From assembly GCA_016946835.1 (NCBI GenBank), contig JACVTC010000094.1, forward strand, positions 586,501 through 650,500: a DNA stretch of 64,000 nt, in the 5' to 3' direction. Of this stretch, positions 1-64,000 are shown in pieces; position 1 is the stretch's first letter, and each line of letters starts with the position of its first letter. The DNA is from Neocallimastix lanati (nom. inval.) (taxonomy: Eukaryota; Neocallimastigomycota; Neocallimastigomycetes; Neocallimastigales; Neocallimastigaceae). The notes under the pieces were generated by a model. That model worked only from the letters and a program-made list of their open reading frames with translations. It had not been told where the DNA came from and ran no database searches. A program made the position numbers and the translations under genes.

Positions 1-779
1 TAATTAAATAAAAATAATTAAAATAAAATAATAATAAATTAATTAATCATTAATAATTTTAATTAAAAACTAAAATAAATTAATAAATAAAATTTTTCTA
101 AAACTACAAATAAACAAAATAATAAACATATTTAATAAATTATAAATAACAAATAAACAAATTTATAAACATCGCAAAATTAAAATTAAATAGTTAAATA
201 ATTTTTTAAGTTACTTTTATTTAAAATAATGATTATTTTATTTATTTTATAACTCAACATTTTTATAAACAAATTGTAATTAAAATAACATTTTAAAACT
301 CATCTTTATTAACATTTTAATTGTAAATATTGTTTAATTTAATAATAAATTATTCTTTATTTCTCTTTTATTAATTTTATTATTTTTAATGTAAATAGTT
401 TAAAATCAAAGAAAAATATAAAAACATGTAAATATTTCTTATAAATTATTCTTTATTATTAATTATTTAATAAATTATTATAGATATTTTATTAGTTATT
501 AATAATCAATTTTATTATTAAAATTTAAAATAAATTAGTATAAATAATAAATATTTCATTTTATTATTTTATTAGTTTTAACAATTATTTTATTAATTTA
601 AACAAAATTAATTATTAAATAAATAAAGATTAATATTAAAATAAAAATAAATTTTTTTAATAAAACATTTTTGTGTTTAATAATAAAACATATTTATTTT
701 TTTTAAAATTTCTTAAATCAATTTTATTCAGTATTTATCCTTTTATTCACTTCTACAAAATTTAATTTTTGTAGATTAA
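1..779. other. AT-rich DNA, probable 5' LTR
   Basis: No gene is visible. The stretch is almost pure A/T. It leads directly into a primer-binding-site-like motif at 800, so its right part is probably the 5' LTR of the Ty3-like element that follows. I could not find the LTR's left end. A small inverted repeat with CTACAAAATT and its complement lies near 752-776. Confidence 0.4.
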
Positions 780-799
780 GAATATTAGGTATAAATCAA

Positions 800-812
800 T
801 GGTGGAGAATCC
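800..812 (+). other. Candidate primer binding site
   Basis: TGGTGGAGAATCC lies 1-2 nt after a possible LTR end. The same TGGTGGAGA core follows the 5' LTR of the gag-only element (38130) and of the mini LTR element (14338). TGG complements the CCA end of a tRNA; the primer tRNA was not identified. Confidence 0.6.
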
Positions 813-1103
813 TCTTGTTGCCCCGGTGGTAAGTAAAATTTTTTTTTTTTAGTTTAATATTAGATTAAGCCTAGTTATTCAATGGTAATATTAAACAATA
901 ATTAATACAATAAATTAGTCTAGTTTTAGAATAACTCTAAATTATTCATAGTAATAGACTCAAATAAATTTATCTTAATAATATGCAAATAAAATATTAT
1001 AGCAATAAATTATTATAAATTAAAGTTATTAATATAAATTAATCAACAAATAATATACGTTAAATAAACTGCAAATTAAATTAAATTTATCTTTAATAAT
1101 TAA

Positions 1104-1143
<40 letters not shown>

Positions 1144-1147
<4 letters not shown>

Positions 1148-2074
1148 AAACAACTACCAAAACTATTACTTTTAGTAGATTACCAATATTAGGTGAAGAA
1201 AAAGTCCAATATGAAGAATGGAAATTCGTATTTGAAAATTGGTGTCGAAAATATAAAATTGAAAACGAAGAAAAGAATGAATATTTAATTGCCGTAACTA
1301 CAGACAAAGCAAGAACTATTGTTATAAATTCTTTAAATAAAGCACAAGCTGACTCTTATGAAATAATCTTAGAAAACTTAAAGAAAATATTTAAACCTTG
1401 TACGCCAAAGAATGTAAAATTTTTGGAAATATCAACATTAACCATTAAGAAAGGTGAAAAAGTTTCCGACTTCGATACGAAATTCTTACAACTCTTAAAT
1501 CAATTACAATTAGATGGAAAGGATTATATTAGTACTCCATACTACATAAATGCATTTAGAAACTGGTCTAAAATGTATGAGTATTTGTTAGAATCAGAAC
1601 CTACTAAATTAAGTGATGCAATGGAAATAACTTCAAAAAAGGAAAAAATGCTTAAACTTCTTGAAGACAATAAACCAAAATCTAAAACTCAATTCTCATG
1701 TAAAGAAGAATCTAAATAACACTAATAATAACAATAATAAAAATACTAATTTTAGATCTTTTAACACTAATTATTACAATAAAATCCCTTTTGTCTCTAA
1801 TACTAGGACTAATGAAAATTTCAGTTATAATAATAAATTTAGAAACAATAACTATAACAACAATTTTACTACAAATAAAAATTTTTACAACCCTGTAGAA
1901 TTCAATAAAGGAGTCGAACAGAGAAGAGCAACTTTAAAAGGTTCTCAATTCACTGATAAAGAACTAGATGATATAACAAAAAAATTATCCGATTTAAAAA
2001 TCAACCTATGCATAAATTGTCAGCGTATTGGTCACATTGTTGAAGAATATCCAGAATTAAACCATTTAAATTAG
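1144..2074 (+). pseudogene. Ty3-like gag polyprotein, frameshifted
   Basis: The first block (1144-1719) is a 191-residue lysine-rich protein with the composition and motifs of a retrotransposon capsid region (YEEWKFVFENW near the start). Near 1700 the reading continues in another frame (to 2074) as an Asn-rich linker and then a zinc-knuckle-like motif, CINCQRIGH. The fourth ligand of the CCHC pattern is missing: Tyr occupies its position, so the knuckle is degenerate. The start follows a long A run. It would have coated element RNA in virus-like particles. The frameshift marks this copy as inactive, though an assembly error in A-rich sequence is possible. Confidence 0.7.
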
Positions 2075-2076
2075 TT

Positions 2077-2931
2077 ATCGGTAGTACGCAATCTCCCGAG
2101 ATAAATAAAATTGCAACAAACAACTATGATCAAGAATATACTATAGAATATGAAGGAAACAATAATTATATGATTAATGCAGCTCAAAAGAGAAAATCGC
2201 TAAGTAAGAATGCATTGGATAAAAATAAAATATCACCAAGTAATAAATCTATAGTAAAACCTTCCATTCTAAATCAACCAAATATAAAAGCTGTTAAACA
2301 ACAGAAGAAAGCCATTAGAGATAAAAGAAGAAGAGAAATTACAAATGATATAGAAGACATGGATTTATCTAATAATAATATTACGCATGAAGAATCTAAT
2401 AATAATAGTGAAAGTGTTGGTGCAACCAATTTTGACAAACCCCAACCCAATACTCCTAATGAAAATAATTATCAAGATAATAATTCAAATACTATACCAG
2501 AAAAAGTTAAAACAAAAGGTAAACGAAACATGACCGAAATCCAAATGTTAAAACCCGAAAATAAATTCAATATTTTGGAAGAAGCCAATAACTTATATCC
2601 TAAAATAAGCCTAACACAATTATTATCAGCATGTCCATCTATAAGAAAAGATCTAGAGCAAGGTTGTAAACCACGAGTTGAGAAAATACTTTATACTATT
2701 CAAAATTTAAATATTCCTATTTTGTGCGGAAAAATTGGAAATAAAATGGTTAAGATACTTTTTGATACTGGTGCAAACATTAATATTATAACAAAAAATT
2801 CTCTAAAAGAATTAGAAAATGTAACTATTAATCGTTGCGACCTTTCTGAAACTATTACAATTGCCGATGGTACAATACTCCATACTAATTCTTATATAAA
2901 TTTATTTATATTAAACATATTCTTATACTAA
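2077..2931 (+). pseudogene. Retrotransposon aspartic protease region, truncated
   Basis: The open frame continues from the end of gag after another shift near 2065. It first encodes an Asn/Lys-rich linker. The first ATG is at 2170. From that ATG, residues 196-207 contain the retropepsin-type active site: ILFDTGAN, with catalytic Asp199, Thr200 and Gly201, followed by INIITKNSL. This matches the family's protease that cleaves Gag-Pol. The frame ends at 2931 in AT-rich non-coding sequence with no RT. It continues the gag of the same element. Confidence 0.7.
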
Positions 2932-3478
2932 ATATTATTATTATCAACTTTATATTATTATTATCAATATTCTCAAACTTACAAAGTATAAAAAGAAAAT
3001 TCAAATTTATCTTTTTGTTCTTTGTAAGGTTATAGTTAACCTATTATAATATAACTATATATTTCTTATTAATAAATAAAAATATTTTATTATATCAAAC
3101 CAATTATTAGTTTTAATTAAGTGTTAAATTAACAAATTTAACTTTATAACTCTTTTATTTTAGTAATTTATTTATATCTATATAGTTATATTATATAGAT
3201 ATATCAACCTGATTCCGTCATTAAATTCAATCTGTTTACTTCTTAACAACAATTAATACTAATAATTAATATTAATCGATGAATAAAACAAAAATAAAAG
3301 AAAATACTTAACACACAAAATAGATGGAGGAGTTTATTATAAGAGATTTAATTATGCCAATATTTCATAAAATTTTTATTTTTATTAAAATATTTTTTAT
3401 TAAAAAATAATTTTTATTAAGATTTTGTTATTTTTAAAATAATTAAAAATTTATTTTGTTTATTATTATAATTATATT
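2932..3478. other. AT-rich repeat with long hairpin
   Basis: No gene. A hairpin is formed by CTTACAAAG (2978-2986) and CTTTGTAAG (3020-3028), with an inner stem AAAAAGA/TCTTTTT. A related hairpin in inverse orientation lies at 19910-19963. A second hairpin, TATCTATATAG with ATATAGATATA, lies near 3175-3205. The sequence AGTTTATTATAA near 3335 is also present upstream of the other structured-RNA copies, so the leader of copy 1 probably starts in this stretch. Confidence 0.45.
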
Positions 3479-3721
3479 CTTATAATAATAACTCTTGATT
3501 TTCAAAATAAAGAAAATCAAGAATTATTTATAGTAAAGTTCCAAATCTTAATGAATAACTTTTTAGGAAAAGATTTGGGAGAAAAACCTAAAAAGTTTAA
3601 TGATCAATTATTAATAAAATTGATCATATGTTAATTGAATAAAAACCGATATTTTCCAATCGGAAAACTTCAATTAACATTTGTTTTATTTAAACAATGT
3701 CAATTATACATGACATTGTTT
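3479..3721 (+). other. Structured RNA element (LTR-S core), copy 1, with pseudoknot
   Basis: Five consecutive structures are visible. A perfect 11-bp hairpin at 3493-3503/3512-3522. A pseudoknot with stem A CCAAATCTT (3541-3549) / AAGATTTGG (3570-3578) and stem B CTTTTTAGG (3559-3567) / CCTAAAAAG (3587-3595), in the order A5', B5', A3', B3'. A hairpin TGATCAATT/AATTGATCA (3601-3626). A 12-bp hairpin at 3628-3639/3669-3680 enclosing CCGAT/ATCGG. An 11-bp hairpin at 3692-3702/3711-3721. The order matches copies 2 and 3 (41610-41896, 43658-43940), with compensated base changes. Function is unknown. Confidence 0.7.
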
Positions 3722-4137
3722 TATTTTAATTAATTTTTTAAATATTAATTATTCTTTTTTCATTTGATTTGTTACATTATGATTTTTAATTTAATTTTAT
3801 AATTATTTCTAAATTATAATTTTATAATTTATATTAAATTTGTTTAAAATTATATTAATGTAACAATTATTTAAATTAAAACTTAACATTTAATTATCAA
3901 ATGAATTTTAACAAATATAAAAAATATTAATGTTTAATTACTTTAATATTATTAATTAATACAATGATAAAGAATAATAATTTTACAATATTAATTTTAA
4001 ATTATTAATAATAATTTTATATTAAAAATATTTTATAATAAAGTTAATAAATTTTATTAAATAATTATTATTTTATTTAATAAAGATTAATAATTATTTT
4101 TTATTTTAATAAAAATTAATTATTATTCTTTACACAA
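3722..4137. other. AT-rich nested fold-back repeats
   Basis: No gene. Two inverted repeats are visible. TTCATTTGAT (3760-3769) with ATCAAATGAA (about 3897-3906) encloses TTGTTACATTA/TAATGTAACAA. A second, about 175 bp across, runs from CAATGATAAAGAATAATAATT (starting near 3962) to its near complement, which ends in TTCTTTACACAATG just before the LTR at 4138. The right end resembles an inverted LTR-B head. Confidence 0.4.
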
Positions 4138-5626
4138 TGATACGGGGTGTCACTAAATATCTTGTATTTCCTATTAAATACTCTTAATAATAATAAAATA
4201 AAAACTATTATTAAATCTTATTATTAAAATCTTTTATTAATATCAAATCTAATAAAAATTATTATTAAATATTCTTATAAAATTCTTTTATTAATATTAA
4301 ATATAATAAAAATTATTATTAAATATTCTTATAAATTTCTTTTATTAATATCAAATATAATAAAAATTATTATTAAATATTCTTATTAATTTCCTTTATT
4401 AATATCAAATATAATAAAAATTATTATTAAATATTCTTATTAATTTCCTTTATTAATATCAAATATAATAAAAATTATTATTAAATATTCTTATAATTTC
4501 TTTTATTAATATTAAATATAGTAAAAAATTATTGTTCTTTTATTAATATCAAATCTAATAAAAATTATTATTAAATACTCTTATAAATTTCTTTTATTAA
4601 TATTAAATATAATAAAAATTATTATTAAATATATTCTTATAAATTTCTTTTATTAATATTAAATATAATAAAAATTATTATTAAATATTCTTATTAAAAT
4701 CTTTTATTAATATCAAATAGAATAAAAATTATTATTAAATATTCTTATAAATTTCTTTTATTAATATTAAATATAATAAAAATTATTATAAAATATTCTT
4801 ATTAAAATCTTTTATTAATATCAAATATAATAAAAATTATTATTAAATATTCTTATTAAAATCTTTTATTAATATCAAATATAATAAAAATTATTATTAA
4901 ATATTCTAATAAAAATCTTTTATTAATATTAAATATAATAAAAATTATTATTAATTATTCTTATTAAAAATTATATAATATTTAAATCATTACTAATTCT
5001 TATTTTTATATTAATAATAATAAAAACCTATTTCAATAAATATTTGATATAAAATACAGAATTAGAAGTTTCTGCATAATATTTTCTAAACCTTTGAAAT
5101 AAACTAAAAATAAATCAAAAATCAAAAATAAATTAAATCTTTATTAAAATAAAAATGAACTAAAATACAGAAGAATTTCAATAATAAAAATGATCTAAAA
5201 TACAGAAAATAACAATTCTGTATAATTTTCTCTCTGAAAACAATATCAAGAAGAAGCTACCGTCCGGAATGCCCTTCGTGATACAATCTCTAAATTAATT
5301 TTTATATTTTAATTTAATAAATGTTATTTTTTTAAAAAATATTTTAAAATAATAGTTAAAAATTAAAATAAAATAGTTATAATAGTTTTTTTTATAAAGA
5401 ATATATTAATAATAAATAAAATGTATTAAAATAAAAGTATAAAAAGAAGAATAAATTTCTTTCTTTTTAATACTTGGAACAAATAATTTTAATTTTAAAT
5501 TTAAATAAAGAATATTTTAAAATTTAATTTTTTTTTTTTGTTTCCAAATTTATTTTTATAGTTATGTGTTAATATTTATTTTTTTTTGTTTTGAATATCT
5601 TAGTGTTTCAACCCCAGCCCGTATCA
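4138..5626 (+). mobile_element. Solo LTR, family A (1.49 kb) with 54-bp tandem repeats
   Basis: Starts TGATACGGGGTGTCAC and ends CCCAGCCCGTATCA, giving a 9-bp inverted terminus TGATACGGG/CCCGTATCA. The left third (about 4155-4970) is a tandem array of a 54-bp AT-rich unit with roughly a dozen degenerate copies. The right part is conserved with the copies at 18069, 32705 and 34970. No internal region follows. Flanks (acaa / ttcg) do not form a duplication. Confidence 0.85.
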
Positions 5627-5630
5627 TTCG

Positions 5631-6463
5631 TGGTAAAGAACGAACATATAATGGATTATTAATTAGAATTTCAACTTACTTTAGAATCCATTATATTATT
5701 CTTTAGTTAATATTACTTTACTATATTTTCTATACTAAAATATTTTATAAATATAATTTTTTTTCTATATTTTTATTAAAAATTTCTAAAGTATTATCGA
5801 TAATTCTATATTATTATTATTAATATCAATATCTATAATTTAACCTTAAATTTTATTATTTTATTAAAGTGTTTATTATCAATATTAATATTTTATTTTC
5901 ATTTTCAAATATATTATTATTTTATTATTATATTGTATCAATATTAAAATTGTATTCTTTTTAGTATTTTATTTTATTTTTAAATTGATTATTTAATATT
6001 TTTATTCCCTACAAATAAAATCAAATCTTGATTAATAATAAATATTAAATATATTAAGTTTTTAAATTTATTTTATATAAAATATAAGAATATTATATTA
6101 ACATTCTTGATTAAAATAACCTTATTTTTCTGTAAAATCTTTTTAAATTTTGTTTGTTTCTTTTTTGTATATATTAAATAATTTAGTTTTAGTATATGAA
6201 AAATAATATAAAATTATATAAACAAAATTTATTAAAATAAAAATACTTATGAATTAGTTAATTTAAATTAATATAAAATTTGAAGTAATTACTAATAGTA
6301 AATTATTTTTTTTAAATATGATAATAAAATGTAGAAAGGCTTTACATATTTATTTTTTTCAAAAAGTATAAATAAGTGAAGTTTTTCAATAATTAAAATG
6401 TAGACAGAAAAATATTAAAAATAAATATTTAATAAAATTTCTAATAAAACCCGAACCATAGCA
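5631..6463 (+). mobile_element. Solo LTR, family B
   Basis: Begins TGGTAAAGAACGAAC directly after 4 bp (ttcg) behind the family A LTR and ends CCCGAACCATAGCA. Both ends match the family B consensus (TGATAAAGAATG...CCGAACCTTAACA). No coding sequence inside. The 4-bp flanks differ (ttcg / tttt), so it may be rearranged. Confidence 0.6.
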
Positions 6464-6518
6464 TTTTATGTTACGATATAAATAATAAATAAAAATAAAT
6501 AAAAAATTAAATAAATTA

Positions 6519-7710
6519 TGTCACGAATACTAGTGGATTTGAAGTTAAAATTCACTATTAGATCAATTGAAATTTAATTTAGTTATTGACAAAAAATTAT
6601 TTTAATTCGATTTTAATTATAAAAATAATTATTAGAAACATTAAAGAATTAGAAACCAAAGGGTTTGGACTTATTTATTAAAGATAATTTAATTTAATTT
6701 AACCCTTATGAATTTGATAAAAATAACATGAAGAAAAACAACGATAACTCAACAAATAATGGAAATATTATATTGATATTCCCGCTAAAATTATATTCAT
6801 TGAAAAGCTACGGACGAGAACTACAATATATGTTAAAATCAACCTTATTGGACAACTAGATAACGAGATATTGGACTTTAAAGATATTTAAATATAAAAA
6901 TATAATTTAATTATTTAATTAAGACCCTAAATTATTAATTAAGAAATTTTTATTAGATAAATCTCTTAACTTGGAAATTATATTATTAATTTTTATTATT
7001 AATTAAAAATACAGAATTAGATATTAGTAATAGTTTTATAATATTTTAAATAAGTTTATAAGTTTTATATATTTTATTATAATATTTTTATTCAATTATT
7101 TTCTAAAAGATTCTAAGGAATTCCATTCTAAAGATTTCCGAAAGAGAATTTTTAATTAGTTTTAATATTTTATTTTATTTTATATTTGATTATTAAATTA
7201 GTTTTATTATTAAATTGTTTATGAATAATTTATATAGTTATTTTATTAAAAGATTCTTATCAATATTATTTTATTATTATATTTTATATAGTTTATATAC
7301 ATGTATGAATATATTAAGATTAGAATGTATTAATTAATTATATTGTTAATTATTATTTTAGTTTAGTATAAAAAGGATTTGAAAATTTAATATTTTGAAT
7401 TCTTTGTATGATTATTAATTTAATTTAATTTAATGTATTAACATAAAGTTAATGAATTAATTATAACAATAAATAATTCTTTATATTAATCTTAGTTAAA
7501 ATTTATTATTAAAATATATATTAAATAAAGTTCTAATAAAACATAAATCTTAAATATTGAAATCTTAATTATAAAACTCTGTGTGTGTTATTTATTATTT
7601 AAATTTAATTAAATTGTTATAATTAATAAGAACATCATGACCTAACCAATTTAACCCAAACTAGGAAAGATATAGCAAGAATCTTACCTATCACCTACAA
7701 AACTTTTACA
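6519..7710 (+). mobile_element. Solo LTR, family C, with 5-bp target duplication
   Basis: Runs from TGTCACGAATACTAG to AAAACTTTTACA. It is flanked by aatta on both sides (6514-6518 and 7711-7715), a perfect 5-bp duplication. A second, highly similar copy lies at 11964-13174. No open reading frame and no second LTR, hence a solo LTR. Confidence 0.85.
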
Positions 7711-7715
7711 AATTA

Positions 7716-8477
7716 TTAAGATTAATTAATAAATAAATAAGAATAAAATGTTAAATTATTAAAATATATAATAATGAAATTAAATAATGTATAAATAACT
7801 AAATTATTTAAAATAATGTATTAATTGTATTTATTTAATATTGTAATAGTAAACAATTAGATATTTTATTATAAATAATTAAATTATATTTTTTATTATT
7901 TTATATTTTTATTATAAAATTTTTATTATACTTTATTATTTTTTATTATTATCTTATATTAAATATTTTATTAAAGTTATATTTTATTATATTTTATTAT
8001 TATAAAATTATTATATTTTTTGTTATTATAGTTTTATTTTATTTTTACTCCAATCAAATAAATGTTTTAAAGATATAAAAAGAACAAAGTGAAACAATAC
8101 TTTAGTTCCTCCTCTTCTTTCAACTTTATTTTTATATTTTTCTTTTAATTTTTCGAGAATGAAATAGTAAATATTTAATATTAGTATTAATAAATAATTA
8201 AATAAATAATTAAATAAAATTAAATTGTTCTCTAGTTAAATTGATTAGTTTTGTTTTTGTGTTTTATTATTGTTAAGGATAAAAATAATTTTGGTTAGTT
8301 TAAATATTTAGCTTGTTAGGTAATTTAGTTTTAATTTAGAGATAAATTTTATTAAAATATTTATTTAAGTTATTTATATTAGAATAGTTAAAGTAATATT
8401 TATTTTGTTAGTGAAAAATTAGATTTTTAAATATTAGAATATATTATTTTTTTTTTATAATCTTCAATTCTGTACCA
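7716..8477. other. AT-rich DNA, LTR remnant at right end
   Basis: No gene seen. The right end, ...CTGTACCA at 8477, resembles the GTATCA/GTACCA terminus of the LTRs in this window and is followed by the 4-bp spacer ttta and a family B LTR head (interrupted by the LTR at 8483). The left end is not defined. Confidence 0.35.
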
Positions 8478-8482
8478 TTTAT

Positions 8483-8955
8483 TGTAAGAAATTTAGATAA
8501 ATTTATTATAAAATTTATCTATCTTTCTTATTTAATACATTAATTTAATATATTAAATTATTGTATTTATTTTAACCAATAATATTTAATTATTATTTTA
8601 TACATATTTGATTCTCTTGAGTTCTCTTCGAGAAATCAAGAGTTATTATTTTAGAATTTTTATAATAAATAATAATTCAAATAAAATAATTAATTAATAA
8701 ACAAAACCCTTTTTAATAAAGCATATTTTATAAATGTTTGTGTCTTTTATTCCTTTTGCGTTATTGTTTATTATAAACTTTCTATAATAAACTCTCTTTT
8801 ATATTAAGTTAAGTATAATTATTTATTTATATTATTTTATATTTATTTAATTATATTTAAATTTATTTTCTCAAATTAATGTTAATTAGTAAAAATTAAT
8901 GTTAATTTGTAGTTAAGAAATTATTTATAATTAATTTTATAAGTAATTTCTTACA
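8483..8955 (-). mobile_element. Solo LTR, family S (short form), with TSD
   Basis: Perfect 8-bp inverted termini TGTAAGAA (8483-8490) and TTCTTACA (8948-8955), flanked by tttat on both sides (8478-8482, 8956-8960). On the minus strand it carries the family's conserved hairpin CTCTTGATTTCTC...GAGAACTCAAGAG (about 8614-8642) and a terminal hairpin. It lacks the pseudoknot block found in copies 1-3. Confidence 0.8.
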
Positions 8956-8958
8956 TTT

Positions 8959-9895
8959 ATGGTAAAGAATGAATTAATAACCTTTATTTTATTATTAATA
9001 ATTCTTTACTAAATTGTACTTTCCTATATTCTTGATAACCTAAACTTAATAATAAATTTTAATTTATTTTGATATAAATTAATTTTAACTTGTAAATAAT
9101 GTTAAATCATTTTTAATTAATTACTTTATTGTTATATTATTAAATATATGTATATATTAAAATACAATTGTAAATATTAAAATTATACTTTTAAGATACT
9201 AAATTATTAAAACTATTAATTAAATATTACTATAAAAATTATAAAATTATTAAAATTATTAATTAAATATTATTATAAATATTATTATAAACTATTAATA
9301 TTATAAAATTATTAAAATTATTAAATATTATTATAAAAATTTATTTATTATAACTATTAAATATTATTATAAAATTATTAAGATTATTAATTAAATTTAT
9401 TATTAAAAATTATTATTAAAAATTATTAATTATTATAAAAATTATTATTTAAATATTATCAAATTTATTAATTAAATATTATAAAAATTTTATTTTATTT
9501 TGAAAATAATTACAAGTATTATTTAAAATAATTAAAGATTATTAAATTTATTATATTAATCTTTAAAAACAATTTATTTAACTTAAAAATATCAAAGAAA
9601 ATAGTAAAAACTATTTTCTATATATTTATTTTATAATTATTTTTAATTAAATTATATTTGAATATTATATTATTATATTTATAAAAATTAAAACAAACAT
9701 GAATTATTGATATAAAATTAATTCAATAATTCTATAAAATTACTTAAATTATAAACAAATAATTATACTTTAAATTTATAAAAAAATATAAGTATTGTAA
9801 CAATTTCTTAAAAATTAAATGTATGTACTTCAAAAATAAATTTTAATATTAATAAATAATAAATAAATTTTAATAAAAAGAAATTTTTTTTTTTA
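8959..9895 (+). other. Family B LTR head and AT-rich DNA
   Basis: TGGTAAAGAATGAAT at 8959, followed by a TTTCCTATATTC motif near 9020, matches the first part of family B LTRs. The rest is AT-rich with many repeated ATTAAAATTATTAAT-like motifs, and I see no right LTR end. No gene. Confidence 0.4.
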
Positions 9896-9946
9896 ATTTA
9901 AAATCAAAGCAGGGTAATACCCGTTCCCCCCTGCTTGATTTTAAAT
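9896..9946. other. GC-containing long hairpin
   Basis: The left arm at 9896-9914 (ending GCAGGG) pairs with the right arm at 9929-9946 (starting CCCTGC): 18 bp with a single bulged A. The 14-nt loop is C-rich. It stands out sharply from the surrounding AT-rich DNA and marks the left edge of the truncated Copia fragment. Confidence 0.6.
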
Positions 9947-10237
9947 CTATACGTTCTAATCCCGAGTCTACCATTTAGGATTCGTTACAACCACAAATCT
10001 CCTATCACAATATACACAGACAATAAATCAAGTAAAATAATAATGGAAAATGGTGAATTCTCTACAAAATTAAAACATATAGATATAAAATTTCATTTCG
10101 ATAACGACAACATTAAGAAAAACAAAATAATACTAAAATACAAGAATACAAGTGAAATGGTAGCCGACATATTAACAAAAAACATTAATGGAACAAAATT
10201 AAAAAGTTTCACAAGTAAAATTTTTGACATAAACTAA
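9935..10237 (+). pseudogene. Ty1/Copia RNase H C-terminus, truncated
   Basis: From about 9986 the translation reads ITIYTDNKSSKIIMENGEFS, then KHIDIKFHF and MVADILTKNI. These are the characteristic end of Copia polyproteins: the D in YTDN, the KHIDIK(F/Y)HF motif and the ADILTK motif of RNase H. Upstream residues come from the hairpin and are not protein-like. It sits 93 bp before a polypurine tract and the 3' LTR, as expected for the last part of pol. Everything 5' of RNase H is missing. Confidence 0.85.
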
Positions 10238-10330
10238 TACAAACTATACGAAACTAAACAATACATACTATAAAATCAACTTTACAAAATATTAAATCAT
10301 TTCCTAAAATAATTTAAGTTTTAGGCGGAA

Positions 10331-10551
10331 TGTTAGAATAATTAAAATATCGAATTGAATTAATAATTAGTAATAATTAGTAATGCATTTATTCTAAAAA
10401 TATTCATGTAATTCATAATTAGTAATGAAGCCAAGCCACGAATTTTTATATAAATACAACATTATTTGTATTAATACAAAAACAACCAAAACAATAATAT
10501 AATAAATAAAATTATAAATTTATTAATAAAACTTAAATATTTCTTACAACA
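10331..10551 (+). mobile_element. Copia 3' LTR (221 bp)
   Basis: Starts TGTTAGAATAATT right after the purine tract AGGCGGAA (10323-10330) and ends CTTACAACA. TG...CA ends, and it follows the RNase H fragment at normal distance. The 5' LTR is absent from the window. The sequence to its right is the interior of a family B LTR, so the element inserted there or was joined to it. Confidence 0.75.
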
Positions 10552-11176
10552 TTTTTATATATTTAAAACTTATATTAGCAATATTAATAATAAATCTTAT
10601 TTTTTTATTTTTATATTAATAATGAAAATTTGTATTAATAATATTTTTATATATTGAAAATTAAAATTTTATATATTATATTTTAACTTTTATTATAAAA
10701 TTTTATATCAAAATGTTTTATTTTATATTGACAAATATTTTATTTTATTAAAAACCTTTATATATGAATAGTATTTTTATTTTTATTTGAATATTTTAAC
10801 AGATTGTAATAATAATTATAGCCAATTAAATAAATTCTTATTAGTAATATTTTAGATAGATTATTCAAAAAAAAATGTTCTATTAATATTATAAATGTAT
10901 TATATCTATATTGTTATAATTAAATTTTATATAATTGATTATAAAAATCAATTTAAATTTAATAGTTTTTATGAAAAAAAATATAAAATGTAATAATATA
11001 AAATTTAGTGGCAAGAACAACTTTTATGCCTTGAAAAAAAGTATAAATAGTTGTAAATTTTGCTACCAATTTTTAAAATTCATCAATTAATAATCAATAA
11101 AGAATTAATAAATTAAATAAATAAAATAAAATTTGTGTGTTTACTTATTGTTTTTATTTAATTCTCTAAACCACAC
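10552..11176 (+). mobile_element. Family B LTR, 5'-truncated
   Basis: Matches the interior and end of the copies at 15189-16317 and 17243-18064 (minus), including the AAAACTTATATTAGCAATA stretch and the end CTCTAAACCACAC. It begins abruptly at the Copia LTR and is followed by ttgt, the first spacer of the ttgt ladder. Confidence 0.65.
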
Positions 11177-11180
11177 TTGT

Positions 11181-11908
11181 TAATACAGAATGAACAAATA
11201 ATACTAATTGTGCTAGAATAATATAAATTATTCTAACCTTATAGATTATTCTATTCTATATAATTGGAACTTTCCAATATTCTTCAAATATTACTAAATA
11301 GAAATCTTAAGTTAATAAATCACTAATTAACTTATAATTCCTTTTTGAATTATCGATCCGATTCCATTATAATGTATTAAAAATCTTTAGCCAAGAATAT
11401 TGTCCTTGCCCACTTAATATATTAATATTATATTTCTTTTGTAATATGTTATATTGAAAATAATCATATCTATTTAATTAGTTATTAAAATTTTCGTTAT
11501 CAATTTAAATTTATTTTTAATTACTAAATTTAACTAAACCACAATTAAAATATTCTGTATAATCTCTTTATTTTTATTTTATATATATTAATATTAAACT
11601 ATTATTAAATAATTAATAATTCAATAATATATAACTACTATTTATAACAATAATATTATTAACTAAAATTAAAAAAATAGTTAGGCTTAACAAATTTTAA
11701 TTTGATAAAAAAATATAAATACATGTAATTTTTAGTGAAATAAAATATAATGAATAACTTTCATTTTATTAAATAAATAATTATACTATTATTTTTCTTT
11801 TATAAATTTAAATAAATAAATATTGATTTTAAAACAAATTATTTTTTTTATTGTAATTTTATTATTTGTGTTTATTATTATATTCCTAAAATTATATGAA
11901 CCATACCA
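11181..11908 (+). mobile_element. Solo LTR, family B-like, in ttgt ladder
   Basis: Lies between two ttgt spacers (11177-11180 and 11909-11912). Starts TAATACAGAATGAAC, contains GGAACTTTCCAATATTC, and ends GAACCATACCA. No coding capacity. Confidence 0.65.
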
Positions 11909-11963
11909 TTGTTGATAAAGAATGAAGTAATAAATTGATTCTTATTAAAAACCTCTTAATATA

Positions 11964-13174
11964 TGTCACGAATACTAGTGGATTTGAGATTAAAATTCAC
12001 TATTAGATCAATTGAAATTTAATTTAGTTATTGACAAAAATTATTTTAATTCGATTTTAATTTAAAAATAAATATTAGAAACATTAAATAATTAGAAACC
12101 AAAGGGTTTGGACTTATTTATTAAAAATAATTTATTTTATTTTAACCCTTAAAAATTTGATAAAAATAACTTGAAGAAAAACAACGATAACACGACAAAT
12201 AATGGAAATATTATATAAATATTCACGCTAAAATTATATTCATTAGAAAACTACGGACGAGAACTACAATATATGTTAAAATCAACCTTATTGGACAACT
12301 AGATAACGAGATATTGGACTTTAAAGATATTTAAATATAAAAATATAATTTAATTATTTAATTAAGACCCTAAATTATTAATTAAGAAATTTTTATTAGA
12401 TAAATCTCTTAACTTGGAAATTATATTATTAATTTTTATTATTAATTAAAAATACAGAATTAGATATTAGTAATAGTTTTATAATATTTTAAATAAGTTT
12501 ATAAGTTTTATATATTTTATTATAATATTTTTATTCAATTATTTTCTAAAAGATTCTAAGGAATTCCATTCTAAAGATTTCCGAAAGAGAATTTTTAATT
12601 AGTTTTAATATTTTATTTTATTTTATATTTGATTATTAAATTAGTTTTATTATTAAATTGTTTATGAATAATTTATATAGTTACTTTATTAAAAGATTCT
12701 TATCAATATTATTTTATTATTATATTTTATATAGTTTATATACATGTATGTATATATTAAGATTAGAATGTATTATTTAATTATATTGTTAATTATTATT
12801 TTAGTTTAGTATAAAAAGAATTTGAAATTCCATATTTGAAATTCTTTGTAAGATTATTAATCTAATTTATACTATTAACATAAAGTTAATGAATTAATTA
12901 TAACAATAATAATTTTTTATATTAATCTTAGTTAATTTTATTATTAAATATATATTAAATAAAGTTCTAATAAAACATAAATCTTAAAGATTGAATTCTT
13001 AATTATAAAACTCTGTGTGTGTTATTTATTATTTAAATTTAATTAAATTGTTATAATTAATAAAGAACATCTTTACCTGACCAATTTAATCCAAACTAGG
13101 AAAGATATAGCAAGAATCTAACCTACCACTCAATAAGATTTAACTATAATCTTACCATCTATAAAAACTTTTCA
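11964..13174 (+). mobile_element. Solo LTR, family C, nested, TSD atata
   Basis: TGTCACGAATACTAG...AAAACTTTTCA. The 5-bp duplication atata is at 11959-11963 and 13175-13179. The empty site is present in the window: the inverse complement of 31988-32210 runs through this point with a single atata. Near-identical to 6519-7710. Confidence 0.85.
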
Positions 13175-13756
13175 ATATAGTCATTGTGATTTTTAAAATA
13201 TTAATAAATTTATGTATTCTTTACATTAATAATTTTACTATATTATTTGATCTAAAAATTTAAATTTATACATAAAATTTAATTTAAATATATGTTCATT
13301 CCTTTTAAAGGTGAATTAAATATATGAGAGTTTATCAACAACATAGTACTAATTACTTTTAGTATTATTCTTCTAAATAAGGAATAATTGCTATATATAA
13401 ACAACTTAAATAGCCTTATCAATATTTCTGTCTTTCGAATTAAGAAATAATTGAAATAAAGAAAACAAATAAAATAAAATTTTCTGTATTTAAAATTGTA
13501 AAAGGTTTTTCATATATTAATAAATGTATTTTATTTTCTATTATGTCATTCAAATTAATATATAAGATTACATATTAAATTAGTATCAAAATTAAGTTAA
13601 AGTATTCAATTTTATTGTAATTCTGTGTCTTTTTTTTTTGTTCTTATCTATAATGCATCTTTTATATTATAGATTTATTTCAGTTAATTTAAATATTAGG
13701 AAATAATAAAATTTCTATTTATTACAATAAGGAAATAATCAATGAGATTTAAAACT

Positions 13757-13855
13757 CTATTGTTTTTCCATATCTTCAACTACTTCCGGAGGCTTTGCTA
13801 CTTTTATATCTTCAAAAAGATATAAATTGACTACCTTGGAATCCCTTTCTAGGGG
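13757..13855 (-). pseudogene. Short C-terminal coding relic, unknown
   Basis: On the minus strand about 30 codons read ERDSKVVNLYLFEDIK and on to a stop at 13757-13759, with GC content above the surroundings. It ends against an AAAAAT-type array, so its upstream part is lost. I do not recognise the protein. It may be the tail of a host gene trapped beside an LTR. Confidence 0.35.
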
Positions 13856-13865
13856 GAGAAAAAAA

Positions 13866-14038
13866 AATAAATAAGTAGAAATAATAAAAATAAAAATAAA
13901 AAATAAAAATAAATAAATAAAAAAAAATAAAATAGAAATAATAAAAATAAAAATAAAAATAAAATAAAATAAAATAAAATAAATAAATAAAAATAAAAAT
14001 AAAAATAAAAAATAAAAATAAAAATAAAAAATAAAAAT

Positions 14039-14069
<31 letters not shown>

Positions 14070-14070
14070 T

Positions 14071-14101
<31 letters not shown>

Positions 14102-14102
14102 T

Positions 14103-14133
<31 letters not shown>

Positions 14134-15184
14134 TAAAAATAAAATAAATAAATAAAAATAAAATAAGTAAATAAAAATAAAATAAATAAATAAAAATAAT
14201 AATAAAAATAAAATAAAAATTAAAATAAAAATAAAATAAATAAATAAAAATTATTGTGTGTAGTAAATTTTCTACCTATTTAATGTTTTAATATTATATA
14301 ATTTTTCTTTTAATTCCTCGAGCCATAACATAAAGTTTGGTGGAGATATCGGGGAATTCAAAATTCAAAATTAATATTAAGACATACACAATAATTTTAT
14401 TTATTTAGAAAAAAAAAATATATATATATATATACTAGAATAAAATAGAAAATATAAAATTAAAATTAAAATTTTATAAATATTTAGTTAAAATTAAAAA
14501 ATATATATATATAAATACACAAAAATATTTCATATATGTTATTTTCTATTCTATTAAGATATTCATATTTATTAGTAGAAATTTTAATTAGTTGAAGATG
14601 AAATTTTCTAAAATTCTTCCTTTATGTTAGCTTCAGCTTCTTATGCCGCTGAAAATATTGAACATAAAACTGATGATTGCAATGCTACTTTAAGACAGGT
14701 TCAATGTTATAATAAATCCGGAAAACTAACATATTCATTCTGAGATAGCAAAAAACTTCGTAACGTGTGTAATGAATACCAATGCCGAGAATGCTTAAGA
14801 ACAGGAGATTATGCTTATTGCAATATATGTGGCCAATGAATTGAATAAGAGGCTAGATGGTATTGCTACAAAATTAACTTCGATTTGAAATGGGCCAGAG
14901 ATGTCAGTGTTGTAAGAAATAGAAATAGAAATAAAAATAAAAAATTAAAAATAAAAATAATAATAAAATAAAATTAATAAATAAAAATAAAAATAAAAAT
15001 AAAAATAAAAATAAAAATAAAAATAAAAATAAAATAAATAAATAAAAATAAAATAAGTAAATAAAAATAAAATAAGTAAATAAAAATAAAATAAATAAAT
15101 AAAAATTATTGTGTGTAGTAAATTTTCTACTTATTTAATGTTTTAATATTATATAATTTTTTTTTAATTCCTCGAGACATAACA
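13866..15184 (+). mobile_element. Mini LTR element carrying a captured gene fragment
   Basis: Two near-identical LTR 3' halves end at 14330 (CCTCGAGCCATAACA) and 15184 (CCTCGAGACATAACA). The left one is followed after 7 bp by the primer-binding-site motif TGGTGGAGATATCGGGG (14338). The internal region is only about 0.6 kb and ends in a purine-rich tract (GAAATGGGCCAGAGA, about 14887-14901). There is no gag or pol. Both LTRs contain long AAAAAT-type arrays (about 13870-14250 and 14925-15105), which blurs their left ends. Confidence 0.6.
14598..14907 (+). pseudogene. Secreted cysteine-rich small protein, broken, inside LTR element
   Basis: Starts ATG AAA TTT TCT. After one frameshift near 14627 a long frame continues, with a hydrophobic N-terminus and a signal-peptide-like LASASYAAEN. 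Eight Cys follow in small clusters (for example NVCNEYQCRECL and YCNICGQ). Three in-frame stops remain. The pattern (signal peptide, many Cys, about 100 residues) suggests a small secreted protein of the fungus. It is unrelated to gag or pol and lies between the primer site and the polypurine-like tract. Family unknown. Confidence 0.5.
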
Positions 15185-15188
15185 TTGT

Positions 15189-16317
15189 TGATAAGAATGT
15201 ACTAAATAATTCATTCTTAATTAAATTTACGATTTATTTCTAATACATTATATGTACATTATTATTTTTGTACTTTAATAAATTTTTAAATTCAAAGATT
15301 AACATTAAATCAAAAATTATATTAAACTTTATATTTTAATATTAAATCTTATATTAATAGTAATATTTTTATATATTTAAAACTTATATTAGCAATATTA
15401 ATAATTGTCAAAAATATATTTCGATAAACAATTATCATTATTAAGTTATTAAAAATAGAACACATTATTCAGTAAAAATAAACATTTATTTATTTTAGTT
15501 TTACGATTATTTAAAATATCTTTTATTATTATGTTCCTTCTTTTATTAAAATTAAGAATTATTTTTAAACAATAAAATCATTACTTGGTTTTATACTTTA
15601 ATGAATGTTACAAATATAATTTGTTGGTTATTACAATATTAAAAATAAATTAATAATCAATTTAATAATTGTTATTTTTAACAATAATAAATTTTATTTT
15701 TTTCATTTTTATATTAATAATGAAAATTTGGATTTATAATATTTTTATATATTGATAATTAAAAATTTATATATTATATTTTAACTTTTATTATTAAATT
15801 TTATATCAAAATGTTTTATTTTATATTGAAAAATATTTTATTTTATTAAAAACCTTTATATTAGAATAGTATTTTTATTTTTATTTGAATATTTTAACAG
15901 ATTATAATAATAATTATAGCCAATTAAATAAATTCTTATTAGTAATATTTTAGATAGATTATTATAAAAAAAAAAAAAAAAAAAAAAAAGATTTATTAAT
16001 ATTATAAATGTATTTTATCTATATTGTTATAATTAAATTTTATATAATTGATTATAAAAATCAATTTAAATTTAATAGTTTTTATAAAAAAATAAAATGT
16101 AATAATATAAATTTAGTGGTAAGAACAACTTTTATGCCTTAAAAAAAAAAAAAAAAAAAAAGTATAAATAGTTGTAAATTTTGCTACAAATTTTTAAAAA
16201 AAATCATCAATTAATAATCAATAAAAGAATTAATAAATTAATAAAATAAATAAATTAATAATCAATAAAATTTGTGTGTTTACTTATTGTTTTTATTTAA
16301 TTCTCTAAACCTTAACA
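15189..16317 (+). mobile_element. Solo LTR, family B, in ttgt ladder
   Basis: Starts TGATAAGAATGTACT after ttgt (15185-15188), ends CTCTAAACCTTAACA, followed by ttgt (16318-16321). It matches the inverse complement of 17243-18064 along its length except for a 283-bp insertion at 15402-15684. Confidence 0.8.
15405..15684. mobile_element. MITE-like insertion, 280 bp, TSD taa
   Basis: Present here and absent at the same place in the copies at 17243-18064 and 10552-11176. Termini are inverted: TTGTCAAAAATA at the left and TATTTTTAACAA at the right (11 of 12). Flanked by taa on each side (15402-15404, 15685-15687). No ORF. A 3-bp TAA duplication is typical of PIF/Harbinger-type elements; that assignment is an inference. 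Confidence 0.65.
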
Positions 16318-16321
16318 TTGT

Positions 16322-17239
16322 TTGTTAAAGAAGAAGCAAATATTGTTAATTTGGTCTCAAATTGAACAAATAACTTAATCACACATTAAACTATTTGCCT
16401 TCCTTAATGTATGGAACTTTCCTATATTCTATTACAATTTAAAATCAAATTATTTCTTAGTGAATAATATATTACTTATATGAAATAAACTCTTATTAAT
16501 ATATTTCTTATTTAAAATTATTGTATTATTATTAAAATGTTAATAAATTATCAATATATTTTTATTAATATTTTTATTTTATCAATTTATTATTATTGTC
16601 AAGTTATATTAAAAATCTAGATAATTTTTCTTTAACCAATAGTTACTCATTGTATTAATAATAAAAATTAATTTCTAAATAATATTACTAATACATAATA
16701 ATACAAAAAAAACGAAATTATATATTATTAATATATGTTTATTATAATCCATGCTATATTTTTAAGAATTAATTATAATTATATTAAATACTTTAAAATT
16801 AATATTATTTTACATATAAATGAAGGATTTAGTATGTTATAATTACTAAACCACATTATTTTATTCTGCAAAATTGATAAAATTATGTTTTAAATATATT
16901 AATATTACATTAATAATTAATTAGGATAAATTTTTATATATTTTAGAAATACTTAAATTAATATAAATTTATTAGATACAATTTAAAAATTATAATTATT
17001 ATTAAAAGAAATTAAAAATAAGAAATGGCTTTCCCATTTCCAATTAATTGTAAAAGTATAAAAGGAGATAGTTTAGGAAAAAAATAATAATAATAATTAT
17101 CATGTAATAAATCATAATAAATAAATTTTAATATAGATTTTTAATAAAACAAAATTTTTCTTTTACTTGTATTTTTATTATTGTTTTAATTTTATTTATA
17201 ATTTTTGAATAATTTTTATAAAAGCCCCGAACCAAACCA
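16322..17239 (+). mobile_element. Solo LTR, family B-like, in ttgt ladder
   Basis: Starts TTGTTAAAGAAGAAGC after ttgt, contains GGAACTTTCCTATATTC, and ends GCCCCGAACCAAACCA. Followed by tgt and an inverted family B LTR. Confidence 0.65.
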
Positions 17240-17242
17240 TGT

Positions 17243-18064
17243 TGTTAAGGTTATGAGAAATTAAATAGAAAACAATAATAAATACACAGATTATATTTTA
17301 TTTATTTTATTTTATTTATTAATTAATTCTTTATTTATTAATTGATGATTTTTTAAAAATTGGAAGCAAAATTTACAACTATTTATACTTTTTTTTTTTT
17401 AAGGCATAAAAGTTGTTCTTGCCACTAAATTTTTATTTTTACATTTTATTTTTTTTATAAAAACTATTAAATTTAAATTGATTTTTATAATCAATTATAT
17501 AAAATTTAATTATAACAATATAGATAAAATACATTTATAATATTAATAAATCTTTTTTTTTTTTTTTTTTTTTATAATAATCTATCTAAAATATTACTAA
17601 AAATTTATTTAATTGGCTATAATTATTATTACAATCTGTTAAAATATTCAAATAAAAATAAAAATACTATTCTAATATAAAGGTTTTTAATAAAATAAAA
17701 TATTTTTCAATATAAAATAAAACATTTTGATATGAAATTTAATAATAAAAGTTAAAAATATAATATATAAATTTTAATTAACAATATATAAAAATATTAT
17801 AAATACAAATTTTCATTATTAATATAAAAATGAAAAAAATAAGATTTATTATTAATATTGCTAATATAAGTTTTAAATATATAAAAATATTACTATTAAT
17901 ATAAGATTTAATATTAAAATATAAAGTTTAATATAATTTTTGATTTAATGTTAATCTTTGAATTTAAAAATTTATTAAAGTACAAAAATAATAATGTACA
18001 TATAATGTATTAGAAATAAATCGTAAATTTAATTAAGAATGAATTATTTAGTACATTTTTATCA
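17243..18064 (-). mobile_element. Solo LTR, family B, inverted, in ttgt ladder
   Basis: Starts TGTTAAGGTTATGAG and ends TTTTTATCA. It is the inverse complement of the LTR at 15189-16317 without the MITE. Spacers tgt (17240-17242) and ttgt (18065-18068). Confidence 0.8.
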
Positions 18065-18068
18065 TTGT

Positions 18069-19021
18069 TGATACGGGGTGTCACTAAATACCTTGTGTTT
18101 CATATTAAATACTCTTAATAATAATATAATAAAAATTAAAATTAAATATTCTTATTAAAATCTTTTATTAATATCAAATATAATAAAAATTATTATTAAA
18201 TATTCTTATTAAATATTCTTTTATTAATATTAAATATAATAAAAATTATTATTAAATATTATTATTAAAATCTTTTATTAATATCAAATCTAATAAAAAT
18301 AATTATTAAATATTTTATTAATATTAAATATAATAAAAATTATTACTAAATATTCTTATTAAAAATTATATATAATTTAAATCATTACTAATTCTTATTT
18401 TTATATCAAGAATAATAAAAACCTATTTCAATAAATATAAGATATAAAATACAGAATTATAAGTATCTGTATAATATTTTCTAAACCTTTGAAATAAACT
18501 AAAAATAAAACAAAAATCAAAAATAAATTAAATCTTTATTAAAATAAAAATGAACTAAAATACAGAAGAATTTCAATAATAAAAATGATCTAAAATACAG
18601 AAAATAACAATTCTGTATAATTCTCTCTCTGAAAGCAATATCAAGAAGAATCTACTGCACTGAATGCTCTTCGTGATACAATCTCTAAATTAATTTTTAT
18701 ATTTTAATTTAATAAATATTATTTTTTTATTAAAATAATTTAAAATAATAGTTAAAAATTAAAATAAAATAGTTATAATAGGTTTTTTTTTATAAAGAAT
18801 ATATTAATGATAAATAAAATATATTAAAATAAAAGTATAAAAAGAAGAATAAATTTCTTTCTTTTTAATACTTGGAACAAATAATTTTAATTTTAATTTT
18901 AAATAAAGAATATTTTAAAATTTAATTTTTTTTTTTTGTTTCCAAATTTATTTTTATCATTATGTGTTAATATTTATTTTTTGTTTTGAATATCTTAGTG
19001 TTTCAACCCTAGCCCGTATCA
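18069..19021 (+). mobile_element. Solo LTR, family A (0.95 kb), TSD ttgt
   Basis: TGATACGGGGTGTCAC...CTAGCCCGTATCA with ttgt on both sides (18065-18068, 19022-19025). Only about four of the 54-bp units are present, against about a dozen in the copy at 4138; the remaining 3' two thirds align closely. Confidence 0.9.
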
Positions 19022-19025
19022 TTGT

Positions 19026-20741
19026 AAAAGGTAAATTTATTATTAACTAAAATAACGAATAATAATTAATTTTAAAGGCTAAGATAACTTAACACCTCTC
19101 TATTCGAGTTGTTAATAATAAACACTAGAATTAATTTTAATTATAATTATTTATGCTTATTACACTAGAGTATAGCGCAGCACTTTATAACTCTATTTGT
19201 TATTAGTTACTGGGCTTACACAGAGTAATTTATATTTATTTAATAATTATCTTTTTATTTATTAATTAATATTTATTTTAACAATTTACGTTAATAGTAA
19301 TGCTAGTGCGTTACAGTTACAAGTTCAATTATTATTTATACATGTTAGTAATTTTATGATTGGTAAATAATTTAATTTAACTTAGTTTACTAATCACTAA
19401 ATAAAAATATATTTAAATAAGTATTTAACTACATAATTAACTATAAAATAATAAAATTTAATGTACGAAATTAAGAAAAGATTTTATTTGATTAGCCGAA
19501 ATTGCTAACTGTTTAGAGATACGTTACGTAACCAAAGAACTATCATTGGATAGGCTTAATATTACCATGTATCTATTATACTACTTGTTCATACAGTATT
19601 TATTAAAAAATGGAAAATTATCAATGAAATAATAATAAATGTTAAGATTTTGATATATTTTGTGTTTTAAATTTAGATGAATTAATATGTTTTATTAAAA
19701 TTTTACTAAGTCAATATGTCTATATAGTAATATGCTATATAGATATATAATAATAATAATAAATATTTAAATGGTTTAGTTTAATAAAAATTTATTTATA
19801 ATAAACTTTAATAATTAAAATTAATTAATTATTTTATTTATAATAATTTCTCTTTATTTAATAATTAAATATCTATAAACTATTACTATTGAGGTAATTT
19901 TACAATAACCTTACAAAGAACATAAAAGAGAGATTTTTGCATCTTTCTTTTATACTTTGTAAGATACATAATAATATTTAATTATAAGATATTAATAATA
20001 TAGTAATATAAATATTAATAAAATATAAAGATAAATTTAATTATATAATTAATTTGAATAATTGAAATTAATATAGATATGTTGTAAACATATATGAAAA
20101 CATAATATAAATTGATATAAAACAAATAGTAATAAAGGCAATAATTATACAGGAAATGACAACAATAAAGATAGTAACAATATTAATAATATTAATGAAA
20201 ATGTAATTAATAATAATTTATATATTATTGAATATTTTTTTTTTTTATTGATTTATTAAAAATAATTTATTTTTTATTTTATTTTAATTATGATTTTAAT
20301 TTTTATTCAAATTATTTATTAATTATTTGATAATAATAAATTTAAAAAAAAAAAATTTTTTTTTATTGGATAATAAATAAATTAAATCAAATTAAAATAA
20401 TAAATAATAAATCATATTAAATAAAGATTTACTTATTTCATTTTCCTAGTATAAAAGATTGCAAAATTCATCAAAAATTTGAAAACTAAAAAAAAAAAAA
20501 TAAATTCGTAAAAAGTAAAAACGAAAAATAACAAAACTAATTATAAAAAAATAAAAAATTTATTTAAATAAATCATATATTTTTTTAAAAATAAAATAAA
20601 ATATTTAAAAAAAAAATAAAAATAGAAATAAAAAAAATAGATTATAGAAATATTTATAAAAGTCTAAATTATAAACAATTTTTTTAAAGTAAATCGAATT
20701 AAAAGTTTTTTAAAAAAAAAAAAAAAAAGAAAAAAAAAAAG
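19026..20741. other. AT-rich DNA with GC-richer patches; possible Pol III target
   Basis: No protein gene. GC-richer patches lie at about 19075-19110 (with CTATTCGAGTT, weakly B-box-like), 19160-19220 and 19485-19600. A hairpin at 19910-19963 (CTTACAAAG/CTTTGTAAG plus a 13-bp inner stem) is homologous to 2978-3028 in inverse orientation. A TATCTATATAG hairpin near 19715-19750 is also shared. No convincing tRNA fold was found. Confidence 0.35.
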
Positions 20742-22449
20742 TCATTTGCCGATTTTGAAAGTCAATTATTATTAAATATAAGAAAAAAAAATGTTTCTTC
20801 ACAACTTATCAATGATTACAAAATCATATTGAAAAATCCTTAGAATCTCCAAAAGTTATGGATGGATTTATTAACAAATTGAATGAACTTGTTAATGATA
20901 AGTCTTTCAGTCATTACAAAACAGTTGAGAAAGTCTTTAAGAATCCAATCTTAAGTAATGCTTTAGAAGCCTTCCGTAATAGTACTGCTTTGATTAAAGC
21001 TTTTGAAACGGGTAATAAAGATGCTCTAAAATGGCTTTTAACCATGAAAATGAATCCTATGGTTCAAGATGAAGATGGTAAGACCGCTTTAATGGTAGCA
21101 GCTGAATGTGGTAAAAGAAAATACGTCCAAAAAAATATTGATAATCTTGATTTAATAAAATTAACTGATAATAGAGGAGAGAATTTCTTATTCTATGCCC
21201 TACGTGAATTAAAACAAAATAATAAAGGCACATCCTCTAATATGGATTACATAGTTAAGTTAGTGGATTGTGGTGTTGATATCAATCACACCAATAAACT
21301 TGGAGAAACTGCACTTAATTATTTATGTAAGTATAGAATTAGCGAGTTTGTTTTCGAAAACTTCCTTCTAAACTTTGAAGCTGATCCAAATATTCCAGAT
21401 GAAAATGGTTACACTCCTGCAATGTATTTAGTTCAAGATGGAAGATATCGTGAACTTAGCCAGTTAGACAGAAGGTTCATTAACTATAAATACGTCAGTC
21501 CTAATGGTGAATCTATTATGTCTGTTTTCATTAAAAAGTTTTATACCTATGATAAAAATAAGGATAAAATTCCATTTGAAAATTATATTCGTGTTCTGAA
21601 AACCATTGTTAGTAATGAAGTAGACTTCAATATACCTATTGATCAAGAGGGTAATACTCCATTGATGGTTATGGTATTAGTCGGAGATGGCATTACTGCT
21701 TCTTTTTGTGCTAAGAACGTAAAGAAAATTGATCTTTCTATGAAAAATAAGTATGGAGAAAATGTAACTTCTCTCTGTTATAAGTTACAATACTATGGAC
21801 TATTATCCATCTTCGAAAATAATCCAACGTTTGATTACAACTACCGTGATATCAATTACAATAATAATTTATTAATTATTAGTTCCATTGGTTCACCAAT
21901 TATGGTGAATCGTATACTTGAAAATGATATTAACTTAATTAATGAAATGAACAGTCGTGGTGAAAATGCTCTTATTGTTGCTTCGAAGATTAATAACACT
22001 GGTGCCGTAAATACATTACTTGATCATGGTATTGATGTTAACTGTAAAGATGAAAAGGGTAATACGGCTCTTCATTATGCTGTTGAAATTGAGAAACCAG
22101 AATTAATTAAAAGTTAGTATTAAAGAATGCTAATATTAATATCAAGAATAAAGAAGGAAAATCACCATTAAACCTTGCCAATGATTATGGTAATAAAGAA
22201 TTAATTGAAGCCCTTACCAATCCATCTGAAACTACCAAACCTAAAAGCTCTGATTCAAAGAAATCCAAGAAGTCTGTTCTTTCAACCAAGTACACTGAAT
22301 CCATCAAAAGTTACTTAATTCCTTACATGAATGATGAATATTCAGATTATAAGTGTGACAGGAAACTAGATATAGAAAAAGGAATCATCTTTGAAGAAAG
22401 ATACTATGAAAGACATATTGATGCTTTAAGTATTTATTACCGTGGCTAA
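20742..22449 (+). pseudogene. Ankyrin-repeat protein, two frameshifts
   Basis: The central frame (20858-22117, 419 residues from ATG) carries ankyrin-type repeats. Their signatures include DEDGKTALMVAAECG, NKLGETALNYL, DENGYTPAMYL, DQEGNTPLMVM, NSRGENALIVASK and DEKGNTALHYAV. Ankyrin repeats bind partner proteins; no catalytic domain is seen. The stop at 22115-22117 is caused by one missing base near a run of four A (about 22109-22113). The next frame then reads LVLKNANINIKNKEGKSPLN and continues through a Lys/Ser-rich tail to TAA at 22447-22449. Upstream, coding-like sequence in another frame (from about 20742, SFADFESQLLLN) ends at about 20840, so a second shift precedes the annotated ATG. 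It is either a recent pseudogene or an intact gene with homopolymer assembly errors. Confidence 0.75.
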
Positions 22450-22619
22450 AACTATTGTATAAGATTAATAATAATAAGAATTGATTCTTCAAAAAAGGAA
22501 GATAGAAAAAGTAGAATTCTATTTACCATCATTATTATTCGTTTATTGATTTTAAAAACGTAATAATAATAATAATATAAAGTTATTATATTTGTTTAAA
22601 GAATTTTTAGTGAGGTTAA

Positions 22620-23430
22620 AACAAAATAAAATTAAATTAAATTAAATTAAAAAAAATATTATTTATATAAAATAAAATAAAATAAAATAAAATAAAATAA
22701 AATAAAATAAAATAAAATAAAATAAAATAAAATAAAATAAATAGTAGAATATAAATATAAGTACAGATTGAATAAAATAAAATAAAATAAAATAAAATAA
22801 AATAAAATAAAATAAAATAAAATAAAATAAATAGTAGAATATAAATATAAGTACAGATTGAATAAAATAAAATAAAATAAAATAAAATAAAATAAAATAA
22901 AATAAAATAAAATAAAATAAAATAAAATAAAATAAAATAAAATAAAATAAAATAAAATAAAATAAAATAAATAGTAGAATATAAATATAAGTACAGATTG
23001 AATAAAATAAAATAAAATAAAATAAAATAAAATAAAATAAAATAAAATAAAATAAAATAAAATAAAATAAAATAAAATAAAATAAAATAAAATAAAATAA
23101 AATAAAATAAAATAAAATAAATAGTAGAATATAAATATAAGTACAGATTGAATAAAATAAAATAAAATAAAATAAAATAAAATAAAATAAAATAAAATAA
23201 AATAAAATAAAATAAAATAAAATAAAATAAAATAAAATAAAATAAAATAAAATAAATAGTAGAATATAAATATAAGTACAGATTGAATAAAATAAAATAA
23301 AATAAAATAAAATAAAATAAAATAAAATAAAATAAAATAAAATAAAATAAAATAAAATAAAATAAAATAAAATAAAATAAAATAAAATAAAATAATAAAA
23401 TAAAATAAAATAAAATAAAATATTTAGAAT
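22620..23430. repeat. AAAAT array with interspersed 30-bp unit
   Basis: Long pure AAAAT pentamer arrays are interrupted five times by a conserved unit, TAGTAGAATATAAATATAAG plus TACAGATTG. The unit starts at 22742, 22832, 22972, 23122 and 23257. Spacings of 90, 140, 150 and 135 bp are all multiples of five. A single dispersed copy is at 31957. Confidence 0.9.
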
Positions 23431-23874
23431 AATATAAAATAAAAGTAAATTAAAAGTTGTTAACTAAATAAAATAAAATAAGTTAAAAAAAAAAATTAAT
23501 TAGGCTTCCTCTTTTTTTTTTTTTTTTTTTTTTTATTTTTTGTGTGTATGTATGTGTGTATTTAAAAGGTGATGGGGATTCAATGCTTTATTAAATAATG
23601 GAAAGAATCTCTCTTGTATTATTACTCATTTAGTTTTAAAAAAAAAATATTTATATATATATTAATAATATGCCAACAACAATAATAAATTTCTAAGTAA
23701 AGAACAACAAAAATGTTTTACTAGGCAAAAATGTTCATTTGTACTATGATCAATTTGTATACCATTAGTTATACCTACTGTTTGTCCAAGAGCGTCGAAA
23801 CCTAAACGACAAAGGAGAGAAGATATTTTGATACAGATTCGAATGAAAATATTTATTTGCATGGAGGTATCATC

Positions 23875-25448
23875 GAACTGAACAATTTGGATTTAGAAAT
23901 AAAGAAGAATGCATAAGTTTATATATTTCAATTAGAGAAATATGTCAAAGAAGAAAATTTTCAAGGAAATTTTACTTATCTTGCTTTTCTCGATCTTAAA
24001 AAAGCCTATGATTCAATACCTATCTTTAATCTTTCTTTATTGGTAGTAATAAATTATCTAAAACTGACAACTATACTTATCTTGGTATTCCTTTTTGATG
24101 AATCTTTATCATTGAAACCTATACATTCCAATTTAAACAGTAATTTAAATGTCAAGTTAAATTTGTACTTTCGATTTCTTATTAATAAATCTATTCCTCT
24201 CCCATTGAAGAAATATGTTTTAATTTCGTTTATTCTTAGTTTTGTTATATATTATGCTCCTCTCTTTGGTTCAAATAAGAGCAGATGTTCTAAAGCTCAA
24301 AAAATTATTAATAGAGGACTTTATTTGAGTTATAAATTTAAATCTCGCAATTCTTATATTAGTCTCTATGATATTACTCGTGAATTGAGAATACCTCCTC
24401 TTTCAGCTATCTGTGCTATATCTCAATTACGATGCTTTAGAAAATGGAAAAAATCATCATGTATTATTAATCATCTCACTAATAATATTCCTACTATGTC
24501 ATATTACTCATGGACTAAAGAATCAAGGACTTTGGATAAGAAATTAAATGGTAAGAAAACAAGTGAAATAAAAAAGTTTTATTGGGAAAGAGATGTCTTC
24601 AAACCCTCAAAAGATAAAAAAGCAATTATTTACAAGGAGAATGATTTTGGATTTATTTCAGAAATCAGAAACTTAACATTTCAATATCCTTAGTATCAAT
24701 TGGGATTCTTTTGGATTTCTCGAATTAGGTGTGGTTTTAAATTTGACATTAGTATTTCCATTAAAAGAAAAATCGTCTCAGAAGATTGCCCTAAATGTTG
24801 TCCTTGTTGTGGTGTTAGTGTACCTTCCTTTTCTCTCTGGTTCTATGCCTGTAAAGAATTGGAAAATTACAGAGTCTTTACCTTTTCTAGATGATCTCTT
24901 TTTGAAGTTTGCAATGATAATTGAACAAAAATCCTTGGATGTTTCTTTAGATTCAGAAAAGGACTATGAGAATAATATTTATTATTATATATTGAGTGCT
25001 CTTCTTGGCGGGCGTTCAATATATTCAAAAATTAAAGTTAATGATGGGGAAGAAAGACAATTAGTTAACAATATTTTTAAACAAAGTTCAACTTCGTCAA
25101 CTGTTCCGTATTTTGTGGGGATTGCGGAGTTTCTAACAAATGTAATACCATTAATTTGTCTATCTTTTAGATTGATGATGAAATTGTATTCCATTGAATA
25201 TACCGTTGCTAAGAGCGTCGACGTCGAATTGATAAGGCATGGATTTTCACCTCCAAGTGAAATGACAGATACAGATTCGGTTGATAGCACTAATACTGAA
25301 ATTATTACTCACAATAATGGACATGGTGTTATTATCGAGGAATGGGAAAAGTTAGAGGCTATTGCTTCTAACGCACTTTTATAATTTTATAATATATAAT
25401 ATTTTATTTCATGTATTTTATTTTTTATTTTTCATTTAATTCATGTAA

Positions 25449-25485
<37 letters not shown>

Positions 25486-25533
25486 AATTAAATAAAGTTA
25501 TTCTCTTAGTCTAAAAAAAAAAAAAAAAAAAAA
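23875..25533 (+). mobile_element. Non-LTR retrotransposon (LINE), 5'-truncated, 15-bp TSD
   Basis: Target duplication CATGGAGGTATCATC is present at 23860-23874 and 25534-25548. The insert ends in 21 A (25513-25533), the hallmark of target-primed LINE insertion. The interior encodes a LINE reverse transcriptase remnant (next entry). The 3' UTR contains an ATT array near 25453-25484. Confidence 0.9.
23890..25384 (+). pseudogene. LINE reverse transcriptase ORF, internally deleted
   Basis: The reading starts with FRNKEECISLYISIREICQ and RT motif A (LAFLDLKKAYDSIP, about 23970-24020). Shortly after, it jumps to the post-RT region (YLGIPFDESLSLKPI, about 24080-24120). The YxDD active-site block and much of the palm domain are deleted. 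From 24040 one frame continues to 24693 with the usual LINE thumb/C-terminal sequence (KAQKIINRGLY, ELRIPPLSAICAISQLRCF). Next come a Cys-rich block (CPKCCPCCGV, about 24788-24820, frame-shifted) and a further frame to 25384. It cannot encode active RT. Confidence 0.8.
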
Positions 25534-25676
25534 CATGGAGGTATCATCTATGAATGAGAAAAAAAAATAAGAGGTCATTTCATCCTCAAAACTCATGGAA
25601 TAGTTTTTTTTTTTAATATTAATGTAAAAAATTTCATGTATTTAATTTCATCTATTTAATAAAATTTATTCCTACT

Positions 25677-25710
<34 letters not shown>

Positions 25711-25713
<3 letters not shown>

Positions 25714-26443
25714 ATTATTTATTATTTACTATTTACTATTTACTATTTAATATTTAATATTTATTATTTATTATTTATTATTTATTATTTATTATTTATT
25801 ATTTATTATTTATTATTTATTATTTATTATTTATTATTTATTATTTATTATTTATTATTTATTATTTATTATTTATTATTTATTATTTATTATTTATTTA
25901 TAATTAAATTGTTTTTTAAATATTGAAAACGTACCCCTATAGGTTCAAGTTCTCTTGTTGGGAGAAGTTTTATTTAAGTTGTTATTTAATTATAAATTTT
26001 ATTTATTTATTATTTAAAAATAATTATAAAATTAATACATGTATTTCATTATTATCTCGTAAATATAAAAGTAACTATAAAATAAATTTTTTTGGCATAA
26101 AACTGTGCAAAGAATAATTATTAAGAATTATTTTTGTTTTTATATTTGTTCATAATAAACTATTTAATTAAATAATTCTTTTAGAATAACTATTAAATAT
26201 TTAAAGTATTTAATATAAAAGTATAAAATAAAATATAAAATATTAAAATAAAATATTCATAAAATATTAATAAAAATATAAATTTATTATAATTAATAAA
26301 ATATAAAATATTAATATAAAATAATAATTATTAAAAATTATTAAAAATATAATAAAAATAAAATTTCAATATAAAAATAATAAAAATAATAAAAAGATAT
26401 TTATAAATTATTTCAATTTTAACATACATAAAATTTATGTAAT
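25711..26443. other. ATTATTT microsatellite and AT-rich DNA
   Basis: 25711-25905 is a heptamer array (ATTATTT and variants) directly after the poly(A) tail. 25922-25975 is slightly GC-richer but shows no recognisable product. The rest is AT-rich with no gene seen. Confidence 0.7.
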
Positions 26444-26452
26444 AAATTTTAT

Positions 26453-27628
26453 GGGGAAGGTGCATTTTTTCGCAAAATTTCATTTCAGAAAGTTTCATTT
26501 CGGAAAATTTACATAAAAAGTTTCATTTCGCAAAATTTCATTTCGGAAAAGTTTCATTTCGCAAAAAAAAATTTTAAAGTTAATAAATAAATAAATTAAT
26601 AATAAAACAAATAAATAATATATATATTTTAAATAAATAACTAAATAAATAAAAATAAATAAATAAAACTATAATAAATAAATAAATTTAAAATTAAATT
26701 TTTTAAAAAAAAGAAAAATATTTATATACATTATATAATAATAAATATTCATTAGAATTAAAGCTTTAAAAAAATAAAATATTTTATCATACATTTTAAA
26801 TGTTCTATAATATATGATTAATAATAATTATATATATATATATAAATAAATATTAATAATTTAAAAGTTGTATAAAGATAATAATTTAAAATATAACTAT
26901 TAAAATTAAAAATAATTAAAAAATAATTATTATAAAGATTAAAAAATAATATTTAAATAATTTAATTGATCATTTTTACACCTTTTAAGTCCTTGAGCAG
27001 TATTTTAAAAAAATCTTAAATTACTAATAAATTTTTTTAATAAAAGAAATATTTATAAATAATCCATTAAAAAAAAAAAAAGATGAGGACATCATAAAAA
27101 AGGGAGTTAAAAGTAGCACAAAGTTAGGATGATTTTAAATAATATTTATTTTTTTTTTATTTTTTATTTTTTATTTTATATTTTATATTTTTATTTTTTA
27201 TTTTATATATATATATATATATTTTTTTTATTTTTTATTTTTTATTTTATATTTTATATTTTATATTTTATATTTTATATTTTATATTTTATATTTTATA
27301 TTTTATATTTTATATTTTATATTTTATATTTTATATTTTATTTTTTATTTTTTATATTTTATATTTTTATATTTTTTATTTTTTTTTATTTTTTTTTATT
27401 TTATATTTTTTATTTTATATTTTTATATTTTTTTTATTTTATATTTTATAATTTTTTTTTTTTATATTTTTATTATTTATTTATTTATTTATTTTATTAT
27501 TTATTTATCTATTTATTAAAATTTTGCGAAATGAAACTTTTCAGAAATGAAACTTTTGCGAAATAACACAAAAAATTTTGCGAAATGAAACTTTTCCGAA
27601 ATGAACTTTTGCGAAATGCCACACACCC
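26453..27628. mobile_element. Non-autonomous Mutator-like element, 9-bp TSD
   Basis: Left end GGGGAAGGTGCATTTTTTCG, right end GAAATGCCACACACCC. The 9-bp duplication aaattttat is at 26444-26452 and 27629-27637. Both ends carry several copies of TTTCATTTCGSAAAA-type subterminal motifs (26465-26570 and 27520-27620). The interior is low-complexity T/A sequence (ATATTTT array, about 27130-27500) with no gene. It shares ends with the transposase-bearing element next to it, which could have mobilised it. Confidence 0.8.
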
Positions 27629-27765
27629 AAATTTTATGTTTACATTAATTTTTATGTTCTTTCATAATTTTATGTCTTTACATAATTTTAATTTTATCAC
27701 GTTATGTTCGATCACGTTTTATTTATGTCACGAATTTGCAAATGATTTATTAGGGGAGGTTGCAT

Positions 27766-30309
27766 GTTGCATGAGTGTGTGGCATTTCGCAAAATTTATA
27801 TAATTAAATATATTGAATAAGATTGAATAATTGAAAATTAATTAAAAATATTTAACAAAATGGAAGAAATAAAAATAGATATTAGTGAAACTAATAGAGG
27901 AAAAGAACAAATAATTATTAATAAAAAATATAAATATAATTATTCATACACTAAAAAGAATAAATCAAAGGTATATAGATGTACCGAATATAAAACTTTA
28001 AATAAATGTAAATCTTACATTATTTTTAATGATGAAAAAGAAATTTTAAAATATGATGGTGTTCATAATCATTTCGAACAAGAATTTAATGCTGCTCTAT
28101 CATTAACAAAATATAGAATTAAAAAAGAAATTAAAAAAAGTTCAATTCCTTTCAATATAAAACCAAAAAGAGTATTTAACCAAATTTCACAAGATATTGG
28201 TTTTATATGTCCTGAATTTAAATCTATAAAATCACAAATAATAAGAGATATAAATAAACAACTTCCTCCCAACATATCAAGTTTTGAGGAAATTCCAGAA
28301 AAACATTATTTATATATTACAAAACAAAATGAAAATTTTATGATATTCAAAAATCAAAATGTCATAATTTTTCAGTCTCCATTTCAAGCATTTTTATTTA
28401 AAAAATATTGTGATGATCTTTTTGTGGATGGCACTTTTTATGTAGCTCCTGATTTCAGTTATCAGGTTTTCATTACAAGAAATTTTGTTCCGTAATTAAA
28501 TGAGTTTTATATCACTTCTTTTTCTATATTAAGAAATAAAGAGCAAGAAACCTATAAAACAATATTTGAAGTAATAAAAAGTAATTGTGATATTACAAAA
28601 GACAATGGGTTTTCTCCAAAAAATCTTCGTTGTGACTTTGAAAGAGTCATACCGCAATAATTGTATTCCCAGATATAAATATTAGATATTGTATTTGGCA
28701 TTACAAACGATCATTAGGACTTCATAAAAATAAAATATGCTATAATGAAGTAAATCAAAACAGAGATTTATATGTTTATTATAACGCTATATTAAATTTA
28801 CCTTTTATAAATCCAAATTATATATTAGATATTTTTCATAAAATTAAAAAATCATGCATTGAAAAAAATTATAACCAATTTTTAATATTTTTGGAATATT
28901 TTAGAAAAACATATTTAATTCTTTATAATATTGAAAATTGGAATTATTATAATAATATTGAACATATAACAAATAATGCCTCTGAATCCTTTAATAATTA
29001 TTTAAGTGGCTTATTTTCAAAAAAACCAACTTATTTTAGACTAATATTTACATTAAATGATGTATCTTTATATCCAGATACCTACGAAAGAAGAATGCTT
29101 GGCGTATGGAACAAACAAAAGAGAAAAACATTAACAAAAACTAATAAAATCAAAAATATTATTGAAAGTTACAAGAAAATGGAATCATTTTTAATTAGTA
29201 ATGAAAGAAATAGAAGCCATATTGCTGGATTATGGTTTGAATGTTTAATTAATTTAAATAATAAAATTAATTAAATTAGAATTAAATTTTTTTTTCTAAC
29301 CTTTTATAAAGTAAAATTATAATTAAACCTATATCTTTAATTATTAATTTTAGTTGTTTTTAATAATTAAATTATAACTAAAGAATTAAATAAAACAAAT
29401 TCTCAATTTTTTTAGTTAAATATTAATATCAATATTTTATATTTTATTATTATAATACTCTTATTAATATCAATATCACTATTAATATTTTATATTTTAT
29501 TATTATAATACTATTATTAATATTAATATCAATATCAATTTATTTTATCATTATTATTAAAAATATAAAAATGTATTTTTTATTTTATTAAAATACTAAT
29601 ATTTAACATTAAATACACAATAAAATATAATATTTTTATATTTTTATTTAAATTAAATCAATTTTTAATTGAAAATTAAAACTTTTAAAATAATAATCAA
29701 TATAATAAAGTTTTATCAAAAACCATTTAGTTTTTTTCTTTTTATTGTTAATTATTTAATAATTATTTGTATATTGTGTTTTTCAAATAAATAACTTTTA
29801 TTTTTTTTTTTTTATTTTATTTTTTTTACTGGATTATTTATAAATATTTCTTTTATTAAAAAAATTTATTTAGCAATTTAATATTTTTAAAATATTGCGC
29901 AAGGACTTAAAAGGTGTAAAATGATCAATTAATTATTTAAATATTATTTTTTAATATTTTTTTTAGTAATTATATTTTAAATTCAACAATTATATTTTAA
30001 ATTATTATCCTTTACATTTTTTAAATTATTAATACTTATTTTTTTTATATATATAAAATTCTTATACATATTTTAAAAAATTGTAAAACGTTTAAAATAT
30101 ATAATAAAATATATATATATATTTTTTTTTTAAAAATTTTTTAAAATTTATTTATTTATTATAGTTTTATATATTTATTTTTATTTATTTAGTTATTTAT
30201 TTAAATTATATATATTATTTATTTATTTTATTATTAATTTATTTATTTATTAAAAATTTTGCGAAATGACACTTTTCCGAAATGAAATTTTTCGAAATGC
30301 TCCTCCCCC
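27766..30309 (+). mobile_element. Mutator-like element (MULE) with FLYWCH transposase
   Basis: The right end ...GAAATGCTCCTCCCCC is followed by AGGTTGCAT (30310-30318). The identical 9-mer lies at 27757-27765, a MULE-sized duplication. The left terminus aligned with the right one begins GAGTGTGTGGCATTTCGC at 27773, so a 7-bp GTTGCAT duplication may sit between TSD and TIR. Subterminal TTTCATTTCG motifs match the neighbouring non-autonomous element. 29280-30240 is non-coding AT-rich sequence. Confidence 0.75.
27860..29277 (+). pseudogene. MULE transposase with N-terminal FLYWCH zinc finger, broken
   Basis: The N-terminus (residues about 20-75) has the FLYWCH-type arrangement: YSYTKKNKSKVYRC, NKCKSY, ILKYDGVHNH. 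The first catalytic Asp is Asp190 in FVDGTFYVAP. An in-frame TAA at 28493-28495 interrupts the protein; the same frame then continues to RCDFERVIP (second Asp candidate) near 28630. A shift near 28657 leads to IIVFPDINIRYCIWHYKRS (the C..H motif typical of MULEs). The frame stays open to 29274 with NNASESFNNYLSG, which holds the likely catalytic Glu, and ends with GLWFECLINLNN. One nonsense change and one frameshift separate it from an intact enzyme. Confidence 0.85.
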
Positions 30310-30318
30310 AGGTTGCAT

Positions 30319-30750
30319 TACGCCAATTTTCACGTGATATATAAAATTTGTGGCTATAGATATTTTATGCTACATAATAATATTTTATTGTATTATTTTG
30401 TTATTTCAAATTTTAAATTAATTAAGTGAATAATTAAATAAATCATATAATGGTTAGATTTTATGATTTTAATTCTTTTATTTAAATGCTATTAATAAAA
30501 AAATTATATAAAAATATAAATGTTATTAAAAATATAAATATTATTAATAATAATTCTTTTATTTAAATGTTATTAAAAAAAATAATAATTATAATGATAA
30601 AATTATTAATTATAGAGACGTATTTGAATATTTATTTGAACTGTATAAATTTAATAAGCTTTATAAATTAAATTTTTGAATGACAGAATTCTGATTATTT
30701 CGTTTGGTTATTCCTCATTTTTTAATTATTTATTATAAAATAATATTTAT
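30319..30750. other. AT-rich DNA, possible MULE terminus
   Basis: No gene. Rejoining 27757 and 30319 gives GGGGAGGTTGCATTACGCC, which itself resembles a MULE end, so the transposase-bearing element may have inserted in the terminus of a related one. Confidence 0.35.
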
Positions 30751-31770
30751 ATTATATTATTTAAATCAGTTAAACAATCAAACCACAAATTAATAGTATT
30801 ATTTCTATCACATTTAGTATCAATTAACTTGGTTTCAATATTTTTGTAGCGTTCAATTAAGACACTGATTTCATTAGCTTTATTTATTGCTCTTTTTTTT
30901 ATTTTCCAAATTCCTCTTATTTTTCTTTGATAATCATAATATGGTAAATGTTCAAGTTCATTTTATTTATCTATTAATTCATAATAAGATGGTATTGTTG
31001 GAAATAAATTATTTAAATAACTATTGATTCTGCAATTATAATATTATTGATACATGTATTAGCATTTTTTTTTTTTAGTTTTTTAAATATTTTATATGTT
31101 TCTTGTTCTTTATTTTGTAATATTACAAAAGAAGTAGTGTAAAAACTATCAAATTCTTTAGCGTAAGTTCTTGTAATAAATATTTGATAACTAAATTTAG
31201 GGGCAATAAAAATGTACCATCAACAAATATATCATCATTATATTCCCTAAATAATTTTACTTGAAAAAGAGATTGAAAAATTATTAAATTAATATTTTTT
31301 GAATATCATAAAATTTTCACCTCACTTTGTTTTATAATATTTAGATTCATTAGGAATTTCAGTAAATGTTGTTACATTGGATGGTAGTTTTTATTTATAT
31401 TTCTTGATATTTGGGATTTAATTGAATTATATTCTGAACATATAAATCTCATTTCTTTAGAAATTTTATTATATAGGGGTTTTATACCATAAGGAATTGA
31501 ACTTTTTTCAATTCCATCTTTAATTTTATGTTTCATTTTAGATAGAGATACATCGTATTCTTTTTCAGGATGATTATGTGAACTATCATATTTTAAGATT
31601 TCTTTCTTATCATTTAAAATAATAAAAGATTTACATTTATTTCTGTACATAAACTTTTGAATGATCTTTTCTTATATATGAAAAATTAAATTTATATTTT
31701 TTATTAATAATAATTTATTTTTTTCCTTTGTTAGACTCACTTATATCGATAATAAGATTTTTTTCCATTT
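30751..31770 (-). pseudogene. Second MULE transposase relic (FLYWCH type)
   Basis: The minus-strand translation begins MEKNLIIDISESNKGK (near 31770) and shows NKCKSFIILNDKKEILKYDS followed by HNHPEKEYD (31372-31650), closely parallel to the transposase at 27860. The end LWFDCLTDLNN near 30755-30800 parallels that protein's C-terminus. Many stops and shifts lie between. No terminal repeats were located. Confidence 0.75.
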
Positions 31771-31956
31771 CTATATTTTTATAAATATTTTTTAATTATA
31801 TAATTAAAATTATTCTATTAATAATCCAATATTATTCTAAATACTAATTTTGAAAAATTAGTTTTTCAATTATTTGTAAAAAAAAAAAAAATAAATAAAT
31901 AAATAATGCAATAGTAAGTACAAGTATACAAAAAAAATAAAACAAAATAAAATAAA

Positions 31957-31987
31957 TAGTAGAATATAAATATAAGTACAGATTGAA
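31957..31987. repeat. Single dispersed copy of the minisatellite unit
   Basis: The unit from 22742-23285, with a short AAAAT-like run to its left (31932-31956). Its right edge directly abuts the LTR segment at 31988. Confidence 0.8.
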
Positions 31988-32210
31988 TAGTACTATGTTG
32001 TTGATAGACTCTCATAAATTTAATTTATCTTTAAAAAGAATGAACATAAATTTAAATTAAATTTTATGTATAAACTTAAATTTTTAGATCAAATAATATA
32101 GTAAAATTATTAATGTAAAGAATACATAAATTTATTAATATTTCAAAAATCACATTGACTATATTAAGAGGTTTTTAATAAGAATCAATTTATTACTTCA
32201 TTCTTTATCA
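31988..32210 (-). mobile_element. Family B LTR end fragment, inverted
   Basis: Ends TTCATTCTTTATCA (inverse of TGATAAAGAATGAA). Colinear with the inverse complement of 11913-11963 plus 13175-13350, and lacks the family C insertion. Followed by the spacer atgt. Confidence 0.7.
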
Positions 32211-32214
32211 ATGT

Positions 32215-32700
32215 TGATACGATATTTTTATTAAACATCAATATCAATATTTATTTTATTTTATTTGGACGATAACAGTAGGGAATAATTGACAAAATAA
32301 TATATTCTAATATTATATAGAATAATACACACAATAATAATATATTCACACTTTAATATTTAGTTTATTTATTTTATTTATTTATTATCATTCATAAATA
32401 AAAATACATCATTAATATAAATATTTGTTAACTAGTTAAAATATAATTAATTACTAAAATCTCTTATGTTATTAATGTATACTAAATATAAAACTACACT
32501 AAACTATACCAATAAACATGTTTATAGGTTAAATTATTAATAAAACTAAATTAATATTAATAAAAGAACCATTCCTTAAACTATTATTATTTACTAACTA
32601 TATATATTATTACTAAATTATTATTAACTAATAAGATTTCATTAAATTATTTCTAACCAAAGTTTCATTAAATTATGGTATTTATGGTGGTACCGTATCA
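32215..32700 (-). mobile_element. Solo LTR, family G (gag-only element), inverted
   Basis: TGATACGATATTTTTATT...GGTACCGTATCA. It is the inverse complement of the 507-bp LTRs of the gag-only element at 37617-40762, with scattered differences. Flanking spacers atgt / atat. Confidence 0.85.
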
Positions 32701-32704
32701 ATAT

Positions 32705-33890
32705 TGATACGGGCTGGGGTTGAAACACTAAGATATTCAAAACAAAAAAAATAAATATTAACACATAACTATAAAAATAAATTTGGAAACAAGAAAATAC
32801 AAAATTTAAATTTTAAAATATTCTTTATTTAAATTTAAAATTAAAATTATTTGTTCCCAGTATTAAAAAGAAAGAAATTTATTCTTCTTTTTATACTTTT
32901 ATTTTAATACATTTTATTTATTATAAATATATTCTTTATAAAAAAAAAAACTATTATAACTATTTTATTTTAATTTTTAGCTATTATTTTTAAATTATTT
33001 TTTAAAAAAAAAAAAAAAATAACATTTATTAAATTAAAATATAAAAAATTAATTTAGAGATTGTATCACGAAGGGCATTCCGGGCGGTAGCTTCTTCTTG
33101 ATATTGTTTTTCCGAGAGAGAATTATACAGAATTGAAATTTTCTGTATTTTAGATCATTTTTATTATTGGAATTCTTCTGTATTTTAGTTCATTTTTATT
33201 TTAATAAAGATTTAATTTATTTTTGATTTTTGTTTTATTTTTAGTTTATTTCAAAGGTTTTAGAAAATATTATACAGAAACTTATAATTCTGTATTTTAT
33301 ATCAAATATTTATTGAAATAGGTTTTTATTATTCTTAATATAAAAATAAGAATTAGTAATGATTTAAATATTATATAATTTTTAATAAGAATATTTAGTA
33401 ATAATTTTTATTATATTTAATATTAATAAAATATTTAATAATTATTTTTATTAGATTTGATATTAATAAAAGATTTTAATAATAATATTTAATAATAATT
33501 TTTATTATATTTAATATTAATAAAAGAATATTTAATAAGAATATTTAATAATAATTTTTATTATATTTAATATTAATAAAAGATTTTTATTAGAATATTT
33601 AATAATAATTTTTATTATATTTGATATTAATAAAAGATTTTAATAAGAATATTTAATAATAATTTTTATTATATTTAATATTAATAAAAGATTTTTATTA
33701 GAATATTTAATAATAATTTTTATTATATTTGATATTAATAAAGGAAATTAATAAGAATATTTAATAATAATTTTTATTATATTTGATATTAATAAAAGAT
33801 TTTAATAAGAATATTTAATAATAATTTTATTTTATTATTATTAAGAGTATTTAATAGGAAATACAAGGTATTTAGTGACACCCCGTACCA
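32705..33890 (-). mobile_element. Solo LTR, family A, inverted
   Basis: Starts TGATACGGGCTGGGG and ends GTGTCAC-complement CCCCGTACCA (one change from GTATCA). Contains about seven 54-bp units. Spacers atat (32701-32704) and taag (33891-33894). Confidence 0.85.
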
Positions 33891-33894
33891 TAAG

Positions 33895-34439
33895 TGTTGA
33901 GGTTCGGGACAGAATAATAATAAATATAGAAATAAACACTAAAATAAAAAAAATTTAAAAATTAAAATATATCTTTTTTTAAATTTTAAAATATAGTTGT
34001 ATAATTATTAATGATTTATTTATATTTAAAATTTTAACTATCTATTCTAATAATGTTTTAATTTATCAATTAATATATAATTTAATATTCTTGTAAATTA
34101 TTAATATTATATTCTCATAAAGTTTATTATTGTAAAAAGGATACAGAAAATAATAATCTATTTTAGAGAAAACAATAAAAATAATAGTTAGTATTGTCAA
34201 TCGATTTAATTTTATACAGAATTAAATATTTCTGTATTTATTTTATTAAAAACAATTTATAGATAATTATTTTTATTATAAATAATTTTATTATAAATAA
34301 TTTTATTATAAATAAATTCTTTTTTTTTATTATAACTATTTTAATTTTAAATAATTTCATTATTATAAACATTTTATATTTTTTCTTTTTATCATTTTTA
34401 TGTATGCTTATTTGAAGTAAATAAGCTAGTTCCGGATCA
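33895..34439 (-). mobile_element. Solo LTR, family B-like, inverted, in tRNA-Gly ladder
   Basis: Starts TGTTGAGGTTCGGGAC and ends TAGTTCCGGATCA. Followed by the spacer caca (34440-34443). No coding sequence. Confidence 0.55.
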
Positions 34440-34443
34440 CACA

Positions 34444-34965
34444 TGATACGCAACTTATAAAAAAGTCACTTTAGGGTCGGGACAAACAAGTTTTCTTAAT
34501 ATAAAATAATATATTCTAATAATAAGAATTAAATAACACACAAATAAAAAAAATAATTTAAACAAAGATAATAATATTATTTAATATTTTAGTATTTTAT
34601 TATTTTCTCTGTTTTTATATTTCAAATTAATAATTTCATATATTTATCTCTAAAATCTATTTTCTATATTTATTATTTATTATAAAATTTCTCTTTCTAT
34701 TTTCTAATCTTAATTATAAAGTATAAATCTCTTATTTTAACTATTGAGTAATTCTTTTTCTCTAAGAATTCCCCTTTCTAATTATTTAATAATTGATCTT
34801 TTTATACTAAGTTTTCTCAATTCCTATTGGTAGTTAATTATTATTTAATTATATTATTTAATTATATTAAAATATTTAATATTCTTTATCACTAATCCAC
34901 ATATTAATATTGTTATTTTCTAATTTTTTACAATTATTTTCTATTATTGTATGAGTAACGTATCA
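34444..34965. mobile_element. Solo LTR in tRNA-Gly ladder
   Basis: Starts TGATACGCAACTT and ends GAGTAACGTATCA. The 7-bp inverted terminus is TGATACG/CGTATCA. Spacers caca on both sides (34440-34443, 34966-34969). Confidence 0.65.
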
Positions 34966-34969
34966 CACA

Positions 34970-36640
34970 TGATACCGGCTGGGGTTGAAACACTAAGATA
35001 TTCAAAACAAAAAAAAATAAATATTAACACATAACTATAAAAATAAATTTGGAAACAAGAAAAAAATTAAATTTTAAAATATTCTTTATTTAAATTTAAA
35101 ATTAAAATTATTTGTTCCAAGTATTAAAAAGAAAGAAATTTATTCTTCTTTTTATACTTTTATTTTAATACATTTTATTTATTATTAATATATTCTTTAT
35201 AAAAAAAAAACTATTATAACTATTTTATTTTAATTTTTAACTATTATTTTAAATTATTTTTTAAAAAAAAAAATAACATTTATTAAATTAAAATATAAAA
35301 AAATTAATTTGGAGCTTGTATCACGAAGGGCATTCCGGGCGGTAGCTTCTTCTTGATATTGTTATTCAGAGAGAGAATTATACAGAATTGATATTTTCTG
35401 TATTTTAGATCATTTTTATTATTGGAATTCTTCTGTATTTTAGTTCATTTTTATTTTAATAAAGATTTAATTTATTTTTAATTTTTGTTTTATTTTTAGT
35501 TTATTTCAAAGGTTTTAGAAAATATTATACAGAAACTTATAATTCTGTATTTTACATCAAATATTTATTGAAATAGGTTTTTATTATTCTTAATATAAAA
35601 ATAAGAATTAGTAATTATTTAAATATTATATAATTTTTAATAAGAATATTTAGTAATAATTTTTATTATATTTAATATTAACAAAATATTTAATAATTAT
35701 TTTTATTAGATTTGATATTAATAAAAGATTTTAATAATAATATTTAATAATAATTTTTATTATATTTAATATTAATAAAAGAATTTTATAAGAATATTTA
35801 ATAATAATTTTTATTATAAAAGATTTTAATAAGAATATTTAATAATAATTTTTATTAGATTTGATATTAATAAAAGATTTTAATAAGAATATTTAATAAT
35901 AATTTTTATTAGATTTGATATTAATAAAAGAATTTTATAAGAATATTTAATAATAATTTCTATTATAAAAGATTTTAATAATAATTTTTAATAATAATTT
36001 TTATTATATTTAATATTAATAAAAGATTTTTATTAGAATATTTAATAATTTTTATTATATTTGATATTAATAAAAGATTTTAATAAGAATATTTAATAAT
36101 AATTTTTATTATATTTAATATAAATAAAAGAATTTTATAAGAATATTTAATAATAATTTTTATTATATTTGATATTAATAAAAGATTTTAATAAGAATAT
36201 TTAATAATAATTTTTATTATATTTAATATTAATAAAAGAATTTTATAAGAATATTTAATAATAATTTTTATTATAAAAGATTTTAATAAGAATATTTAAT
36301 AATAATTTTTATTATATTTAATATTAATAAAAGAAATTTATAAGAATATTTAATAATAATTTTTATTATATTTAATATTAATAAAAGAATTTTATAAGAA
36401 TATTTAATAATAATTTTTATTATATTTAATATTAATAAAAGAAATTTATAAGAATATTTAATAATAATTTTTATTATATTTAATATTAATAAAAGAAATT
36501 TATAAGAATATTTAATAATAATTTTTATTATATTTGATATTAATAAAAGATTTTAATAAGAATATTTAATAATAATTTTATTTTATTATTATTAAGAGTA
36601 TTTAATAGGAAATACAAGGTATTTAGTGACACCCGTATCA
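34970..36640 (-). mobile_element. Solo LTR, family A (1.67 kb), TSD caca
   Basis: TGATACCGGCTGGGG...GTGACACCCGTATCA with caca on both sides (34966-34969, 36641-36644). Contains the longest 54-bp array (about 35640-36590), including several shortened units. Confidence 0.9.
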
Positions 36641-36644
36641 CACA

Positions 36645-37610
36645 TGTTAAGGTTCGGAGAGAGGGAAAAATAAAAATAAGTATTAATGTAAACAATAAAA
36701 AATAAACAAACAAGAAAATTAATAAACAAAATAAATTTTTGTTTTATAAATCCTTTATTAAAATTTTATTTAAAAATTACAATATTAAAATTATAATATA
36801 AAAAAATACAATTTTTTTTTACTGTTATTTATATTTTTTTTCTTAAAATAATAGAAATGGTAAAGCCATTTCTTTGTATAATAAAATTTAATTATTAAAT
36901 ATTTTATATTAATTTTTTATTATTAATATAATTATTATTTAACTTATAATAAATAATACTTATATATTAATCTATTACTAATTATTTATTACTAATCTAC
37001 TTAATTATATATTTTAAAAGACAAATTTTTTATTTTACAGAAGTTAATTCTGTGGTTTAATAATATTTATTTAATCCTAAAGTTTAATTTTACTAAGTTT
37101 AGAAAAATAATATTATTTAAATTATTAATATAAAATTTATAATCATTTCATCAAATTTATAATATAATATTTATAATAAAACATATAATAATAATATAAT
37201 TATTTCCTTTTATGTTTAATCTTTTATTAGTAATCATTAATACAATTTTTTAATTTGGAATTTTCCACAGAAATAATTGATATTGATAAGTTTAATATTA
37301 ATAAAAGAAATATTGATAAGATTTTGATAAACTATAAAGAAAATTGATAAAATAAACTATATAATATTGATAAGAATTTTAATAATAATAAAATATAGAT
37401 AAGAATAATAAAGGTAGCATAGATAAGGAATTAATATTAAATATACTTTTTTAAATAGTATAATTTAATTTGTACTAATTAGGAATATAGATTAATTTAT
37501 TAGAATATAGAAAGTTCCAAAAGAATAAAGAATCAAATAATTTGTTTAAGGGTTAAATGAATCATTTAAGATGCATAACCAAAAGAACATTATTTGGGCA
37601 TTCTTTATCA
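36645..37610 (-). mobile_element. Solo LTR, family B, inverted, TSD caca
   Basis: TGTTAAGGTTCGGAG...GGCATTCTTTATCA with caca on both sides (36641-36644, 37611-37614). This copy defines the family B ends used elsewhere. Confidence 0.8.
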
Positions 37611-37616
37611 CACAAG

Positions 37617-38123
37617 TGATACGGTACCACCATAAATACCATAATTTAGTGAAACTTAGGTTAGGAATTATTTGATAAAATCTTATTGGTTAATAATAAT
37701 TTAGTAATAATATATATAGTTAGTAAATAATAATAATTTAAAGAATGGTTCTTTTATTAATATTAATTTAGTTTTATTAATAATTTAACCTATAAACATG
37801 TTTATTAGTATAGTTTAGTATAGTTTTATATTTAGTTTACATTAATAACATAAGAAATTTGAGTAAATAATTATATTTTATTGAATGATTTAATTATATT
37901 TTAACTAGTTAACAAATATTTATATTGATGATGTATTTTTATTGATGAAAGATAATAAATAAATAAAATAAATAAACTAAATATTAAAGTGTGAATATTA
38001 TTATTGTGTGTATTATTCTATATAATATTAGAATATATTATTTTGTCAATTATTCCCTACCGTTATCGTCCAAATAAAATAAAATAAATATTGATATTGA
38101 TGTTTAATAAAAATATCGTATCA
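37617..38123 (+). repeat. 5' LTR of the gag-only element
   Basis: TGATACGGTACCACC...ATATCGTATCA. Same length as the 3' LTR. Solo relatives at 32215, 56834 and 57362. Confidence 0.9.
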
Positions 38124-38129
38124 TAATTT

Positions 38130-38142
38130 TGGTGGAGAATCC
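38130..38142 (+). other. Primer binding site of the gag-only element
   Basis: TGGTGGAGAATCC, 6 bp after the 5' LTR; identical in these 13 bases to the motif at 800. Confidence 0.7.
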
Positions 38143-38336
38143 GGGCGTGACAGTAACAAAATAATATGAAAATAATATTTATAGAATAATAATAATGCAT
38201 AATAATAAATAATAAAATAAGTTTAATATATATGTGAAAAAAAATAATAATAAAATAAAAGTAAAGTAAAAATATTATATAATTAATAATAGTAAACAAA
38301 AAAGTATATTTAATAATAAATAAATAATTAATTAAA

Positions 38337-39923
38337 ATGGATATCTATAAGTTGTTAAGAAGTTTACCATCATTGAAAAATTATGGTAAAGATGTAGACT
38401 TACGGATATATGATTTTGAAGAAGTTATGGATCTATGGGATATCCAAAATCCTAAAAGAAGACTTGTCTTTATGAAAGAATGTGTGAATTATGCTCTTAA
38501 AGAAGTTCTAAAAAGTATAGAAGAAAATTGCGAGAATCAAACCAATCTATCAACTCAAATTATTATAGAAGAAATTGAAAAATATTTGGGAATTACTCAA
38601 AATGATAAAATTTGGGAATTAAAAGAAATGAAAATTAAAACGAATGAATCAATTCCTATATTTAATATTAATTATATAAGAAAATTTAAAAATATTGATG
38701 AAGAAATGAGAAAATTAATTACAGTTGAAGATTATATAAACTCAATTAAGCCAAGAATATATCCATGTTTAAGGGTATTAGAACAGGAATGTGAAAATAT
38801 TGAAGAAGCAATTAAAATCGCGGAAAAGGCCAGTAGAATTGAAGAGAAATTAAAATTCAAAATAGATTTTAATAATTATAAACAAAATTATAAAAATGAT
38901 TATATAAATGATTATAATAATAATATTAATAAGAAAAATAATAAAATAATGTGCTTTAGATGTTATGAATTAGGCCACAAAGCATTCAATTGTAAATATT
39001 CATTTAAAGAATTGTCAATAATGGAAGAAAAAGGAATAATAGAAAAGAATAAAAGAAGTAATTATAGGAAAAATTTTAATAAGAAAAAAATATTTTCATA
39101 TAATAAAAATAATTATAAATTAAATGGTAAAAAAGGCAATAATTATTATTATAATAATAATGGGAATTATTCTGGTAATGTTTGTAATTGGAATAATAAA
39201 CAAAATAATATTAATATAAATAAAAAGAATAATTTAAATAATTACATGAGTATTAATAATAATTATCGAAATAATAAGTTAAACATTCCAAGGTATGAAT
39301 TCAATAATAATTATGATAACAATAAAAATTTTTATTGGACTAAAAATATTAAACATAGAAATTGGTATAATAATCTTGGTAATAATAATAATAATAATAA
39401 TAATTATAATTACAGAATAAATAATAATAGTAACAATGATATTAATAATAATAATTGTAGAGGTGAAGACAACAACAACAACAACAATAATAATAATTAT
39501 AATGATAGAAATAACAGTTACACGAATTCTTATAGAAATAATTACAATAATTACAATTTTAATGCCAACAACAATAATTACAACAATGATAATTACAATA
39601 ATAATAATAATAACAGTAATAATAATTTTAACAATAAAAATGATATAATTACTTATGAAAAGAATATAGAAAACCAAATTAGTAATTTCAATTATAATAT
39701 TAATAAACCTGGAGTTAAGGAAAAGGTGATTTTTACTTCTAATGAAAATAAGAATTTTGACTATAGTAATAAAAATTTTGAAAGGATAAATACTAATTCA
39801 ATATTTATAAATAGTAATAAGAATAATAATGTTAATGAAAATAATAATTATAATATTATACGTAACACGGTAGGTTTAAAGAAAAAGGTTTTTGGAATGG
39901 AAAATAATACAAAAAAAAAATAA
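38337..39923 (+). CDS. Gag-like protein with CCHC zinc knuckle and Asn-rich tail
   Basis: Intact 528-residue ORF starting at the first ATG after the leader. Residues 1-190 form a charged, mostly helical-looking capsid-like region (MDIYKLLRSLPSLK; EEVMDLWDIQNPKRR). A canonical zinc knuckle, CFRCYELGHKAFNC, follows, with ligands Cys206, Cys209, His214 and Cys219. Residues 220-528 are very rich in Asn, Tyr and Lys. Such proteins package element RNA into particles. The intact frame next to near-identical LTRs argues for recent activity. The Asn tracts reflect AAT/AAC codon repeats common in this genome. No protease motif is present. Confidence 0.85.
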   Translation: MDIYKLLRSLPSLKNYGKDVDLRIYDFEEVMDLWDIQNPKRRLVFMKECVNYALKEVLKSIEENCENQTNLSTQIIIEEIEKYLGITQNDKIWELKEMKIKTNESIPIFNINYIRKFKNIDEEMRKLITVEDYINSIKPRIYPCLRVLEQECENIEEAIKIAEKASRIEEKLKFKIDFNNYKQNYKNDYINDYNNNINKKNNKIMCFRCYELGHKAFNCKYSFKELSIMEEKGIIEKNKRSNYRKNFNKKKIFSYNKNNYKLNGKKGNNYYYNNNGNYSGNVCNWNNKQNNININKKNNLNNYMSINNNYRNNKLNIPRYEFNNNYDNNKNFYWTKNIKHRNWYNNLGNNNNNNNNYNYRINNNSNNDINNNNCRGEDNNNNNNNNNYNDRNNSYTNSYRNNYNNYNFNANNNNYNNDNYNNNNNNSNNNFNNKNDIITYEKNIENQISNFNYNINKPGVKEKVIFTSNENKNFDYSNKNFERINTNSIFINSNKNNNVNENNNYNIIRNTVGLKKKVFGMENNTKKK

Positions 39924-40062
39924 ATAATAATTAATTAAATAATTTGAAATTTCAAAATCTCAAATTTCAAAATTAAAATTTAAAATTTTGAAATATATTT
40001 ATTTTTATTATATATTGTTTAAAAATTTATTATTATAAAAATTTATTATATATTTATATAAA

Positions 40063-40113
<51 letters not shown>

Positions 40114-40239
40114 ATTATAAAAAAAAATTTATTAAAAAAAAAAAAAATTTATTAAAAGAAAAAAAAAAAATTTATTAAAAAATAAAAAAAATTTATGAAA
40201 GTAACTAAATTTTGGTGACTTCAAGGGACGAAGTCTAAT

Positions 40240-40762
40240 TTCAGTGGGGGCATTTTGATACGGTACCACCATAAATACCATAATTTAGTGAAACTTAGGT
40301 TAGGAATTATTTGATAAAATCTTATTGGTTAATAATAATTTAGTAATAATATATATAGTTAGTAAATAATAATAATTTAAAGAATGGTTCTTTTATTAAT
40401 ATTAATTTAGTTTTATTAATAATTTAACCTATAAACATGTTTATTAGTATAGTTTAGTATAGTTTTATATTTAGTTTACATTAATAACATAAGAAATTTG
40501 AGTAAATAATTATATTTTATTGAATGATTTAATTATATTTTAACTAGTTAACAAATATTTATATTGATGATGTATTTTTATTGATGAATGATAATAAATA
40601 AATAAAATAAATAAACTAAATATTAAAGTGTGAATATTATTATTGTGTGTATTATTCTATATAATATTAGAATATATTATTTTGTCAATTATTCCCTACT
40701 GTTATCGTCCAAATAAAATAAAATAAATATTGATATTGATGTTTAATAAAAATATCGTATCA
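40240..40762 (+). repeat. Polypurine-like tract and 3' LTR of the gag-only element
   Basis: The purine run AGTGGGGG lies 5 bp before TGATACGG. The LTR 40256-40762 matches 37617-38123 apart from an A/T and a C/T difference near positions 337 and 452 of the LTR. Confidence 0.85.
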
Positions 40763-40764
40763 CA

Positions 40765-41326
40765 TGATATTTTATGGTTTATATCTTAATTCTGAATAGG
40801 CTCAGAAAGTGACATAACCAATATCAATAATTAAATTTAGAAAAAGTTGTTTTTGTGATTAAGATTTTAAAAATATGTTTTATTAATATATATTTTATTT
40901 ATTTTATAAATTATTTTATATACATCTTTTAATTTTATTATTTAAATTATTATTTTAATTATTTAATATTATTATTAATATTTAGTTTTTGATTAAAATG
41001 AGTAAAAACTATATAAAAACCTGATTATTAAAATAAATAAAATTAAGAACTATTTATATTAATTTAGTAAATTATACATTTTAAAATTTGTTTACATGTT
41101 ATAAGTATTTACAATTAATAATATTTTAAAAATTATTATTTCTGTTTATTGTTTATTTTATTTTTTTATTATTAAAATATTATTTAATATATTTTTATTT
41201 TTATTAATTTATTAATTGTTTATTATTAAACTTTATAAAATTTGTACCGTGATATTAATTATATATATATATATATTTTTTTTAATATAATATGAAATTT
41301 ATATTTATAAATTTCATTATTTATCA
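40765..41326. mobile_element. Solo LTR in tRNA-Gly ladder
   Basis: Starts TGATATTTTATGG two bases (ca) after the gag-only element and ends ATTATTTATCA, followed by cac and the next LTR. No coding sequence. Family not resolved. Confidence 0.5.
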
Positions 41327-41329
41327 CAC

Positions 41330-42208
41330 TGTAATAATTCTATTAAGAACTAACTCAAAATAGAATTATTAACTACAACTTAACAACTAATTCATTAAGT
41401 TGAGAAAATAAAATAAAATAAATTTTTTTTTACCTTTAAAGTAGAGTTTATTATAAAATTAATTATAATAATAACACAAAAAGTAAGAAAAGAATTGTTT
41501 GTATAAATTGATTTTAAAAATATGTTTTTGAATAAAATATTTTTATTAATTTATTAAAGTTAAAAATATAAAATTGTTACTATTATAACTATATTTTTTA
41601 TAATAATAACTCTTGATTTCTCAAAGAGAACTCAAGAGCCTTATTTATATTTTTTTATGAAAATAAGGTTAAATAAGAAAGGGTTTTCTAATCTTAACAA
41701 ATCTCTTATCTAGGAAAAGATTAGATAGAAAAACCTAGATAAGTTTTCGATCGATATTCTATCCATATCGATCATCGCATTAATTAAGTAAAACCGATTA
41801 CTTCTAAAAAGTAATTGGAAAAAATCTTAATTAACCGATTTTCCAATCTAATGATCGAAAATAAAAGAATAAAATAATAAAAGATATTTCGATCATATAA
41901 TTTATCCTTATATTAAAAATATAAAATTAAATAGTTAATAAAATACAGAATACATTATAAAATACAGAATACATTATAAAATACAGAATAAAATACAATA
42001 CAAAATACATTAGTTACAGTAGAGAATTTAACATATTGTAAATATATTATTTAAAATTAATTAAATAAATTTTGTTAAATTAATGAATATTTAAAATTAA
42101 ATTAAATAAATTTAATAAATATTATATGTAATTAAATAAAGTTATAGTTATAATAACTTAACTAAGAAAATATAATTATTTGCTAACAAATAATTATAGA
42201 TTCTTACA
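41330..42208 (+). mobile_element. LTR, family S, adjacent to tRNA-Gly, with pseudoknot block (copy 2)
   Basis: Starts TGTAATAATTC (compare TGTAAGAA) and ends ATTCTTACA, 18 bp before the mature tRNA-Gly. Flanks cacac / aacac (4 of 5). Structures: terminal 12-bp hairpin (about 41333-41370); CTCTTGATTTCTC hairpin (41610-41638); CCTTATTT/AAATAAGG (41639-41668); pseudoknot A TCTAATCTT (41687-41695)/AAGATTAGA (41717-41725) and B CTTATCTAGG (41705-41714)/CCTAGATAAG (41734-41743); GATCGATAT hairpin (41749-41773); nested TTAATTAAG/CCGATTACTT hairpin (41780-41834); ATGATCGAAA/TTTCGATCAT (41851-41896). Confidence 0.75.
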
Positions 42209-42226
42209 AACACAAGCAATTATGAA

Positions 42227-42297
42227 GCGTTAATAGTATAGAGGTAGAATATTTGCCTTCCAAGCAAATGGCCCGGGTTCGATTCCCGGTTAACGCA
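42227..42297 (+). tRNA. tRNA-Gly(UCC)
   Basis: 71-nt cloverleaf. Acceptor GCGTTAA/TTAACGC with discriminator A. Anticodon stem TTTGC/GCAAA with loop CTTCCAA, anticodon TCC at 42259-42261 reading GGA. T arm CCGGG TTCGATT CCCGG. No intron. The Pol III terminator TTTTT follows at about 42304-42308. An LTR ends 18 bp upstream. Confidence 0.97.
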
Positions 42298-42308
42298 ATG
42301 TAATTTTT

Positions 42309-42360
42309 CGTTTAATATATATTTTACTTTAATTATATATATATATTTACTTTGTTTAAC

Positions 42361-42424
<64 letters not shown>

Positions 42425-43354
42425 TTATTTTATTTTTCTTATCTTTTAAATTAATTACAAAATTAAAATATAAATATATGTATATTTAATATAAAATTAT
42501 TTAACTAAATTATATATGTATATTTATAATTTAATCTTTAAATGAAAACATAATAAATTTTTATTAAGGTTTAAAACAATATAATATTACTTTTTATAGA
42601 AAAAGAATATTTTCTATTAAGAATTTTACATATATTTATATTTTTTTCAAAAGTTAAAGTTATTAAAAAATAAAAAATAAAAGTTTTTAAAAAGTTCTTA
42701 AAAATCGAAAAATTTAGAAAAAACAGAAAACAATAGAATTAAGAATATAATAGAGTAAATTTTAATTAATTAAACACAAGTATTATCAAGAAATTCTAGT
42801 ACTTTCTTGAACTATAAAGAAACTTCTAGATCTTTTAGAATAAAATTATAAAATAATAATAAATATGAATCGAACCCTAAGTAGTATGATTCAAGGTATT
42901 AGTTACTAACAACTATACCAGTAATAATATTCCTTTAATTTTGGTACAAGACCGATTGAAATCCATAAAATTAATATAGCCTTAGAGTGGAAAATAAATA
43001 TTAATAATTATAAATATAGTGTAAAGTTGTACAAAAATTTAATGTATTAAATTTTTAAAATATATAGAAATTAGAAATAATTTAATTTAAAAATAGAGGT
43101 TAAATAGTTTAACTAAAAAATAAAAAATAAAAAAAAAATAATTTCGAGATTTAGTGAGATCTCAATTTGGGGAAATTGAGATCAAGAGAAATTAAGATTT
43201 AAAATTTTATAATAAATAAAGAGATAATTAAATAAAATAATAATTGAGAAAGAAATTAAATATTTTAATAATAATAAATTATTGTGTATTATTTGGAATA
43301 TTAGAATATTTACCTTAAATAAATTAGGAGTTCGATGTAATGGACCAAATTTTG
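42309..43354. other. AT-rich DNA with ATT array
   Basis: 42361-42424 is an ATT array. 42866-42926 (minus) has tRNA-like A- and B-box spacing (next entry). 43250-43330 resembles the LTR interior of the gag-only family (TTATTGTGTATTATTTGGAATATTAG). No protein gene. Confidence 0.5.
42866..42926 (-). pseudogene. Degenerate tRNA-like sequence
   Basis: The minus strand reads TGGTATAGTTGTTAGTAAC (A-box/D-arm-like) and, about 25 nt later, AGGGTTCGATTC (B-box/T-loop-like). Neither acceptor nor T stem pairs well, so it is at most a tRNA relic or the head of a tRNA-derived SINE. Confidence 0.35.
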
Positions 43355-43946
43355 TGTAAGAACTACTTTATGAAGTTATTCATAAATTAGTTCTGTTCTA
43401 CAATTTATTAATGAAGAACATTAATAGATTGAGAGATGTAAGATATACTTACCTAGGTCGAGTTTATTATAAGGGTTAACAACTAATAATACAGATTAAA
43501 ATATTAGAACACAGTATTTGTTTATTATTTAAGATAATTAAGTTTTAATATGCTTTATTAATTAATAATGTTTTTTAAAGAATTAAGATTTAAAATAATA
43601 AGAATGATTTTTTATTTTATTTGGTTATTATTATTGTTCTTTCTTATAATAATAACTCTTGATTTCTCAAAGTGAATTCAAGAGCCTTATTTGTACTTTT
43701 TTGAAAAGTAAGGTTAAATTAAAAAAGTGCTTTCTAATCTTAACAAATCTCTTATCTAGGTAAAGATTAGAGAGAAAAACCTAGATAAGATTTTTGATGA
43801 TATTCTATCCATATCGATCATCGTATCAATTAGTTAAAACCAATTACTTTTAAGAAGTGATTGGGAAAAACCCTAATAAACCGATTCGCTAATCTAATCT
43901 AATTGATCGATAATAAAAGAATAAAATAATAAAAGATATTTCAACA
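43355..43946 (+). mobile_element. Family S LTR, truncated, with pseudoknot block (copy 3)
   Basis: Starts TGTAAGAACTAC with an AGAACTA/TAGTTCT hairpin. Closely related to copy 2 from about 43640. Pseudoknot A TCTAATCTT (43733-43741)/AAGATTAGA (43763-43771), B CTTATCTAGG (43751-43760)/CCTAGATAAG (43780-43789), and CCAATTACTT/AAGTGATTGG hairpin. It ends against the gypsy fragment at about 43947 without the family's TTCTTACA end. Confidence 0.7.
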
Positions 43947-44490
43947 CACATTCTAAGTTAACCATTCTTCTTTGGAACAAATAAGACAGGGGCACCAGCA
44001 GGAGATTTCGATTTTCTTATAAAACCTATAGCGGGGAATTCATTAATATATTCCTCTAACACCCTGAATTCTTCATCGGTCTTCTGGTATATTGGTCTAT
44101 AAAATAGCTAAATAGCTTAGAGTCGTTTACAAGGTTGATCTAGCAATCGTAGGGAAAGACTTCTTTGGCGAAGAGTCCTAAGAGTCTGGTTGGCAACGAA
44201 GGTAGCATCATTGTATCCATGATAGGCTTTTATCTGGCAACTAAAGCTTGGTAGTTGGTTAGGCAGGGATCTTTGTTTTCTATGAGAGTTAAAGCCCAAT
44301 TCATAGCAATTCCATAAAGTCTTGAAATCAGGTAGAGTACTTCTGTTTCTTCTCCTTGATAGTGATCTTGGCTTAGAATCCTTTCAAATATCTTCTCTCT
44401 CCGGGGAATCCGTCCTTGAGTGTAGCGTTTTCTAACACAATATGGACTCCTTCTATGATGTATATGAATGTTGATAATTTTCAAAAATAA
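43947..44490 (-). pseudogene. Ty3/gypsy gag-RT fragment, internally deleted
   Basis: The minus-strand reading from about 44484 gives a capsid region (EVLYLISRLYGIAMNWALTL, NDATFVANQTLRTLRQRSL; Retrotrans_gag type) in two overlapping frames. It then jumps directly to the RT N-terminus: EEYINEFPAIGFIRKSKS, then [14 protein letters not shown] at about 43960-44030. Nucleocapsid and protease are missing, and RT ends at the truncated family S LTR. The usual gypsy order gag-PR-RT is collapsed by deletion. Inactive. Confidence 0.8.
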
Positions 44491-46130
44491 AATGACTTCC
44501 TTTTATTTGAAAAAGAAAAATGTTTTATAAAGAAGAAAAGAATATTTAAATTAAAAATTTTATTAAAGAAAATAAAACATTTCCTATGATTTTCCAGTAA
44601 TTAATTCAAAAAAACTAAGATAGTATACGCATATTTGTCAGGCCAGCTTACCTATTACGGTATCATGTACCTGAGGGTACTTCGAATACGTTTATACAAT
44701 TTTATTGCATAAACCAGTTCAGAATCTACCAATATCCAATTATGAAAGGTAAACTTATTCCGGAAATCTTAGCTTTTCTTGACTTTGAATTAACGAACTG
44801 CTTCTAACATGGTACTAATTCAACTATTTTCTCAAGAAAATTATATTAATTTCCTTATGAAAGCTTCAATAATAAAAATAAATTTTTTATCCATAACTTA
44901 ACTTTTAAATTCTTTTTTAACACTAAGATGTTTAAATATATTTTATAATGAGTTTCTATTATATGGGGCTTGCATTCGATAACAAAAAAAAATCTAAAAA
45001 TATAAATCAACACTTGGATAAAATAAATTTATTATCAAACACAAAACTAAACTAAACAAGTTAATGTTAAATAAAAATTTACTTTAAATACTTTTTTATT
45101 AATAAAAATTCAAAGATATAAAATATTTTTTTTGGAAAAATTCACTCTTATTTATACGAAAAATTTTTTAACCAATTATGTTTTAAAGAAATAAAAATAA
45201 TAAAACAAAAATTTCAATAAAATGTTTTTTTGGAATTCGAACCTGTATGTTATGTTTAATAAACTCTTTTATAATTAATTATATACTAATAAATTAATTA
45301 ATGTAATAAATTATATAAATTTATGATTCAATTTATATGGAAATTTATTATAAATTTATGTAAACTATTTAAAAGGAAAAATTATTATGTAAATAATTTT
45401 GGATAATAAATTTAATTTAAATAATTTAAATAATTTAGTTATTTTTTTTAACCTAGTTAATTTAGTTTAATTAGTTTAAAATACTTTAAAATTAATTTCG
45501 GAGTAATTTTAAATAGTTAAAATTAATTTAAATAGTTTATAAAAATAGTTTTAAATTATAAATATATAAACATTAGTATTAATAATATTTATATATTAAA
45601 TAAATAATAAATGACCTTTTATTGAATTTAATTGTTATTGTAAATAAATTGAAAGTTTATTGAATTAATTATTGTTTAGTTTTAGTTAATTATTATTTAA
45701 TAAAATTATTAATAAATATTTTGTTAATATATAAATAGTAATATATTTAAATTAGATAAGAATAATATATTGTAGTGTAGTCATGAAAAAATATAAATAC
45801 ATAAAAATTTTATTATTTAAAGCGATGTATTAGTTATTGATTATTAAATAGTTAATAACATAATAGAATTTAATAAATTTTTTAATAAAAAGAATAATTA
45901 TTTAAAAGAAACGTTTTAATGTTTCTTTATTTTAAAAAAAGTTTTTAATTATTATAATCTATTTTTAAAAATAAAACTTTACAATAACCATTTACTACAA
46001 AAAAAAAAAAAAAAGCATTATAATAATTAAAAAAAATTTATACACTATATGAACTACTAATTATTTAATATTCAAATTGGAAGAATTAAATTTAATTTTC
46101 CAAAATTTAAATATTAACGACATTATGGAA
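44491..46130. other. Gypsy leader region and AT-rich DNA
   Basis: 44640-44860 is GC-richer and non-coding. On the minus strand it would be the leader/LTR of the gypsy fragment, and TGGTAGATTCTGAAC there could be its primer site. 44860-46130 is AT-rich with no gene seen. Confidence 0.45.
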
Positions 46131-46139
46131 AACCATCAA

Positions 46140-47320
46140 ATACAGCAATAATAATAGCAAATACCACCGCTTAAAATAATCAACAACCCTCTGGTATTTT
46201 CAGGTAACAAAAGAGAACTTGATGAATTCTTGACTAGAGTTGAAACTTGCTATCAATGCTCATCCTAAACGATTTATTAATGATGCTATGAAGTCAATTT
46301 TGTCATTTCATATTTAAATGATAAAGCTTTAAACTGGGCTTAGTGTCTTCGTAGAAATAACAACGACGTTTTGAACAATCTGGAACAATTCCTAATTGAA
46401 CTTAGAAGAAACTTTAGATATCCTGATATTGAAGCCTTGGTAGCAAATGAGCATCTTTGCAATATTTAACAATTCAAAAATGATAATGCTGTAGAATATA
46501 CAACGAAATTCCAAAAAATTAGCCAATGAATAGGAAAAAACTTATATGTTTATCAGAGGACTTTATTACATAATAAGAGAACGTTTAGCTCTCGTTAATC
46601 CGAATTCTAACAACCTATAGAGTTTGTTTAGAGATACCGTTAATATTGAGAGTCTCACAAAATGTAATGACATTAGAGTATATTTTTAACACATCAGGTT
46701 AGAAGAAACTATAATCAAGATGACCCCTTGGATGTGGATTTATATCGCATCAAGAAGGGTCAAAAAAGCGACAAGATACTTCCCATCCCACCAAATTATC
46801 TATAACAATTCCGGAACAAATAAGGAAGAAGAAAGAAGAAAAAAAGATTTATGCTTCATTTGTGAGAAGGACGGGCATTTAAAATTTAGTTGTCCTAATA
46901 AGAAACCAAAGAATCTCAAGATGATCAATAAAATGATGAGGCCTCCTCTTCTATTACTTCTCTCCCCTCTTCCTCGGTCAGAAGTCTACTGAAGCGGAAC
47001 GAGATGAACTAAAAAAGTATATAAAAGAAAATTTAGAAAAAGGATTCATTAGAAAATCTAGGACACATGCTGGTGCACCTGTATTATTTGTTAAAAAGAA
47101 AGATAATTCATTAAGATTATGTATTAATTATAGAAAGTTGAATGAAATAACTATTCGTAATTCTTATCCTCATCCTTTAATAAATGAATTATTAGATAGA
47201 GTTAAAGGAGCAAAATATTTTTCATAGTTGGACTTAAAATCTGCTTACAATTTAGTAAGAATTAAAGAAAGTGATGAGTACAAAATTGTATTTCGTACTC
47301 CGTTTTCCATATATCTTCAC
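46140..47320 (+). pseudogene. Second Ty3/gypsy gag-RT relic
   Basis: A heavily stopped gag (INAHPKRFINDAMKSILSF, about 46250) is followed by a zinc knuckle CFICEKDGHLKFSC (about 46850-46895) and then, with no protease, RT. The RT part shows [38 protein letters not shown] and LDLKSAYNLVRIKESDEYK; the LDLKSAY block is the RT palm motif with the first catalytic Asp. It stops at about 47320, before the YxDD motif. Related to, but clearly diverged from, the fragment at 43947. Confidence 0.8.
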
Positions 47321-49336
47321 TGGAACAGTACTATGAAAAACTTTGACCTAAAAAAGTTTTATTACTTTTTAGTTAATTATATTTTTATTAAATAATTATA
47401 TTGCAATAAATTATTCAAATTATTTATATTAACTTTTTCCCATTCGGACATTGTTAAATATTATCATATTAAAATAATAATTTCTTAGTATCTTATTTTA
47501 CTAATTTTAATTATTATATATTAATCATTATAAATTAATTATTAATATTAATAGTTAATTAAAATTATTGAAAATGATTACTTCAAATTATACTTATAAA
47601 AATAATTCAAATTTATAAAAAAGAAATTATAAAAATAAATGAATATTTATTAATATTTTTACAATACTGAAAATACAGAAGAAAATATAAAAGATGATTT
47701 AAAAGATGAAACTAGTAAAAATATATTATTAGATCATCCTCTTTACAAAATTTAAAAAGTAGTAATAATATTTATCCTAATTTTAATTCTTTAGGACTTT
47801 CTTTTATTTTAAGTTATAATAGATATACTACATTCCTGAAACAAAATAATATAAGGTATAATAATCTCGATTATAATAACTATGAAATAGCTATAATAAT
47901 TATGATCATTAAATTAATGATAACTACCCTAGAAAAAGATATAATGAAATGAATTAAAAAATTATAAATATACTACGTCTGTAAACAAAGTGGTTTACAG
48001 ATCTTTCAAATGTTCCTAAAATAAATATAATAATAATATGAATAATGATAATAATTATTATAATAACAATAGTAATAACAATTTTAATAATTTGAAAAAA
48101 AAAATAACAATAATAATCATCACAATTTTAGTAGAATAAATAATAATTATAATAATTATAATTTTAATTGTATTAATAATAGTTACAATGATAAAATTAT
48201 AAAATTAATGAAAATATCAATTATGGTAATAATTTTTATGAATGCTTATAATTACAACCTTATTTGTTATAATAATAAAAATAATATTAATAGTAACAAT
48301 GTCTTCAAACTGAATTAGTTCTAAACTATCTCCTATTTTCATTAAAGTATCCACATATAAGGTATAATTCTATATATGTTCTTATATTATTATTATTATG
48401 AGTCTTTCTTGATATAATACTTTTTTTATTTCAAACTTTTTAATAATTATAACTCTAATTTGTTTCTTGCTATAAATTGTTATTCCTTTTTTTTTTTATT
48501 ATAATTACAATATCTTCCAGATACACTTTTAATATTATTTATTAATCAGGAGTAACTATGTAAATATAAATGAAATTTATTTCTTATATTGTAAAGATCA
48601 AAATTATAATTAATCCAATCATTAGTTAATTTTTCACATTATTTTATCATATTTAAAAATGCATGTCATCTCTTCTAGATATAATTACATAATTATATTC
48701 ATTATATAATTTTTAATTTCATTTTTAAATAATATTTACTATTTAATATGTTAATTAACTTCTAAAATCAAAATAAATAAAATCTAATAATTATATCAAA
48801 AATACTTATAAATATATATATAAATTAGATTAAATATAAATTAATATAATTATTTTATAATATGTATTCAAACATCAAAATAAAATTAATATAAAATACA
48901 TTATATATCATAATGTACATATATCATAATGTACATTAACAATTTTTAAATAGAATTTTTTATTATTTTTTTAGTAATATATATTTTTAATTTTTTTTTT
49001 TTTTTTAATAATTTAGATAAATTTTTATTTAAAATAAATATATAAATTAAATAAAATAAATATATTTTATTGAAAATTTATATAATTTAATATTATTAAT
49101 ATTGTACTAAAACATTAATAGATTAAATTATAGATTTACTTAAATTATTTTCAAGGACATTTCAAAGTTAATAACATATTTTTTTTTTTAATTTTTTGGA
49201 TTAATTTTGTTTTTTAAAATATATAAAATATATATATTAATATTTTAGTTTTATTATGTTTTAAGAAGGTATTAAAGTATTAGATTTAACTTCCTTTCTT
49301 AACTTTACTATTTTATAGTTTAATTTATCTTTGATT
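47321..49336. other. AT-rich DNA with Asn-rich gag-like relic
   Basis: 47650-48300 reads in pieces as Asn-rich sequence with AAT-repeat codons like the tail of the gag at 38337, but it is riddled with stops. 48310-48420 may be an antisense Copia gag scrap. The remainder is AT-rich, with no gene seen downstream of the esterase. Confidence 0.35.
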
Positions 49337-50428
49337 TTATTGTTTATTTTTCTTTTTTTCATCTAATTGTCCAAAGATAGATGAAAAGAAGTTGTAAAGA
49401 GGAGAAGTAACAGATTCATTATCACCGTGATCAAGACCAGTCATTTCATACCAAATATGCTCTTGGTGGTTATGTTCTAAAGCTTCATGATAACTTTTTG
49501 GGAATGTACCAACAACAAAGTCATTTGTACCACAGGAAATCATAGTAAGATATGGTGGTTTACCTTGAAAAACTACATCTTTTTCTTCCTTGAATAAACC
49601 ATTATGATGAGTGAACATATCTTCAGCTGGAAGAATACCTGGAGCTGGAGAGAAAGCGCCAACGAAACCAAATAAATCTGGTCTCATTAAACCAATATAT
49701 AAACTGTTTCTTCCACCGAAGGAGTAACCACAGATGGCAGTGTTTTTCTTACCAGTAAATATTCTATAATTCTTTTTCATGTATGGCATGATATCATTAA
49801 CTAAATCATTAATGAAATTATTGTAACCAGCAAAGTACTCTTCATTTAAATTTGGTTCAACTTCGGTTCCTGGAGCTGGAGCATATTGATCTGGAAGAAC
49901 CATAATAAATTCCTTAGCCATGTGTTTATGGAACAAATTTCCTGGAATTGCAATTGTACCGAAACCTTCTTGTAACATAAATTCACCATTAGTCATAACA
50001 CCGTGTAATAAGTAAACAACAGGGAACTTTTTCTTTCCATCATAACTTGGTGGAAGAAGAACGTGTAATGGACGTTCACTTTTAGTAGTTGTCGAATAAT
50101 AAGTCAAGTTTTTAACAGTTGGGTATTCAACACCTTCCTTTTTTTGAAGGAATTCCTCTGGACAAAATTCCGTAATTTTTACTTTATCCATATAACCCTT
50201 CCAAGGTGTGCGTCTATTAAGATGAACTTCATCAAATGATGAATCATTAGCTTTTTCAATACCACATAATTTTCCATTTTCTATACCCCACTTACCATAG
50301 GAATTTACAGAAATTACATTTTTAGTAGTAGTACAGCAAGAATATCCTAATTTAGTAGCAAAGCATTCAGCTGAAACTTTTGCAGTTAAAGTAATAGCAA
50401 CAATAGCTAAAATACTATTAATTTTCAT
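49337..50428 (-). CDS. Secreted dockerin-CE1 esterase (feruloyl/acetyl-xylan esterase-like)
   Basis: 363 residues, intact, no intron. Residues 1-20 are a signal peptide (MKINSILAIVAITLTAKVSA). Residues 21-57 form one fungal dockerin (CBM10-like): Cys22, LGYSCC with Cys31/Cys32, the conserved GKWGIEN (Trp47) and CGI (Cys55). Such dockerins attach enzymes to the gut-fungal cellulosome. Residues about 105-355 are an alpha/beta-hydrolase of the CE1/esterase-D type. Oxyanion-side motif VVYLLHG (137-143), nucleophile elbow GYSFG with Ser236, probable Asp303 in CGTND, and His334 in GLDHG. Expected role: removing feruloyl or acetyl groups from plant arabinoxylan outside the cell. The exact substrate cannot be told from sequence. 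The dockerin is N-terminal and single. The gene stands alone; only AT-rich DNA flanks it. Confidence 0.93.
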   Translation of the reverse strand: MKINSILAIVAITLTAKVSAECFATKLGYSCCTTTKNVISVNSYGKWGIENGKLCGIEKANDSSFDEVHLNRRTPWKGYMDKVKITEFCPEEFLQKKEGVEYPTVKNLTYYSTTTKSERPLHVLLPPSYDGKKKFPVVYLLHGVMTNGEFMLQEGFGTIAIPGNLFHKHMAKEFIMVLPDQYAPAPGTEVEPNLNEEYFAGYNNFINDLVNDIMPYMKKNYRIFTGKKNTAICGYSFGGRNSLYIGLMRPDLFGFVGAFSPAPGILPAEDMFTHHNGLFKEEKDVVFQGKPPYLTMISCGTNDFVVGTFPKSYHEALEHNHQEHIWYEMTGLDHGDNESVTSPLYNFFSSIFGQLDEKKKNKQ

Positions 50429-50756
50429 TTTATATTTATCTTATTTTTTTAAATATAATAACAAAAAAAGCAAAGAAAAATTAATAGTATATATATATAT
50501 TTTTTTTTTAAAATTTTAAAATATTTATATATTCTAATTAAATTAAGAAATTATTGTATTTAAATTTTAAATTTTTATTGGGTCATTGTAAGATTTATAA
50601 AATTTTAATTTATAATTTTTATTAAAAATACTATAAATATGTCAATCATTATTATTAAATCACTCATATTATAGTATTTTATCAAATTTCTGAATTAAAA
50701 TTTGCATATTTTAAAGTTTTTATATTTACTGTCTGTCATAGTATTTATTATTATTA
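50429..50756. other. Upstream region of the esterase
   Basis: AT-rich intergenic DNA that must hold the promoter of the minus-strand esterase gene. No specific element was recognised apart from TA-rich runs near 50490-50500. Confidence 0.4.
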
Positions 50757-51091
<335 letters not shown>

Positions 51092-51236
51092 ACTTTTTTT
51101 CCCATAATAATTCAATGAAATTATATAAAATAGAGTTTTTAATTATTATATTATACTATTGTAATAATATCTTTAATTCAATAAAATTAACCTATAGGAA
51201 TAATCGTTTAATAATTAAAGATAAAGATAATCTTTC

Positions 51237-51238
<2 letters not shown>

Positions 51239-51295
<57 letters not shown>

Positions 51296-51296
51296 T
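51239..51296. repeat. TTAT tetranucleotide array
   Basis: About 14 units of TTTA/TTAT 150 bp after the ATT array. Confidence 0.95.
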
Positions 51297-52899
51297 CATT
51301 TTACTATCTTTTATAAGGAAAAGTTTTATTTCTAACATCATAAAAGGATACTTCCATAATTATTTTTAATCATTTTCTATTAAAATACAACTCATGATTT
51401 TACATAATAATTATTTTCTAACATTATACTATTTTTTTAATTGAAACTTAAAGAAGTTTACATATATTTTTAATTACTAGAAATAACTTTTATTAATTTT
51501 AATATTACTCAATAATTCATAATATATATATTAAATATTATGAAAATGGAAAAATATAAATAAATTTGTTTATTTATCAAGAAATTAAAGTAATTAAATA
51601 AGTATTTAATTATTTTTAATTTCTAAAACTTAATTATTTAATTAAAATAATTATTTATAATATTTGATGTTTATTTTTTTTATAAACATATTATTGTTTT
51701 TATTGATTATTTACATATTAATTGCTTCTAAATTCATTACTTTTATAGTTAATTATAAATTTTAAAATAAAGAAATATATTTATAATTTTTTGTAAAATT
51801 TAACTATCTAGCAATAATAATTTATGTATTTCTAAAAAAATATATAAATTAAAAATATGATGAATATTCTTTTGTTATATACCTAAAACATTTAATATAT
51901 ATTAAAAAATATTAAAAAACAAAAAACAATTAAGATATTATATTTATTATTAATACCAAAATAAGAAGAGAAATTATAATAATATTAATGAATGGTTATG
52001 TTAAATATTATAATTATATATTTTTATTTTAAGCACTTTTTTAACAAACAGCAAACAAAATATCAATATATAAAATATTATAATTTATTAGATTTCATGC
52101 TTAAATATTTAGATTTATTTTTAAAAATTTTCTGCTTAAATATTTAGATTTATTTTTAAAAATTTTCTATGATTTAAGATTTTCTATTATTAGCATTATT
52201 TCTGTATTAAATTTTACTTATTTTAATGTTTTATACTTAATGTCATCATTTCTATTATAATTATTATTTAAATTAATATTATTATAAGAATTTAAATTAA
52301 TATTAATTTAGATCAAAAATAATAACTTTTTCGGATCAAATTTTTTGGTAAAAAAAAAAATTATATTATTTCAATAAATATATGATGGAAAAATTTTTAA
52401 TATTATTTAATAATTTAGTAATTCTTTTACCAGTAAAACCTCTAAAAATAATAATAATTGAATATATACTAATTAAATTATAGATTTAATATATAATTTG
52501 TTATTAATCTATTAAATATTTCGTAATTATTGTAATGATATCTTTAATAAAGATTGACCTATGTAAATAATTGTTTAATAATTAAAGTTATTAATAATAT
52601 TTATTTGAATAAAAGTAAAACTATATTATAAAATTTATAAATTTAAAAATTTATTTTTTTTTTAAAAAAATTAATTTCAATATAAATTATTAATTATAGT
52701 TTAATCCTATCTTATAGAAAAATTTTTTTGAAATGAATAATAATATTATTATTATTATTTCATAACACATTTTATAGAATAATATGACCGGAATCTTAAT
52801 TTGGAAAACTAATATTAAGTATTATGAATTAAATTGAGAAAGCTAATTATTAACAATATTCATAATTATAGATAAAATAAAATAAGAAAAAAAAAGAGA
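51297..52899. other. AT-rich DNA, no gene seen
   Basis: Only short A/T motifs. A 48-bp direct repeat (GCTTAAATATTTAGATTTATTTTTAAAAATTTTCT type) occurs near 52100-52165. Confidence 0.6.
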
Positions 52900-53352
52900 A
52901 AGGTGTTAAATTTTTATAGATAGTGATTCATTTTCATTACATACACTCTTCATTAACTGATAATATAATATTTATATCAGAACGAATATTCAATTTAATC
53001 TAAATTTTACAATTTGATATGTTTTTATAAATAGATGATAATTGGTACCCTAATATCATCTATTTTAACTTCAATTCTCAATATATCCATTACTAGTTAA
53101 ATGGATATTTTAAGGCCAAGTTATTCAATAAAAATAATTATTTATAATATATGTTATTTATTTTTGTTTATAAAAATTGCTTTTATTCATGATTTTTTAA
53201 TTATTCTCTTTTAAATTATTTTCCTTTTCTCAAAATATTAATTTCATAAAAAAATTTTTTTTTTATACTTTACATACAAATTATTACATAATCAAATATT
53301 ATAAATATTTTTAATGTATAAAAGTTTAAATATTATGTTGAACTTTAACATT
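52900..53352 (-). mobile_element. 3' LTR of the minus-strand Copia element (approximate)
   Basis: On the minus strand the purine tract TGTAGGGGGAA is followed by TGTTAAAGTTCAACA at 53352. The LTR body continues leftwards. A related stretch (TTTTTTTATGAAATTAATATT) recurs at 56610-56650 as a remnant of the other LTR. The far end is not resolved. Confidence 0.5.
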
Positions 53353-53450
53353 CCCCCTACATTAAGTATTATATAATATTTTAATTATTATATACATTCC
53401 CCCTACATTAAGTATTATATAATATTTTAATTATTATATTATATACAAGT
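53353..53450 (-). repeat. Duplicated polypurine tract region
   Basis: A 45-bp segment containing CATTCCCCCTACATTAAG is tandemly duplicated (53351-53395 and 53395-53440), giving two copies of the polypurine tract of the minus-strand Copia element. Confidence 0.8.
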
Positions 53451-53513
53451 TTTTTTTTTTTTAAATTATATACAATTAAAGAAATATTATTCTTTGAAAA
53501 TTAAATTTGTAAA

Positions 53514-55241
53514 TTATGTCATTTGTACTCCTGAGATACTTTTAGTTAATAGATAAGCTAACATATTTTCAGTATTTATGCATTCTAATTTAATTTCGTT
53601 TTTCATAATTTCTTCTTGAATAAATTTATATCTTAAGTCTATGTGCTTGCATCTTCCTTTAAAATTTGTATCTTGAGCAATTACAATACATACTTTGACC
53701 ATTATTTTAAATTTTATTTCTTGATTAAATATTTCCTTAAATAAATTTTTGAACCATAAAGCTTGTTTAGTACACTCAGTTAAACTAACAAATTCAGCTT
53801 CAGCAGTAGATAATGTTACATTTTTCTGTAACTGAGATTTCCATGAAATAGGGCTTTTTCCAAGTAAAAATATATATCCACTTGTAGATCTTCTTGTCTT
53901 TTCATCGTTGACAAAATCTAAATCCGAGTATCCGATAAATTTATTATCTTTATTATAATGTATAGATTTATTTTTTGTACCTTTTAAATATTAAAAGATA
54001 TTCATTAAATTTTTATAATCAGCTTCTGTTGGATTTTCACATATTCTTGAGGCTTCACTTACAGAAAATATTATATCAGGCCTTGACTTTACAGCGATAT
54101 ATAGTAATGCACCAAGTAAAGACTTATATTATTTTGGATCTATTAAATTTGAATTATTTCTTTCATATTCCGTAATTTTCCTGTATGGTGTTTTTATTTG
54201 TTTTGTTTTCTTCATATTATATTTTTCTATTATTTTATTAATATAATCTATCTGATTTATTTTATAACCATTACTTGTTTTATAAATATTTATTCCTATT
54301 ATTTTAGTCGCATTAGAATCTTTAGAAATTTTATATTTATCTTTTAATTTGTTTATAATATAGTTTATTTCATTTTTAATTCCTGTTATTAAAATATCAT
54401 CTACATATAATGATAATAAACATGTTAATTTATTATTTTTATTTTATTTCCAAAAGAGACATTTGTCAGTTTTGTATTTTCTAAAAAACCTATACTTACT
54501 TAGTAATGCGATATTTCATTATACCACATTCTTCCAGCTTGTTTTAAACCATAAAGAGCTTTTTTAAGTAGCCAGAATTTATTAGTATTAAAATTTTTAT
54601 CACCATAAGGAATCTTTGTATAAATCTTTTCTTCCAAATCTGCATTCAAGTAAGCAGCTTTTATATCCAATTGTTTCAAATCCCAGTTAAATTCTGATGC
54701 AATAGCAACGGTTAGTCTTAGACTGTCTGCTTGAATTGTTGGAGAATAAGTTTCTATAAAATCTTCACCAGCAACTTGTTGACAACCAAGAGCCACTAGT
54801 CTTGCCTTTTTTCTTCTTATTACCCTTTTCGGCAAAGACCCATTTAGTACCGATTAAATTGGCATCAGTTGGTATATTTTCTACCACCTCCATTACTTTA
54901 TTATCATACATATTTTTTAATTCATCATTTATTGCAATTTTTCATTCTTCACTTTCTGATGAATTAATTGCTTGTTGATAAGTCATTGGGATATTTGTTT
55001 TAATATTTAAAATTTTAAATCTTTTATTATTATTAGAATTTAATTTTTCTTTTCTGGAAATTAAATTTTCTTCATCTGAATCATCAGGATTATTATTACG
55101 GTATCTTTTCTTGTTTAGATATTTAATTTTTCTTACATTTAAAAATTCACTGTCAGAATCACTAGAATATTCATTTTTTCTTCTAAAGATTTATTTATAA
55201 TTTTTGATTCATTATCAATATTATTATTTATTTTATTATTA

Positions 55242-55318
<77 letters not shown>

Positions 55319-55340
55319 ATTGTTATTATTATTATTATTA

Positions 55341-55375
<35 letters not shown>

Positions 55376-56400
55376 ATTGTTATTATTATTATTATTATTA
55401 GAAGGATTATTTAATTGTAAATGAATATTATAATTGTTATTACTAATACTTTCCCCCTCAATTAAAGAATCCTTGAAATTAATAATTGAATCAATAAATT
55501 TGTCGCAGAAAAAGATAGTGTTAATAGTGCCAGGCATATCAATCCTCCATGAAATAAACATCTCTTGATGTAGCAACAGAATTGTTAGAAGTATCTAAAA
55601 TTTTATAACTAAGAGAATCAGAAGCATATCCTAAGAAAATATCAGGTTTAGTATAGTTATCAAATTTGTTATATTTTTGATTGTTATAGAAATAAGCTTT
55701 TCATCCAAAAACTTTAAAATGAGAAATATCAACCGCTTTATCAAAAAATAATTCATTTGTAATAATGTTGTTAATACTTTAATGTGGTTTTAAGTTATAG
55801 AGATAAACAGCACAAAAAATAGCAGTATCCCAAATTTTATATGGTAGTTTAGCAGAGTTGAGTAAAGTGGAGACGCAACGATTAAAAGTTTGATTTAACC
55901 GCTCAACACGACCATTTTGCTGAGGATTACCAAGGAACTGAATGAATGAAATTTATACCGTTATCTTCAAGGTAATTAATTAAAGATTTATTGATATATT
56001 CCGTACCGTTATGAAATTAATACTATTATATGAAGTAGTATTAGTGATAAATTTATGAAATTTGATAAAAATATTGGGAACATCTGATTTATGTTTGATA
56101 AGGTAAACCCAAATCTTTCTAGAAAAATCATCAAGAAAAGTAACATAATAATTGCAGTCATTATAGGATGTTTCCAATTTACCAACTACATCAGAATGGA
56201 TTAATTCCAAAGATTTAGTGGCATTACTAAGGGAGATATAAAAAGGTTTTCTCTTTAATTTTGTTATTTTGCATTGATGACAGTTTTTGTCATGATTTCT
56301 AGTATACTCAATAATAAAATCCTTAATATTATTGTTAAAACAATGGCCTTAACTAGCATGCCATAAATTAGTATCTATATTAAATACGAAATTTTTTGTG
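53514..56400 (-). pseudogene. Ty1/Copia pol (integrase-RT-RNase H), decayed
   Basis: Read right to left on the minus strand. Pre-integrase LWHAS..GH with a CX2C zinc-binding remnant (about 56270-56360). Integrase with LELIHSDVVGKLET and YYVTFLDDFSRKIWVYLIK (about 56080-56220; Asp residues of the DDE triad visible). Asn-rich linker coded by ATT/AAT repeats (55220-55400). RT with GTKWVFAEK, KARLVALGCQQ, FIETYSPTIQ, QLDIKAAYLNADLEEKIY, KALYGLKQAGRMWY (54500-54870), then the YVDDILITG block (about 54390-54420). RNase H end KGRCKHIDLRYKFIQE and NMLAYLLTKSI (53514-53700). Several frameshifts and stops break it. Confidence 0.85.
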
Positions 56401-56829
56401 ACTATATTATTTGTAGGAACTGTATCAAACTCGAACAAGTTTTCTTCATTTGCAATGAGATTTGCAATGAGATTTTTATTTTAATATATTTGTAAACGAT
56501 CTTTATTATTAAGGAGTCAATATAAGAAATGATGTGTACACTACAAAATGTATTATTATTCAATTAAATTTTATTTACTATTTATTAATTTATATGATTT
56601 AATACAGTATTTAAAAAGACCCAATATTAATTTCATAAAAAAATTTTTTTATTATATTTATAATATTTAATTATGTAATAATAACGTATAAATTGAATAT
56701 TAGTAATAATTTGGAAGTAATAGAACATAGGAAAGTTCTCAAAGCAAGGAAATAAATAATTTAATTTTAGTGGTTAAGTTATTTTTATGGGAAAAAACAG
56801 AATTAACATAATTTGTTCATTCCTTAACA
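56401..56829 (-). mobile_element. Copia 5' remnant and inverted family B LTR end
   Basis: 56590-56700 resembles the Copia LTR remnant at 53220-53300. 56720-56829 ends TTCATTCCTTAACA and contains GAAAGTTC, like an inverted family B LTR head. Boundary between them unclear. Confidence 0.4.
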
Positions 56830-56833
56830 GTAT

Positions 56834-57357
56834 TGATACGATATTTTATTTATGTATCTAAATTAATATTTATTTATGGGCAATGACAATAGGGAATTAT
56901 GACAAAATAATATATTCTAATATTAAATTGAAATAACACATACAATAATACAAAATAAAGTAATAAATATATCTTTTTTTAGTTCTCTTTATTTATTATT
57001 AATTATTATATCAATTATTATTATTACTCTCTTATATAAATATTATAATTAATTATCTCAAATATATATATTCATCTAATTTATAAATCATTAAATATAA
57101 TAAAACATTAATATCTCTCTTTAACTATACTAAACTAAAATATAAAAAATAGCTATTTATGTGAATTAATTTTATCATAAATATAAACTAATAAATAAAA
57201 GAATTCTCCGTTTAATAATTATTATTAATTATTATTCTAAAATTATATACCTTATTATTATATACCATTATAAAATTAATATTGACCAATAATATTTAAG
57301 TATTTCTTTAACCTAAAGAATCTACCTAAATACCATTTTTATAGTGGTCACGTATCA
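56834..57357 (-). mobile_element. Solo LTR, family G-like, inverted, upstream of tRNA-Ile
   Basis: TGATACGATATTTTATT...AGTGGTCACGTATCA. Clear relative of the gag-only element's LTR (ACAATAGGGAATTATGAC block conserved). Spacer gtat on the left (56830-56833), ttaa on the right (57358-57361). Confidence 0.8.
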
Positions 57358-57361
57358 TTAA

Positions 57362-58039
57362 TGATACAGAACATTTAAAATATTCCATATCGAGTTATTA
57401 ATTTTATTAATTTAGTTGGTCGTTTCTCTAAGGAATTATGACAAAATAATATATTCTAACAAATTATAAGAAAATAATTCATAATAATAATGTTTTATAA
57501 TAATATTTTATTCTTTATTTATTTTTATTATTTTATCGTTACATATATAAATATTTATAATTACATTTTCTTAATTTTATATAATTGTTAAAATAATTAT
57601 TTAATATTATATTTTTATTAAACATATCTCTTAAACTATTAATTTCCTAATAACTTTATTTAAAACTACAATTTCATTATTAAATATATTTAACTATTAA
57701 TATTTAAAATATATTTCCTAAATAAAATATAATTATCAATATTTATAATATAATTCCTAACACTATATAATTCTCAAAATAATATTTAAAATACAAAATA
57801 AAACTTATTAATAATAATGATGAATTAATTTATTATCATAATAGTAGAATCATTAATAATATAATTTATCTATTTTAATTATGATAAAAGAATTAACCAT
57901 ACTTTTAAAAATAATTATTTGAATAACTATATATAAATTATTTTAATTATTATAACCAATAATATTTATACAATGTTTATACATTAATTCTAACCTACAT
58001 TTTTTACCTTAATCTTATTTTTATGGTGGTATTGTACCA
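57362..58039 (-). mobile_element. Solo LTR, family G-like, TSD ttaa, 16 bp from tRNA-Ile
   Basis: TGATACAGAACATTT...GGTGGTATTGTACCA with ttaa on both sides (57358-57361, 58040-58043). It shares AGGAATTATGACAAAATAAT with the previous LTR. Its right end lies 16 bp before the mature 5' end of the tRNA. Confidence 0.85.
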
Positions 58040-58055
58040 TTAATTCCAACAAGTT

Positions 58056-58148
58056 GCTCCTGTAGCCTAGAGGTTTAAGGCGTCGTGCTTATAAGGGTGT
58101 TCCTCTTATGCAACGCGAAGATCGCGGGTTCGACCCCCGCCAGGAGCA
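58056..58148 (+). tRNA. tRNA-Ile(UAU) with 19-nt intron
   Basis: Acceptor GCTCCTG/CAGGAGC with discriminator A. D arm GCC...GGC. Anticodon stem TCGTG/CGCGA (58083-58087/58114-58118). Anticodon TAT at 58090-58092. The intron 58094-58112 begins one base after the anticodon, the canonical position, and its CTTAT pairs with the anticodon region ATAAG. T arm GCGGG TTCGACC CCCGC. TTTTT terminator at 58155-58159. tRNA-Ile(UAU) genes commonly carry introns in eukaryotes. Confidence 0.96.
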
Positions 58149-58159
58149 AATAAATTTTT

Positions 58160-58334
58160 AAAGTGTGTGAATTTTTTTTTTTTTTTTTTTCATTAAAAAT
58201 ATAAAAATATATATATATATATATTATATTTTTTTTTTATTATAAAATAAAAGATATAAAAAAAAATTTAAAAAAAAAAAAAAAAAAATTTGATATATTA
58301 ATTATTTTTTTTTTTTACTTATTTAATCCTTTCA

Positions 58335-58369
<35 letters not shown>

Positions 58370-58851
58370 TTATTTAATCCTTTCTTCTTTTTTTTTAAAA
58401 AAAAAAAAAAAATATAATAATGAAAAAATAAAATAAGTATTTAACAAAGTTAAAAAAAAAAAAAAAAAAATTAAAATAACTAAAAAATTTATAGAGCGAT
58501 AAGTAGAGAGAGAGAGAGGACAACCTCGAACCTCGCTTCTATCGGACAATAAAAATTATTAAAAAAAATAAAAAATTAAAAATTAAAAATTAAAAAAAAA
58601 AAAAAAAAGTAATAATAATAATTAATAATAATAATATTTATAAATATATATATATATATGAATTTAAATATAAATATATGATTTTTATTTTATTATTTTA
58701 TTTCTTTTTTTTTTTTAGGAGGATGAAAGTAGATAAAAAAAATTTAAAAAAAATTTTAAAAAAAAAAAAAAAATTATAAAGTTTCCTTCCTATGACATAA
58801 AAATTATTATCATGTTTTGTCAATTTTATAGATAGGAATTAATGTCTTGAT

Positions 58852-58896
<45 letters not shown>

Positions 58897-59144
58897 TTTT
58901 ACAATAATCAATCATCATTAAAAATCTAGTAGTTTATTTAAAAAAAAGAAAAAAAAAAAAAAAAAATTTAAATATATATATTTTAAGTATATATATTATT
59001 ATATCTATACATGCTACTAGAATAAGAAATTTAATATTAATAAGCTAATTAACATATTTAATACAAAATATATGTAGATATATCTATTTCTCCAAATCTT
59101 ATTTGTATTTTTAAAAAATATTTGTATATATACGAATTATTATA

Positions 59145-59184
<40 letters not shown>

Positions 59185-59221
59185 CATTGAATTATTTTAT
59201 AATAATTAAATTTATTAAAAA
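58160..59221. other. Homopolymer-rich spacer with one GC island
   Basis: Mostly A and T runs. 58491-58550 is a GC-rich island with an AGAG repeat, a small hairpin GAGG-acaa-CCTC and, on the minus strand, GAGGTTCGAGG (weak B-box). 58780-58850 is slightly richer, unassigned. No protein gene. Confidence 0.45.
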
Positions 59222-59613
59222 TTATTTAATTAAATAACTCCCCCAAGCACCTGTTTCATCAAAGTATATAACCATCAGTATTTTCCGGGAAAACAGCATA
59301 AATAACTCATCTACTAGACAATAAGAATCAGATGGTGAAGGATTCTTTGGAAGGTGATGGTTTCTATTGGGGGTTATATAGATCTGTTTCTTTACGAGTA
59401 ATAACGCCACCATCTATATCTTGAATTTTCCCAATCTGAGTATTTACCATTTAAATGCACCGTATCTTAAATTTTTTCCATCTAAACAACTTTGTTTAGT
59501 TTCTTGATTATTCTTAACACAAACGTATTTATCTTCAACATATTACTCTAATTATTCTTAAATTCTTTTTCATAATCTTCATTGCAACTCTTATGATCAT
59601 TTTCCATTTTTTT
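59222..59613 (-). pseudogene. Broken protein-coding relic, unknown family
   Basis: The minus strand has coding-like composition spread over several frames: KSCNEDYEKEFKNN, then KYVCVKNNQETKQSCLDGKN, then KYSDWENSRYRWW/ITRKETDLYN, then YAVFPENTDGYI and FDETGAWGSYL. The longest single frame is 63 codons (59222-59413). Shifts every 60-100 bp suggest an old pseudogene. Scattered Cys and aromatic residues hint at an extracellular or wall-associated protein, but I do not recognise the family. Confidence 0.4.
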
Positions 59614-59639
59614 ACAAATTTATATTATTTATTAGGATT

Positions 59640-60545
59640 ATAATTATTATTATTGTTTTTGTTGTTATAATTATTATTGTTATTATTATTATTATTTATT
59701 ATTCAATTATTTATTATTTATTATTCAATTATTAATTATTTATTATTCAATTATTATTTAATTATTTATTATTATTATTTAATTATTTGTTATTTATTAT
59801 TCAATTATTCAATTATTGATAATATTATCATTATAATTTTTTTTTTATTATTCAATGATTCAATGATTCAATTATTATTTAAACTTTTTGATGATACACT
59901 CTAATTTTGTTTAATGATTAAAATTTTAATTTTTAATAATTTTCCGACTATTATTAATTTCAGTGGAATGGTGTAACCATCTAAATTCAAAAATGGAATT
60001 GAAAGGCAACCTAAATCATTAAATAATATTAAATAATATTAAATAATATTAAATAATATTAAATAATTTGAATTTTGAAAAAAAAAAAAAAAAAAAAATT
60101 ATATATAGATATAGATATACATAATATTACATATAATTTTTTTTATTGGAGTTGACCTTTTCTTAAATATGAACTAAAAATAATAAATAATTAAATAATA
60201 AATAATTAAATAATAAATAATTAAATAATAAATAATTATAATAATAAATAATAATAAATAATAAATAATAAATAATAAATAATAAATAATAAATAATAAA
60301 TAATAAATAATAAATAATAAATAATAAATAATAAATAATTGAATAATGAATAATAAATAATAAATAATAGAATGATAAATCATAAATAATTGAATAATAA
60401 ATAATAAATAATAAATAATAAATAATAAATAATAAATAATAAATAATTATAATAATAAATAATAATAAATAATAATAAATAATAAATAATAAATAATAAA
60501 AAGAATTAAAAGAGTATTTATTAATAAATAATAATGATTTTATTT
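59640..60545. repeat. Inverted pair of ATT/ATTATTT arrays
   Basis: 59640-59880 contains TTATTATTTA-type repeats. 60175-60500 contains the complementary TAAATAA/AATAAATAAT heptamers. The pair could fold back across a 300-bp middle that includes a five-unit AATAATATTA array (60020-60068). Confidence 0.8.
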
Positions 60546-60739
60546 GCATAAACAATAATAATTAAGATTTAAATTAGCTACAAATTTAATTTATTTTAAA
60601 TTTATTTTAATATTTTAAATTTTATATTAAAACTGTATAAAATAAAGTTTTAAAAAATTATTAATATTCATCATATTAATTAAGATAATATTAATATAAA
60701 AAAATTAAAAAACTTTAATTAATAATTAAAATAATAATA

Positions 60740-60783
60740 ATAAATAATGACACTACTATTACTATTATTATTATTATTATTAT

Positions 60784-60846
<63 letters not shown>

Positions 60847-60890
60847 GATCATGATCTAATAATAATAATAATAACAATTAATGGTAATAT
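60740..60890. repeat. TTA/TAA palindrome
   Basis: TTA repeats run into GATCATGATC and then into TAA repeats, giving a perfect palindrome of at least 30 bp centred at about 60852. Confidence 0.85.
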
Positions 60891-61604
60891 AATAATTATT
60901 TAAAAATTTTAGTAAATGTAATTTAGTTAATAAAAAGAAAAAAAAAAGGACATAAAAGTATATAAATATATTATTATCAAAAATTTATAAATATTGAATT
61001 TTTAAAAGATATATAAAATTATAATTTATAAATCTCTAAATCTATGAAAACAAGATTAAATAAATAAATAAGATACTGTTCAAAGTGAATGGTCATACAA
61101 ATAAGAAATGTTAAATTATATAATAACAATATTACCAAATAACACAAAGAAAGAAAAATCAATAAGAAAAAAGATATGAATTAAAATAGGAATAATAAGG
61201 TGATTGTCACTATAAATCAGTGGAGCTATATAGTTTTGAATATATTTAAAAAAAATCTTTTCTATTAATTATCTCTATTAAATTTTCAGTACTATTGATT
61301 TTGTTATATTTAAATTATATATATTTCTACATTTTCATAAATTACATTTAGGAATGAATAATATTATAATATAAAAAATAAAAAAAAAAAAAAAAAAAAA
61401 AGGGAGCATTTCAAGTTAATACTTTGAAATTTTAACATAAAATTAAATAAAAAAAATATAAATAAAAGATAGTCACGAGGAATAAAAATTCATTTATTTT
61501 ATATATGGATTTAATAGAAATCACATAAATCTATGTAATACTTTTTTATTTATTATAATTATCTATTATTAATTCATTTATTTATTAATTAATATTATTT
61601 ATCT

Positions 61605-61636
<32 letters not shown>

Positions 61637-62340
61637 TATATTTATATAATAGTTACACTCCTTTTTTTTTAATACTAGCACCTTTATTAAATTTGACATT
61701 TTTGGTTATTAAATTTTAATTGAATCTATTTATATTGTTTAGATTTATAATGTTTTCATTATTTTATTTTATTTTATTTTATTATTTCATCCTCTACTAT
61801 TAAATTTGTATCCATATAGTATGACAATTATTATTATTATTATTATTAATTATTATTAATTATTTTTTTTATTTTTATTATTTTTTATTTATTTAATTTA
61901 AATAAAAATAATAAAATATTAAATTAAAAAAAAATAATTATTATTATTATTTTTTTTTTTTTTTATTATTAATAAATCGCCTAGTTAATATTTAAAAATG
62001 GACATATTTTTTAAATAAATAAATAAAGGTTTGTAATATTAAAAAATTAAATAATATTTAATTTCTTTATTATTATTTATTATTTTTTAATATTAATGTA
62101 TTTTGAGTTACCTTTCATCATGAGCCTATTAAATTAAAAATGTAACATTATATACACTTTTCATTGGATAACAGTTAATGTTGAATTTAAATGTACATGT
62201 ACATTTTATAGGAGCATTCTACTTTTTTGATATATTTAAATAGGAAATGTATTACATTTTGTAATGTGGCATATTAAGAAATGTGGCGTTTTAAAATTAT
62301 AATAAAAAGTGAAAAAAATAAATAATATTAAAAAAAATAT
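60891..62340. other. AT-rich DNA, possible MULE-like ends
   Basis: No gene. GGGAGCATTTC at about 61402 resembles the MULE termini at 27773/30309 in this window, and AATGTGGCATATTAAG near 62262 resembles the GAAATGCCACAC end, so a relic element may span part of this stretch. Confidence 0.25.
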
Positions 62341-62510
62341 AAATATAATAATAAAAATATAATTATAATAATAAAAATACAATTATAATAATAAAAATAC
62401 AATTATAATAATAAAAATATAATTATAATAATAAAAATATAATTATAATAATAAAAATATAATTATAATAATAAAAATATAATTATAATAATAAAAATAT
62501 AATTATATTA
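62341..62510. repeat. 20-bp tandem repeat, about 8 copies
   Basis: Unit AATTATAATAATAAAAATAT, nearly identical copies. Confidence 0.9.
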
Positions 62511-64000
62511 GGAAATGTCACTCAAAAATCATTAATATTATAAATATTATTAAATAATTATTCAGCTTATAAAAAAATTGAAATATAATTAAATATTAAT
62601 ATTATTACATTTTTATTATAATTTTATTTATTTATTATTCTTAAAAAAAAATTTAGTAATTTTTTAATATTTATGATATGAGAATTAATAAGTAATCATG
62701 TGAGAACTAATTGAAATTTAATATAGTAAAACTATGGAATAATCATGACAATAATAGAAGAAATAGAAGAAATAGAAGAATAATAATGATAATGATTAAT
62801 AAAAAATTATATATATTGATAAAGTACGAAGTTCAGGTTCGGTTCTTTTAAGGTTTATTCTTTATTTGGGGGATATAATTTATATGTTTTATAAAAATAA
62901 TTTTATTTAAATTTTATTTATTTAGAAGAATTACATTTGCTTATCATTATTTAAAATGTAAAACTAACATTTATTCCTAAAATTAATATTTATTTTTATA
63001 TTTTGATCTCAAGAATTATTATAATCTACTATTTCTTATTCTTGGACAGAGAAATAAAACTATTTCAAAGTATTTTTCTCTTTTATAATTATTTACTATA
63101 ATAAAGTTTTCCAATATTAAAGTATAAATATTAAATTTACTTTCATTAATGTTTAAATTAAATAATAAAAAATATATAAATTAATTTCTAATAAGAAACA
63201 TAAATTTATGCCTTTACACCATTTATTAATTAACATAAATTTATTATTAATTAGAGTTTTTATTTCTCTTTCATATCATATAATAAATAGTATAATAGAT
63301 TTACAGTTTTTTATTTAGTATTATAAAATTAAATGACAGATTTAATACTAATAATGATGTATAAATAATAAATAATAAATAATAAATAATAATTATTAAT
63401 TAATATTTAATATTTAATATTTAATAAATAATAATTAATATTTAATATTTAATATTTAATAAATAATAATTAATATTTAATATTTAATATTTAATATTTA
63501 ATATTTAATTTTTAATATTTAATAATAATACTATTATTAATAATTATTATTAAAAATAGATAAAAATATTTTATTTTGATATAATGTATTAAATGTATCT
63601 ATCAGTTTTGTGATTGTTGGTAAATTAAAAAACGATTAAAGCAATATCAACATAAATATTCGTTAATAATTATAATGTGATAAAAATGTTTTAAGAGAAT
63701 TAATAGCATTAGATATTATATATTTTTATATTATATAAACCATATATTACTTAACATTCCTGTAATAGCATAGTTTTTACCTTCTTCTCTTTAACACCAT
63801 TCTCTCTGCAAATACTAACAAGAAATGTTAAAATAGTGTTAAATACATTATAAATTATGGATTGAATTGCTTTTATCCTTGATTTTGAATATTTTATCAT
63901 TAATTTATTACTTAAATAATTGACAGTTTTCTTAATTCAAACCATCTTATTTGGTTACAAAATTATTTTATAAATTTTTAAAGTCTGAATTTAAATTTCA
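62511..64000. other. AT-rich DNA with family B LTR fragment
   Basis: TTCAGGTTCGGTTC at 62831 resembles the inverted end of family B LTRs, so an LTR fragment probably starts there; its other end is not seen. 63360-63530 holds TAATATTTAATATT arrays. No gene. Confidence 0.35.

Follow-up and report, generated by a model that had tools for sequence, protein, structure and literature searches.

In the gut fungus Neocallimastix lanati, a stack of LTR-retrotransposon units leads up to a tRNA-Gly gene and was very probably built by repeated Ty3-like integrations beside the RNA polymerase III (Pol III) start, made in succession at a single place. The stack lies in a 64,000-nucleotide stretch of contig JACVTC010000094.1, referred to here as the window (Table 1). 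Unit borders, a fixed distance at many tRNA genes, 4- and 5-bp duplications and the abutment of LTRs from different families are directly observed. The search for further copies covered one genome, the 199-Mb assembly of N. lanati, and LTR copy counts include the window copy.

Table 1. Units, spacers and target genes of the two ladders in the window
Feature	Position	Strand	Remarks
Further LTR family, 3' part ending ..TTTATCA, distal ladder step	31988-32210		96% match with same end base in L041, L042 and L060; right border only
LTR5-type solo LTR, reverse orientation	32215-32700	-	flanks ATGT/ATAT (3/4); best other copy 97%
LTR3-type solo LTR, older copy	32705-33889 (end taken at 33889)		flanks ATAT/ATAA after peeling (3/4); first 596 bp compared
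LTR1 solo LTR	33895-34439	-	flanks TAAG/CACA, not matching; sense from relative L087, pol on minus side
Spacer CACA, target duplication	34440-34443
LTR2 solo LTR	34444-34965		flanks CACA/CACA
Spacer CACA	34966-34969
LTR3 solo LTR, internal ~54-bp tandem repeats	34970-36640		flanks CACA/CACA; first 591 bp searched
Spacer CACA	36641-36644
LTR4 solo LTR	36645-37610		flanks CACA/CACA
Spacer CACAAG	37611-37616		CACA of older step plus 2 bp; final 4 are CAAG of gag element
gag-only LTR element (LTR5 family)	37617-40762	+	flanks CAAG/CAAG after removing LTR6 and LTR7
Spacer CA	40763-40764		with preceding LTR-end CA forms CACA of LTR6
LTR6 solo LTR	40765-41326		flanks CACA/CACA after removing LTR7
Spacer CAC	41327-41329
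LTR7 solo LTR	41330-42208	-	5-bp flanks CACAC/AACAC (4/5); sense from relative L068
18-bp pocket, newest LTR to tRNA	42209-42226		AACACAAG from 42209
tRNA-Gly(TCC), target gene	42227-42297	+	ARAGORN; Rfam 67 bits
Second ladder: LTR5-like LTR	56834-57357	-	68% to LTR5; left border by end motif
Second ladder: spacer TTAA, target duplication	57358-57361
Second ladder: 678-bp LTR	57362-58039		flanks TTAA/TTAA; 15 bp from tRNA; 92% to tRNA-adjacent LTR of L034
tRNA gene with short intron, second target	58055-58149	+	ARAGORN: one run unassigned, another Ala(tgc)

The spacers, unit borders and tRNA-Gly read exactly as an earlier note on this DNA had given them, the tRNA being called by both ARAGORN and Rfam. 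That note spoke of at least four LTR families; there are indeed multiple families, and their number is seven. The ladder extends upstream of 33895, with two additional units (32215-32700 and 32705-33889) and an LTR end at 32210. Copies of the family to which this last end belongs terminate 15 bp from a tRNA-Gly at two other loci (L041 and L042). The gag-only element contains a single gag-like ORF (38337-39920), and its two LTRs (37617-38123 and 40256-40762) have 2 differences in 507 positions. A search of the window for tRNA relics yielded a single tRNA-like stretch, at 42863-42935.

Five of the seven units recur elsewhere in the genome with the same two ends. Full-length alignments were obtained for 38 of 40 scored copies of LTR7, and the borders of LTR6 are kept in 38 of 41 long matches. 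LTR4 aligns from base 1 to 965-968 in 35/40 copies, and LTR5 starts at base 1 in 36/40 and ends at 507-509. LTR2 aligns in full in 19 of 44 listed matches, the others being partial or weaker. All 40 copies of LTR3 begin at base 1; as the query was the first 591 bp, this concerns the start only. The border of LTR1 is weaker, since its 3' end recurs while the first 58-110 bp are unaligned in 39/39 other copies.

Once the ends are set by other copies, the spacers prove to be non-random. Identical 5-bp flanks are found at 15/23 LTR7 copies (shuffled mean 1.06, maximum 7) and identical 4-bp flanks at 11/20 LTR6 copies (shuffled mean 0.95, maximum 7); LTR6 flanks were read by eye, as was adjacency from coordinate tables. 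The A+T content of 75-90% across the window (2-kb windows) makes short matches easy, and random AT-rich tetramers or wrongly joined repeats might imitate a ladder. Such chance or assembly error is highly improbable given the shuffled controls and the same tRNA/LTR geometry on more than 20 contigs.

When units are peeled from the tRNA side, the flank matches in the window are 4/5, 4/4, 4/4, 4/4, 4/4, 4/4, 1/4, 3/4 and 3/4. The earlier proposal that the same 4 bp were copied again at each step holds for most window families, which like LTR6 have a 4-bp duplication. It does not hold for LTR7, whose duplication is 5 bp, or for LTR1, which fails the duplication test in the window with one of four letters matching. 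Two insertions shifted by 2 bp account for the CACAAG and CA spacers. The nested duplications speak for insertion of the gag-only element before LTR6 and of LTR6 before LTR7; each of the two gains one matching letter by peeling, so that the evidence for this order is modest. Divergence is greatest in the three distal LTRs and correlates with ladder position (Spearman 0.70, p 0.036, n=9). The ladder can therefore be read as the relative-age record that had been suggested, at a coarse scale and not as a fine clock. The near-constant 14-18 bp at every peeled step in the window follows largely from the shortness of the spacers and is not separate evidence.

The wider association with tRNA genes was scored in 75 distinct lead tRNA genes. 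An LTR-end motif lies 11-18 bp upstream of 49 of them (mode 15), compared with a mean of 1.57 and a maximum of 8 in control 8-bp windows, and in the mirrored downstream window of 0/75. Of the 26 genes without the motif at 11-18 bp, some bear a mutated LTR end there. A motif-free test gave a similar count, with repeats of at least 150 bp ending 9-19 bp upstream in 50/75 (control windows: mean 3.9, maximum 16). On the downstream side, repeats start at 9-19 bp in 14/75 and at 0-60 bp in 50/75, with a peak at 0, which we read as the shared 3' flanks of tRNA array copies. Genome-wide, the pattern TATCA-N(6-24)-tRNA-Gly has 11 matches, every one with a gap of 14-16, and its backward-read control has none; six of the matches were already in the earlier locus set, and the five additional loci also have gaps of 14-15. 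The two outcomes that the earlier note named as refuting its reading, random spacers and a lack of LTR enrichment upstream of tRNA genes, did not arise: LTR ends are strongly enriched upstream of the sampled genes, and the successive insertion of several families at one point upstream of tRNA-Gly is supported. Insertion beside tRNA genes falls within a narrow upstream interval, as in Ty3-like targeting, with position expressed as the distance to the mature tRNA. The motif is likewise present at 11-18 bp in 18/21 genes heading close tRNA pairs. A claim that the second gene of such pairs is spared (0/21) was dropped as circular, because two genes separated by an insertion would have dropped out of the count of pairs.

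A ladder might also have been copied between loci together with its tRNA, its repeated spacers being inherited and not the product of separate insertions. Genes for tRNA-Gly and tRNA-Arg do occur in arrays on single contigs (C137, C555), some loci share flanks (the 75 loci form 72 clusters), and the LTR6 copies of C259 and C555 agree, as do L079/L080 and L067/L069. Most loci are nevertheless distinct, with different tRNA-adjacent LTRs and with spacers that repeat the local pocket, and copying of blocks leaves unexplained why different families within one ladder carry the same spacer. The enrichment holds after merging possible duplicates (47/72), and block duplication is a most unlikely source of the ladders.

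Sampled from the LTR side, 4/21 LTR6 copies adjoin a tRNA (Trp, Cys, Ser and Ala) at 13-14 bp, and in 16/20 LTR7 loci no tRNA lies within 1.5 kb. LTR7 lies beside tRNA genes in both orientations (the window and L036 versus L039, L065, L072 and L078), and LTR6 is directed opposite to the tRNA in L024 and parallel to it at C555:347596. Once the tRNA-proximal LTR is removed, a further LTR end comes to lie 9-19 bp from the tRNA at 12/17 loci (control 6.6%); it is absent at the other five peeled sites, L040, a spurious boundary candidate, being counted among them. A looser boundary search gave candidates in 37/51 loci, several plainly spurious (L040, for example). A brute-force search upstream of each tRNA for inverted ends accompanied by a duplication gave too much noise in AT-rich sequence to serve as more than a lead.

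These adjacencies could also arise if the elements recognise existing LTR ends, only the first element of each stack having found the tRNA. Copies of LTR6 and LTR7 mostly adjoin another LTR end (by eye), target duplications often take in the final bases of the neighbouring LTR, and stacks occur without a visible tRNA at 4-18 kb of the window. Recognition of LTR ends predicts the same peeling result, and the uniform distance at peeled steps does not discriminate between it and tRNA targeting. It also predicts that the tRNA-adjacent LTR is the oldest in its stack, whereas these LTRs are young to judge by their 98-99.6% identity to window copies (L036, 98%; L065 and L072, 99%; L024, 99.6%; L029, 98%). 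In the window, LTRs near the tRNA are less diverged than distal ones, and the two nested duplications locate the three latest insertions towards the tRNA. Finally, many tRNA genes would each have needed an independent first hit at equal distance. Self-targeting is accordingly improbable, and targeting of the tRNA gene is the preferred explanation.

A second, shorter ladder (56834-58054) leads to the window's other tRNA, at 58055, which by comparison with the yeast sequence is more likely Ile(TAT). At the LTR-LTR junctions at 4-18 kb, no tRNA or tRNA relic was found nearby within the window. A scan for junction-like motifs, a weak statistic, counted 19 to the left of tRNA-Gly (shuffled mean 7.1, maximum 17) and 6 to its right (shuffled mean 4.7, maximum 10). 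Low-identity mapping of the LTR families across the window gave mostly low-complexity matches and was rejected. The stacks at 4-18 kb, the LTR1 flank mismatch and the LTR7 loci lacking a tRNA within 1.5 kb stand against repeated tRNA-side integration, as do the 26 lead tRNA genes without the motif and the five peeled sites without a second LTR end.

The proposed course of tRNA-side integration begins with separate LTR retrotransposons inserting in succession 14-18 bp upstream of the mature tRNA 5' end. By analogy with published work on Ty3, the Pol III factor TFIIIB would tether the integrase, whose staggered cut (4 or 5 bp) would fall shortly before the transcription start and presumably spare the tRNA with its internal promoter. 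Since the site is restored by the duplicated bases, the next element could land there as well, displacing older ones outward. Recombination between LTRs would later reduce most elements to solo LTRs. The non-autonomous gag-only LTR5 and short LTR6 families presumably borrow the integrase of autonomous relatives.

Two pol fragments were recovered, both with the reverse transcriptase beyond the fragment. L068 (LTR7 type) encodes RNase H followed by H2C2, and L087 (LTR1 type) RNase H, H2C2 and rve. In these two fragments integrase follows RNase H, the order of Ty3/Metaviridae. In comparison with PDB sequences, L068 is most similar to Ty3 Gag-Pol (E-value: 1.3e-36), and L087 to a foamy-virus integrase (3.5e-34), with Ty3 Gag-Pol at 1.8e-26. 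By sequence similarity, both fragments resemble Ty3 Gag-Pol.

Relative dating of transposon invasions usually relies on divergence, which is noisy. Stacks with nested duplications give order directly and at many tRNA genes in one genome, so that family succession could become readable and open to cross-checks. The chances seem about even that the examined LTR families, some autonomous and some not, with two staggers between them, have come by convergence to share a single tRNA-side site and that the ladders form an order-dated archive, in which nested duplications would record both family succession and past states of each tRNA 5' flank (here CACAAG in the six latest steps, preceded by other spacers). 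A landing site common to families with different staggers and to elements without pol makes it testable how targeting is gained or borrowed. The ladders may also bear on tRNA array growth, by offering homology for recombination.

Integration beside the Pol III start is a mechanism already known from yeasts and Dictyostelium. New here are the host phylum, the use of one site by several families whose duplications come in two lengths, and the presence of non-autonomous passengers; Pol III-targeted integration is extended to a fungal phylum that diverged early, in a genome that is large and AT-rich. Tyl3, Tyl6 and Ylt1 of Yarrowia and Beta/Tca8 of Candida are Ty3-type families near tRNA starts (PMC5911963); by description their placement is the same, and a stacking record is not part of the account given there. 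DGLT-A of Dictyostelium resembles the elements described here in its placement: it inserts upstream of tRNA genes, at 13-33 bp and in both orientations (PMC5911963), with twenty insertions in D. discoideum (PMC5006619). A multi-family ladder read through nested duplications is not among the features described for it in these accounts, and a table note in PMC5006619 states that, where several elements integrate at one tRNA gene, the distance of the earlier insertions is obscured. Tj1 of Schizosaccharomyces japonicus, a Ty3-group element, inserts just upstream of Pol III genes with a 5-bp duplication and, according to the same account, in one fixed orientation (PMC4600332), unlike LTR6 and LTR7, which occur in both orientations beside tRNA genes. 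In Saccharomyces cerevisiae, Ty3 insertions lie approximately 15 bp from the mature tRNA on its upstream side (PMC5006619); they are within a few bp of the Pol III start and carry a 5-bp duplication (PMC8632968). Ty3 is likened to the present elements by the 5-bp duplication of LTR7 and by the similarity of the pol fragments to Ty3 Gag-Pol. The N. lanati system differs in having several families, 4-bp and 5-bp duplications at one site, deep stacks and a gut-fungus host, with TFIIIB tethering proposed by analogy.

Seven LTR units adjoin one another in the window, LTR1 distal and LTR7 next to a tRNA-Gly(TCC) gene, with 2-6 bp between them, as an earlier note had described. The window corresponds to C757:586501-650500 of the genome, all of which was searched (199 Mb, 762 contigs). 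A first look gave from 370 (LTR2) up to 2262 (LTR6) candidates; with about 40 scored per LTR search, the copy numbers are minimum values. The unit ends set in that note recur in other genomic copies on both sides for LTR2, LTR4, LTR5, LTR6 and LTR7, as does the start of LTR3 (first 0.6 kb as query), but the first 58-110 bp of LTR1 are unaligned in all 39 other scored copies.

Features in the window (plain positions) and on other contigs of the genome (C-numbers)
Feature	Position	Strand	Remarks
LTR-LTR junctions	4134, 5626, 8477, 8955, 11908, 18064		spacers CAA, TTCG, TTTAT, TTTA, TTGT, TTGT
ORF with FLYWCH domain	27842-28492		possibly a DNA-transposon fragment
LTR5b (LTR5-type copy)	32215-32700		upstream of LTR1
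LTR3b (older LTR3-type copy)	32705-33889		upstream of LTR1
Ladder, LTR1-LTR7	33895-42208
LTR5 unit (gag element)	37617-40762		two LTRs and one ORF
tRNA-Gly(TCC)	42227-42297
tRNA-like stretch	42863-42935	minus	perfect B box; called by neither ARAGORN nor Rfam; possible tRNA relic
LTR7-related piece	43640-43942		downstream of the tRNA; 87% (up to 95% in locus L071); about 20 matches among fetched loci
Esterase with CBM10 domain	49340-50440	minus
Second ladder	56834-58149		LTR, TTAA, LTR, 15 bp beginning TTAA, then intron-bearing tRNA of uncertain anticodon
LTR6 before tRNA-Arg	C445:2422904-2423467		ends 14-15 bp before the gene, by coordinates
LTR6 before tRNA-Arg	C555:347596-348105		ends 14-15 bp before the gene, by coordinates
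LTR4 before tRNA-Arg	C555:243691-244660		ends 14-15 bp before the gene, by coordinates
Array with near-identical tRNA-Arg(TCT) genes, array with identical tRNA-Gly(TCC) genes	C555:170732-399007 and C137:9120-83748		LTR ends upstream in many of the fetched units

The note named a lack of LTR enrichment upstream of tRNA genes as a refuting outcome; in the genes sampled, LTR ends are enriched there. ARAGORN genes were taken from the window and 90 fetched loci (60 picked by tRNA-Arg/tRNA-Gly identity, 20 by LTR7 and 10 by LTR1). Leaving out L061 (the window itself), genes identical over the last 200 bp upstream, genes with <300 bp upstream and 21 genes ≤60 bp behind another tRNA gave 75 lead genes of 11 kinds, both window tRNAs included. 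An LTR-end motif (TATCA, TTACA or TACCA, picked after the first alignments had been viewed) ends 11-18 bp upstream of 49 of these genes (mode 15). Control 8-bp windows 41-297 bp upstream average 1.57 (maximum 8), and the mirrored downstream windows give 0/75. The signal is present in 47/72 clusters once possible duplicates are merged, and is distributed over Gly (14/21), Arg (11/18), Asn (9/10), Cys (7/9), Thr (4/9) and other (4/8) genes. A motif-free test, based on ends of alignments of ≥150 bp to other loci, places such ends 9-19 bp upstream in 50/75 (control mean 3.9, maximum 16). The downstream figures are 14/75 at 9-19 bp and 50/75 within 0-60 bp, with a peak at 0, which we read as shared 3' flanks of tRNA array copies.

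A whole-genome pattern search found TATCA 6-24 bp upstream of 11 tRNA-Gly genes, with gaps, from match coordinates, of 14 (three), 15 (six) and 16 bp (two). Six matches (C42, C70 and four on C137) were already among the lead genes; in the five outside them the gap is 14 or 15 bp. Under uniform, independent gaps p would be ~1.5e-9, an overstatement because the motif was chosen on some of the eleven genes. Some tRNA genes form tight pairs 7-15 bp apart, for the most part Asn-Arg and Cys-Gly (e.g. L001-L004, L031-L033), which are probably co-transcribed; the leading gene has the motif upstream in 18/21. The ladders may help tRNA arrays grow by recombination.

The association is also seen from the LTR side. 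Among 20 LTR7 loci selected by similarity alone, the window included, four adjoin a tRNA, at 18 bp (window), 16 bp (L065, Gly; L072, Trp) and 14-16 bp (L078, Met, depending on a mutated end). LTR6 adjoins a tRNA at 13-14 bp in 4/21 copies (Trp, Cys, Ser, Ala), the 21 being those with 100-bp flanks out of 41 long matches. By eye, the remaining LTR6 flanks mostly open with another LTR end within 0-8 bp, apart from a few that lie inside the element itself or are ambiguous. Tables read by eye also contain pairs of LTRs separated by 2-8 bp on C35, C68, C88, C115, C743, C747 and C757. For the window's junctions at 4134-18069, whose spacers are 3-5 bp, no tRNA gene was found within the window. These junctions may belong to stacks that have lost their tRNA or have it further left; alternatively, LTR ends may in themselves be attractive sites for insertion.

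Flank comparisons support the proposal that the spacers are re-copied target bases. The 5-bp flanks of LTR7 copies (>94% identity; two copies at 75-78% left out) are identical in 15/23 and within one mismatch in 18/23, against shuffled means of 1.06 and 2.15; among independent copies 14/21 are exact (L079/L080 and L067/L069 repeat each other). Four misses (L062, L067, L068, L069) are probably ends of full elements, because each has one flank common to another copy; the fifth, L039, has two mismatches. LTR6 has exact 4-bp flanks in 11/20 (shuffled mean 0.95, maximum 7), or 10/19 independent copies (C259 repeats C555); its misses comprise two with an internal flank, five off by one letter and two by two. 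Thus there are two staggers, 4 and 5 bp, at one site.

Older states of the site were viewed by removing the tRNA-proximal LTR with one duplication copy, of a length set in advance (5 bp for LTR7, 4 for the others). Without LTR7, LTR6 lies 16 bp from the tRNA (flanks CACA/CACA); the gag element follows at 14 bp (CAAG/CAAG), then LTR4, LTR3 and LTR2 at 16 bp each (CACA/CACA), these distances being largely a consequence of the short spacers. LTR1 failed the duplication test (TAAG/CACA), and LTR3b and LTR5b, at 17 bp, match at 3/4 positions. Unpeeled, the flanks of the gag element and of LTR6 match at only 3/4 positions, so that a single letter in each case favours their having inserted ahead of LTR7. 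The identical CACA spacers of LTR2-LTR4 give no readable order. Across 17 peelable tRNA loci, both window loci included, 12 show a new LTR end at a distance of 9-19 bp, compared with 6.6% of random joins; among the five misses, L036 has a degenerate end, and L040 seems to have a misplaced border within tandem repeats.

The ladder had been proposed as a relative-age record, and this stands in part. The ratio of the best other copy to the self score is, from distal to proximal, 0.91, 0.92, 0.81, 0.99, 0.98, 0.97, 0.98, 1.00 and 0.98 (Spearman 0.70, p 0.036, n = 9); LTR3 and LTR3b were scored on their first 0.6 kb, and the LTR1 value of 0.81 mostly reflects 5' bases that do not align. Divergence is higher in the three distal units, which also have other spacers, and the order of the last steps is favoured, but the six proximal units are not separable in age by divergence. 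The two LTRs of the gag element differ at 2/507 sites. Towards the tRNA the spacers shift from ATGT, ATAT and TAAG to CACA, which is read as either a changed tRNA 5' flank or lost intermediate steps.

An LTR7 copy with adjoining pol (L068) encodes RNase H and H2C2 domains and is most similar, among solved structures, to Ty3 Gag-Pol. An LTR1 copy (L087) encodes RNase H, H2C2 and the rve core; its best match is foamy-virus integrase and the next distinct molecule Ty3. Start-to-start spacings of LTR pairs chosen by eye are 6.3 kb in 3/4 pairs for LTR7, 7.3-7.9 kb for LTR4 (six), 6.7-7.1 kb for LTR2 (three) and 7.2-8.5 kb in 3/5 for LTR1 (4.7-4.9 in two). LTR5 (2.5-2.7 kb in 5/7; 4.0 and 8.1 in two) and LTR6 (1.9-2.1 kb, six) look non-autonomous because of their short spacings. 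The LTR5 ORF, which has no matching Pfam family, is called gag-like on the grounds of its position and of a CCHC knuckle identified by eye; residues 1-210 of the window protein are 100% identical to a Neocallimastix sp. 'constans' protein, and a 98% relative lies on a Neocallimastix lanati contig. LTR5 and LTR6 elements have in common a ACTTCAAGGGACGAAGT-like 3' stretch adjoining the LTR. These pol-less elements would reach the site with a borrowed integrase. The CBM10 domain of the window's esterase, which we take to be the fungal dockerin type of gut-fungus cellulosomes, fits an anaerobic gut-fungus host.

Of eight papers that mention both Neocallimastigomycota and retrotransposons, in a collection with few subscription journals and preprints, none is on this subject by its title. 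In the passages available, targeting upstream of tRNA genes is described for Ty3, Tj1, DGLT-A and Yarrowia and Candida elements (PMC5911963, PMC5006619, PMC8632968, PMC4600332), and a note in one of these sources recognises the displacement of older insertions by later ones at the same tRNA gene (PMC5006619). Because both are already described, we rate the gut-fungal ladders as not a new mechanism.
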